38,411 bases of DNA from Candidatus Rokuibacteriota bacterium (GTDB lineage: Bacteria > Methylomirabilota > Methylomirabilia > Rokubacteriales > CSP1-6), in the NCBI GenBank assembly GCA_003221635.1, contig QHSR01000227.1, positions 1 through 38,411 of the forward strand, in the 5' to 3' direction. A program made the position numbers and the translations under genes. Below are positions 1 through 38,411 of this stretch, in pieces (within the stretch, counting starts at the first letter, position 1; the number at the start of each line of letters is the position of its first letter). Below the pieces are notes generated by a model. It saw nothing but the letters and a program-made list of their open reading frames with translations, searched no databases and had not been told where the DNA came from.

Positions 1-2013
1 GAGGGGATCCGGGCCGTGATCGCCGCGCTCAAGCGTGACTTCCCCGACGTCGCGGTCGGCGTGACCGGCAAGCCCGCGCTCCAGAACGACGAGATGGTCG
101 CGGCGTTTCGCGACAGCGGGCGCGCGACGCTCATCGCCTTCGCGCTCACGCTCGGGCTCTTGCTCGTCGCGTTCCTGCGCGTCGGGAAGCCCGTGCTGAT
201 GCTCGTCGTCCTCACCATGAGCCTCTGCTGGTCGATCGGCATCGCCACCCTGGTGATCGGCCACCTCTCGCTCTTCTCGGTGATGTTCATCTCGATCGTG
301 ATCGGCATCGGCATCGACTACGGCATCTACTTCCTCTTCCGCTACGAGGAGGAGCTGTTTCTCGGCCGCAACCTCCGGGAAGCGATCGAGATCACGGCCG
401 CGCGCAGCGGACCCGGCATGTTGCTGGGCGCGGTGACGGCGGCCGGCACCTTCTACGTCCTGTGGCTCACCGACTTCCGCGGCGTACGCGAGCTGGGGTT
501 CATCGCGGGCACCGCCCTCCTGCTCGCCTGGCTCGCGATGATGACGGTGTTCCCGGCGGCCCTCGTCCTCGTGGATCGACGCCACGCCAGCCGCCCGGCC
601 GGCACGATCCCCCGCGCGATCGCGCTCGAGCGGATCCACGTGCCGCTCGTCGAGCGGCTCGTCGCCTACCCGAAGACCGTGGCGATCATGGCGATCGCGC
701 TGACCGGCATCTCCGCGTGGGGCCTCCGTTACATCCAGTTCGACTACAACCTGCTCAATCTACAGGCCGCCGGCACCGAATCCGTCGCCTGGGAGAAGCG
801 CATCCTGGCGACGGCGGGGCGCTCCGGGTTCGCGGCCCTCGCCAGCGCGGACTCCCTCGACGAGCTGCGACGCAAGCACGCGGCCTTCCGCGCACTCCCG
901 AGCGTGTCGGAAGTCGACTCGGTGCTGCTGCTCATTCCCGAAGACCAGCCGGCGAAGCTCAAGATCATCGGGGACTTCGCCCCCCTGGTCGCGTCGGTCC
1001 GGGTGGGCCGGCCGACATCGGTGGACCTGGGGCGGCTCGTCGCCTCCCTCGAGACGCTCAAGCGCCGCTTCGACATCGTCACGAACGAGGCGCCGGAGGG
1101 CGAGACCAAGACGAAGCTCAGACTGATCACCGAGGACATCTCGCGACTCATCCTCAGAATCGGCCAGGCGGATCCCCAGGCGAGCGAGCCGGCGCTGACG
1201 CATCTACAGAATCAGGTCTATCGCGACTTCGTCCGGAGCTTCCAGCGCCTCCAGGGGAACCTCGCACCCCGGCCGATCGGCCTCGCCGACGTCCCCGCGG
1301 AGCTCCGGGCCAAGTTCGTCAGCGATCGCGGGCGCTTGCTCCTCCAGATTCACCCGGCGGTCGACATCTGGGATCGCGACGGTGCGCGGCGCTTCGTCAG
1401 CGAGCTTCGATCGGCCGACCCCGACGTTACCGGGACGCCGATCATCACATTCGAGGCGCTGCGCCTGATGGAGCGCGCCTACCAGCAGGGCACGGTCTAC
1501 GCGATCCTGCTCGTGAGCCTGGTCACGGCGCTCACGCTGCGCCGCGTCCGGGAGACGATGCTGGCGCTCCTGCCGCTCGGTCTCGGTCTGATGTGGGCGT
1601 TCGGGCTCATGTACTTCTTCGACCTCAAATTCAACATGGGCAACGTCTTCGGTCTCCCGCTGATCCTCGGCGCCGCGGCCGAGTACGGTCTGAACATCGT
1701 GATCCGGTTCATGGAGGGCCGCGATCACGGCGGCCCCCTGATCGCGCGCTCGACGATGATGGCGGTGCTGATCAGCGGGCTCACGACGATCGTCGGGTTC
1801 GGCAGCCTGATGGTCGCCGATCACCGCGGCATCTTCGGTCTCGGCCTGCTGCTCACGCTGGGGACCGTCACGAGCCTCGTGGCGTCGCTCGTCGTCCTCC
1901 CGGTGCTGCTCAAGTTGATGCCGGGACGGACGGCGACCGCGACCGCCCACCCGATCGTGAGTGAAGGTCCGCCGCTCGCCACCGCCGGCCACGACATCGA
2001 CCGCGCCCGCTGA
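1..2013 (+). CDS. MMPL/RND family exporter, HpnN-like (5' end outside window)
   Basis: The reading frame is open from base 1, so the true start lies upstream; 670 residues are visible. The layout is that of an MMPL/RND exporter. There is a block of about five membrane helices (roughly residues 40-190) containing the family motif IGIGIDYGIYFLFRYEEE, then a hydrophilic periplasmic domain (about 240-490), then a second helix block (about 495-645) with the matching motif ILGAAAEYGLNIVIRFMEG. The missing N-terminus should hold TM1 and the first periplasmic loop. Such proteins use the proton gradient to move lipids or hydrophobic molecules; the overall look is closest to the hopanoid transporter HpnN, but no hopanoid gene is present here to confirm it. 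The next gene is convergent, 32 bases away. Confidence 0.85.
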   Translation, partial: EGIRAVIAALKRDFPDVAVGVTGKPALQNDEMVAAFRDSGRATLIAFALTLGLLLVAFLRVGKPVLMLVVLTMSLCWSIGIATLVIGHLSLFSVMFISIVIGIGIDYGIYFLFRYEEELFLGRNLREAIEITAARSGPGMLLGAVTAAGTFYVLWLTDFRGVRELGFIAGTALLLAWLAMMTVFPAALVLVDRRHASRPAGTIPRAIALERIHVPLVERLVAYPKTVAIMAIALTGISAWGLRYIQFDYNLLNLQAAGTESVAWEKRILATAGRSGFAALASADSLDELRRKHAAFRALPSVSEVDSVLLLIPEDQPAKLKIIGDFAPLVASVRVGRPTSVDLGRLVASLETLKRRFDIVTNEAPEGETKTKLRLITEDISRLILRIGQADPQASEPALTHLQNQVYRDFVRSFQRLQGNLAPRPIGLADVPAELRAKFVSDRGRLLLQIHPAVDIWDRDGARRFVSELRSADPDVTGTPIITFEALRLMERAYQQGTVYAILLVSLVTALTLRRVRETMLALLPLGLGLMWAFGLMYFFDLKFNMGNVFGLPLILGAAAEYGLNIVIRFMEGRDHGGPLIARSTMMAVLISGLTTIVGFGSLMVADHRGIFGLGLLLTLGTVTSLVASLVVLPVLLKLMPGRTATATAHPIVSEGPPLATAGHDIDRAR

Positions 2014-2045
2014 GGGGCGAGTCGGCGAACGGGGGCGCCCGGCGG

Positions 2046-2927
2046 TCACTCCACGCTGACGGAATCGCCGCGCCGGATCGTCCCCGGTGTGAGGACGAAG
2101 GCATACACACCGGCGCAGGGGAGCACTCCAAGGCCGCCGGCCTTGATCCTGTTGTGCTCGGCCATCGCGCGCAAGACTCCCGGATCGCGCGGAAGGTCAC
2201 CCTGCGCTAGCGTGGTCATCACACAGCGCGCCGTGGGGATGATGACTTTCAGGCGTACCTCCCCGACGGTGACGACGCGATGGGACCAGTCGTTCTCGAC
2301 GAAGCCCTGGCGGTCGGGGAAATCGACGACGAGGTTCGGCCGGAAGCGGCGAGCCTCGAAGCGGTGCTGGGGCGCGAGGTCGCGAAGTCGATCGAGGGTG
2401 TTGGTCGTGATGAGGTGGATCGCGCAGAAGTCGAAGAAGGTCCCGGCCGGCGCGCGGAAGGCGGCCGGCACCTCCGTGACAAGGTCCTGCTCCTCCTTGT
2501 CGGGGAGAACGGTGCCGTAGAGCCGCGAGCCCTTGACCGCGGGCCAGACCTCCTCGAAGGAGGTACCCGCCGGCGCGCTCGCCAGGAGGGCGACTCGGCG
2601 GCCGAGCGCTTCCGAGAGACGGCGACTCAGGCCCGGCTCTTCGCTCGTCACGATCGCGCCATCCGGGAACGTGATGCGTACGGGCGGCGCCGGCGCGTCG
2701 AGCTCGGGCGGCTCGACGAAATCCGCGCGAAAGTCGAAGAGCCGGCCCCACTTCCGCGGATGTTTCGCGCTCGCGAGCTTTCCCGTCTCCCCATCGACGA
2801 GCCCGTACGCCCGATCGCCGCAGAATCCCCGCTCGGTCGTCTCGCAGGCGTTGAGCTCCTCGCCCATCATCGACTTGACGGGGTAGCGCCAGAGCGAGAC
2901 GACCGTGCCGGCCATTTCGTCGCTCAT
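2046..2927 (-). CDS. MOSC domain-containing protein with N-terminal MOSC beta-barrel
   Basis: About 293 residues. The N-terminal third is a MOSC_N beta-barrel (VVSLWRYPVKSMMGEEL, then GFCGDRAYGLVDGETGKLAS). The C-terminal half is a MOSC domain with the conserved cysteine in PTARCVMTT and the segment FRPNLVVDF. MOSC proteins handle sulfur on or near the molybdenum cofactor (MoCo sulfurase C-terminus, mARC-type reductases, YcbX/YiiM). The substrate here is unknown. A role in maturing the molybdenum hydroxylase encoded at 35002-37642 is possible but is only inference. I prefer the ATG at 2927; a TTG at 2939 is in frame but sits directly against the GGGAGGA ribosome site, and ATG 2915 is another option. 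The gene is convergent with the upstream exporter. Confidence 0.88.
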   Translation of the reverse strand: MSDEMAGTVVSLWRYPVKSMMGEELNACETTERGFCGDRAYGLVDGETGKLASAKHPRKWGRLFDFRADFVEPPELDAPAPPVRITFPDGAIVTSEEPGLSRRLSEALGRRVALLASAPAGTSFEEVWPAVKGSRLYGTVLPDKEEQDLVTEVPAAFRAPAGTFFDFCAIHLITTNTLDRLRDLAPQHRFEARRFRPNLVVDFPDRQGFVENDWSHRVVTVGEVRLKVIIPTARCVMTTLAQGDLPRDPGVLRAMAEHNRIKAGGLGVLPCAGVYAFVLTPGTIRRGDSVSVE

Positions 2928-3020
2928 CGGTGCCGTCAATCCTCCCGCAGCGCGGCGCTCCTTCGCGTCGGCTCTCGGATTTCCCGTGAAGCGGTGAGCA
3001 ATAAAGTATCATGCCAGCCG

Positions 3021-4334
3021 ATGCTCGCCCTCGTCGCGCGGCTCAATCCGTCCAAGACCGCCGACGCCAAGCGGCTCGCCGTCCTCTTCGGTGTCGTCTA
3101 CTTCGCCCAGGGCATGTGGTACCTGCCCAACCAAACGATCACGATCGTCCTCAAGGAGCGCGGGCTCGCCGCGAGCCAGGTCGCCGACTTCTTCCTGATC
3201 ACGATCATTCCGTGGCTGATCAAGCCCGCGTATGGCCTCCTGTCCGACTTCGTGCCGCTCTTCGGGCGGCGGCGGAAGAGCTACTTCCTGCTCACCTGCG
3301 CCCTGGCGGCGGCCGCCGGGCTGATCCTGGCGGGGGGCGACGCGATCGCGTATGGAGAGATCCGGACGGTCGATCTGTTCGGGGTCACGCGTTTCACGCT
3401 CGTGCCCGGAGTCGGCCTCTTCACCGCGATGGCGCTCGGCCTCGCGTTCACCGACGTGCTGACGGACGCGATGATGGTGGAGAACGGTCGGCCGCGCGGT
3501 CTCACCGGCGCGTTCCAGTCCGTCCAGTGGGCGTGCATCACGGTCGCGTCGGTGCTGGTCGGCGAGCTCGGCGGGTTCCTGGCGGAGGCCCGCAGCCTGC
3601 GCGTGGCCTTCCTCCTGGCCGCCTGCTTTCCGCTGATCTCCCTGTTCATGGGCGTCTTCTTCGTCCGCGAGACGCCGGTCCGCGCGGACACGGCCGCGTT
3701 CGGCCAGACATGGCGAGCGATCCGCGCGGCGCTGGGCGCCCGGGAGATCTGGGTCGTCGCGGGCTTCATCTTCTTCTTCTGGTTCAGCCCGTCCTTCGGC
3801 CCCGCGTTTCTCTACTACCAGACCGATACGCTGAAGTTCAGCCAGCAGTTCATCGGCCGGCTGGCGGCGCTGTCCGCCTTGGGCGGCGTCGTCGGAGCGA
3901 TCGTGTACGCGCCGCTCTCACGGCGAATGCCGCTCAAGCACATCGTCAACCTCTCGATCGGCGTCGCCACCGTCGGCACGCTGGCGTACCTCCTGTATCG
4001 GGACGCGACCTCCGCCGTGATCATCGACATCACCTTCGGCGCCGTCGGCATGATCACCCAGCTGGCGTTCCTGGATCTCGCCGCCAAGGCGTGCCCGCGC
4101 CACGTCGAGGCGACGTTCTTCGCCGCGCTCATGTCCGTCTTCAACCTCGGGCAGCAGCTCTCACAAAACGTCGGAGCACGCCTCTACGACACGCTCGGGT
4201 TCACACAGCTCGTGTACATCTCGGCGGCGATCACGGCGCTCGCCTGGGTCCTGGTCCCGCTGGTCAGAATCGACCGCATCGAGGCGAAGGCCCGCGAGGA
4301 GGCGGCGGCCCACGCAGAGGCGGCGGCGCCCTAG
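3021..4334 (+). CDS. Major facilitator family transporter, BT1 (folate/biopterin) type
   Basis: 437 residues with about 12 hydrophobic segments. BT1-family signatures are clear: YFAQGMWYLPNQTITIVLK in TM1, KPAYGLLSDFVPLFGRRR at the first cytoplasmic loop, DVLTDAMMVE, and in the second half CPRHVEATFFAALMSVFNL with GQQLS. BT1 carriers in protists and plants move folates or biopterins; bacterial members are mostly uncharacterised, so the substrate is unknown. The open frame reaches back to 2280 across the MOSC gene, but homology starts at about 3021, so ATG 3021 is chosen. It has no obvious Shine-Dalgarno sequence and may be leaderless. The gene ends convergently with the TfoX-like gene (4-base overlap at 4331-4334). 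Confidence 0.87.
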   Translation: MLALVARLNPSKTADAKRLAVLFGVVYFAQGMWYLPNQTITIVLKERGLAASQVADFFLITIIPWLIKPAYGLLSDFVPLFGRRRKSYFLLTCALAAAAGLILAGGDAIAYGEIRTVDLFGVTRFTLVPGVGLFTAMALGLAFTDVLTDAMMVENGRPRGLTGAFQSVQWACITVASVLVGELGGFLAEARSLRVAFLLAACFPLISLFMGVFFVRETPVRADTAAFGQTWRAIRAALGAREIWVVAGFIFFFWFSPSFGPAFLYYQTDTLKFSQQFIGRLAALSALGGVVGAIVYAPLSRRMPLKHIVNLSIGVATVGTLAYLLYRDATSAVIIDITFGAVGMITQLAFLDLAAKACPRHVEATFFAALMSVFNLGQQLSQNVGARLYDTLGFTQLVYISAAITALAWVLVPLVRIDRIEAKAREEAAAHAEAAAP

Positions 4335-4738
4335 CCGTCCGTCTCTGGCTCTTTCACCGCGCCGCGAGTTGCCGCCGCGTGGGCGCGCCGGAGCCAGCGC
4401 AGCGCTCGCTCCATGTCCTCGACTTCTTCCACGTCCAGCTCGACCCATCCCTTCCGCGCAAAGCGCCGGTGCGGGCGAACCCGGGCGTCGCCGAGGGCGC
4501 GGGCCTGATCCTCTCCGGTGAGCCGGATCCAGAGATCGCGCTCCTTCTCGCGCAGGGGAAAGCACGCGAAGAGCGTCTCGCCGACGAAGTAGCCCCATCG
4601 CCCGAACATCGGCGTGATCCGGACGCCCGGCCAGCGCGCCAGCGTCTCGTTGAGCCGTTGCGCCGGGCCCGCGCCGCCGCGCTCGAGGGCGCGACGGGTC
4701 TTGCGCCCCTTGCCCATGCCGCGGAATCGCCTGTTCAT
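4331..4738 (-). CDS. TfoX N-terminal domain protein
   Basis: About 135 residues from ATG 4738. The core (GVRITPMFGRWGYFVGETLF, then RDLWIRLTGEDQARAL and FARKGWVELD) matches the small stand-alone TfoX-N fold, in which a conserved MFG segment starts the beta-sheet. In gamma-proteobacteria TfoX/Sxy regulates competence through CRP, but stand-alone TfoX-N proteins in other phyla have no settled role. The basic N-terminus (MNRRFRGMGKGRKTRRALE) is unusual, and the start is uncertain: ATG 4801 upstream and ATG 4720 downstream are alternatives. If 4801 were used, the gene would overlap the divergent malate synthase start. Confidence 0.7.
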   Translation of the reverse strand: MNRRFRGMGKGRKTRRALERGGAGPAQRLNETLARWPGVRITPMFGRWGYFVGETLFACFPLREKERDLWIRLTGEDQARALGDARVRPHRRFARKGWVELDVEEVEDMERALRWLRRAHAAATRGAVKEPETDG

Positions 4739-4785
4739 TCCCCAAAACCGTTGGGCATTCTGCCATTGACAGGCGCGCCGTCGCC

Positions 4786-6468
4786 ATGCGAAAAGTTTCA
4801 TTGCTGATGTCGACGCGAGTGAAATTCGCCCCGGTCGAAGGGGCGGCGGCGCTCTTCACGCCCGCCTTCTGCGAGTATCTGACGCGACTCCACGAGCACC
4901 TGGACGCGCGGGCCCACGACCTTCGCCAGCGCCGGGTCGCGGTGCTGGAGCGCGCGCTGCGGCAGCACGTGCTGCCGGCTCACCCGCCGGCCAGCGAGGC
5001 GACCGTCGGCGCGTGGCGGGTCCCGCCGATGCCCGACGAGCTGAAGAAGCCGGGGATCGAGATCTCGGGCCCGTGCTCGATCACCTCCATGTTCATCAAC
5101 GCGCTGAATCCCGGGCCCGAGGGCGAGCGCGCCGCCGGCGATCTGGACGACGACGAAGACTCGGGCGGCCATCGCCTGATCGACACGGTACGCTCGGCCA
5201 ACAACCGCCTGGCCGCCGTGAACCGAGAGCTGTCCTTCGTCGACCGCGAGCGTAACCGGAGCTATTCGATCGCCGACGGCGAACTGCCGTTCTTCATGCA
5301 CCGGGAGCGCGGGCTGCATCTCGACGAGCCGGACGTCACCGTGGACGGCAAGCCCGTGAACGCCGCGCTCCTCGGCACCGCCCTCACCCTCTTCTACGCC
5401 GGGCGGGCCCAGGCCGGCCGGGGGCAGGGCATCTACTTCTACCTCCCGAAGCTCGAGGCCGCCGCCGAGACCCGCTGGTACCGGGACCTGTTCGACCTGA
5501 GCCAGACGCACCTGCCGTTTCTCGGCGAGGCGACGATCCGGGCGATCGTGCTCGTCGAGTCGCTGCCGTGCGTGTACGAGATGGAGGAGATGCTGTACGA
5601 GCTCGGTCCCTACGCGGCGGGACTCAACGCCGCGCGCTGGGACCTCAAGGCCTCGATCTTCGAGTTCGTCATGACGGATCCCGACCAGGTGTGGCCGGAT
5701 CGGTTCGGCGTGGACATCAAGACGACGCCGTTCCTGGCGAACGTCTTCCGCCGGCTCGTGGCGATCTGCCTCAAGCGCGGGGCGGTCCCGATCGGCGGCA
5801 TGGCCACCGCGCTCCCGAGCCCCGACCCCGACATCAATCGCGCCGCCGCCGAGGCGATCCGCGCGGACAAGCAGTGGGAGGCCGAGCAGGGCTTCATCCG
5901 CGGCTGGGTCGCGCACATCTTCCACATGAAGACCGCCGGCGACCCGTTCAAGAAGCTGATCGGCTCCGGCTGGAAGCCGACGGCGCAGATGGCGGACCCC
6001 GACAACTACCCCGTCGCGATCAAGGTGCCCGAGGGCCCCGTCACGGTCGAAGGCACGCGGCGCAACGCCCGCATGCTGATCGAGTACGTCGAGGGCTGGC
6101 TCGGCGGGCGCGGCGCCAAGGGCATCGACAGCCTCGAGGGCAAGCCCGGGATTCATCCGGCGCTCATGGAGGATCTCGCGACCGGCCGCATGTCGGTGGC
6201 TCAGATCGCCCAGCGCATCATTCATCGCGCGCGGGAGACCCGAACCGGCGCCGAGCACGACGCGGCGCTGGTGAAGCGGCTCCTCGGCGAGGAGCTCGCG
6301 GATATCCTCGCGCGGCGCCAGGGCGCCGAGACGCACGCGCGCTACCGCAAAGCGGTCAAGATCGCCATGCGGTGGATCAAGAACTACACCGAGCTGAACT
6401 TCCGGAGTCTCGGCGCCTACAGCCGCGCCGAGCTCGACCGGATCGCCGCCGCGCCCGACGCGCTCTGA
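4786..6468 (+). CDS. aceB: Malate synthase, divergent AceB type
   Basis: 560 residues, close to the length of malate synthase A. The family condenses glyoxylate and acetyl-CoA to malate in the glyoxylate shunt. Conserved blocks in order: GPCSITSMFINALNPG; the loop with R173 and R175 (MHRERGLHL); VDGKPVNAALLG; YFYLPKLEAAAE; VLVESLPCVYEMEEMLYEL with E258 as likely metal ligand; AGLNAARWD with D286; RGAVPIGGMATALPS; and ALMEDLATG, in which D463 aligns with the catalytic aspartate of E. coli MSA (NLMEDAAT). It is atypical in the usual DFEDA segment, which reads GDLDDDEDSG (119-128), and in the usual WVAHPG segment, which reads WVAHIFH. No isocitrate lyase is in the window. ATG 4807 is an alternative start; neither has a strong ribosome site. 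Confidence 0.8.
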   Translation: MRKVSLLMSTRVKFAPVEGAAALFTPAFCEYLTRLHEHLDARAHDLRQRRVAVLERALRQHVLPAHPPASEATVGAWRVPPMPDELKKPGIEISGPCSITSMFINALNPGPEGERAAGDLDDDEDSGGHRLIDTVRSANNRLAAVNRELSFVDRERNRSYSIADGELPFFMHRERGLHLDEPDVTVDGKPVNAALLGTALTLFYAGRAQAGRGQGIYFYLPKLEAAAETRWYRDLFDLSQTHLPFLGEATIRAIVLVESLPCVYEMEEMLYELGPYAAGLNAARWDLKASIFEFVMTDPDQVWPDRFGVDIKTTPFLANVFRRLVAICLKRGAVPIGGMATALPSPDPDINRAAAEAIRADKQWEAEQGFIRGWVAHIFHMKTAGDPFKKLIGSGWKPTAQMADPDNYPVAIKVPEGPVTVEGTRRNARMLIEYVEGWLGGRGAKGIDSLEGKPGIHPALMEDLATGRMSVAQIAQRIIHRARETRTGAEHDAALVKRLLGEELADILARRQGAETHARYRKAVKIAMRWIKNYTELNFRSLGAYSRAELDRIAAAPDAL

Positions 6469-6475
6469 CATACAT

Positions 6476-6497
6476 GGGGGGCCTCGAATGGCCCCCC
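6476..6497 (+). terminator. Perfect GC-rich stem-loop after the malate synthase gene
   Basis: GGGGGGCC (6476-6483), loop TCGAAT, GGCCCCCC (6490-6497) form an exact 8-bp stem starting 8 bases after the stop codon. It lacks a T-tract, so it may act as a processing or stalling hairpin rather than a classic intrinsic terminator. Direct repeat copy A begins within its right arm. Confidence 0.5.
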
Positions 6498-6550
6498 AAG
6501 CCCCCCAGCGCTCGGAAGCGCCCCGGCGCAAGCCGTGGCGCTCCTCGATT
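6492..6550 (+). repeat. Direct repeat copy A (about 59 bp)
   Basis: Starts with CCCCCCAAGCCCCCC, continues with a GCGCTCG block and ends with AGCCGTGGCGCTCCTCGATT. It matches 9937-9992 in the same orientation with only a few substitutions and one- or two-base gaps. In both places it sits close to a G/C-only hairpin and next to degraded genes. Confidence 0.7.
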
Positions 6551-6574
6551 CTGCAACAGGCCACGGGGCCTCGG

Positions 6575-6778
6575 GGTCACCTTCCTGGGTTCATCGGTTA
6601 ACGCGATCCGGCGTCGCGCGATCCACTCATGAAACAGTCCGCAACGGGCATCATCGTACATGGCGTCAGCGAGCCACCGGGAGACTTCTTCGAGGTTGAC
6701 TCCCGGTAGGTCCGCCTTCGCTGCCTTCGGAAACACGGCGGTGAATCCTTCGCAAAAGAATTGCCTGGATTTCCGAAC
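6575..6778 (-). pseudogene. Remnant of an uncharacterised protein gene
   Basis: Only this piece of the 6469-6935 gap has protein-like composition. The minus frame reads RKSRQFFCEGFTAVFPKAAK, then LEEVSRWLADAMYDDARCGL, then FHEWIARRRIALTDEP, an amphipathic-helix pattern quite unlike the arginine/proline-rich shadow translation around it. It resembles a short conserved stretch of hypothetical proteins with an RCGLFHEG-like segment, but I cannot name a family. There is no start with a ribosome site and no sensible continuation on either side, so it looks like a gene fragment. The remainder of the gap holds the stem-loop and repeat A, and I see nothing else in it. Confidence 0.4.
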
Positions 6779-6935
6779 GGGAGCGTCCGGGATGCTCGAG
6801 TCGACTCCGCCGTGAGCGCGTGTCGGCTTCGCACTCGGCCTTCTGTTTGCCTGGCGGCCGACCTGTCCTCGGCATGGCGCCACTGCCCGCCGCCGTCGGT
6901 GAATCGTGACCAGGGCCTTCTTGGCTTTTAGCCGC

Positions 6936-8876
6936 TCAGGCGTCCGGCGGTGCGGCGGGCAGCTCGATGACGAACCGCGCACCTCCGCCCGGGCGATTCT
7001 CGACGCGGAGCGTGCCTCGTTGATGCTCGATGATGGTGTGCGACACCCAGAGACCCAGGCCTGTACCTTCACCCGCCGGCTTCGTGGTCGAGAACGCCTC
7101 GAAGATTCGCAGGAGCAGCTTCGGCGGAATGCCAGGGCCGGTATCGAGCACTTCCAGCCGGACGTGGTGCGCTTCGGCGTCCACGAGCCGGAGGGTGAGC
7201 ACGCGCGGGCCGGCGTGGGCCGCCATCGCCTGGTGCGCGTTCTGGACCAGATTGAGCAGCACTTGCTGGATCCGCGTTTTGTCCGCAAGGACCGCGGGGA
7301 CGCGTTCTAGCTCGGTGACGACCTGGATCCCGTCCCGCTGCAGCTCGTGACTCTTCAGCTCGACCACCCACTCGACTTGCTCTCGCAGATCACATCGTTC
7401 GCCCTCGAGCGAGTGACCCCCAGCGAACTGCAGGAGGTTCTGAAGCAGCCGCACGGCAACCGACGTCTCCTCGACGATCGTGTGGAGGAACTGCCGGCTG
7501 GTCACCGAAACGTCCGACCTCATCAACGACAGCTCAGCGAGGCCGAGGATCGTCGTCAGTCGATTTCGAATCTCGTGCGCGAGCCCCGACGCCAGCTTCC
7601 CGGCCGTCGAGAGCTTCTCGCCTTCGATGAGTTGGGCCTCGACCACCTGGAGGTCCTCGCGCTGGCGCCGGGTGTCCGAATGGAGCTGCGCATTGGCGAG
7701 GGCGAGGCCGATCTGATTCGCGCTCGCTTCGACGAGCGCGATCTCGGACTGGGTGAATGGCTCGGAGGCTCGACGGCCAAGCGACAGAACACCGAGCGGC
7801 CGTCCGCGGTTCTTGACCGGGACGCAGACGAACGCGCGGATCCCTTCTTCATCGACCACCGCCCGCGTGGACGGCCCGAGATCGATGGACGCGCCCGCGT
7901 CCGCCAGGTCAACCGTGTGACCGCTCGCCGCAACGCGACCGAGGACGCCCTGGCCGGCCGGCAGCACCCGAAGGAGTTCCCGCAGGCGGGGCCGCAGGCC
8001 CCGGTCGCCGCGAAGGTGTAGCATCGCTCCGTCTGCGGACAGCAGATGCAGGCTCGAGATCTCGTGACCGGTCACCTGGGTGAGCGCGTCGAGCGCGATG
8101 CGCAGCACCTCGTCGACGTCGAGGCTCGCGCTGATCGCCTCACCGATGACGTGCACGATGCGGAGATGAGGCTCGACGTGCAGCCGCCGGAAGCCGTCCG
8201 ACCGCCTGACGAGATCATCGAGCTGCGACCACTGCCGGTCGGAGAGATTGAGGAAATGGAACGCGCATCCATCGAAGTCGGCGCGCACGACAACCGACGC
8301 GACGTCCAGGCGCGTCTCGCCGTCGGGCAGCGTCAGCGTCAGCATCGCCTCCTGCCCGGGTCGGGTCACGCCGCCCGCGCCGATCTTGACCCCCGTGGTG
8401 CTGAGATTGACCGATGTCGACTCCCATTCGCGCCCGTTCGACTCGCGGGCTCGGACCGGCAGCGCGACGGGCGTGCGCGGGGCGCGCCGCCGCTCGAGCG
8501 GCGCGTCGGGACGAGCCAAGGGACGCGATTCAAGACATCCGAGCACCTCGGCCAGGCGTTGGAGGGCGACCGGCTTTCCGATGAAGTCGAACGCGCCCGA
8601 CCGTAGACAGTCCTGGGCTTGGCTCTCCGTCGCCCTGCCGGAAATCACCACGGTCGGGACGCGCAGCTCGCGCACCACCTGAAGCTTCAAGAGATCGCTG
8701 CCGCTCATCCCGGGCAAGCAGATGTCGAGCAGCATCGCTTCGTGGCGCTCGGCACGGAGCGCGTCGAGCGCCGCTTCGGCGGTATGGACGACGACCGGCT
8801 GATGACCCACCTCGCGAAGGAACTCGGCGAAGACCTCGCACAGGGCCCGATTGTCTTCGACCACCAGCACGCGCAT
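6936..8876 (-). CDS. Hybrid signalling protein: receiver - PilZ - GAF - histidine kinase
   Basis: 646 residues from ATG 8876, preceded by GAGAGG at 8-base spacing; the frame stays open to 9023 but the receiver begins at 8876. Domains: receiver (1-118, phosphoacceptor D51 in LLDICLPG, K101 in GKPV); PilZ-like domain (about 127-225, ERRRAPRTPVALPVR and NLSTTGVKIGAGG); GAF domain (about 245-398, LLRVLPAGQGVLGRV and FVCVPVKNRGRPLGVLSLG); HisKA (about 415-485, H434 in AHEIRNRLTTILG); HATPase (about 520-640, N-box NLVQNAHQAM, G-boxes DTGPGIPP and GTGLGLWVS). There are no membrane helices, so it is probably cytoplasmic. PilZ domains often bind cyclic di-GMP; the RRRAP motif fits, but the D/NxSxxG box reads NLSTTG. 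No cognate output regulator is adjacent. Confidence 0.9.
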   Translation of the reverse strand: MRVLVVEDNRALCEVFAEFLREVGHQPVVVHTAEAALDALRAERHEAMLLDICLPGMSGSDLLKLQVVRELRVPTVVISGRATESQAQDCLRSGAFDFIGKPVALQRLAEVLGCLESRPLARPDAPLERRRAPRTPVALPVRARESNGREWESTSVNLSTTGVKIGAGGVTRPGQEAMLTLTLPDGETRLDVASVVVRADFDGCAFHFLNLSDRQWSQLDDLVRRSDGFRRLHVEPHLRIVHVIGEAISASLDVDEVLRIALDALTQVTGHEISSLHLLSADGAMLHLRGDRGLRPRLRELLRVLPAGQGVLGRVAASGHTVDLADAGASIDLGPSTRAVVDEEGIRAFVCVPVKNRGRPLGVLSLGRRASEPFTQSEIALVEASANQIGLALANAQLHSDTRRQREDLQVVEAQLIEGEKLSTAGKLASGLAHEIRNRLTTILGLAELSLMRSDVSVTSRQFLHTIVEETSVAVRLLQNLLQFAGGHSLEGERCDLREQVEWVVELKSHELQRDGIQVVTELERVPAVLADKTRIQQVLLNLVQNAHQAMAAHAGPRVLTLRLVDAEAHHVRLEVLDTGPGIPPKLLLRIFEAFSTTKPAGEGTGLGLWVSHTIIEHQRGTLRVENRPGGGARFVIELPAAPPDA

Positions 8877-9159
8877 GAAGGCAGCCTCTCTTTCCCTGTT
8901 CTGCACGGAACGGCAAGCTGTCTGACGCTGTGCTGAGGGGAGTTTGAGCAAGCGGCGTACCAGCGACAAGATTGCGTCCACCCGTCGTAACTGGCCGGAG
9001 AAAAGGTTGATTTTTCGCGCCATTTCCGGAAGTTCTGGCGGTGGGGCTCGCGACAGGAAGTAATCCTTACACAGTGTTTGATTTTCGGTAACGCGACGCG
9101 GCGAGCAAGGCGACGCTTCCCAGGTGGCCTATGGTCTCCACGCCCGTCGAGCCATCGCC

Positions 9160-9936
9160 TCGGCGTCGCTGATGACCTCGACGACAGCGGGGCAACTGGA
9201 GGCGAGGGCTTTCTCCAGCGCGGGCCTGATGAAAGCGAAGATCGCGCGGGACACGAAGGCGAAGCTGCATCAGAAGGCCCGCGCCGGTCATGCGGCAGGC
9301 GCGACAGTGTTCGGCTACAACCTGATCGACGTGGACGGCCATAAGGAACGCAGCGTGAACGCCGAGCAGGCGAAGGCCGTCGTCCGCGTCTTCGAGATGT
9401 CCGCCGCTGGCTTCGGCAACCGTCGCATCGTCACGGCGTTGAACGCTGAGAGTGTCCCGCGCCTACGGCTCGCGGCTGGTCGAAGGCGGCGATCAAGAGC
9501 ATTCTCCGGCGTGATGTCTACCTCGGGCGCGTGACATTCGGTAAGACACGGAACGACGCGAAGAGCGGCGTGGCCGAGCGCCGCGTGGCGGTCGATCAGA
9601 AAGGCTGGTTCGTGGTTCAGAACGACGGGCTCAGGATCATCTCGGACGAGCTATGGGGCCGGGTCGAGCGACGTCGGCGGAAAACCAATCAGACGTTCGT
9701 CCGCAATCAGCAGGGCCAGCTACACGGGCGTCCCGAGTCCGGGCTCGTCTCGAAGCACTTGATGAACGGTGTCGGCCGATGCTTCGAGTGCGGCGGGCCT
9801 CTGATCTTCGTTCACCGGGGCGGGAAGCACGCGCACCGCGAGCGGCTGGTCGCTGCGCTCGCCACCGGGAGTAAGAGTGCGGCCGTCATTGATGAGATCA
9901 CGAAGCGTGAGGCAGCGATCGAAGTGCTGAAGGTGA
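9160..9936 (+). pseudogene. Frameshifted, N-terminally truncated large serine recombinase remnant
   Basis: From about 9226 the frame reads GLMKAKIARDTKAKLHQKAR, then AGHAAGATVFGYNLIDVDG, then AEQAKAVVRVFEMSAAGFGN, then RRIVTALNAESVP: the start of the Recombinase domain of large serine recombinases. At about 9460-9467 the homology passes to the +2 frame, which reads ARGWSKAAIKSILRRDVYLG and RVTFGKTRNDAKSG. A one-base loss near 9462 would explain this. A zinc-ribbon vestige (CFECGGPLIF) follows, with only one CxxC pair left, then a fragment of the C-terminal coiled coil ending against repeat copy B. The catalytic resolvase domain with its serine is missing, so the gene cannot be active. It marks a former integrative element. 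Confidence 0.8.
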
Positions 9937-9992
9937 CCCCCCAAGCCCCCCGCGCTCGCAAGCACCCCGGCCTAGCCGTGGCGCTCCTCGAT
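9937..9992 (+). repeat. Direct repeat copy B (about 56 bp)
   Basis: CCCCCCAAGCCCCCC, GCGCTCG and AGCCGTGGCGCTCCTCGATT blocks in the same order and orientation as copy A at 6492-6550. It abuts the 3' end of the recombinase remnant. Fifteen bases further on lies a G/C hairpin (10008-10027). Confidence 0.7.
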
Positions 9993-10007
9993 TTCCGGAT
10001 AGTCCTT

Positions 10008-10027
10008 GGGGGCCCCGACGGGCCCCC
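10008..10027 (-). terminator. GC-rich stem-loop downstream of the dehydrogenase gene
   Basis: GGGGGCCC, loop CGAC, GGGCCCCC: a perfect 8-bp stem just beyond the stop codon of the minus-strand gene at 10036. No T-tract follows on the minus strand. It is similar in make-up to the stem-loop at 6476-6497. Confidence 0.45.
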
Positions 10028-10035
10028 GGACGGGC

Positions 10036-10977
10036 TCAGCGCGGCCCGCTCTTGTCGTCCGCCAGCACCTCCCGGATCGCCGCTTCGGGCACCCGGATCT
10101 CGACGCCGGCGCGCTCCTCCTGCAGGAGCATCGCGACCCGCGAATCGCGCTCGGCCCAGCCGCGGTTGAGCGCCTCGGTCATCTCCTCGAGGGTGATGTT
10201 GGCGAGTCGCATCGGTACCTTGTGCTCGCGGCCGAGGGCGGTCGCCAGGGTGACGTCCTTGTGGGCCAGCCGCAACGCGAACGACGGCGGCTCGAACTTG
10301 GCCGGCAGGAACTGATCGGCCAGGCCGTCGAACGTCCGCCGTCGGCCGCCCGCGCCCTGGCGTACGGCCTTCCACAGCGCGATGGGCTCGACGCCCGCCT
10401 TGACGCCCATCGTGAAGACCTCGGCCAGCGCCGTCTGAATGATGTAGCCGGCGCAATTGTGGACGAGCTTCGCCACCGAGCCGGCGCCGATCGGGCCGAC
10501 ATAGTAGGGTTGATCGCCGATCGCGTCGAGCACCGGCCGGTAGCGCTTGAAGACGTCTTCGTCTCCCCCGACCCAGAGGGCCAGCCGCCGCGACTCGGCG
10601 CCGCGCGGGCCGCCGCTCACCGGCGCGTCGAGCATGTGGATGCCGCGGCGCTTGAACACCTCATGGATCCGCCGCACGAGCGCTGGCGAGTTGGTCGACA
10701 GATCGAAATACACCTTGCCCGCCGCGAGCCCCGCGACGAGGCCTTGCTCGCCGAGGGCGACCGCCTCGACTTCCGGCGGACCGGGCAGCGACGTGAACAC
10801 GACCTCTACTGCCTCGGCCACGGCGCGCGGCGTTTCGGCCCAGGAGGCCCCGCCCTGCAGGTGGGGCGCCGCCGCCTCGCGGCGCACGTCGTTGACCACG
10901 AGCTGGTGTCCCGCCTTCATCAAGTTGGACGCCATGTGGCGCCCCATGGTGCCGAGCCCGATGAACCCGACCTTCAT
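10036..10977 (-). CDS. NAD(P)-dependent beta-hydroxyacid dehydrogenase (3-hydroxyisobutyrate dehydrogenase family)
   Basis: 313 residues, the usual family length. It has the N-terminal Rossmann signature MKVGFIGLGTMGRHMASNLM with the glycine-rich loop GLGTMG, the substrate-binding segment LDAPVSGGPRGAESRRLALW, and the catalytic lysine segment GAGSVAKLVHNCAG. The family (3-hydroxyisobutyrate dehydrogenase, tartronate semialdehyde reductase, related imine reductases) oxidises beta-hydroxyacids with NAD(P). The exact substrate cannot be read from sequence. Its start overlaps the stop of the upstream carboxymuconolactone-decarboxylase-family gene by 4 bases, so the two are translationally coupled and probably act in one catabolic route. 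Confidence 0.9.
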   Translation of the reverse strand: MKVGFIGLGTMGRHMASNLMKAGHQLVVNDVRREAAAPHLQGGASWAETPRAVAEAVEVVFTSLPGPPEVEAVALGEQGLVAGLAAGKVYFDLSTNSPALVRRIHEVFKRRGIHMLDAPVSGGPRGAESRRLALWVGGDEDVFKRYRPVLDAIGDQPYYVGPIGAGSVAKLVHNCAGYIIQTALAEVFTMGVKAGVEPIALWKAVRQGAGGRRRTFDGLADQFLPAKFEPPSFALRLAHKDVTLATALGREHKVPMRLANITLEEMTEALNRGWAERDSRVAMLLQEERAGVEIRVPEAAIREVLADDKSGPR

Positions 10978-11306
10978 GGCTTCCTCGCGTCGAAGACCCG
11001 CCGAGCGATCTGGCCGGCGGTCATGGCCGAGGGCCAGCCCGCGTAGAACGCGAGGTGCGTGATGACCTCGCCGATCTCTTCGCGCGTGACGCCGTTGGTC
11101 AGCGCGCGCTCCAGGTGCCCCGGAAGCTGATCGGTGCGGTACATGGCGGTCAGCGCCGCAACGGTGATCAGGCTGCGGTCGCGCTTAGAGAGTCCCGGTC
11201 GCTCCCAGACATCACCGAAGAGCACCTTCTCACTGAGATCGATGAGCTTCGGCGCGACTTGCCGGACCACGTCACGGGCGGTTGGTGCGGAGGGCTGTGT
11301 GCTCAC
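10974..11306 (-). CDS. Carboxymuconolactone decarboxylase family protein
   Basis: 110 residues with the typical small all-helical fold: SEKVLFGDVWERPGLSKRDR, then SLITVAALTA, LPGHLERALTNGVTREEIGE and HLAFYAGWPSA. The AhpD-type CxxC redox pair is absent, so it belongs to the decarboxylase/unknown branch rather than the peroxidase-reductant branch. In the beta-ketoadipate pathway the family member decarboxylates 4-carboxymuconolactone, but many stand-alone homologues have other roles. It is first in a two-gene operon with the dehydrogenase and is divergent from the MBL gene at 11436. Confidence 0.88.
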   Translation of the reverse strand: MSTQPSAPTARDVVRQVAPKLIDLSEKVLFGDVWERPGLSKRDRSLITVAALTAMYRTDQLPGHLERALTNGVTREEIGEVITHLAFYAGWPSAMTAGQIARRVFDARKP

Positions 11307-11370
11307 GGTCTGCTCCTTTCGGGTTCACGGGGGAATGCGCTACGGCTCGGACTCTACCCGCTTCCGGCGT

Positions 11371-11399
11371 TTGACGCCAGTCACGGGCGCTGCTAGCAT
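11371..11399 (+). promoter_or_regulatory. Sigma-70-type promoter for the exported MBL hydrolase
   Basis: TTGACG at 11371-11376 and TAGCAT at 11394-11399 with the ideal 17-base spacer, lying 37 bases ahead of the ATG at 11436. It is in the 129-base divergent region between 11306 and 11436. Confidence 0.6.
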
Positions 11400-11435
11400 C
11401 CCGACCACAAATCCGAACGCCCCGGGAGGGCACGT

Positions 11436-12797
11436 ATGCGCAGATCATCTACGCTCGCCTCCATCGCGCTGATGGCCGTCCTCGTGCTCCTGTCACCGGT
11501 CACCGGCTACGCGCAGGACGGACGCGCGGCCCTCGAGGCCGTCGCGAAGGCGATGGGCGCCGGCGGCGTCAAGTCGATCCAGTACTCGGGCAGCGGCGTG
11601 AACTTCTTCGTCGGCCAGAGCTACAGTCCGGATATGCCCTGGCCCCGGTTCGTCGTCAAGAGCTACACGCGCGCGGTGAGCTACGAGACCGCCAGCATCC
11701 GGGACGAGCTGGTGCGGACGCTGGGCGAAACCCCACAGCGCGGCGGCGGCGCCGGCGGACTGGCTCCCGGCGGGGAGCAGCGCCAGATCTTCGTGGCGCG
11801 CGGCGATTTTGCCTGGAACGTGGTCGGTGATGCGACCAACCCGGCGCCAGTCGCGCTGCTCGATCGGCAGCTCCAGCTCTGGACCACGCCCCACGGCGTC
11901 GTCAAGATGGACCTGGTGGAAAAGATTGACGCCGTGGTCTCGAACGCCGTGCTCGGCGACATGCCGGTCGAGATCCGCTATGCGGCCTACAAGGACTTCG
12001 CCGGAGTGAAATTCCCGACGAAGATCCGGCAGACGATTGGCGGCCACCCCGCCCTCGATCTGACGGTGACCGATGTCCAGCCCAACGCCGCCGTGAACAT
12101 CCCGATACCCGACCCGATTTTCCAGACGCCCGCGCCCTACGCACGGGTGACGACCCAGATGGTGGCGGACGGGGTCTGGTACCTGACCGGCGGCACGCAC
12201 CACAGCGCGGTGATCGAGATGAAGGATCACCTGATCGTGGTGGAAAGCCCGATCAACGACGACCGTGCCGCCGCTGTGCTCGCAGAGATCAAGATGCTCT
12301 CGACCAAGCCGATCAAGTACGTGATCGCCACCCATCACCACTTCGATCACTCCGGTGGGCTCCGGGCCTTCGCGGCGGAGGGCGTGACCGTCATCGCTCA
12401 CGACGCGAACAAGGCCTTTCTCGAGAAGGCGCTGGGCGCTCCGGCCGCCGTGAATCCTGATCGCCTGGCAAAGTCCGGCCGCAAGGGAACGGTGGAAGGC
12501 ATGAGGGATCGCCGCACGCTGACCGACGGGACCCGGACGGTGGACCTCCACCTCATTGCCGCCAACATCCACCATGCCGGAATCATCATGGTGCACCTCC
12601 CCAAGGAAAAGCTCCTGATCGAGGCCGACGTCTACACCCCGCTGGCCCCGAATGCGCCACCGCCGACGGCCGTGAACCCGACCTGGGTGAGCCTGGCGGA
12701 CAACATCAAGCGGCTCAATCTGAGCGTGGACCAGATCCTGGCGCTCCACGGCCGGATGGTGCCGCTCGTCGAGCTGCACAGGGGGATAGGCCACTAG
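11436..12797 (+). CDS. Exported MBL-fold metallo-hydrolase
   Basis: 453 residues. A clear Sec signal peptide (MRRSSTLASIALMAVLVLLS, cleavage likely after GYA near residue 26) places it in the periplasm. Residues about 28-230 form an N-terminal domain I do not recognise. The C-terminal half is a metallo-beta-lactamase fold with the metal motif ATHHHFDHSGG (HxHxDH), ANIHHAGIIMVHLP, LLIEADVYTP (likely bridging Asp) and a terminal His in ALHGRMVPL. GGGAGGG sits 7 bases ahead of the ATG. Relatives include many secreted hydrolases annotated only as MBL fold, so the substrate is unknown. The stop overlaps the convergent flavin reductase stop through CTAG. Confidence 0.87.
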   Translation: MRRSSTLASIALMAVLVLLSPVTGYAQDGRAALEAVAKAMGAGGVKSIQYSGSGVNFFVGQSYSPDMPWPRFVVKSYTRAVSYETASIRDELVRTLGETPQRGGGAGGLAPGGEQRQIFVARGDFAWNVVGDATNPAPVALLDRQLQLWTTPHGVVKMDLVEKIDAVVSNAVLGDMPVEIRYAAYKDFAGVKFPTKIRQTIGGHPALDLTVTDVQPNAAVNIPIPDPIFQTPAPYARVTTQMVADGVWYLTGGTHHSAVIEMKDHLIVVESPINDDRAAAVLAEIKMLSTKPIKYVIATHHHFDHSGGLRAFAAEGVTVIAHDANKAFLEKALGAPAAVNPDRLAKSGRKGTVEGMRDRRTLTDGTRTVDLHLIAANIHHAGIIMVHLPKEKLLIEADVYTPLAPNAPPPTAVNPTWVSLADNIKRLNLSVDQILALHGRMVPLVELHRGIGH

Positions 12798-13297
12798 CCT
12801 CCGTAGAAGACCTTGTCGCCGAGATCCTTCAGCCAGAGCGTCGCGTCGTCGGCCCGCCCGTCGGGCGTCTTCGTGAGCCCCACCTCGACCACCTTGCCGA
12901 CGAAGATGGAATGATCGCCCTTCTCGACGGTCGCCTCGAGCGTGCACTCGATGAACGCCGGCGTGCTGGTCAGGATCGGCGCGCCCGTCGTGCCCGGACG
13001 GAAGGGCTCGCCCGAGATCGTGTCGCCCTTCCGCTCGGCCGGCTTGAAGAACGTGAAGGCGAGCGCCTGCTGCCCCTTGCCCAGGACGTTCAAGGCAAAC
13101 GCTTTCGAGTCCTTGATGAGTGCGTGGGCATGGGAGTCGGTCTTGACGCCGACCGCGACCAGGGGCGGCTCGAATGAGGCCTGGGTCACCCAGTTGACGG
13201 TGCCCGCGGCCACACGGCCGTCCGCGTGGGCCGCTGTCAAGACGTAAAGGCCGTAAGGAATCATCCGGAGCGTGGTCTTCTTCGCGTTGGGGTCCAT
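12794..13297 (-). CDS. Flavin reductase family protein (FMN-binding split barrel)
   Basis: 167 residues from ATG 13297, which has GGGAGGA at 5-base spacing; the longer open frame to 13405 lacks homology. The split-barrel pattern of flavin reductase-like proteins is present: IPYGLYVLTAAHADGRVAAG, TVNWVTQASFEPPLVAVGVK, ALIKDSKAFALNVLGKGQQ, then GAPILTSTPAFIECTLEATV and GDHSIFVGKVVEV. Such proteins bind FMN and use NAD(P)H to supply reduced flavin to a partner monooxygenase, or act alone. No flavin monooxygenase gene is adjacent, so the partner is unknown. It is divergent from the VOC gene. Confidence 0.88.
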   Translation of the reverse strand: MDPNAKKTTLRMIPYGLYVLTAAHADGRVAAGTVNWVTQASFEPPLVAVGVKTDSHAHALIKDSKAFALNVLGKGQQALAFTFFKPAERKGDTISGEPFRPGTTGAPILTSTPAFIECTLEATVEKGDHSIFVGKVVEVGLTKTPDGRADDATLWLKDLGDKVFYGG

Positions 13298-13359
13298 GGC
13301 TTCCTCCCGCCCGGGAGGATACGGCGGATGCCGGCCCTGGTCCAGCAGTCCCGACGGCT

Positions 13360-13389
13360 TTGCGCACCCGGAGCCGTTTCGCGTACCAT
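13360..13389 (+). promoter_or_regulatory. Possible sigma-70-type promoter for the VOC gene
   Basis: TTGCGC (13360-13365) and TACCAT (13384-13389) with an 18-base spacer, 33 bases ahead of ATG 13423 in the divergent gap. The match is moderate. Confidence 0.35.
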
Positions 13390-13422
13390 CGGCCCAAGAC
13401 GGCACATCGCGAGGAGGAACCC

Positions 13423-13896
13423 ATGCCGCTGACAGAGCTCAATCACTATTTCATCCGGGCGAACAACCTCGAGAAGACCAAGGACTTCTACTGCGAGGTG
13501 CTGGGCTTCGAGGTCATGCCGCGGCCGAGCTTCCCCTTCCCGGGCTACTGGCTGGGGGTGAACGGCAAGATCCAGGTCCACATGGGGCCGGACGGCATCG
13601 ACAACGCCGAGCTCTATTATCTCGGCACCCCGAAGGGCGCGGTGACGGACCACGCGGGCGTGGTCGACCACATCGCATTCCTCGCCACCGAGCCCGGCGG
13701 TTTCATCCGGCGACTCAAGGCGCGAGGTCTCGAGTTCCAGCCGCGCTCTCTTCCGGAGTTCGATCTGTACCAGATCTTCATCAAGGACCCGAACGGGCTC
13801 ACCATCGAGCTCAATTTCTTCGGGCTCAAAGACGTTCAGGACTGGGGCGGCGAGGACTACTCGAAGATGCCCCAGGTCGCCAGCATGCGCGCATGA
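13423..13896 (+). CDS. VOC family protein (glyoxalase / extradiol dioxygenase fold)
   Basis: 157 residues from ATG 13423 with GAGGAGG at good spacing. Two beta-alpha-beta-beta-beta modules are visible: LNHYFIRANNLEKTKDFYCE with VLGFEV, and DHIAFLATEPGGFIRRLKAR with FIKDPNGLTIELNFFG. The candidate metal ligands H8, H86 (VDHIAF) and the glutamate of LTIELNF are conserved, so it is probably a metal-dependent lyase, isomerase or dioxygenase. The substrate is not determinable. The ABC importer genes begin 31 bases downstream on the same strand and may be co-transcribed. Confidence 0.86.
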   Translation: MPLTELNHYFIRANNLEKTKDFYCEVLGFEVMPRPSFPFPGYWLGVNGKIQVHMGPDGIDNAELYYLGTPKGAVTDHAGVVDHIAFLATEPGGFIRRLKARGLEFQPRSLPEFDLYQIFIKDPNGLTIELNFFGLKDVQDWGGEDYSKMPQVASMRA

Positions 13897-13927
13897 CGGG
13901 ATCCGTCCCGGCGTCCGCGAGGAGAGC

Positions 13928-15400
13928 ATGGTGATGAAGCGAGCGTTCGGATTCCTTTCCATCGCCGGGACAGTCGCGCTGCTGATCGGCGGGGCCACCG
14001 TGGCCTCGGCGCAAACGCCCCCGGGCGCGACGGCAGAGGTGCGGGCGATCAGCGGCGCCAAAGCGTACATGCAGGCGAAGGGCCTCACATCGCTCAAGCT
14101 CAACATGATGATGCCGTCCATCTTCACCGCCGGCAGCACGCTGGAGATGGCGATTTTCGAGAAGGAGACCGGCATCGGGGTCAACTACTTCGAGGTCGGC
14201 ATCTTACAGATCCAGGCCAAGGCCATGTCCGAGGCGGTCGCCAAGAGCGGGAGCTTCGACTTCTGGATCGGCGACCCGATCTCGCTGCCGGATCTGGTGG
14301 AGGCCGGGCTGGCCCGTCCCATCGACGACCTGGTCGCCCGCGGCAAGGCCGATCTCGATGACATCGTTCCGGGCTTTCAGGAGCAGGCCCGCTACAAAGC
14401 CAAGACCTACGGCCTCGTCGCCGACGGCGACAACTTCATCATGACGATCCGCAAGGACCTCATCGACGCCCCCGGCGAGCGGGAGAAGTTCAAGGCCAAG
14501 TACGGCTGGGAGCCCGGCTGCCCCGACACGTACGAGCAGTGGTACCAGCTCGCGGAGTTCTTCACGCGCGACCCGAAGGGGACCGGGGTGCCCGAGGTGT
14601 ACGGGGCGATGGGTTACCGGGCCCGTGGCTGGGGCTGGCGCTGGTGGCTGCAGCAGTTCTACGCCAAGGGCGGGGTGCCGTTCGACGACGGCATGAAGCC
14701 GCTGATCGCGGGCAAGGAAGGCGTGGAGGCGCTCCGCGACTACATCGCGCTCACCAAGTTCATGCCCAAGGACATCCTCGGGTGGGCGACACCGCAGGCC
14801 TATCCGTTCTACGCGGGCGGCAACGCCTTCTCGATCATGACCTATCCCTCGATCGCGATCGCGGCCGAGCATCCCGAGCGTTCGAAGGTGGTCGGCAGGA
14901 ATCGCTACTGCCTGGTGCCGGGCTACATGGTGGGCGGCAAGCTCGTCCGCCGCTCGCTGCAGGGGTACGGCAATATTTTTTATGTCTCCAACTACGCCAA
15001 GCACCCCGAGGCGGCCTACTGGCTGGCCCAGTACATGACCAGCAAAGAGGTCTCCGCGCGACTCGTCGCCGGGCCCAACTCGGTTTACGACCCGTACCGG
15101 TGGTCGCACCTCACGGATGCGCGCGTCATCAAGGCGCGGACGAAGGAGATGGTGGAGACCCACCTCAAGAACGCGCAGGTGATGGCGCCGATGATCCTGA
15201 TCCAGGGCGCCGTGGAGTACAACGACGTGCTCGACCAGAACATCCAGGAGGCCCTCCTCGGAAAGATCACGCCCGAGGACGCGCTCAAGACCACGGCGGC
15301 CGCCTGGGAGAAGATCACCAACCAGATCGGCCGCCGCCAGCAGATCGAGGGCTGGAAGGCGCTGAAGCCCGCCTACCCGACCAAGAACGTCCCGGAGTGA
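13928..15400 (+). CDS. ABC transporter extracellular solute-binding protein (family 1)
   Basis: 490 residues. A Sec signal peptide (KRAFGFLSIAGTVALLIGG, cleavage likely after VASA near residue 29) indicates export; there is no lipobox cysteine. The body looks like a family-1 (CUT1) binding protein: FDFWIGDPISLPDLVEAGLA, DTYEQWYQLAEFF, VYGAMGYRARGWGWRWWLQQ, MPKDILGWATPQAYPFYAGG and AAYWLAQYMTSKE. GAGGAGA precedes the ATG. It heads a four-gene importer operon with permease starts at 15405 and 16349 and the ATPase at 17219. The family suggests sugars, glycerol-phosphates or similar polyols, but the aromatic-rich centre is unlike well-studied maltose binders, so the ligand is unknown. Confidence 0.9.
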   Translation: MVMKRAFGFLSIAGTVALLIGGATVASAQTPPGATAEVRAISGAKAYMQAKGLTSLKLNMMMPSIFTAGSTLEMAIFEKETGIGVNYFEVGILQIQAKAMSEAVAKSGSFDFWIGDPISLPDLVEAGLARPIDDLVARGKADLDDIVPGFQEQARYKAKTYGLVADGDNFIMTIRKDLIDAPGEREKFKAKYGWEPGCPDTYEQWYQLAEFFTRDPKGTGVPEVYGAMGYRARGWGWRWWLQQFYAKGGVPFDDGMKPLIAGKEGVEALRDYIALTKFMPKDILGWATPQAYPFYAGGNAFSIMTYPSIAIAAEHPERSKVVGRNRYCLVPGYMVGGKLVRRSLQGYGNIFYVSNYAKHPEAAYWLAQYMTSKEVSARLVAGPNSVYDPYRWSHLTDARVIKARTKEMVETHLKNAQVMAPMILIQGAVEYNDVLDQNIQEALLGKITPEDALKTTAAAWEKITNQIGRRQQIEGWKALKPAYPTKNVPE

Positions 15401-15404
15401 GGGG

Positions 15405-16352
15405 GTGACGGCGGCGGGGACGCCGGCGGCCGCGGACGGTCTGCGCCGCTGGCTGGAGCGGGAGCGGGTCTTCAAGTGGGTGCCGTTCGTCCCCGTGCAA
15501 GGGCTCTTCGCCCTCCTCCTGCTCCCGAACTTCCTGCTTCTGGTCTACCTCTCGCTCCTGTCCTGGCGGATCACGCGAGGGGCGTGGTGGAGCTCCGCCT
15601 TCACCGGGCTCGACGCTTTCCAGCGCGCTCTCGAGGACACGCGCTTTCTGTGGGCGCTCGGCCGTACCTTCGCCTTCGCGGCGGCAGCGGTGCCGCTCGA
15701 GCTGCTGCTGGGCTTCGGGCTGGCCTTGCTCTGCCGCCGCTCCTTCCATGGTCGTCGGTTCTACACCAGCGTGTTCCTGCTGCCGATGATGATCGTCCCC
15801 GCCGTGGTCGGCTACGATCTGTCGATGCTGCTCATCGACCAGGGACCGTTCAACCAGCTCCTGAGCCTGCTCACCGGCCGCACCATCACGGTGCGGTGGC
15901 TCTCCGAGTACACGCCCGCCCAGCTTGCCGTGATCGGGGCCGACGTCTGGCAGTGGACCGCGCTCGCGTTTCTCGTCTTCACGTCCGGCCTCGCCGGGTT
16001 GCCCGAGGAGCCGATCGGGGCTGCCCGCGTGATGGGCGCGAGCCGCTGGCAGATCTTCTGGCACGTCGAGCTGCCCCTCCTGAAGCCGGTCATCGCCATC
16101 GCGGTGATCCTGCGCTCGATGGAGGCCCTCAAGATCTTCGACTACCCGATGCTGCTCACCCAGGCCGGGCCCGGCAACGCCACCGAGACGGTCGCCGTCT
16201 ACCTCTGGCGCGTTGGCTGGGAGTTCGCCCGCGTCTCCGACGCCGCCGCCATGTCGCTCATCCTCCTCGTGGCGGTGGCCCTGTACAGCCTCGTCGCCAT
16301 CCGGATCCTCCGTCGCGAGCGGCAGCGACTCGCCGAGGAAGGCGCGGCGTGA
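15405..16352 (+). CDS. ABC transporter permease, CUT1 type (subunit 1)
   Basis: 315 residues starting with GTG, 5 bases after the binding-protein stop and preceded by GAGGGG, so probably coupled. Six membrane helices are visible, the first near residues 30-55. The cytoplasmic EAA-type coupling motif is LPEEPIGAARVMGASRWQIF followed by WHVELPLLKP. This is the MalF/UgpA-like half of the channel. It overlaps the next permease by 4 bases (GTGA). Confidence 0.9.
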   Translation: MTAAGTPAAADGLRRWLERERVFKWVPFVPVQGLFALLLLPNFLLLVYLSLLSWRITRGAWWSSAFTGLDAFQRALEDTRFLWALGRTFAFAAAAVPLELLLGFGLALLCRRSFHGRRFYTSVFLLPMMIVPAVVGYDLSMLLIDQGPFNQLLSLLTGRTITVRWLSEYTPAQLAVIGADVWQWTALAFLVFTSGLAGLPEEPIGAARVMGASRWQIFWHVELPLLKPVIAIAVILRSMEALKIFDYPMLLTQAGPGNATETVAVYLWRVGWEFARVSDAAAMSLILLVAVALYSLVAIRILRRERQRLAEEGAA

Positions 16353-17215
16353 GGCGACGAGGGCGCTGGCTCTTCCCGGTCGTTCGTCATGCGCTCCTGC
16401 TGGCGTGGACGGCCGTCACGCTCTTCCCGATCTACTGGATGCTGATGACGTCGTTCAAGCACGCGGGGGAATGGGTGACGTGGCCGCCCCGCTGGTTCCC
16501 TCACGAGCCCACGCTGGTCAACTACGTGAAGGTCCTCACCCCCGGCACGTCGACGTTCGAGCTGGGCCGGCAAACGCTCAAGATCCTGAAACCGATCGGG
16601 GACAGCCTCATCGTCTCCGGGGTCGGCGCCCTGCTCGCGGTCGTCCTCGGCAGCGCTCTGGCCTACAGCTGGGCCCGCTTCGGCACCGGCGGGCGGAGCT
16701 ACCCGTACAACATCCTCTCGATCCGGATGGTGCCGCCGATCGTCATCGCCGTGCCGTTCGTCGTCTACTTCGTCACGCTACGACTCCTGGACACCTACAC
16801 GGGGCTGATCCTCGTCTACGTGGCCACGTGCCTGCCGTACGTGATCTGGATGATGCTGGCCTTCGTGGAGGAGGTGCCGGTGGAGCTCGAGCGCGCGGCC
16901 CGGCTCATGGGCGCCTCGCGCTTCAGAGTGCTGCGTTCGGTCGTGCTTCCGCTCACCGCCTCCGGCCTCGTGGTGACCTTCCTCTTCGTCTTCATCCTGA
17001 ACTGGAGCGAGCTCCTGCTGGCCATGACGCTCACCAACACCGAGGTCTCCACGATCCCCATCCAGCTCAACAAGTTCCAGTCCGCCAACGAGGGCCGCGA
17101 CTATGGACCGCAGGCCGCGATCGGCACGATCGCCACGCTGCCGGTGATCGTGCTGGGCTTCGTCATCCAGAAGCACCTGCTGCGTGGCTTCAGCTTCGGG
17201 CTCCTCCGGAAATAA
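16349..17215 (+). CDS. ABC transporter permease, CUT1 type (subunit 2)
   Basis: 288 residues from GTG 16349, whose GTGA overlaps the previous stop; the longer upstream frame (to 15476) is only a shadow. Typical MalG/UgpE features: TVTLFPIYWMLMTSFKHAGE in TM1 and the following loop, six helices, and the coupling motif VPVELERAARLMGASRFRVL followed by RSVVLPLTASGL. It pairs with the first permease to form the channel engaged by the ATPase encoded immediately downstream. Confidence 0.9.
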   Translation: MRRRGRWLFPVVRHALLLAWTAVTLFPIYWMLMTSFKHAGEWVTWPPRWFPHEPTLVNYVKVLTPGTSTFELGRQTLKILKPIGDSLIVSGVGALLAVVLGSALAYSWARFGTGGRSYPYNILSIRMVPPIVIAVPFVVYFVTLRLLDTYTGLILVYVATCLPYVIWMMLAFVEEVPVELERAARLMGASRFRVLRSVVLPLTASGLVVTFLFVFILNWSELLLAMTLTNTEVSTIPIQLNKFQSANEGRDYGPQAAIGTIATLPVIVLGFVIQKHLLRGFSFGLLRK

Positions 17216-17218
17216 GAC

Positions 17219-18289
17219 GTGGCCGGGATCCAGCTGGAGCGACTGACGAAGGTGTTCGGCGCCACCCGCGCCGTCGACGGGATCGACTTGACGATCCCGG
17301 ACGGCGAGTTCGTCGTCCTGGTCGGGCCTTCGGGCTGCGGCAAGACGACGACCCTCAACATGATCGCGGGGCTGGAGGCGCCGACCGCGGGGGATATCTG
17401 GATCGGCGCGGCCCGGGTCACCGACTGGGAGCCCGGTGAGCGCAGCCTGGGCATGGTCTTCCAGAGCCTGGCGCTCTTTCCGCACATGACGGTCTTCGAC
17501 AACATCGCTTTTCCGCTCCGGATCAAGCGCGTCGCTGCCGAGGAGATCGCCCGGCGGGTCCGTACGGTCAGCGACACCGTCCACGTGGGACACCTGCTCG
17601 GCAAGCGCCCGGCCACGCTGTCGGGCGGCGAGGCGCAGCGGGTGGCGCTGGCTCGCACGCTGGTCGTGCAACCCACGGTCTTCCTGATGGACGAGCCGCT
17701 CTCCAGCCTCGACGCCAAGCTTCGCGTCGAGATGCGGACCGAGCTCAAGCGCCTGCACGCGGCGCTCCGGTCGACATTCGTCTACGTCACCCACGACCAG
17801 GCGGAGGCCATGACGATGGCCGACCGCATCGTCGTCATGCACCAGGGGCGGATCCAGCAGGTGGGGCGGCCGCTCGAGATCTACGGCGATCCGGCGAATC
17901 GCTTCGTGGCGGGCTTCTTCGGGGTACCGGCGATGAATTTCGTGGAGGGCGAGCTCCGCCCGGATACCAATGGCGCTCGTTTCGTGGCCCAGGCCCTTGG
18001 CGCGACCCTCCCCGGACAGTCGATCGTCGCTGGTCCAGCCAGCCTGGGCATCCGACCCGAGCACGTGCGGCTCGCCGACGGGCGTGAGAGCTGGCCGGCC
18101 ACGGTCAGCCTGATCGAGCCGCTTGGCGACGAGACACTCGTCTTCCTCGACTACGGCGGGCCGGCCTCGCTCGTCGCAAAAGTGGATGCCGAGGAGAAGC
18201 TGGCCGTCGGTGACCGCCGGTCGTTCACGCTCCGTCTGGACAGAGTCCTGCTGTTCGACGGTACGACCGGAGGGAGGATCATGGGGTGA
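17219..18289 (+). CDS. ABC transporter ATP-binding protein (MalK/UgpC type)
   Basis: 356 residues from GTG 17219, three bases after the permease stop. Walker A GPSGCGKTTT, Q-loop MVFQSLALFPHM, signature LSGGEAQRVALAR, Walker B VFLMDEPLSSLD and H-loop VTHDQAEAMTMADR are all intact, so it should hydrolyse ATP. Residues from about 240 form the MalK-type regulatory/TOBE region (SLGIRPEHVRLADG). It completes the CUT1 importer. The stop is followed within 2 bases by a strong stem-loop shared with the convergent gene. Confidence 0.93.
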   Translation: MAGIQLERLTKVFGATRAVDGIDLTIPDGEFVVLVGPSGCGKTTTLNMIAGLEAPTAGDIWIGAARVTDWEPGERSLGMVFQSLALFPHMTVFDNIAFPLRIKRVAAEEIARRVRTVSDTVHVGHLLGKRPATLSGGEAQRVALARTLVVQPTVFLMDEPLSSLDAKLRVEMRTELKRLHAALRSTFVYVTHDQAEAMTMADRIVVMHQGRIQQVGRPLEIYGDPANRFVAGFFGVPAMNFVEGELRPDTNGARFVAQALGATLPGQSIVAGPASLGIRPEHVRLADGRESWPATVSLIEPLGDETLVFLDYGGPASLVAKVDAEEKLAVGDRRSFTLRLDRVLLFDGTTGGRIMG

Positions 18290-18290
18290 T

Positions 18291-18316
18291 GCGCTGAGGG
18301 CCTCGGCCCTCAGCGC
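18291..18316. terminator. Bidirectional stem-loop between convergent genes
   Basis: GCGCTGAGGGC, loop CTCG, GCCCTCAGCGC: a perfect 11-bp stem between the ATPase stop (18289) and the UroD-family stop (18310). It overlaps the last codons of the latter. There is no T-tract on either side. Confidence 0.55.
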
Positions 18317-19290
18317 GCCGCCGCGCTGGCGGCGTCCATCACCGCCTCGGGCGTGTCCGGGTCGATGGAGCAGTCGGGACCCAGTAAGAGGAAGCGCCCG
18401 CGCATCTCGGCGATGGCCCGGCGGCCGCGGGCCTCGACCTCACTCGGCGGCAGGCCGGCCACGACGGGCTTGGCGGGCAGCCCGCCGAGCACGGCCCGGC
18501 CGGTACGCCGATGGCCGTCGGCCAGCGAGGGGTTGCCGGGGACTGTGGCCCAGCTCAGTACCGTCGCCGGATAGTCGGCGAACTCGTCGAAGAGAACCTC
18601 CGGCCCGCAGACATGGAGCACGTTGAAGGGCGCGGTCTCGACGCTCCGGAGGATGCGCAGATCGTACGGCCGCTGGAAGCGGCGACATTCCGCGGCGCTG
18701 GAGAGCTCCCGCGTCGCCATGTTGGTGGCGTAGAAGAGCCCGTCGGCGCCCGCCTCCACGGCGGCGCGCGCATAGTCTCCCAGCGTCACCGCCATCGCGT
18801 CCAAAGCATGGTCCATCGCCGCCGGCTCCGAACGCATCAGCGGCAGCGCCGTCGTGCGTCCTCCCACCAGCAGATAGGGCAGGACCATGAGCGGTGAGAA
18901 CACCGTCCAGATGATGGGCGTCTCGGCGCCCATCGCTTTCCGGATGGCCTGCAGCGCCTGGAGCTGCTCGCCGAGCGCGCCGGTCCGGGCATCGGCGGGC
19001 TCGAGCCGGCGCAGGTCCGCCGCGGTCGCCAGCGGCGCCCGGGTCACCGTGTAAGGCGTGGCCCGCTCGCGCGAGGGCGCGTAGCGGAGCCCCCACATCT
19101 CGGCGAAGCACTGAGCTCGGCTCTGCGGCTTGAGGAAGTCCCACTCGAAGCGGCGCGCCAGCCGGAGCGTCTCGGCGGCGAGAGTCTCGGCCGAGTTCTC
19201 GGTGGCGAAGTTGTGCAGCCAGAGGCTCACGGGCACCCGGTCCACCGGCGCGCCCCGTACGGCCGCCATGACGCGCTCGCGCCTGGTCAT
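18310..19290 (-). CDS. Uroporphyrinogen decarboxylase (URO-D) family protein
   Basis: 326 residues. The N-terminus MTRRERVMAAVRGAPVDRVP is the usual start of UroD-like barrels, followed by FEWDFLKPQ, IWTVFSPLMVLPYLL, EAGADGLFYATNM, NVLHVCGPEVLFDEFADYPA, LSWATVPGNPSLADGHRR and GRFLLLGPDCSIDPDTP. True HemE needs an N-terminal substrate aspartate and sits with haem genes; here the context is transport and catabolism. It is therefore more likely one of the many UroD-family methyltransferases or decarboxylases of unknown substrate (the family also includes corrinoid methyltransferases such as MtaA). The cysteine in HVCGP and that in GPDCSIDP resemble the zinc-ligand positions of such methyltransferases. 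Confidence 0.85.
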   Translation of the reverse strand: MTRRERVMAAVRGAPVDRVPVSLWLHNFATENSAETLAAETLRLARRFEWDFLKPQSRAQCFAEMWGLRYAPSRERATPYTVTRAPLATAADLRRLEPADARTGALGEQLQALQAIRKAMGAETPIIWTVFSPLMVLPYLLVGGRTTALPLMRSEPAAMDHALDAMAVTLGDYARAAVEAGADGLFYATNMATRELSSAAECRRFQRPYDLRILRSVETAPFNVLHVCGPEVLFDEFADYPATVLSWATVPGNPSLADGHRRTGRAVLGGLPAKPVVAGLPPSEVEARGRRAIAEMRGRFLLLGPDCSIDPDTPEAVMDAASAAAR

Positions 19291-19388
19291 GCTGAGCCTC
19301 CCGGAGCGCGCGACGCGATGCGCAGCGAAAGCGTCGGATTCACGTCAGCCGATCATAGTACAGTTGCGCGCCAGGAGGGCGATCCGCC

Positions 19389-20144
19389 ATGTACGAAGTC
19401 TTTGCGCTCAAGTACGGGGAGCGGGACACGACGAAATGCCAGTTCTTCTATCGCGAGTCCTCGCACGAGAAACTCACCCTCGACTATTTCGTGTGGCTGA
19501 TCCTCGGCGGTCCCCACCCGCTCCTGGTGGACACCGGGTTCCTCGACGACGACGCGCGCGCGCGGGGGATCCGTAACTACGTGAGCCCGGCGGCGATGGT
19601 CGAGCGCGCGGGGATCAAGGCCAGCGACATTCCGATTTCGCTCATTACCCATCTTCACTATGACCACTGGGCCGGCCACAGCCTGTTCCCGAATGCGGAG
19701 TTCTGGATCCAGGGAGAAGAAGTGGCGTTCTGGACCGGGCCCTTCGGCCGGACCCCGGCCTTTCGGGGGTCGGCCAACGTCGACGCGCTGGCGCGACTGG
19801 TGACCTTGAACTACGCGAACAAGATCCGGATCGTCGACGGCGACCACGAAGTGTGGCCGGGAATCCGAGTCCACCGCGTCGGCGGCCACACCGCCGGGCT
19901 CCAGATCGTCACCGTCGAGACCCGGCGAGGCACCGTCGTCCTCACGTCGGACGCCTCGCACTTCTACCACAATGTCGAGACGCGCCAGCCCGTTCAGATC
20001 ATCACGAGCCTGCCGGAGATGCTCACGGCCTTCGAGACGATCGACACCCTCGCGGGCTCCGCGAAGCTGATCGTCGCGGGTCACGATCCGCAGGTCGCCG
20101 AGCGGTTCAAGCCGGTCGAGCCGGGCATCATCAAGATCGCCTGA
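19389..20144 (+). CDS. MBL-fold lactonase-like hydrolase (N-acyl homoserine lactonase family)
   Basis: 251 residues, the size of AttM/AiiA lactonases. Zinc motif THLHYDHWAGH (HxHxDH), second-shell His in VGGHTAGLQ, bridging Asp in TSDASHFYHN and final His in VAGHDPQ are all present, giving a complete dinuclear site. No signal peptide, so cytoplasmic. The family cleaves lactone rings (acyl-homoserine lactones and other gamma-lactones). Because the neighbours are a UroD-family protein, an alcohol dehydrogenase and a sugar-type importer, a catabolic lactone is as likely as quorum quenching. Confidence 0.87.
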   Translation: MYEVFALKYGERDTTKCQFFYRESSHEKLTLDYFVWLILGGPHPLLVDTGFLDDDARARGIRNYVSPAAMVERAGIKASDIPISLITHLHYDHWAGHSLFPNAEFWIQGEEVAFWTGPFGRTPAFRGSANVDALARLVTLNYANKIRIVDGDHEVWPGIRVHRVGGHTAGLQIVTVETRRGTVVLTSDASHFYHNVETRQPVQIITSLPEMLTAFETIDTLAGSAKLIVAGHDPQVAERFKPVEPGIIKIA

Positions 20145-20146
20145 GC

Positions 20147-20223
20147 ACACAGGAGGACCGCCGGCAGGAGCGCAACACCCGTCACCCGGCGGCCTGACCC
20201 CCTGCCCGCCGGACTCCCTGTGT
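20147..20223. repeat. Long imperfect inverted repeat in the gap before the dehydrogenase
   Basis: The left arm (20147-20168, beginning ACACAGG) and the right arm (20201-20223, ending CCTGTGT) can pair over most of their length with a few bulges, around a loop of about 32 bases. It starts within 3 bases of the lactonase stop, so it could be a terminator, attenuator or protein-binding site. There is no clear T-tract. Confidence 0.35.
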
Positions 20224-20266
20224 TAACGTGGCTTACCGCCCGTGGAACCTCGGGCCGGGGGAAGCT

Positions 20267-21331
20267 ATGCCGACGTCCGCCACCATGAAGGCCGTGGTCC
20301 TCCACGGCGCCGACGACATGCACGTCGAGGCCTGGCCGCGACCCGAGCCGGGGCCGGGCGAGGTGCTGCTGAAGGTCGAGGTGGCGTCGATCTGCGGCAC
20401 CGACGTGAAGGTGCTGCACCGCACCCTCATGGGGCAGCCCGCCGGTCCCTTCGTGATGGGGCACGAGTACGCGGGCACCGTCGCCGGTCTGGGTCCGGGC
20501 GTCGACGAGTTCCGGGTGGGCGATCGGGTGGCCGTGGAGGTGCACAAGGGCTGCGACCGCTGTGACAACTGCATCAAGGGCTGGTACACCTCCTGCCTGA
20601 ACTACGGCGACGTCTCGAAGGGCCACCGCGCGAAGGGCCTCACCTGCGATGGCGGGTTCGCCGAATACGCGGTCAACCACATCAACACCCTCTACCGGCT
20701 GCCGGAGAACCTGAGCTTCGAGCAAGCCTGCATGGTGACGACAGCGGCCTCGCCCCTCTGGGCCATCGACCTGATGGGCGGCTACGTCGCCGGTGAGACC
20801 GTGCTCGTGCAGGGCCCGGGGCCCATCGGGCTCATCGCCGTTCAGCTCTGCAAGGCTCTCGGCGCCGCGCGCGTCATCCTCACCGGCACCCGCGACTCGC
20901 GGCTCACGATCGGCAAGCGGCTGGGGGCGGACTTCACGATCAACGTCCGCACGGAGAGCCTCGTCGAGCGCGTGCGCGAGATCACGGGCGGGCGCGGCGC
21001 CGATTGCGTGCTCGAGTGCGCCGGGGGGCCCACCTCGATGCAGGAGGCGCTCGAGAACGTCAAGCGGGGCGGGCGCATCGGCGTGGTCGCCTGGTACGCA
21101 GGCCCGGTCGAGGTCGACATGAACCTGGCCGTGCGCTCCAACGTGCGCATCTACGCCGCGCGCGGCGAGGGCGGGATGAACTCCGGTCGCTCGCTGGCGC
21201 TCATGAGCGCGGGCAAGATCCTGGCCGATCCGATCATCACGCACCACTTCAGGCTCGATCAGATCCACGAGGCGTTCCACACGTACACGGAACGGATCGG
21301 CAACGCCCTCAAGGTCGTGATCCATGTCTAG
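20267..21331 (+). CDS. Zinc-dependent medium-chain alcohol dehydrogenase
   Basis: 354 residues from ATG 20267 (GGGGGAAG just upstream); GTG 20228 and ATG 20285 are alternatives. Catalytic zinc ligands: Cys in SICGTDVK and His-Glu in GHEYAGTV. Structural zinc lobe: CDRCDNCIKGWYTSC with four cysteines. Rossmann motif VQGPGPIGLIAVQL. The pattern fits the sorbitol/threonine dehydrogenase group, which oxidises polyols or secondary alcohols with NAD(P). With the lactonase upstream it could belong to a sugar- or lactone-degrading route. The stop codon lies inside the start of a following truncated gene. Confidence 0.92.
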   Translation: MPTSATMKAVVLHGADDMHVEAWPRPEPGPGEVLLKVEVASICGTDVKVLHRTLMGQPAGPFVMGHEYAGTVAGLGPGVDEFRVGDRVAVEVHKGCDRCDNCIKGWYTSCLNYGDVSKGHRAKGLTCDGGFAEYAVNHINTLYRLPENLSFEQACMVTTAASPLWAIDLMGGYVAGETVLVQGPGPIGLIAVQLCKALGAARVILTGTRDSRLTIGKRLGADFTINVRTESLVERVREITGGRGADCVLECAGGPTSMQEALENVKRGGRIGVVAWYAGPVEVDMNLAVRSNVRIYAARGEGGMNSGRSLALMSAGKILADPIITHHFRLDQIHEAFHTYTERIGNALKVVIHV

Positions 21332-21440
21332 GCCGGCCGGCGGCGACCGGATGCTCGTCATCCGCAACGGCGCCTTGATCGACGGCTCCGGACGCCCCCA
21401 GAGCCTGCATCGCCGTAGCATCTTCGATCGTCCACGATGA
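21324..21440 (+). pseudogene. N-terminal fragment of an amidohydrolase
   Basis: An ATG at 21324 overlaps the dehydrogenase stop by 8 bases and reads in frame to 21440 (38 codons). From the internal ATG at 21351 it gives MLVIRNGALIDGSGRP, the typical first beta-strands of N-acyl-amino-acid amidohydrolase / dihydroorotase-type enzymes (VIRNGxxIDGxG). Homology stops after GRP and a stop codon follows 13 codons later. The metal-binding barrel is absent, so this is a broken gene that probably once formed the end of this operon. Confidence 0.6.
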
Positions 21441-21476
21441 GGCGGCGTCCGTTCCAAGCAACGCGCGCCGCGCGAC

Positions 21477-22442
21477 TCAGAGCGCCAGAGTCGACTCCCA
21501 GAACATCTCCTCGACCTTGAGCCGGCGGGGCGCCAGCCCCTGCCGGTAGGTGTAGCCCGCCAGCGTCTCCAGGGTCTTCCGGTTCCTGGCGACGCCGTAG
21601 GGAAACGGATCGTCGCCCATCAGCGTCCGCGTCTCCTCGGCCTCCGCCACAAGCCATGGGAGACTCACCGGCAGCGCCGCGGTGAACTGCAGGCGCTCGT
21701 ACGCCAACCGCTTGGACTCCACGAACGCGTCGTAGAGGGTGCGCGGGAGCCACGGGTGTTGCCGTGCCAGCTCCTCTTTCACGACCAGCGTGTGCATGAT
21801 CGGGAAGATCCCGGTCTTCTCGTAGTAGGCGCGCTCCACGCGACGAAAGTCCTCGAACAGCCGTGTCACGCGCGCCCCGAATGCCGCCGGGCGCCGGGCA
21901 CCCATGTAGGCGTCGAGCTCGCCCGTCGCCACCATGTCGCCGAGATTCCGGCCGGCCGGGACGGACTCCCGCCGGACGTCGGGCGGAAGCGTCACGTCCA
22001 CCTCCTTCACCTTCGATCCCTCGCCCCCTTCGAACCAGAGAAGATCTTTCGGCGCGACACCGTACTCCTCTTCGAGCATCCCGCGGATCCACACTGCGGC
22101 GGTCATGTGGTACTTCGGCACGCCCATACGCTTGCCGACCAGATCGCGCGGCTCCTTGATGCCGGCGTGAGCCCCAACGAAGATCGACGAGTGGCGGAAG
22201 CTGAACGACGGAAAGACCGGAATGGCGACGAGGGGCTCGCCGCGGCCTCGCAGCACGGTGTAGGTGGAGAGCGAGAGCTCCGAGACGTCGAACTCGCGGA
22301 ACCGGGCCATGCGATGGAACATTTCCTCCGGGGCGAGCGTCACGACGTTGAGCTCGACGCCGTCGGGCTGGACCTCGCCCGTCCGGATCGCGCGGGTCCG
22401 GTCGTAGTCGCCGCACGCCAGCATGAGGTTGAGTCTCGTCAC
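21477..22442 (-). CDS. 4,5-dihydroxyphthalate decarboxylase-like protein
   Basis: 321 residues from GTG 22442. It resembles the 4,5-dihydroxyphthalate decarboxylase (Pht5) family, which has a periplasmic-binding-protein-like fold but no signal peptide here. Segments: LNLMLACGDYDRTRAIRTGE, FDVSELSLSTY, IPVFPSFSFRHSSIFV, DLVGKRMGVPKYHMTAAVWI, RGMLEEEYGV and GIFPIMHTLVVKEEL. In phthalate catabolism the enzyme gives protocatechuate; the wider family has unknown substrates. It is third in a minus-strand set after a bicupin dioxygenase and an amidohydrolase, which supports a role in aromatic-acid breakdown. Confidence 0.85.
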   Translation of the reverse strand: MTRLNLMLACGDYDRTRAIRTGEVQPDGVELNVVTLAPEEMFHRMARFREFDVSELSLSTYTVLRGRGEPLVAIPVFPSFSFRHSSIFVGAHAGIKEPRDLVGKRMGVPKYHMTAAVWIRGMLEEEYGVAPKDLLWFEGGEGSKVKEVDVTLPPDVRRESVPAGRNLGDMVATGELDAYMGARRPAAFGARVTRLFEDFRRVERAYYEKTGIFPIMHTLVVKEELARQHPWLPRTLYDAFVESKRLAYERLQFTAALPVSLPWLVAEAEETRTLMGDDPFPYGVARNRKTLETLAGYTYRQGLAPRRLKVEEMFWESTLAL

Positions 22443-23640
22443 GCTCGTTATCGGGAAGCCCGCTGTAGCGCCGGTAGCAGCGCACGGCGTTCTCCCAGAG
22501 GAGCTTCCGCCTGGCCGCTTCGGGAATCGACGTCCACTTGAGCACCGCGTCCACCGACTTGGGAAACCAGCTCTCCGAGTGCGGGTAGTCCGTCGCGAAC
22601 ATCAAGGTGTCGTCGCCGATGGCCTCGATGGCCTGGCGCAGCGAGAGCTCGCCTTCGTGGAGCTGGATGCTCTGGAAGTATTGCGGCCCCCGGATGTATT
22701 CGCTCGGCTTCCGCTTGAGCCGCGGCAGCGCGTGCTGGCTCATCTCGGCTTGCTCGTCCAGGCGCGAGGCCCAGAACGCGAGCCACCCGTGCCCACACTC
22801 GAGCGACGTCAGGCGCAGATCCGGATAGCGGTCCAGCACGCCGCTTCCGATCAGCGCCGCCATGTTCCGCTGGGCATTCCACACGTGGCTGGCGGAACGA
22901 ACCAGGAACATGTTGTCCCAGTTGTCCCACATGCCCGGCGGGTACGGGACCGACATGGTGAACGAATGGATCACCACGGTCAGGTCGTGCTCCTGGGCCG
23001 CCGCCCAGATGGGCTCCCAGTCGGGATCGTCGAGCGTCATCCCGGGCGGGCAGACCGGGAAGACACCGACCGGCCAGGTCTCCTTGCCGCAACGACGGAT
23101 CTCGGCGACGGACGCCGGAACGTCGCGGACCGAGACGTGGAGCACGCTCGTGAGGCGGTCCGGGTACGGCGCGCAGTAGTCCTTGAGGAAGCGGTGATAG
23201 GCCTGGTACATCATCAGCTCGATCCCGACGTCGTCCAGGCCGCTGAATGCCGCCAGCCCTCCTGAGGGCAGGACCATGTTCACGTCGACGCCCTCGATGT
23301 CCATGTCCTTGATCCGCGCGTGCGAGTCGAAGTTGACGCGGTCGTCGGGGAAGGGTGGCCCCTGCCAGCGGACGTCCCAGGGCGTGCCGCCGTCCTTCAG
23401 GCCCCGGGTGACCGAGTCGGCCGGAGGAACGCGCTCGCGAGAGCCGAGGAGACGGTTGAGGTCGGGGCGCTTGCCGACGCGATAGCGGGACACCCCTCCC
23501 TTGCCCGGGGCGCGCCCGACGAGCGGTCCGAGCGCCGCCAGCCTGGCCTTGTCGGCGGCCGACAAGTAGGCTTCGATGGGTTCTGCGGCTTCGATGATGT
23601 GAGTGTCGGCGTCGAAGATGCGGTACCCGGCGCGTGCCAT
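22443..23640 (-). CDS. Amidohydrolase family 2 protein, lacking a proper stop codon
   Basis: About 399 residues belong to the family. Metal and catalytic positions: DADTHI near residue 10 (DxDxH-type), VVIHSFTM, LECGHGWLAFW and the late Asp in FATDYPHSESWFP. This is the amidohydrolase_2 (ACMSD / 2-pyrone-4,6-dicarboxylate hydrolase / resorcylate decarboxylase) group, often used in aromatic degradation. Homology ends at RCYRRYSGL, yet its frame has no stop there and runs out of register through the next gene to 21358, giving a 760-codon frame. One base shifted just before the junction would bring the TAA at CGATAA (around 22449) into frame, so a frameshift or sequencing error near 22450-22470 is likely. 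The 22443 end is therefore approximate. Confidence 0.82.
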
Positions 23641-23778
23641 AGGCGGTCCTCCCGCGGGCGTCGATTCACAGCTTCTCGGCGAGAACTTAGCACAACCGAG
23701 CCGATCAGTGGGGCACGTCCTCGGAGGTCGAGGATCTTCTTCGCTGCCCTGCTACAAATCTCGGTTTCGTTTAATGTT

Positions 23779-24756
23779 TCAGTCAGCCGGCTCCATCCGG
23801 TAGAGACGCAGGAGCTTGAGCAGTGGGACATCCTGCGCGGTGAAGAGCACGGCCGGCTCGGCACCGAGGTTCGTGTGGGCGTGTCGCGCCTGAGGCGGAA
23901 TGACGAAGAAGTCGCCCGGCTCCCACGTGAATGTCTGGTCGCCGACGGTCGTGGTGCCCCGTCCCTGCACCACGCGGTAGACGGCGCAGCTTGTTTCGCG
24001 GTGGGCGCGGGTCCGCATGCCCGGCCGGAGGAGCTGGAGGTAACAGGCAACGGTCGGGCGTAGCGAGGAGCCGCTCACCGGATCGACGTATTCGAGCAGG
24101 ACGTCGTCGAAGGGATCGGGATCCTGCTGAGCGCGTCTCTGCAGGGCCGCGTAGGATTCCGTCCACGGGAAATAGATGTCGCGACCCGGGCTCCGGAGCG
24201 CGGGCTGCTGCTCGTCGGGATACGGCTCGAATGTCAGATTCTCGAGAAAGCGGACGATCTGCCAGTCCAGGATGTCCATCCAGTAGACCGGCGCGCCTCC
24301 CTCGTTACCGTGGTCGTGCCAGGCCATCCCGGGGGTGAGCACGAGGTCCCCCGGCTTCATGGCGCACTTCTGGCCGTCGACGGTCGTGAAAGCGCCATCG
24401 CCGTGGAGCATGAACCTGATCGCGGTGGGCGAGTGGCGATGCGCGGGCGCCACCTCGCCGGGCAACAGGTACTGGATCGCGAGGACGAGACTATGGGCCA
24501 CGGTCCGCTCCGGGACACCCGGATTGTGGAGCCGGAGGACCCGTCGCTCGGCGCCGCGATGAGGACTGAGAAACTCGCTGCTCTCCCGCAGCAACGGCTC
24601 GATGTCGCGCCAGCGCCAGTGACGCGGCTGGGTCGCGGTGGGCTTCGGCGGGATGAGCGGGCCCGGCCGGGACCACGGAGCGTCGAGCCCTGCCGCTCTC
24701 AACCGCGCGCAATACTCCTCGAGCTCCTCGACCGTCCGCGTCGTCTGGACCGCCAT
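23779..24756 (-). CDS. Bicupin dioxygenase, gentisate 1,2-dioxygenase-like
   Basis: 325 residues from ATG 24756, which has GGGGGAGG at ideal spacing; ATG 24777 is in frame but less likely. Two cupin domains are present. The N-terminal one has the metal set VAPAHRHSPTAIRFMLHGDG with LTPGMAWHDHGNEGGAPV (His, His, late His). The C-terminal one has MRTRAHRETSCAVYRVVQGR and FFVIPPQARHAHTN. This matches gentisate / 1-hydroxy-2-naphthoate dioxygenases, which use Fe(II) and O2 to cleave aromatic rings. It is the first gene of the minus-strand set. The 138-base gap to the amidohydrolase is comparatively AT-rich and may hold a second promoter; I see no other gene in it. Confidence 0.87.
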   Translation of the reverse strand: MAVQTTRTVEELEEYCARLRAAGLDAPWSRPGPLIPPKPTATQPRHWRWRDIEPLLRESSEFLSPHRGAERRVLRLHNPGVPERTVAHSLVLAIQYLLPGEVAPAHRHSPTAIRFMLHGDGAFTTVDGQKCAMKPGDLVLTPGMAWHDHGNEGGAPVYWMDILDWQIVRFLENLTFEPYPDEQQPALRSPGRDIYFPWTESYAALQRRAQQDPDPFDDVLLEYVDPVSGSSLRPTVACYLQLLRPGMRTRAHRETSCAVYRVVQGRGTTTVGDQTFTWEPGDFFVIPPQARHAHTNLGAEPAVLFTAQDVPLLKLLRLYRMEPAD

Positions 24757-24773
24757 GGTCGCCTCCCCCCACT

Positions 24774-24891
24774 TCATGGGCTCGCCTCGGCCGGCGGGGC
24801 CCCCAGCCCCGCGACGGCCTGCGGCTCGCCTATCTTCATCTCGCTCGCCTCGGCCGGCGGGGCCCCAGCCCCGCGACGGCCTGCGGCTCGC
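24774..24891. repeat. Tandem pair of ~50-bp GC hairpin repeats
   Basis: Two nearly identical units (24780-24829 and 24843-24891) lie 63 bases apart and differ by one C. Each is preceded by CTTCAT, and each contains GCGGGGC, a short C-rich loop and GCCCCGC, able to form a 7-bp stem, followed by GACGGCCTGCGGCTCGC. They lie between the bicupin gene start and the broken permease. Confidence 0.75.
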
Positions 24892-24901
24892 ACAACGGAT
24901 T

Positions 24902-25440
24902 CTAGCCGAACACGCTGCTCTGCTGGCTGTCGAACAGCGTCGCGTAGATTGGGAGCCGAACGCGGAGCCAGAACTGGATCAGGGCGACAGCGACGACGAT
25001 CCCCGGCAGCCCCAGCGGGATCAGCGAGGCGTAGTCGAGGAGCTTCCGGCCCCGGAGCGTGGTCTGGAGATCGATCCAGCCGACGAGGCTCCCGAGCAGG
25101 ACGGCGAGCGTGGCGGTCGCGCTCGCGAGGATCAAGCTATTCCAGATGGCGCGACGCGTAACGTCGTATTCGAGAAGGACGAAGTGGTAGTGCCGGAGGC
25201 GCCGAGGATCTGCGCCGATTCCTCTGATGGCCGTCGGCGGTGACGCTACCCCATACCAGGAACGCCAGCGGCAGCACGACCTAGCACGGCCAGGGCCAGG
25301 ACCGAGCCCGCCATGACGACGTGCTCCGCGCGTAGGAGCCGCGGAGCGGCCGGGACCGGGTCCAGCGGCGTCGCGATGGTGTTCGTGACCGGCTCAGCCT
25401 CCAACGCGCCCGGCGCATGCCCCGGAAGCTGGCGGCGATT
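24902..25440 (-). pseudogene. Broken ABC transporter permease (iron/FbpB-like)
   Basis: Going down the minus strand, the best-preserved part reads LRHYHFVLLEYDVTRRAIWN, then SLILASATATLAVLLGSLVG, then WIDLQTTLRGRKLLDYASLI, then PLGLPGIVVAVALIQFWLRV: TM segments and loop of an FbpB/PotB-type permease. Upstream, VLPLAFLVWGSVT and a further hydrophobic stretch (VMAGSVLALAVL) occur in other frames, so at least two frameshifts separate them. The coupling motif and the remaining C-terminus are missing; the frame ends at 24902 beside the hairpin repeats. No binding protein or ATPase partner is nearby. Confidence 0.7.
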
Positions 25441-25485
25441 CTATCGGACCGGGCGAGCAGACGGCAATCCAATGCCGGCAGTCCG

Positions 25486-25513
25486 GGAATAAACGTGATA
25501 GCACTTCCGTAGT
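25486..25513 (+). promoter_or_regulatory. Candidate ECF-type promoter of the sigma/anti-sigma operon
   Basis: GGAATA (25486-25491) and CGTAGT (25508-25513) with a 16-base spacer, 23 bases before the sigma-factor ATG. The pattern (GGAA-type -35, CGT-type -10) is typical of ECF autoregulation. I see no second convincing copy further down the block, which suggests one long transcript. Confidence 0.35.
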
Positions 25514-25536
25514 ACTAGTTAGCCGCAGACCGACCG

Positions 25537-26115
25537 ATGCGGGGTTCAATGACGGAACCGTCCGACTTCGAGCGGTTGGTGCTCGAGCAGCTCGATTCGC
25601 TCTGGAACTACGCGCTCAACCTGACCCGACGATCGGATCAAGCGCAGGACTTACTCCAGGACGCCCTCGCGAGAGGATTCGAGCGCTTCGAGCTCTTCGA
25701 CCGGTCGTTGAGCTTCAAGGCATGGATGTTCACGATCATCAGGCACATCCACGTGGACCATCTGCGCAAGAGCGACGCCCTGCGGCCCGAGACCCCAGAA
25801 TGGCTCGCCGAGGGAGCCGCTGAGATCAGTGAGAGTCCGCTCTACGCCATTCCCCTGGACCCTGAAGCCATTCTGGCGCACCGGGAGAGCGTGGAGCGTC
25901 TCCAGGAGGCCATCCGGCATCTGCCGGCTGAGATGCGGGAGGTCATCGAGCTGCGAGACATCGAAGGGCTCTCGTATCGGGAGATCGCCGTCATCGTGAA
26001 GCGGCCCATGGGCACGGTCATGTCACGCCTGTATCGGGGCCGGAACCTCCTCCGTAGCTCTCTCGTCGAGCAGAAGGCGGAGGACAAGAGCGCCGAGAGT
26101 CACCGTGGACTGTAA
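25537..26115 (+). CDS. ECF-type RNA polymerase sigma factor
   Basis: 192 residues. Region 2 is DLLQDALARGFERFELFDRS and LSFKAWMFTIIRHIHVDHLR, with the usual polymerase-binding and -10 recognition residues; region 4 is LPAEMREVIELRDIEGLSYR and EIAVIVKRPMGTVMSRLYRG, a helix-turn-helix for the -35 element. Region 3 is replaced by a linker, as in ECF factors. ATG 25549 is an alternative start. The anti-sigma gene starts inside its last codons (11-base overlap), the standard arrangement for a cognate pair. By position it should control the whole respiratory block to 34628. Confidence 0.93.
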   Translation: MRGSMTEPSDFERLVLEQLDSLWNYALNLTRRSDQAQDLLQDALARGFERFELFDRSLSFKAWMFTIIRHIHVDHLRKSDALRPETPEWLAEGAAEISESPLYAIPLDPEAILAHRESVERLQEAIRHLPAEMREVIELRDIEGLSYREIAVIVKRPMGTVMSRLYRGRNLLRSSLVEQKAEDKSAESHRGL

Positions 26116-26929
26116 CGACGTCAAGGCCCGGATCTTTTCCTATGTCGACGGGGAGCTTGGCGCCGAAGCCCTTGCAGAGATGGAGACGCACTTCACGGGC
26201 TGCGAGGGTTGCTCTCGGTTGGTCGACCTCGAGCTCCGCTTCCAGGCCGCTTACACTCGCCGGCTACGCCCCCAGCTGGTCCCCTCTCAGATACGGGAGA
26301 AGCTCACCCGGGTCCTGGCTGACCTCACGGCTGGTACCCGCGCTCGCCCGCGACGTGCGCTCCGCAAACGGGTGGCGGTGGCGGCCGTCGCCGCTCTTTT
26401 CGTCGCGGTGGGCGCTGGGGCGGCGTTGCTGGCGGAATCGGTCTTCCGTTCCCGCGGATCGCTCGTCGACCTCGCTGAGGCCGCGGTGGAGCAGCACCAG
26501 CGCCTGACGCGGGACGTGCTGCCCCCGGACATCCACGGGGTGTCGCCAAAAATCGCCGAGGACTGGTTCCGCAAGCGCCTGAACTTCAACATCAGTCTCC
26601 CCGACTTGCCGAGCGAGCGCCTGAAGTTCCGCGGCGGCCGCATCTGGCATCTCAACGGCGTGGAGACCGCTGCCCTTGGCTACGAGGTCGAGGGCAGCGA
26701 CGTGTCGCTCTTCATCGTGCCCGGAGAAGCCTATCGCAAGCTCGGCCTCAAGGAGCCGCCGCGGTTCAGGCTCGTGACCAGCCGCGGCTACGACGTGATC
26801 GTCTGGCGGTCCCAGGTAAACGGTGTCGGCTACGCCCTGGTCTCGGAGATCGGGGGGCGCGCCTGCGTCGTGTGCCACTCGCCGGAGGAAATCCGCGAGT
26901 CTGCCGCCACCCTGTCCGCTCATCGGTGA
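26105..26929 (+). CDS. Membrane anti-sigma factor with zinc motif and C-terminal CXXCH haem motif
   Basis: 274 residues from GTG 26105. The N-terminal zinc anti-sigma motif is complete (C3, H29, C33, C36; HFTGCEGC). One membrane helix spans about 90-111. The exported domain (about 115-274) contains conserved-looking blocks NISLPDLPSERLKFRGGRIW and YDVIVWRSQVNGVGYALVSE and ends with ACVVCHSPEE, in which C254-C257-H258 form a canonical c-type haem attachment motif. The domain order (ZAS, TM, periplasmic sensor) is that of stress-sensing anti-sigma factors. A covalent haem in the sensor is not the usual arrangement and would make it a redox, O2 or ligand sensor. Haem binding is inferred from the motif only. 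Confidence 0.88.
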   Translation: MDCNDVKARIFSYVDGELGAEALAEMETHFTGCEGCSRLVDLELRFQAAYTRRLRPQLVPSQIREKLTRVLADLTAGTRARPRRALRKRVAVAAVAALFVAVGAGAALLAESVFRSRGSLVDLAEAAVEQHQRLTRDVLPPDIHGVSPKIAEDWFRKRLNFNISLPDLPSERLKFRGGRIWHLNGVETAALGYEVEGSDVSLFIVPGEAYRKLGLKEPPRFRLVTSRGYDVIVWRSQVNGVGYALVSEIGGRACVVCHSPEEIRESAATLSAHR

Positions 26930-26952
26930 ACGTCTCTGGAGGAGAAGCAGGA

Positions 26953-27616
26953 ATGAATCGGATGGCCACTCACGGCTTGATGGCGCTTGCGGGTGCGGCG
27001 CTCTTCCTGGTGCTCGTCGCCGATCCGGCAGCCCCCTACGAGGAGGCGGCCGTCGCCGACGGCGGCAGCGTCAAGGGCAAGGTCGTCTTCAACGGACCGC
27101 TGCCGTCGAAGCGCAAGATCGTGCCCACCAAGGACCGTGAGGTGTGCGGGAGCGGAATCCGCGAGGTGGACCAGATCACGGTCGGCCCGGACAAGGGCGT
27201 CCAGGAGGCGATCGTCTACCTGGCCAAGGTCGATAAGGGCAAGGCGTGGCCAAAGCCGGCCAAGACGCCGGAAGTGAACAACCTCAAGTGCGACTTCGTT
27301 CCCCACGTGCAGGTGATTCCCCCGGGCGACCTGGTGGTCGTCAACTCGGATCCGGTGCTGCACAACACGAAGAGCTTCTTCGACAGGACGCCCGTCTTCA
27401 ACCTGGCGCTGCCCAATCAAGGCCAGCGAATCACGCGCTCGATCAAGCGCACCGGCATCATGCGGATCGAGTGTGACGCCCACGGCTGGATGCTCGGGTG
27501 GGCGTACGTGGCCGACAACCCCTACTACGCGATCACCTCCAAGGATGGGACGTTCACCATCACCGGTCAAGGCCAAGGAGCCGACGTCGATCACGGTGGA
27601 GCTCACGAAGAAGTAG
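26953..27616 (+). pseudogene. Blue-copper-like (cupredoxin) periplasmic protein with damaged 3' end
   Basis: ATG 26953 follows GGAGGAG. A signal peptide (residues 1-24) precedes a Cna-B-like strand (VKGKVVFNGPLP) and a cupredoxin region with the type-1 copper ligand pattern H137 (VLHNTK) and C174, H177, M180 (ECDAHGWM). The protein should be a periplasmic electron carrier like the methylamine-utilisation-associated cupredoxins. After TFTIT (residue 204) the frame changes: the +1 frame at 27566-27616 reads VKAKEPTSITVELTKK and then a stop, exactly the expected family ending. So about 25 residues plus register were lost at 27565, and the original frame runs on in frame into the metallophosphoesterase. 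The copper site is intact, so the product, or a 616-residue fusion, may still work. Confidence 0.72.
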
Positions 27617-27645
27617 CGGGCGAGGCCCGGGAAGGAGGCAGAGTG

Positions 27646-28803
27646 ATGGATCACCTCCAGGACGAACGACGTGAAATCGCCCGGGCGCTGAAGACGCCCG
27701 GAGCCAGGCCGGATCCGTCGCTGCAGATCACGCGACGGACCTTTGTCCACAAGTCGCTCCTCACCGCCGGGGTGGCCGCCGGCGCCGCGACCTTCGGATG
27801 GTTCCCGCTCATCAACACGGTCGACCTCGCCTGGGGCCAGACCGCGTTCAAGTTCGCGTGGGTCTCGGACACTCATCTCTACCCGAAGAACGTGAACACC
27901 CGCTTCGTCGAGAAGGCCGTGCGGGCGATGAAAGAGGTTCAGGCCATGAACCCGCCGGCCGACTTTCTCATCTTCGGAGGCGACCTGGCCCAGCTCGGTG
28001 ACCCCGTAGAGCTGGACCTGGGCAACGACATCCTCAAGGAGGTGAAGATCCGCAAGGTCTTCATCCCGGGCGAGCACGACTGGTACCTGGACATGGGGAA
28101 GAAGTGGGAGGCGCTGTTCGGGAAGCAGCCCTGGACCTTCGACCACAAGGGGGTGCGCTTCGTCGGTCTCGACACCGTCAGCCGCGCCGCCGACTACTGG
28201 ACGGCCAAGAAAATGACGCCCACGGAGCGCATGGGGCACATGGCCACGTTGGACGGTTCGGTGGCCGGGGCCTGGGCGGGGGTTGGCCGCGACCAGCTCG
28301 AGTGGCTGAACAAGACTTTGTCGAGCTGGGCCAAGGACCGGCCGGTGATCGTCTTCACCCACAACCCGCTCTACGAGTACTACCCGCCCTGGAACTTCTG
28401 GGTGCGCGATTGGCGGGAGGTCCAGGAGGTCCTGAAGCCCTACAAGAACGTGACCAACATCCACGGGCACACGCACCAGGTGCTCTACAACGAGATCGGC
28501 ACGATGCGCTCCATCGGCATGCTGGCCACCTCCTGGCCGTGGCCGTACGCGCCGGACGGTGTGCCGGCCCTCACCAAGTGCCACCTGCGTGCGGATCCGG
28601 GCGACCACTTCGACGGCGTGGGGTGGGCGCAGCTCTCGGTGGCCGCAGCCGGCAAGGTGGAGAACGAATACATGATGTGGCGGAAGAAGGATCACATCCT
28701 CGGTGAGGCTCAGCCGGATTCCGGCTGTGGTGACAACGGCAATCAGATCCTGACCCCGCGCCTGGCTGACCGCGAGTGGGTGTACCCCGGGTCTTACAAG
28801 TGA
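27646..28803 (+). CDS. Tat-exported calcineurin-like metallophosphoesterase
   Basis: 385 residues from ATG 27646, which has a strong AAGGAGG. A twin-arginine signal (ITRRTFVHKSLLTAGVAAG, R30-R31) sends the folded protein to the periplasm. Dinuclear-metal motifs: WVSDTHLY (D75, H77), GGDLAQLGD, GEHD (usual GNHD), VFTHNPL and IHGHTHQ. It shares fold and export route with SoxB (dimanganese thiosulfohydrolase) but lacks the 5'-nucleotidase C-terminal domain and is much shorter. Flanked by a SoxA-like cytochrome and a SoxYZ fusion, it is a candidate for the hydrolytic step on the carrier; a phosphatase role cannot be excluded. The preceding cupredoxin frame is open into this gene. Confidence 0.87.
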   Translation: MDHLQDERREIARALKTPGARPDPSLQITRRTFVHKSLLTAGVAAGAATFGWFPLINTVDLAWGQTAFKFAWVSDTHLYPKNVNTRFVEKAVRAMKEVQAMNPPADFLIFGGDLAQLGDPVELDLGNDILKEVKIRKVFIPGEHDWYLDMGKKWEALFGKQPWTFDHKGVRFVGLDTVSRAADYWTAKKMTPTERMGHMATLDGSVAGAWAGVGRDQLEWLNKTLSSWAKDRPVIVFTHNPLYEYYPPWNFWVRDWREVQEVLKPYKNVTNIHGHTHQVLYNEIGTMRSIGMLATSWPWPYAPDGVPALTKCHLRADPGDHFDGVGWAQLSVAAAGKVENEYMMWRKKDHILGEAQPDSGCGDNGNQILTPRLADREWVYPGSYK

Positions 28804-28817
28804 GGGAGGACGCTACG

Positions 28818-29276
28818 ATGAGGCTCACGCGCTCCACGCTCGCGGTCTCCGCAGTGCTCCTGGCGGTGGTGGCGTTGATGACGATGGGGGCGAATCGCGC
28901 CCTGGCGCACAAGGAAAAGCACACACCCGATCAGCTCAAGATCTTCGAGGACCTCTTCATGGAGCAGGTCAAGCTCGGTGACCTGCTCTTCCACGGTGAC
29001 GGCGCGACCGAGAAGAAGCTGAACGCGCAGCTCTCGAAGACCGGTATGGCCTGCGCCATGTGCCATCCCTTCGCCTCGGACACCCATCCGCACGAGTTCC
29101 CCAAGTTCCAGGAGCAGATGAACAAGTTCGCGACGCTCCGGGACATGATCAACTGGTGTATCGAGAAGCCCAACGAAGGCATCAAGATCAACGACGACTC
29201 AGACGCCATGAAGGCGCTGGAAGCCTACATCTACTGGTCCAACCGCGGTTCGCGGCTCGACGCCGGTCGGCACTGA
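28818..29276 (+). CDS. Periplasmic mono-haem cytochrome c, SoxA/TsdA-like
   Basis: 152 residues from ATG 28818 (GGGAGGACG upstream). Signal peptide to about residue 30 (ANRALA). One haem motif ACAMCHP (C79, C82, H83). After it, FPKFQEQMNKFATLRDMINW, CIEKPNEG and AMKALEAYIYWSNRG follow the C-terminal domain pattern of SoxA and TsdA (rI-x-x-C, then aL-x-aY and a final RG). C114 occupies the position of the haem-ligating cysteine on which SoxA and TsdA carry out thiosulfate chemistry. It is only about half a normal SoxA and no SoxX gene is present. It is 14 bases after the metallophosphoesterase and 33 bases before the SoxYZ fusion. Confidence 0.82.
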   Translation: MRLTRSTLAVSAVLLAVVALMTMGANRALAHKEKHTPDQLKIFEDLFMEQVKLGDLLFHGDGATEKKLNAQLSKTGMACAMCHPFASDTHPHEFPKFQEQMNKFATLRDMINWCIEKPNEGIKINDDSDAMKALEAYIYWSNRGSRLDAGRH

Positions 29277-29309
29277 GGTCGGACGCCCGAGCTATCGTTG
29301 GAGGCTTCG

Positions 29310-30131
29310 GTGACCGCGAGGGCGAGTCGGCTACCACGGCGAGCGTTTCTGCACAGCGGCGTCGTCGCAGGACTCGGACTGCTCGGGATGCGGAGCCCGG
29401 CGGAGTCGGCGGGGCCCCCGTCCGGCATTGCCGACGACGGGGGCGAGCCACCGGTTCTGAGGCTGTCGCGGCTCACCGAGAACGGCGCGAAGGTCCCGGT
29501 CGTCGTCGAGATGACCCACCCGATGGAGCCAGGCCACCACGTCACGTCGGTCCGCGTGGTGAACGATCGCGATCCGATCCCGTCCAAGGGCGAGTTCCAC
29601 TTCACGCCGGCCAACGGCCACGTCTACCTCGCATTCCAGGTGCGCCTCGACGACGGGCGCTCGACCGTGCAGGTCAGTGCCCACTGCAACCGCGGGCGAC
29701 GGTGGTCGACCGCCCGCGAGATCCGTGTGGCCGCGGGCGGCGGCGGGTGCGTCGGTCCCGTGCCGCTCACGGACCGAGGGGAAAGCGAGATCCGTCCGCC
29801 CGTCATCCGCCTGCCGCAGCGCCTGCGCGGGCAACCCATCGAGCCCGGGCAAACCATCGACGTCCAGGTCAAGCTCAAGCATCCCGTGCAGACCGGCCTC
29901 GCGCTGCGCGACGGCCAGTTCGTGCCGGTGGCCGAGCCCTTCTACCTCACCGGGATGGACGTGTTCTACGGGGGTGCGCGCGTGAGTCGCTTCGTGCTGA
30001 CGCCGGCCCTCGCCGACGATCCCCTGATCAGCCTCCGGCTCCGGCCGTGGGACGAGGGACTCCTGCGCGTCGTGTTCCGGAACAGCCGCGGTGCGGAGCT
30101 GGACGCCACGCATCCCATTCGGTTCGGTTAA
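29310..30131 (+). CDS. SoxY-SoxZ fusion sulfur carrier, Tat-exported
   Basis: 273 residues from GTG 29310 with GGAGG 6 bases ahead; TTG 29298 is an alternative. Tat signal LPRRAFLHSGVVAGLGLLG. Residues about 50-148 are SoxY-like (RLTENGAKVPVVVEMTHPME, GEFHFTPANGHVYLAFQVRL, REIRVAAGGGGC). Residues about 163-273 are SoxZ-like (TIDVQVKLKHPVQTGL, AEPFYLTGMDVFYGG, NSRGAELDATHPIRFG). C147 lies in AAGGGGCVGP, equivalent to the GGCGG swinging arm that carries sulfur intermediates in SoxY. Here it is an inter-domain linker instead of a free C-terminus. Fused SoxYZ-like carriers are also known beside quinoprotein dehydrogenases, so a non-thiosulfate carrier role is possible. Confidence 0.85.
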   Translation: MTARASRLPRRAFLHSGVVAGLGLLGMRSPAESAGPPSGIADDGGEPPVLRLSRLTENGAKVPVVVEMTHPMEPGHHVTSVRVVNDRDPIPSKGEFHFTPANGHVYLAFQVRLDDGRSTVQVSAHCNRGRRWSTAREIRVAAGGGGCVGPVPLTDRGESEIRPPVIRLPQRLRGQPIEPGQTIDVQVKLKHPVQTGLALRDGQFVPVAEPFYLTGMDVFYGGARVSRFVLTPALADDPLISLRLRPWDEGLLRVVFRNSRGAELDATHPIRFG

Positions 30132-30167
30132 TCGGTCGAACGCGCTATCCTCGCTCTCGGAGACTGA

Positions 30168-31550
30168 ATGACTGTCACCGAAGCTGCGTTGCGGGAGGTC
30201 TCGTCGCGAAATGACGAGCTGATCAACGCCGACCTGGTGCGGACGTGGCTGGCCTGGGGGCTCGCCTGGCTGCTCTTCTTCCCCACCGTCGGAGTCCTGA
30301 TCTCCACCAAGTTCAACTATCCCGGTTTCCTGGGCGACACGTCGTGGCTCACGTTCGGGCGGATACGGCCGATCCACGTGAACGGCGTCATCTGGGGTGC
30401 CTTCTCGACGCTCTTCATCGGGCTCTGCCACTACATCGTTCCTCGCCTCACCGGAGTGCGTCTCTGGGGCGAGCGCTGGAGCTACGGTGTCCTGTGGGCC
30501 TGGAACCTCAACCTGGTCGCGGCGGTGGTGCTGCTCGGGCTCGGCTGGAACCGGGGCTGGGAGGCGGGCGAGTTCGCGCTGCCCAACGTCGTCGTCACGT
30601 TCCTGGCGCTTCTGCTGCTCACCGTCCAGTTCCTGATGACGATCAAGCAGCGCCGGGAGCGGCCGCTCTACGTGTCCCTCTGGTACCTGATCGCCGCGTT
30701 CATCTGGACCGACGTGAACCTGGTCCTCCTGATGATCGGCCCCTACCACATCCCGGGTATCAACAACGCGGCGTGGCACGGGCTCTTCATCCACTACGTC
30801 GTCGGCCTCTGGATCACGCCGGCGGGCTACGTGCTCATCTACTACTTCCTGCCGGCCAGCGTGAAGAATCCGATTTACAGCCACCGGCTCTCGCTGATCG
30901 GGTTCTGGTCGCTCGCGTTCTTCTATCCCTTCGTCGGCATCCACCACTATCTCTACTCGCCGATCGCCGACTGGGCGGAGACGATCGCGATCATCTCGTC
31001 GATGATGCTGATCATCCCGGTGTGGACCGTCCTGCAGAACTTCTTCGGGACCATGATCGGGCGCTGGCCGGAGTTCTCGCGGAACCTGCCGGCGAAGTTC
31101 CTGATCGTGGGCTCGATCATGTATCTGGTCGGCTGCTTCCAGGGCTCGCTGGAGGCGCTCCGCTCGCTGCAGCAGCCGACGCACTTCACCGACTTCGTCA
31201 TCTCTCACTCCCACCTCACCGTCTTCGGCACCTTTGTGGTGTGGGCGATCGCCGGCACGATGTACGTCTGGCCGCGGCTGGCGCACGACGCCCAGCTGTG
31301 GAGCTTCCGCCTCGGGAACTGGGGATTCTGGCTCGTCACCCTCGGCATCTCGGCGATGGGCCTCGTGCTGACGGCGCAGGGTCTGCAGCAGGGCTTCATG
31401 CTGATGGCCGGTACCGAGTGGGTCCACTCGGTCAACGCAATCCGGCCTTACTGGTGGGTGCGGACGTTCACCGGCATCTCGATGGACCTGGGCATGTCGC
31501 TCCTGGTCTACGCCCTCATGAAGACGTCGCTCGCCGCGCGGGCGACGTGA
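30168..31550 (+). CDS. ccoN: cbb3-type cytochrome c oxidase subunit I
   Basis: 460 residues, about 12 membrane helices. Metal-binding histidines match CcoN: low-spin haem ligand in IRPIHVNGVIWG; CuB histidines in FIHYVVGLWITPAGYVLIYY (with YY for the cross-linked tyrosine) and VGIHHYLYSPIADW; haem b and b3 ligands in HFTDFVISHSHLTVFG. It therefore should be a catalytically complete O2 reductase pumping or consuming protons at high oxygen affinity. ATG 30168 follows GGAGAC weakly. The triple-haem subunit II starts 17 bases after its stop. Confidence 0.93.
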   Translation: MTVTEAALREVSSRNDELINADLVRTWLAWGLAWLLFFPTVGVLISTKFNYPGFLGDTSWLTFGRIRPIHVNGVIWGAFSTLFIGLCHYIVPRLTGVRLWGERWSYGVLWAWNLNLVAAVVLLGLGWNRGWEAGEFALPNVVVTFLALLLLTVQFLMTIKQRRERPLYVSLWYLIAAFIWTDVNLVLLMIGPYHIPGINNAAWHGLFIHYVVGLWITPAGYVLIYYFLPASVKNPIYSHRLSLIGFWSLAFFYPFVGIHHYLYSPIADWAETIAIISSMMLIIPVWTVLQNFFGTMIGRWPEFSRNLPAKFLIVGSIMYLVGCFQGSLEALRSLQQPTHFTDFVISHSHLTVFGTFVVWAIAGTMYVWPRLAHDAQLWSFRLGNWGFWLVTLGISAMGLVLTAQGLQQGFMLMAGTEWVHSVNAIRPYWWVRTFTGISMDLGMSLLVYALMKTSLAARAT

Positions 31551-31566
31551 CGTCGCCCGGAATGCG

Positions 31567-33216
31567 ATGAGATCGATCGGCTCGCTGGCGGTGGGCGCCG
31601 GCTTCTTCTTCGTGACCCTGGCGATGTTCATCCAGGGCTTTCTCCCGGCGATGATCCCGGAGTCGCGGTCCAGGCAAGTGAGTCGCGCGGTCCGGACCGA
31701 TGTGGGCGACGTGAAGTGGGTGCGCTACGACGCGTCCGACTACACGCCGCTCGAGCGTGTCGGCCGCGGCATCTACATCCGCGAGGGCTGCTGGTACTGC
31801 CATAGCCAGTACGTACGGCCGGTGGCCGGTGAAGACCTGCGCTGGGGTCCCGTCTCCGAGGCCGGCGAGTACGCGTTCGATCTTCCCCACCTCTTCTCGA
31901 CGCGCCGGATCGGCCCGGACCTGACGCGCGTCGGGCTCAAGTACGGCGACGACTGGCACTACGCGCACCACTGGGACCCCCGCCTGGTGGTGCCGGACTC
32001 CATCATGCCGAGCTTCAAGTGGCTCTACACCCAGGTGCGCGTCCCGTTGCGACGGACCGACGCGGGCCCGAGCCTGGTACCGTCGGCGGAGCTCAAGCCT
32101 TACTTCACGATGAAGCCCGAGACGTCGATTCCTCTCTATCCGAATCCCGAGGGTCTCGCGTTCGTGTCGCCCCCGGCGAACGCCCAGTGGCCGCTCGACG
32201 GCACGCCGGTGATCGACCTCAAGGGCTTCGGCGATCGACCGCCCACGCTCGAGGCGGTCACCCTGGTGTTTCCCACGGCCGAGCTGGTCGGCCTGGTCCG
32301 GTACATCCAGAAGCTCGGCACCAACCGCGGCGCGTGGCGGGAAGTGTTCGAGCCGCAGGCCGTGGGCGTCTCGGTCATGAACATTCCACGCAGCCAGGAT
32401 CTTCTGGCGCTCGGGCGCGAGGTCTATCAGGCCCGGTGCAGCGGCTGTCACGGAAAGGGCGGAGACGGCAATGGTGCGGCCGCGACCTTCCTCTCCCCAC
32501 GCCCCCGAAACTTCACGCTCGGGGTCTTCAAGTTCCGCACGACACCGTCGGGATCCTTGCCGACCGACGGCGATCTCTACCGCACGGTCACGCGCGGCGT
32601 CCGGTGGACCGCAATGCCCACGTGGCATGAGCTCCCGGACAAGGAGCGACTCGCCGTCGTCACGTTCATCAAGACCTTCTCGAGCCGCTGGAAGGACGAG
32701 CAACCCGAGCCGGCGGCCACGATTGCCGATCCGCCCAAGGCGACCGCCGAGCTCGTCACGCGCGGGAAGGATCTCTATCGGAAGGCCAAGTGCTTCCAGT
32801 GCCACGGCGATAGCGGCAAGGGCGACGGGGTGTCGGCGCCCGACCTGACCGACGACCTCAAGTTTCCGATCCGCCCGGCCGACTTCACGCGCGGCCAGTT
32901 CAAGGGCGGATCGAGCGTGCGCGATATCTTCCGCACCATGACCCTTGGCCTCGACGGCGCGCCCATGCCCTCGTTCGCCGACTCGATGAGCGAGGAGGAG
33001 CGCTGGGCGATCTCGTACTACGTGCTGTCCCTCTCGGCCTGGAAGGACCCGTTGACCGGCGAGCCCCTCAATCTACCGGCCGCCGCGCGCGCGGCGCTCA
33101 ACTCCCCGGAGGCGGGCGCCGATCATCCACGATTCGCCCTCGATCCGGCGCGGCACGACCGAGTCGTGCGGGAGAAACCCATGCCACGGACCTTGTATCC
33201 TGGAGTCCGCGAATGA
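31567..33216 (+). CDS. ccoO: cbb3-type oxidase subunit II fused to a di-haem cytochrome c
   Basis: 549 residues, more than twice a normal CcoO. Residues 1-160: N-terminal membrane anchor (SLAVGAGFFFVTLAMFIQGF), haem motif CWYCHSQYVRP (C75, C78, H79) and the CcoO segment GPDLTRVGLKYGDDWHYAHH with MPSFKWLY. Residues about 275-375: second cytochrome domain, CSGCHGKGGDGNG (C291, C294, H295; likely Met ligand M350). Residues about 395-490: third domain, CFQCHGDSGKGDG (C409, C412, H413; Met in GAPMPSF). The two extra domains are what CcoP normally provides. The stop overlaps the next ATG (ATGA), so the small downstream genes are coupled. Confidence 0.9.
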   Translation: MRSIGSLAVGAGFFFVTLAMFIQGFLPAMIPESRSRQVSRAVRTDVGDVKWVRYDASDYTPLERVGRGIYIREGCWYCHSQYVRPVAGEDLRWGPVSEAGEYAFDLPHLFSTRRIGPDLTRVGLKYGDDWHYAHHWDPRLVVPDSIMPSFKWLYTQVRVPLRRTDAGPSLVPSAELKPYFTMKPETSIPLYPNPEGLAFVSPPANAQWPLDGTPVIDLKGFGDRPPTLEAVTLVFPTAELVGLVRYIQKLGTNRGAWREVFEPQAVGVSVMNIPRSQDLLALGREVYQARCSGCHGKGGDGNGAAATFLSPRPRNFTLGVFKFRTTPSGSLPTDGDLYRTVTRGVRWTAMPTWHELPDKERLAVVTFIKTFSSRWKDEQPEPAATIADPPKATAELVTRGKDLYRKAKCFQCHGDSGKGDGVSAPDLTDDLKFPIRPADFTRGQFKGGSSVRDIFRTMTLGLDGAPMPSFADSMSEEERWAISYYVLSLSAWKDPLTGEPLNLPAAARAALNSPEAGADHPRFALDPARHDRVVREKPMPRTLYPGVRE

Positions 33217-33380
33217 TCGAGCACCTGATGCTCGGAGAGTTCACGGTCGCGCTCTTGATGAGTCTGGCGGCGCTGTGCGCCTTCGTCTGGGGCGCCGCGA
33301 CCGGCGCGTTTCGAGGCCTCGAGACGGCCAAACAACAGGTGCTTCGCGTGGAGGGGGTCGATGAGCGAAGGGACGCCTGA
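33213..33380 (+). CDS. Small CcoS-like membrane protein
   Basis: 55 residues starting inside the stop of the subunit II gene (ATGA). One membrane helix (TVALLMSLAALCAFVWGAAT) followed by GAFRGLETAKQQ resembles CcoS (helix, then sGqFdDLE), a small factor needed to put cofactors into cbb3 oxidase. The classic FDDLE acidic box is only partly kept (FRGLE), so the assignment is tentative. The gene overlaps the next small gene by 20 bases. Confidence 0.65.
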   Translation: MIEHLMLGEFTVALLMSLAALCAFVWGAATGAFRGLETAKQQVLRVEGVDERRDA

Positions 33381-33555
33381 GCGGCACCCGAAGTACGGCA
33401 AGGTGGAGGAGTACGCGCAGGGTGAGATCCGCGCCTATCACGGCATCATCAACAAGTGGCTGCTCCTCGTGTACGCGATCCTGGCCGTCTGGGGCGTCTA
33501 CTATCTCTTCAAGTTCTGGGGCGGGCTCGGACCCGGCCTCGGCGCCGGTCAGTAG
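33361..33555 (+). CDS. Stand-alone CcoP/FixP N-terminal-like membrane protein
   Basis: 64 residues; GGAGGGGG precedes the ATG. HPKYGKVEEYAQGEIRAYHG leads into one helix (NKWLLLVYAILAVWGVYYLF) and a glycine-rich tail. This is the layout of the FixP_N domain that anchors CcoP, but without the haem domains, which here are attached to subunit II. It probably packs against CcoN as the separate CcoP anchor. Confidence 0.65.
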   Translation: MSEGTPERHPKYGKVEEYAQGEIRAYHGIINKWLLLVYAILAVWGVYYLFKFWGGLGPGLGAGQ

Positions 33556-33564
33556 GAGCGCGGC

Positions 33565-33669
33565 ATGCGCGCCGAACGCTTCCTGATACCGCTGGCGCTG
33601 CTGAACCTGGCCGCCCTGATCCTCGGCATCCTCTACAACATCCTCGCGAGTCTTCTGGCCCTCCCGTAG
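33565..33669 (+). CDS. 34-residue membrane microprotein of the oxidase operon
   Basis: ATG 33565 with AGGAG upstream; ends at TAG 33667-33669. After MRAERF the sequence is a single hydrophobic helix (LIPLALLNLAALILGILYNI, LASLLALP). No family is recognised. Its position among oxidase genes, the ribosome site and the clean helix suggest a CcoQ/CcoH-like small subunit or assembly peptide. Confidence 0.5.
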   Translation: MRAERFLIPLALLNLAALILGILYNILASLLALP

Positions 33670-33673
33670 CCCG

Positions 33674-33766
33674 ATGAGCACCGTCGAGAAGGTCGCGTTC
33701 GGATTGTTCCTCGTGGGCACGGTCGCCTTCTTCGTCTGGGTGGCGGTACTGGCCATCCGCAAGTAG
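33674..33766 (+). CDS. 30-residue membrane microprotein of the oxidase operon
   Basis: ATG 33674, four bases after the previous stop; ends at TAG 33764-33766. MSTVEKVAFGLFLVGTVAFF, then VWVAVLAIRK: one helix with a short basic tail, as in other tiny oxidase subunits. No ribosome site of its own apart from coupling to the gene before. Function unknown; probably a single-helix accessory subunit. Confidence 0.5.
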   Translation: MSTVEKVAFGLFLVGTVAFFVWVAVLAIRK

Positions 33767-33779
33767 GATCCGGCGCCGC

Positions 33780-34628
33780 GTGGCCCACGGAGCCGCTCAG
33801 GCAATCGGCGCCGGAACGTCGGGCAATATCTGGTCGGTCGCGACGTCGGCGCCGGGCTCCTGGATCGTGCGAGCCGAGGTCGCCGCGCCTCTCCTGATCG
33901 TGGCGGGCGCCTACGCGGTCGGCTGGTGGCGGCTGCGTCGTCGCGGTGGGACGGTATCGGGCTGGCGTGTCGCCGCGTCTGCAGGCGGCCTCTCGAGCCT
34001 GCTCGTCGCGCTCTCGGCCCCGCTCGACCGGCTGGCGCACGCGAGCTTCGCGGCCCACATGGTGCAGCACCTCCTACTGATCGTCGCCGCCGCTCCGCTC
34101 TTGCTCCTGGCCGATCCGTTTGCGGCCCTCTGCTGGGCGCTGCCGGCGCCGGTCCGCGCGCGCGCGGGCCGGCGGCTACGGCCGGGGGCGCCGTTGCGCG
34201 CGCTCTGGCGCGGGCTCACCGCCGCGTCGGTGGCCTGGCTCGTTCACGTCGCCGCGGTCTGGCTCTGGCACCTGCCGAGCGCCTACGACGCGGCCGTCGC
34301 CGATCGCGTTGTTCACGACGTGGAGCACCTCGTCTTCTTCGGCACCGCGATTCTGTTCTGGTGGCCGATCGTCCAGCCGGCGCCGCGACTGCGGGCGCCG
34401 ACCGGTTACGGCGTCCGCGTGGTCTACCTGGTCCTCACCGCCCTGCAAGGCGCGTTTCTCGGCCTCTTGTTCGCGATGAGCCGCGAGCCCTGGTACCGAG
34501 CCTACCCGAGCGCCGAGGACCAGTCTCTCGGCGGCCTCGTCATGTGGGGACTCGGCGGCGCCGTGGACATGCTGGCCGTGCTGATCCTGGTCGGCTGCTA
34601 TCTCGGGTCGCAGGACCGCACTACGTGA
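33780..34628 (+). CDS. CtaG-like (caa3 type) cytochrome oxidase assembly protein
   Basis: 282 residues from GTG 33780. Six or seven membrane helices and the histidine-rich signatures of the Caa3_CtaG family: SFAAHMVQHLLLIVAAAPLL, AAVWLWHLPSAYDAAV, VVHDVEHLVFFGTAILFWWP and YLVLTALQGAFLGLLFAMSR. This family is needed for copper delivery or assembly of haem-copper oxidases. It closes the oxidase block. The 373 bases after it (34629-35001) hold a candidate promoter and, as far as I can see, no gene; the open minus-strand frame there looks like a compositional shadow. Confidence 0.87.
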   Translation: MAHGAAQAIGAGTSGNIWSVATSAPGSWIVRAEVAAPLLIVAGAYAVGWWRLRRRGGTVSGWRVAASAGGLSSLLVALSAPLDRLAHASFAAHMVQHLLLIVAAAPLLLLADPFAALCWALPAPVRARAGRRLRPGAPLRALWRGLTAASVAWLVHVAAVWLWHLPSAYDAAVADRVVHDVEHLVFFGTAILFWWPIVQPAPRLRAPTGYGVRVVYLVLTALQGAFLGLLFAMSREPWYRAYPSAEDQSLGGLVMWGLGGAVDMLAVLILVGCYLGSQDRTT

Positions 34629-34942
34629 TGCGGGGCGGGCGAATGCTGGCGCCCGGCCGTGGCCGCATGACCTTCTCGAGCCCGCCGTCCTCGCTCTTCA
34701 GCGAGGGAACCGGGTGCGCAGCTACATTCGACGCACCGCCGTGGCGGGCGACGCGCCCACCACCGCGCAAGATTAGGCCTCGTAACGAGTTGCCGAGGTC
34801 CGTTCAGCCGCCGACCTGCACGGCGGGGCGTGACGAGGTCGGCGAGGGCGTTCGTCAAGAGCGCGGCGAGGGCTGCCAGGCGGTCAAGCTTCGCTGCGTT
34901 GCGCGGGCGCCAGACGCCGCACGGTCGCCGCCGCAAGACCGC

Positions 34943-34971
34943 TTGCCTTCGGTGGCCTAATCGCGGATATT
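34943..34971 (+). promoter_or_regulatory. Possible sigma-70-type promoter of the molybdenum hydroxylase operon
   Basis: TTGCCT (34943-34948) and GATATT (34966-34971) with a 17-base spacer, 31 bases before the ATG at 35002. Confidence 0.4.
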
Positions 34972-35001
34972 CCGAGTACCGCAACCCCGGGAGGGAAGGC
35001 C

Positions 35002-35451
35002 ATGACGCGCTTGACGATCAACGGCAGATCGCTCGAGGTCAACGTCAACCCCAGCACGCCCCTGCTGTGGGCTCTCCGGGAGCAGGTCGGCCTCACCGGC
35101 ACCAAGTACGGCTGCGGCATCGCGCAGTGCGGCGCTTGCACGGTGCACATCGACGGCAAGGCGATCCGCTCCTGCGTGATGCCCGTCAGCGCGGCGGTAG
35201 GCAAGCAGGTCACTACCATCGAGGGGCTGGCCGCGAACGGCGTCCTGCACAAGGTGCAGAAGGCCTGGGGCGACCATGAGGTGCCGCAGTGCGGCTACTG
35301 CCAGTCCGGCATGATCATGGCGGTGGCGGCTCTCCTGAAGGACAAGCCGAGGCCGACCGACGCCGATATCGACGCGTCGATCACGAACATCTGCCGGTGC
35401 GGCACGTTCCAGCAGGTCCGTGAAGCGATCCACGCCGCGGCGAAGGCATAG
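35002..35451 (+). CDS. iorA: [2Fe-2S] subunit of molybdenum hydroxylase (isoquinoline 1-oxidoreductase alpha type)
   Basis: 149 residues with GGGAGGGAAGG before the ATG. Two [2Fe-2S] clusters: a plant-ferredoxin-like one ([20 protein letters not shown], then SC) and the helical one ([16 protein letters not shown] and [13 protein letters not shown]). The length and the two-subunit arrangement, with no FAD subunit, match IorA-type rather than xanthine dehydrogenase. Electrons pass from the molybdenum subunit through this protein to a cytochrome or other acceptor. The large subunit starts 11 bases after the stop. Confidence 0.9.
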
Positions 35452-35461
35452 GGGAGAGGCC

Positions 35462-37642
35462 ATGATCACCAAGACTCCGAAGGTCGGCCGCCGCTCCTTC
35501 ATCATCGGCTCCGCCACGGTCGGCGCGGGGCTCGCTCTGGGCCTGAAGATCCCGTTCGGCGCGAGCGTCGTCCGCGCCCAGGACGGCTCGCCCGAGATCA
35601 CCGCCTGGGTGGTCATCCGCCCGGACGACACGGTCGTGATCCGGATCGCGCGGTCCGAGATGGGACAGGGGACGCTCACCGGCCTCGCGCAGATGGTGGC
35701 CGAGGAGCTTGAGTGCGACTGGTCGAAGGTGACGACCGAGTATCCGACGCCCGGCCAGAGCGTCGCGCGCAAACGCGTGTGGGGCGATTTCTCCACGGGT
35801 GGCAGCCGTGGCATCCGCGACTCGCATCAATACGTGCGCCAGGGCGGCGCCACGGCGCGGGTGATGCTGGTCCAGGCCGCGGCCGACACCTGGGGGGTGC
35901 CTGCCTCGGAGTGCAGCGCCGCCAACAGCGTGATCACGCACAAGACCTCCGGCCGCACGACCACGTACGGCAAGGTCGCAGAAGCCGCCGCGAAGCTGAC
36001 CCCTCCAGCAAACGTGTCGCTCAAGGACCCCAAGGACTGGAAGCTCATCGGCAAGTCTGTGAAGCGCCTCGACACGATGGACAAGCTGACCGGCGTGCAG
36101 GTCTATGGTGCGGACCTGAAGCTGCCCGGGATGCTCAATGCCGCGATCAAGGACTGTCCGGTGTTCGGCGGCAAGGTGAAGAGCTTCGAGGCCGCCAAGG
36201 TCACCGGCATGCCGGGTGTCCGGCACGTGGTGCCGGTCGGCGATTCCGCCGTCGCCGTCGTGGCCGACACGTGGTGGCAGGCCAAGACCGCGCTCGACGC
36301 TCTGCCCATCGTGTGGGACGAAGGCCCGAACGCCCAGGTCTCCAGCGCCACGATCGCCGAGATGCTCAAAGCCGGCCTCGACGCCGAGCAGGCTTTCGTT
36401 GGCAACCAGAACGGCGACGCGAAGGCCGCCATCGCCGGCGCGGTGAAGAAGATCGAGGCGGTGTACGCCTATCCGTTCCAGAACCACGCGCCGATGGAGC
36501 CGATGAACGCCACCGCGCGGTACACGGAGGATCGCTGCGAGGTCTGGGGCCCGACGCAGAACGGCGAGGCCGCGTTTGCGGCCACCCTGGCCGCGTCCGG
36601 CCTCCCGGCCGACAAGTGCGAGTTCTACAAGGTGCACCTCGGTGGCGGGTTCGGACGGCGCGTTGCCTACCAAGACTATGTGACCCAGGCCGTCCTGATT
36701 GCCAAGCAGATCCCGGGCACGCCGGTGAAGCTTCTGTGGACGCGCGAGGAGGACATGCTGCATGGCCGGTATCACCCGGTCATGCAGTGCAAGCTGGTCG
36801 GCGCCTTTGACGCCAGCAACAACCTCACCGGCCTGCACATGCGCCTTTCGGGGCAGTCGATCCTCAGCGCCGTACGGCCGGCAGCCCTCCAGGACGGCAA
36901 GGACCCTCTCACGTTCCAGGGGCTCAACGCGACTGGGGACTTCGCCATCGGATACACCATCCCGAACTTGTTGATCGACCATGCGATGCGCAACACGCAC
37001 GTCCCGCCGGGCTTCTGGCGCGGCGTGAACATCAACCAGAATGCGATCTTCCTCGAATGCTTCGTGGACGAGCTCGCGCATGCCGCGGGCCAGGATGCTC
37101 TCGAGTTCCGGCGCAAGCTGATGAGCAAGCATCCGAAGCACCTCGCCGTGCTGAACGCCGTGGCCGACCGGGCAGGATGGGGCAAGCCGGCGTCGCGAGG
37201 TGTGTATCGCGGGCTGGCTCAGATGATGTCGTTCAACAGTTACGTGGCGGCGTGCGCGGAGGTCTCCGTCACCGCCGGAAACAAGGTGAAGGTGCATCGT
37301 ATCGTCGCCGCCACCGATCCCGGGTACGCCGTCAACCCGGCGCAGATCGAGCGGCAGATCGCCGGGTCGTTTGTTTACGGCCTGTCCGCGCTGTTCATGG
37401 AGGAGTGCACGGTCAAGGCCGGCCGCATCGAGCAGACGAACTTCCACGCCTACGACTCGATGCGGATCGCGCAGATGCCGAAGGTCGAGTCGATCATCAT
37501 GCCGTCCGGCGGGTTCTGGGGCGGCGTCGGCGAGCCGACGATTTGCGTGGCCGCGCCGGCGGTCCTCAACGCGTTCTTCGCCGCCACCGGCAAGCGGATC
37601 CGCACGTTCCCGCTGAAGAATCACGGCGTCCAGATGGTGTAG
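35462..37642 (+). CDS. iorB: Molybdopterin-binding subunit of IorB-type molybdenum hydroxylase, Tat-exported
   Basis: 726 residues from ATG 35462 (GGGGAGAGG upstream). A twin-arginine signal (VGRRSFIIGSATVGAGLALG) indicates periplasmic maturation. Cofactor-binding segments: RSEMGQGTLTGLAQMVAEEL, VHLGGGFGRRVAYQDYVTQA, FWRGVNINQNAIFLECFVDE and FWGGVGEPTICVAAPAVLNA, the last with the catalytic glutamate of GVGE. IorB-type enzymes hydroxylate N-heteroaromatics or oxidise aldehydes; the exact substrate is unknown. It needs a sulfurated Mo-cytosine-dinucleotide cofactor, and no maturation gene is adjacent. A short secreted ORF follows 6 bases later. Confidence 0.92.
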   Translation: MITKTPKVGRRSFIIGSATVGAGLALGLKIPFGASVVRAQDGSPEITAWVVIRPDDTVVIRIARSEMGQGTLTGLAQMVAEELECDWSKVTTEYPTPGQSVARKRVWGDFSTGGSRGIRDSHQYVRQGGATARVMLVQAAADTWGVPASECSAANSVITHKTSGRTTTYGKVAEAAAKLTPPANVSLKDPKDWKLIGKSVKRLDTMDKLTGVQVYGADLKLPGMLNAAIKDCPVFGGKVKSFEAAKVTGMPGVRHVVPVGDSAVAVVADTWWQAKTALDALPIVWDEGPNAQVSSATIAEMLKAGLDAEQAFVGNQNGDAKAAIAGAVKKIEAVYAYPFQNHAPMEPMNATARYTEDRCEVWGPTQNGEAAFAATLAASGLPADKCEFYKVHLGGGFGRRVAYQDYVTQAVLIAKQIPGTPVKLLWTREEDMLHGRYHPVMQCKLVGAFDASNNLTGLHMRLSGQSILSAVRPAALQDGKDPLTFQGLNATGDFAIGYTIPNLLIDHAMRNTHVPPGFWRGVNINQNAIFLECFVDELAHAAGQDALEFRRKLMSKHPKHLAVLNAVADRAGWGKPASRGVYRGLAQMMSFNSYVAACAEVSVTAGNKVKVHRIVAATDPGYAVNPAQIERQIAGSFVYGLSALFMEECTVKAGRIEQTNFHAYDSMRIAQMPKVESIIMPSGGFWGGVGEPTICVAAPAVLNAFFAATGKRIRTFPLKNHGVQMV

Positions 37643-37648
37643 GAGCCG

Positions 37649-37885
37649 ATGCGCAGAGCCCTGGCCGTTGCGATCGGGTGCGTATCGATCGCAGCGGCCG
37701 TGGTGGCGTCGGCCGAGCCGCCGGCTGTTCCGGATAACTGCAGTCACAGCGGCGTCCCGCGAACGGGATTCGTGCACTGGTGGGCCAAGACCTCACCTTC
37801 CCGATTCGCGGCGTGGCCACTAGCGAACACCGCCCCAACGGGAAGCGCCCGTAGGACTGTTAAGCCGCTTGTGGTCCCCTCTTGA
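37649..37885 (+). CDS. Short secreted protein after iorB, probably truncated
   Basis: 78 residues. AGGAG precedes the ATG, and a normal signal peptide is present (MRRALAVAIGCVSIAAAVVA, cleavage near SAEP). After VPDNCSHSG the translation loses protein-like character. IorAB-type operons often carry a cytochrome c as electron acceptor, and PDNC could be the remains of a CxxCH site, but no CXXCH is present in this frame, so that is speculation. Start signals are real; the body is probably frameshifted or deleted. Confidence 0.4.
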   Translation: MRRALAVAIGCVSIAAAVVASAEPPAVPDNCSHSGVPRTGFVHWWAKTSPSRFAAWPLANTAPTGSARRTVKPLVVPS

Positions 37886-38114
37886 AGCCCAGGCGCTCAC
37901 TGCTTGAGTCTCCAACGGGTGCACCTCTTGGACGCGGGCGCTAAGGGCCCTTCGCGAACTCCCGGCGTTCCCCCTGAACTGCGAGGGAAATGGCCACGCG
38001 GGGCGACAACCCGCTTCGCCGCAGTGATTCACCGAGCCAGTGTCCAAAGCTCGCCGCGACGCCTTTCCATCACGGTCGGTCGCGGTTTTCAATCGCCACA
38101 CCTGCCTCTTCCTA
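37886..38114. other. Intergenic stretch without recognisable gene
   Basis: Between the short secreted ORF and the chromate transporter. It is less GC-biased than its surroundings and includes GCGGTTTTCAATCGCCACAC near 38080-38100. I find no direct repeats, no tRNA features and no convincing ORF; the 93-codon minus frame has no ribosome site or family resemblance. It may be remains of a lost gene or an unidentified RNA. Confidence 0.4.
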
Positions 38115-38411
38115 CTACTTCACGAAGACCCATTCCGGCTTGAGCAGTGGGAACGCGATCAGGCCGATGATCGCCGTGGCGGCCACGAGCAGGGGATTGC
38201 TGACCTTCCAGCGGAACAAGACCACGAGGCTCCCGAGCGCAACGAGCGCGGTCAGCCAGTCGCCGATCGCGATCTTTCCGAGTAGGACGCAGGCACCGAG
38301 GATCGTCCCAATGGCGGCGGCGTAGGCGCCCTTGATGAATCCCTGCACGTGTGTGTTCGTCCGGTATCGGACGAGGATCGGCGCCACGATCAGGACCAGC
38401 AGAAAGGAGGG
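38115..38411 (-). CDS. Chromate transporter ChrA family, C-terminal part (5' end outside window)
   Basis: The frame is open across the right edge, so only the last 98 residues are visible. PSFLLVLIVAPILVRYR, VQGFIKGAYAAAIGTILGAC and LGKIAIGDWLTALVALGSLV followed by VLFRWKVSNPLLV match the C-terminal transmembrane domain of ChrA/CHR transporters (FLPSFL-type helix, GxxAAxxG helix). ChrA exports chromate by proton exchange; many CHR proteins have other anions as substrate. The stop lies at 38115, and the gene is convergent with the iorAB operon. Confidence 0.82.
   Translation of the reverse strand, partial: PSFLLVLIVAPILVRYRTNTHVQGFIKGAYAAAIGTILGACVLLGKIAIGDWLTALVALGSLVVLFRWKVSNPLLVAATAIIGLIAFPLLKPEWVFVK

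Follow-up and report, generated by a model that had tools for sequence, protein, structure and literature searches.

The gene block considered here, from a Candidatus Rokuibacteriota bacterium, raises the question of whether a compact set of Sox-like proteins lacking canonical SoxB, SoxX and SoxCD can take the place of the classical Sox system, as the original prediction held, or has another role. The reading that we favour, tentatively and as somewhat short of an even chance, is that of a separately regulated periplasmic Sox-like accessory module, which would act on a carrier-bound sulfur compound and pass the electrons to oxygen; both the substrate and the chemistry are proposed on sequence grounds.

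Within the window, i.e., the whole stretch of 38,411 nucleotides that was analysed, the ORF list and Pfam and NCBIfam profile scans place all named genes between positions 25485 and 34628, collinear and on the forward strand (Table 1), as had been claimed for a tightly spaced block. The order is ECF sigma factor, anti-sigma factor, type-1 copper protein, Tat-exported metallophosphoesterase (MPE), cytochrome, SoxYZ fusion, cbb3-like oxidase, and CtaG, and the upstream start of the unit is formed by the sigma/anti-sigma pair (25537–26929) and a promoter motif. Of 80 named loci from many phyla, 77 have copper protein, MPE and cytochrome one after another as here, which agrees with the expected conservation of gene order among relatives; in the three exceptions, the contig ends inside or after the MPE gene (L117, L131) or the MPE is broken (L132). 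Besides the window, 11 loci of the class have the regulator pair followed by the same genes. These two recurrences show the arrangement to be more than chance.

Table 1. Features of the module, with positions in the window
Feature	Coordinates	Strand	Evidence
ECF-type promoter motif GGGAATAA-N15-CGTA	25485..25511	+	Pattern search
ECF sigma factor	25537..26115	+	Pfam Sigma70_r4_2 57.4 bits, Sigma70_r2 47.8 bits
Anti-sigma factor	26105..26929	+	zf-HC2 34.6 bits
Amicyanin-like type-1 copper protein	26953..27612	+	C-terminal part lost; invariant site residues
Metallophosphoesterase (MPE), 385 aa	27646..28803	+	Pfam Metallophos PF00149 52.2 bits, cut-off 21.5
Mono-haem SoxA/TsdA-domain cytochrome	28818..29276	+	SoxA-TsdA_cyt-c PF21342 37.6 bits, cut-off 27
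SoxY-SoxZ fusion	29298..30131	+	SoxY PF13501 65.6 bits, SoxZ PF08770 43.6 bits
CcoN-like haem-copper oxidase subunit I	30168..31550	+	COX1 228.9 bits
CcoO fused to two cytochrome c domains	31567..33216	+	FixO 154.4 bits; Cytochrome_CBB3 in two stretches
Two small membrane ORFs, CcoQ-like by position	33214..33555	+	Read from sequence
CtaG-type oxidase assembly factor	33780..34628	+	Caa3_CtaG 189.9 bits

The promoter motif occurs once in the window, against a mean of 0 in 100 shuffles. A strict form, GGGAATAA-N14..16-CGTAG, has a single match in each of 8 of the 12 module-bearing genomes of the class and is absent from the remaining four; wherever found among them it lies at the module operon, in the source genome as a single copy before sigE, and the reversed-pattern control matched in none of the 12. 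A relaxed form precedes sigE in the window and in 11 class loci and nowhere else among the loci searched, being absent from five divergent sigma pairs from other phyla. The sigma/anti-sigma operon thus carries its own conserved promoter motif before sigE, to which its own sigma factor would bind. The anti-sigma factor has a zinc finger at its N-terminus, a single probable membrane segment (by eye), and an outer domain ending in a CxxCH motif (C254, C257, and H258) that is invariant in 12 of 12 sequences, and that is also present in all five divergent homologues looked at, where the gene pair is oppositely oriented. Kinship of the outer domain to P460 was rejected, since hhalign aligned only 17 columns around the CxxCH at a probability of 15%. 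An ECF switch that serves a single promoter and is governed by an anti-sigma factor with CxxCH would be a periplasmic sensor of an uncommon kind.

The expected copper-site protein starts at position 26953, and its residues His137, Cys174, His177, and Met180, which we take to be the type-1 copper ligands, are invariant in 91 of 91 sequences. The window copy has no Pfam match. Approximately 71 bases are missing from the 3′ end of the gene compared with L038, and the frame therefore continues in phase into the MPE; no stop precedes the MPE in the copper frame, and the listed 643-aa ORF (26872–28803) spans both genes. The loss is either a real deletion or an assembly error. A complete relative of the copper protein, in L042, carries a CarboxypepD_reg tail.

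The metallophosphoesterase was found where predicted, and based on a Tat-type start recognised by eye it is probably exported. In a residue alignment of 92 rows (the window, all 80 named loci, and 11 of 20 class loci), Asp75, His77, Asp113, Glu143, His144, His239, His275, and His277 are invariant wherever a row is not gapped (90–92 of 92), and the metal site has Glu instead of Asn (GEHD, aligned with GNHD in GpdQ) in 92 of 92. The nearest solved structures are GpdQ and Rv0805 and the nearest NCBIfam models are of the GpdQ/CpdA/Rv0805 class, while the SoxB model TIGR04486 gives no match at E 0.001. A tree was built after 26 of the 91 MPE-bearing loci had been set aside as fragments or close duplicates, and in it the MPE and SoxB do not group together, contrary to what the original prediction would lead one to expect; SoxB lies on an end branch of ~10 changes per site, and SoxB, L054, L055, and L057 are long branches of unsure placement. 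On these grounds a short SoxB was rejected, and by sequence the MPE is a CpdA/GpdQ-type protein with no detectable kinship to SoxB.

As foreseen, the cytochrome is of the mono-haem SoxA/TsdA type. Its single CxxCH and an NWC motif are invariant in 90 of 90 sequences, and Cys114, the candidate ligand, aligns with a cysteine of the SoxA (1h31, 2c1d) and TsdA (4wq7) chains; with CxxCH and the aligned Cys both in place, it belongs to PF21342. It reaches 32 bits with the SoxA model TIGR04484 (cut-off 110), and no SoxX partner was found in the module, where the best SoxX match (29.9 of 61 bits) lies inside the CcoO fusion. The SoxY-SoxZ fusion is also real: by eye it begins like a Tat substrate, its GGC arm is internal, and it has a further invariant cysteine; Cys130, Gly150, and Cys151 are invariant in 18 of 18 rows. 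The carrier arm (Gly150, Cys151) is present, but internal rather than C-terminal, and its cysteine, previously numbered 147, is Cys151 when counted from the TTG at 29298. Pfam cut-offs are passed, but the scores for true SoxY (TIGR04488, 45.2 of 125 bits) and SoxZ (TIGR04490, 32.2 of 76 bits) are low, and the best NCBIfam model, the quinoprotein-dehydrogenase-associated carrier TIGR04557, gives 88.2 bits against a cut-off of 140. That cytochrome and SoxYZ both fall under the NCBIfam cut-offs for true Sox proteins speaks against the Sox-like reading.

Judged by gene content, SoxYZ is optional and outside the constant core. SoxY(Z) is in the operon in 18 of 80 loci, as separate genes in L101, and absent from the operon in 62. 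In 34 further loci, separate SoxY/Z and/or flavocytochrome c sulfide dehydrogenase (FCSD) genes lie within ~11 kb (both in 27, SoxY/Z alone in 2, FCSD alone in 5; called by tblastn, with Pfam confirmation for L114 only, PF21706 157.7 bits), so that the claimed SoxYZ association holds; FCSD neighbours are seen in rhizobia, L114 among them. Near the other 28 loci, several of them on short contigs, tblastn found nothing Sox-like. SoxY is present in 41 of 46 module-bearing genomes examined and not detectable in five, and SoxB exceeds its cut-off in 16, with partial or divergent matches of 200–480 bits in five more. No link between MPE and SoxB is seen in the class (SoxB in 8 of 23 genomes with MPE versus 29 of 72 without). 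The hosts are soil, marine, and root-associated bacteria, and include the cultured genera Bradyrhizobium, Mesorhizobium, Cupriavidus, and Thiocapsa.

The same bin also has, on contig C84, two soxXA fusions, soxY, soxZ (72.9 bits, cut-off 76), and SoxB (783 bits, cut-off 550), and a replacement minimal Sox system is thereby not supported. The absence of canonical SoxB, SoxX, and SoxCD is correct for the operon, where none of nine proteins scanned matched a SoxCD sulfane dehydrogenase family, but SoxB and SoxX do occur elsewhere in the genome. With these C84 genes, much of the full soxXABCD locus that was named at the outset as evidence against the prediction is in place.

The oxidase was predicted to be a complete cbb3 type. 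CcoN aligns over its full length with cbb3 CcoN chains, and the CuB histidines, the YSxRLS tyrosine, and the haem histidines, presumably the catalytic and haem-binding residues, are in line, as expected of a cbb3 enzyme. It scores 210 bits with the CcoN equivalog TIGR00780 (cut-off 583). A NO reductase was rejected, since the best chains are cbb3 CcoN and NorB gave just 36.8 bits. With three CxxCH motifs, and CcoO and two cytochrome c domains in one protein, the subunit set is cbb3-like but not canonical. Of the 80 loci, 62 have a related oxidase (>50% identity) near the core, and in 52 it follows the cytochrome directly. In the class, however, the MPE is missing from 15 of 28 genomes with this oxidase (at least 700 bits), and the oxidase from 10 of 23 genomes with the MPE (at least 298 bits), and therefore the module is only partly "wired" to it. 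Seven of eight congeners keep the oxidase without the MPE, congeners that have the oxidase lack the upstream block, and a strictly dedicated oxidase was rejected on the same evidence; G050 keeps just the last 30 cytochrome residues plus SoxYZ.

In the mechanism that we propose, the anti-sigma outer domain would sense a periplasmic signal through its CxxCH, as a haem or redox site, and free the sigma factor for expression of the operon. The Cys-ligated haem of the cytochrome would join a reduced sulfur compound, thiosulfate or, where FCSD is present, sulfane sulfur derived from it, to the cysteine of the SoxYZ arm, and the two-metal MPE may then act as SoxB does in classical Sox, by hydrolysing the product bound to the carrier. 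The electrons would travel through the cytochrome and the copper protein and end at the cbb3-like oxidase, or in Methylomirabilis at another sink, and the module would run alongside, not in place of, the soxXAYZB set of the same bin. Besides the low Sox scores, this reading has against it the five genomes without detectable SoxY, the 28 loci with nothing Sox-like in the vicinity, the lack of SoxX in the module and of detectable MPE–SoxB kinship, TIGR04557 as best model for SoxYZ, and a SoxB distribution in the class that shows no link to the MPE. A bolder version, which we hold to be rather unlikely, is a second widespread Sox-type pathway with the GEHD MPE as hydrolase, the mono-haem Cys-ligated cytochrome in the role of SoxAX, and a c-haem anti-sigma factor switching one operon. 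Genomes with SoxYZ but without SoxB do exist: among the 46 module genomes, a SoxB above its threshold is missing from 25 to 30, the majority of which do have SoxY, and for the release of oxidised sulfur in SoxB-less genomes the module offers a candidate hydrolase and cytochrome. Since cultured genera carry the module, the question of the hydrolase is open to a gene-removal test.

The preferred reading has to be weighed against a set that serves the oxidase and is unrelated to sulfur, in which the oxidase would draw electrons from copper protein and cytochrome, the MPE would cleave some phosphoester in the periplasm or have a part in maturation, and SoxYZ would have been added later. We regard this as unlikely, though not lightly dismissed, given the 62 loci without in-operon SoxYZ, the frequent proximity of the oxidase, and the Sco1-like genes (35 of 80 loci; Pfam confirmed on L106), P-type ATPase-like ORFs (48 of 91), and DsbD-like gene (46 of 91), the latter two named by eye; the ORF clustering over 91 loci also yielded many anti-sense clusters, which were disregarded. 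Four of the five genomes without detectable SoxY (loci L085, L091, L104, and L119) likewise keep core and oxidase, here upstream. The separate occurrence of oxidase and MPE in the class and the congeners with oxidase but without the upstream block argue the other way, and such a set would explain neither the cysteine next to the haem nor why SoxYZ/FCSD recurs. The same four loci have a P460-like gene after the cytochrome (Pfam-confirmed for L119), and L065 has a c554-type multihaem gene, as would fit periplasmic nitrogen-oxide or detoxification respiration; with a P460 match in just 4 of 80 loci and none among the window genes scanned, and with SoxYZ unaccounted for, such a role is highly improbable.

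A thiol-carrier pathway for C1 or other carbon, with a carbon adduct on SoxYZ, the MPE as hydrolase, and quinoprotein- or MauG-like proteins feeding electrons, could explain why TIGR04557 is the best model for SoxYZ, and Methylomirabilis-type loci have a MauG-type gene (L048, Pfam) or beta-propeller genes (L063) beside the core. In passages of PMC11237559, SoxYZ fusions of other kinds are found in gene clusters together with PQQ alcohol dehydrogenase and soxH, or together with xoxF. The score is, however, below the model cut-off, neither quinoprotein dehydrogenase nor SoxH occurs among the nine operon proteins scanned, and rhizobial locus L114 has FCSD instead, which makes this pathway quite improbable. 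A decaying or assembly-damaged, functionless copy would agree with the truncated copper gene, the absence of the block from congeners, and the remnant in G050, but no other gene is interrupted, none of the invariant residues is lost, and the promoter motif is retained; we consider it very improbable, if marginally less so than nitrogen-oxide respiration.

The portions of open-licence literature searched, among them parts of PMC11237559, PMC6620896, PMC6292899, and PMC12670364, contain no description of the module as a unit, and comparison is possible with its relatives one by one. CcoN, with its catalytic residues in line, and the CcoO domain resemble cbb3 (C-family) oxidases, but CcoO is fused to two cytochrome c domains and CcoN stays far below the equivalog cut-off. 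The MPE is nearest to the GpdQ/CpdA/Rv0805 class III phosphodiesterases in solved structures and NCBIfam models, and differs in its GEHD motif, Tat-type start, and synteny with cytochromes. With TsdA thiosulfate dehydrogenase, the cytochrome shares domain and Cys position, but has one CxxCH instead of two and is about half the size. Like the SoxYZ-fusion carriers (TIGR04557, and SoxYZ-S2 and S4 as they appear in part of PMC11237559), the module joins SoxY to SoxZ, but its fusion scores below the model cut-off and has the copper protein, MPE, and cytochrome as neighbours in place of PQQ dehydrogenase or SoxH. In common with classical Sox (SoxXA, SoxYZ, and SoxB) it has an exported carrier with a GGC arm, a SoxA/TsdA-type haem domain with a conserved Cys, a phosphoesterase-fold protein, and an oxidase as likely electron sink; it differs from classical Sox in that SoxY and SoxZ form one protein with the arm inside it, SoxX is missing, and the MPE is of CpdA/GpdQ type with GEHD, and the classical set of the same bin sits on another contig, C84.

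Nine main genes were assigned by Pfam and NCBIfam in the window (table), and the gene set and key cysteines that the original prediction had described here are correct; the ECF sigma and anti-sigma genes directly upstream are part of the unit. The copper-protein gene lacks about 71 bases at its 3' end relative to the class locus L038, so that its frame runs in phase into the phosphoesterase (MPE) as a 643-aa ORF. Inspection of the same contig by eye also points to genes for a [2Fe-2S] subunit and for the large subunit of a Tat-type molybdenum hydroxylase; similar genes occur on C106, another contig of the bin (5.17 Mb, 88.8% complete, 5.2% contaminated).

Positions of features in the window (contig C174) and in other contigs and loci
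Feature	Sequence	Positions
Nine main genes	window	25537-34628
Anti-sigma CxxCH	window	26864-26929
3' region of the copper-protein gene with the missing bases	window	27480-27640
[2Fe-2S] and molybdenum hydroxylase genes	window	35002-37642
End of upstream match to five congener loci	window	25332-25471
Start of resumed match, before or in ccoN	window	30112-30210
Anti-sigma gene	L065	7527-8378
Anti-sigma gene	L129	6383-7225
Second ccoN/ccoOP pair	L038	7603-10628
Second ccoN/ccoOP pair	L041	13240-16262
MPE orthologue in pieces	L053 (G043)	8555-9560
SoxY and flavoprotein	C106 (L006)	6783-9462
Lone SoxYZ fusion	C92 (L007)	11865-12632
Partly deleted block	G050 (L138)	8719-10057

MPE orthologues (298 bits or more) occur in 23 of 95 class genomes, and the DNA around 20 of them was compared by tblastn. 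The order sigE-asig-cupr-mpe-cytA-soxYZ-ccoN-ccoOP is found in L038-L044 and L050-L052, followed by ctaG except in L038 and L040, both of which are cut; L056 stops inside cytA. In L055, soxYZ lies upstream of cupr-mpe-cytA-ccoN-ccoOP-ctaG and the sigma pair is lacking, while family f10 (L045-L049), with which a Methylomirabilis record of the same class clusters, carries cupr-mpe-cytA-soxYZ without the oxidase. A divergent mpe-cytA pair is present in L054 and L057, where tblastn of the locus gave no soxYZ match; L053 retains the cytochrome with a broken MPE. A second ccoN/ccoOP pair, about 75% (L038) and 69% (L041) identical to that of the window, is located upstream of the sigma gene. MauG-type di-haem (Pfam-confirmed in L048) and beta-propeller genes lie near the module in L045, L048, L054 and L063 (Methylomirabilis-type), where there is no oxidase.

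Upstream of sigE, the window and 11 class loci share the motif GGAATAA-N14..16-CGTA. Its stricter form, GGGAATAA-N14..16-CGTAG, has exactly one match per genome in eight of the 12 whole genomes searched and none in the other four; the reversed pattern gave 0/12. Because of this single occurrence, the sigma factor probably serves the module operon alone in those eight genomes. In five loci from other phyla (L064, L065, L067, L069, L129), the motif was not found at the sigma pair. A C-terminal CxxCH in the anti-sigma factor, present in 12/12 class members and all five of these homologues, suggests a candidate haem or redox sensor; beyond CxxCH, no relation of this domain to known haem proteins was found.

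A search through 84,980 species genomes returned 368 matches to the pattern, 314 of them confirmed relatives, and the best 80 loci were analysed. These contain mpe (80), cupr (79), cytA (78), ccoN and ccoOP (68 each) and the sigma pair (13), with cupr-mpe-cytA in order in 77. A ccoN more than 50% identical is present in 62, and in 52 it lies downstream of cytA within 3.5 kb. Six gammaproteobacterial loci (L123, L124, L127, L128, L130, L136) have a ccoN relative only roughly 30% identical; L123 has a longer series of c-type cytochrome genes downstream. Judged by record title, the 80 loci come from Alpha-, Beta- and Gammaproteobacteria, SAR324, Nitrospirae, Deltaproteobacteria, Binatia, Tectomicrobia and others, and the phyla intermingle in the MPE tree, consistent with gene transfer.

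The conserved gene set supports part of the proposed minimal sulfur-oxidizing system, but a simple Sox reading is opposed by a separable oxidase and by contig C84 of the same bin, which encodes two soxXA fusions, soxY, SoxB and soxZ (72.9 bits, just below the cut-off of 76). In that bin, C106 also has a SoxY of AACIE-arm type adjoining an SQR-like flavoprotein, and C92 carries a SoxYZ fusion that lacks neighbouring module genes. The simple reading is also opposed by the absence of SoxY in 5 of 46 module genomes searched; in four of these (L085, L091, L104, L119) ccoN-ccoOP lies upstream and the cytochrome gene is followed by a P460-like gene (Pfam-confirmed in L119). The oxidase is separable from the MPE block: 13 of the 28 class genomes (of 95) with an oxidase of at least 700 bits have MPE. 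The main rival reading, in which the module is an accessory to the oxidase, appears rather unlikely.

Among congeners, 0/8 have MPE and 7/8 the oxidase. In L139, L140, L142, L143 and L144, the match to the window just ahead of the promoter stops and, no more than about 200 bases further on, resumes with ccoN-side DNA. The whole block is therefore absent in one piece, and the junctions are empty-site-like. L141 has no such upstream match. In G050 the same upstream DNA leads into a cytochrome remnant of 30 C-terminal residues, after which come a SoxYZ with an open frame and the oxidase, the rest of the block being gone; this remnant shows a deletion at that locus.

We tentatively favour, as the likeliest single reading, a variant Sox-like machinery with a wide distribution. 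Export-type starts, predicted metal, copper and haem sites, a carrier cysteine, oxidase residues and a promoter motif of its own are recognizable at the sequence level. The cytochrome would load sulfur onto SoxYZ, MPE would hydrolyse the adduct, and electrons would arrive at the oxidase. The weakest step concerns loci without an in-operon SoxYZ, for which a carrier encoded elsewhere, or none, has to be assumed. Copper-protein His137, Cys174, His177 and Met180 (91/91), the cytochrome CxxCH and NWC (90/90) and two SoxYZ cysteines (18/18 rows) are invariant, as are the MPE metal ligands at every position bearing a letter in a 92-row alignment. Where GpdQ has GNHD, the module MPE has GEHD (92/92). 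The cysteine of the module cytochrome aligns with a cysteine that binds haem in SoxA (chains 1h31 and 2c1d) and in TsdA (4wq7).
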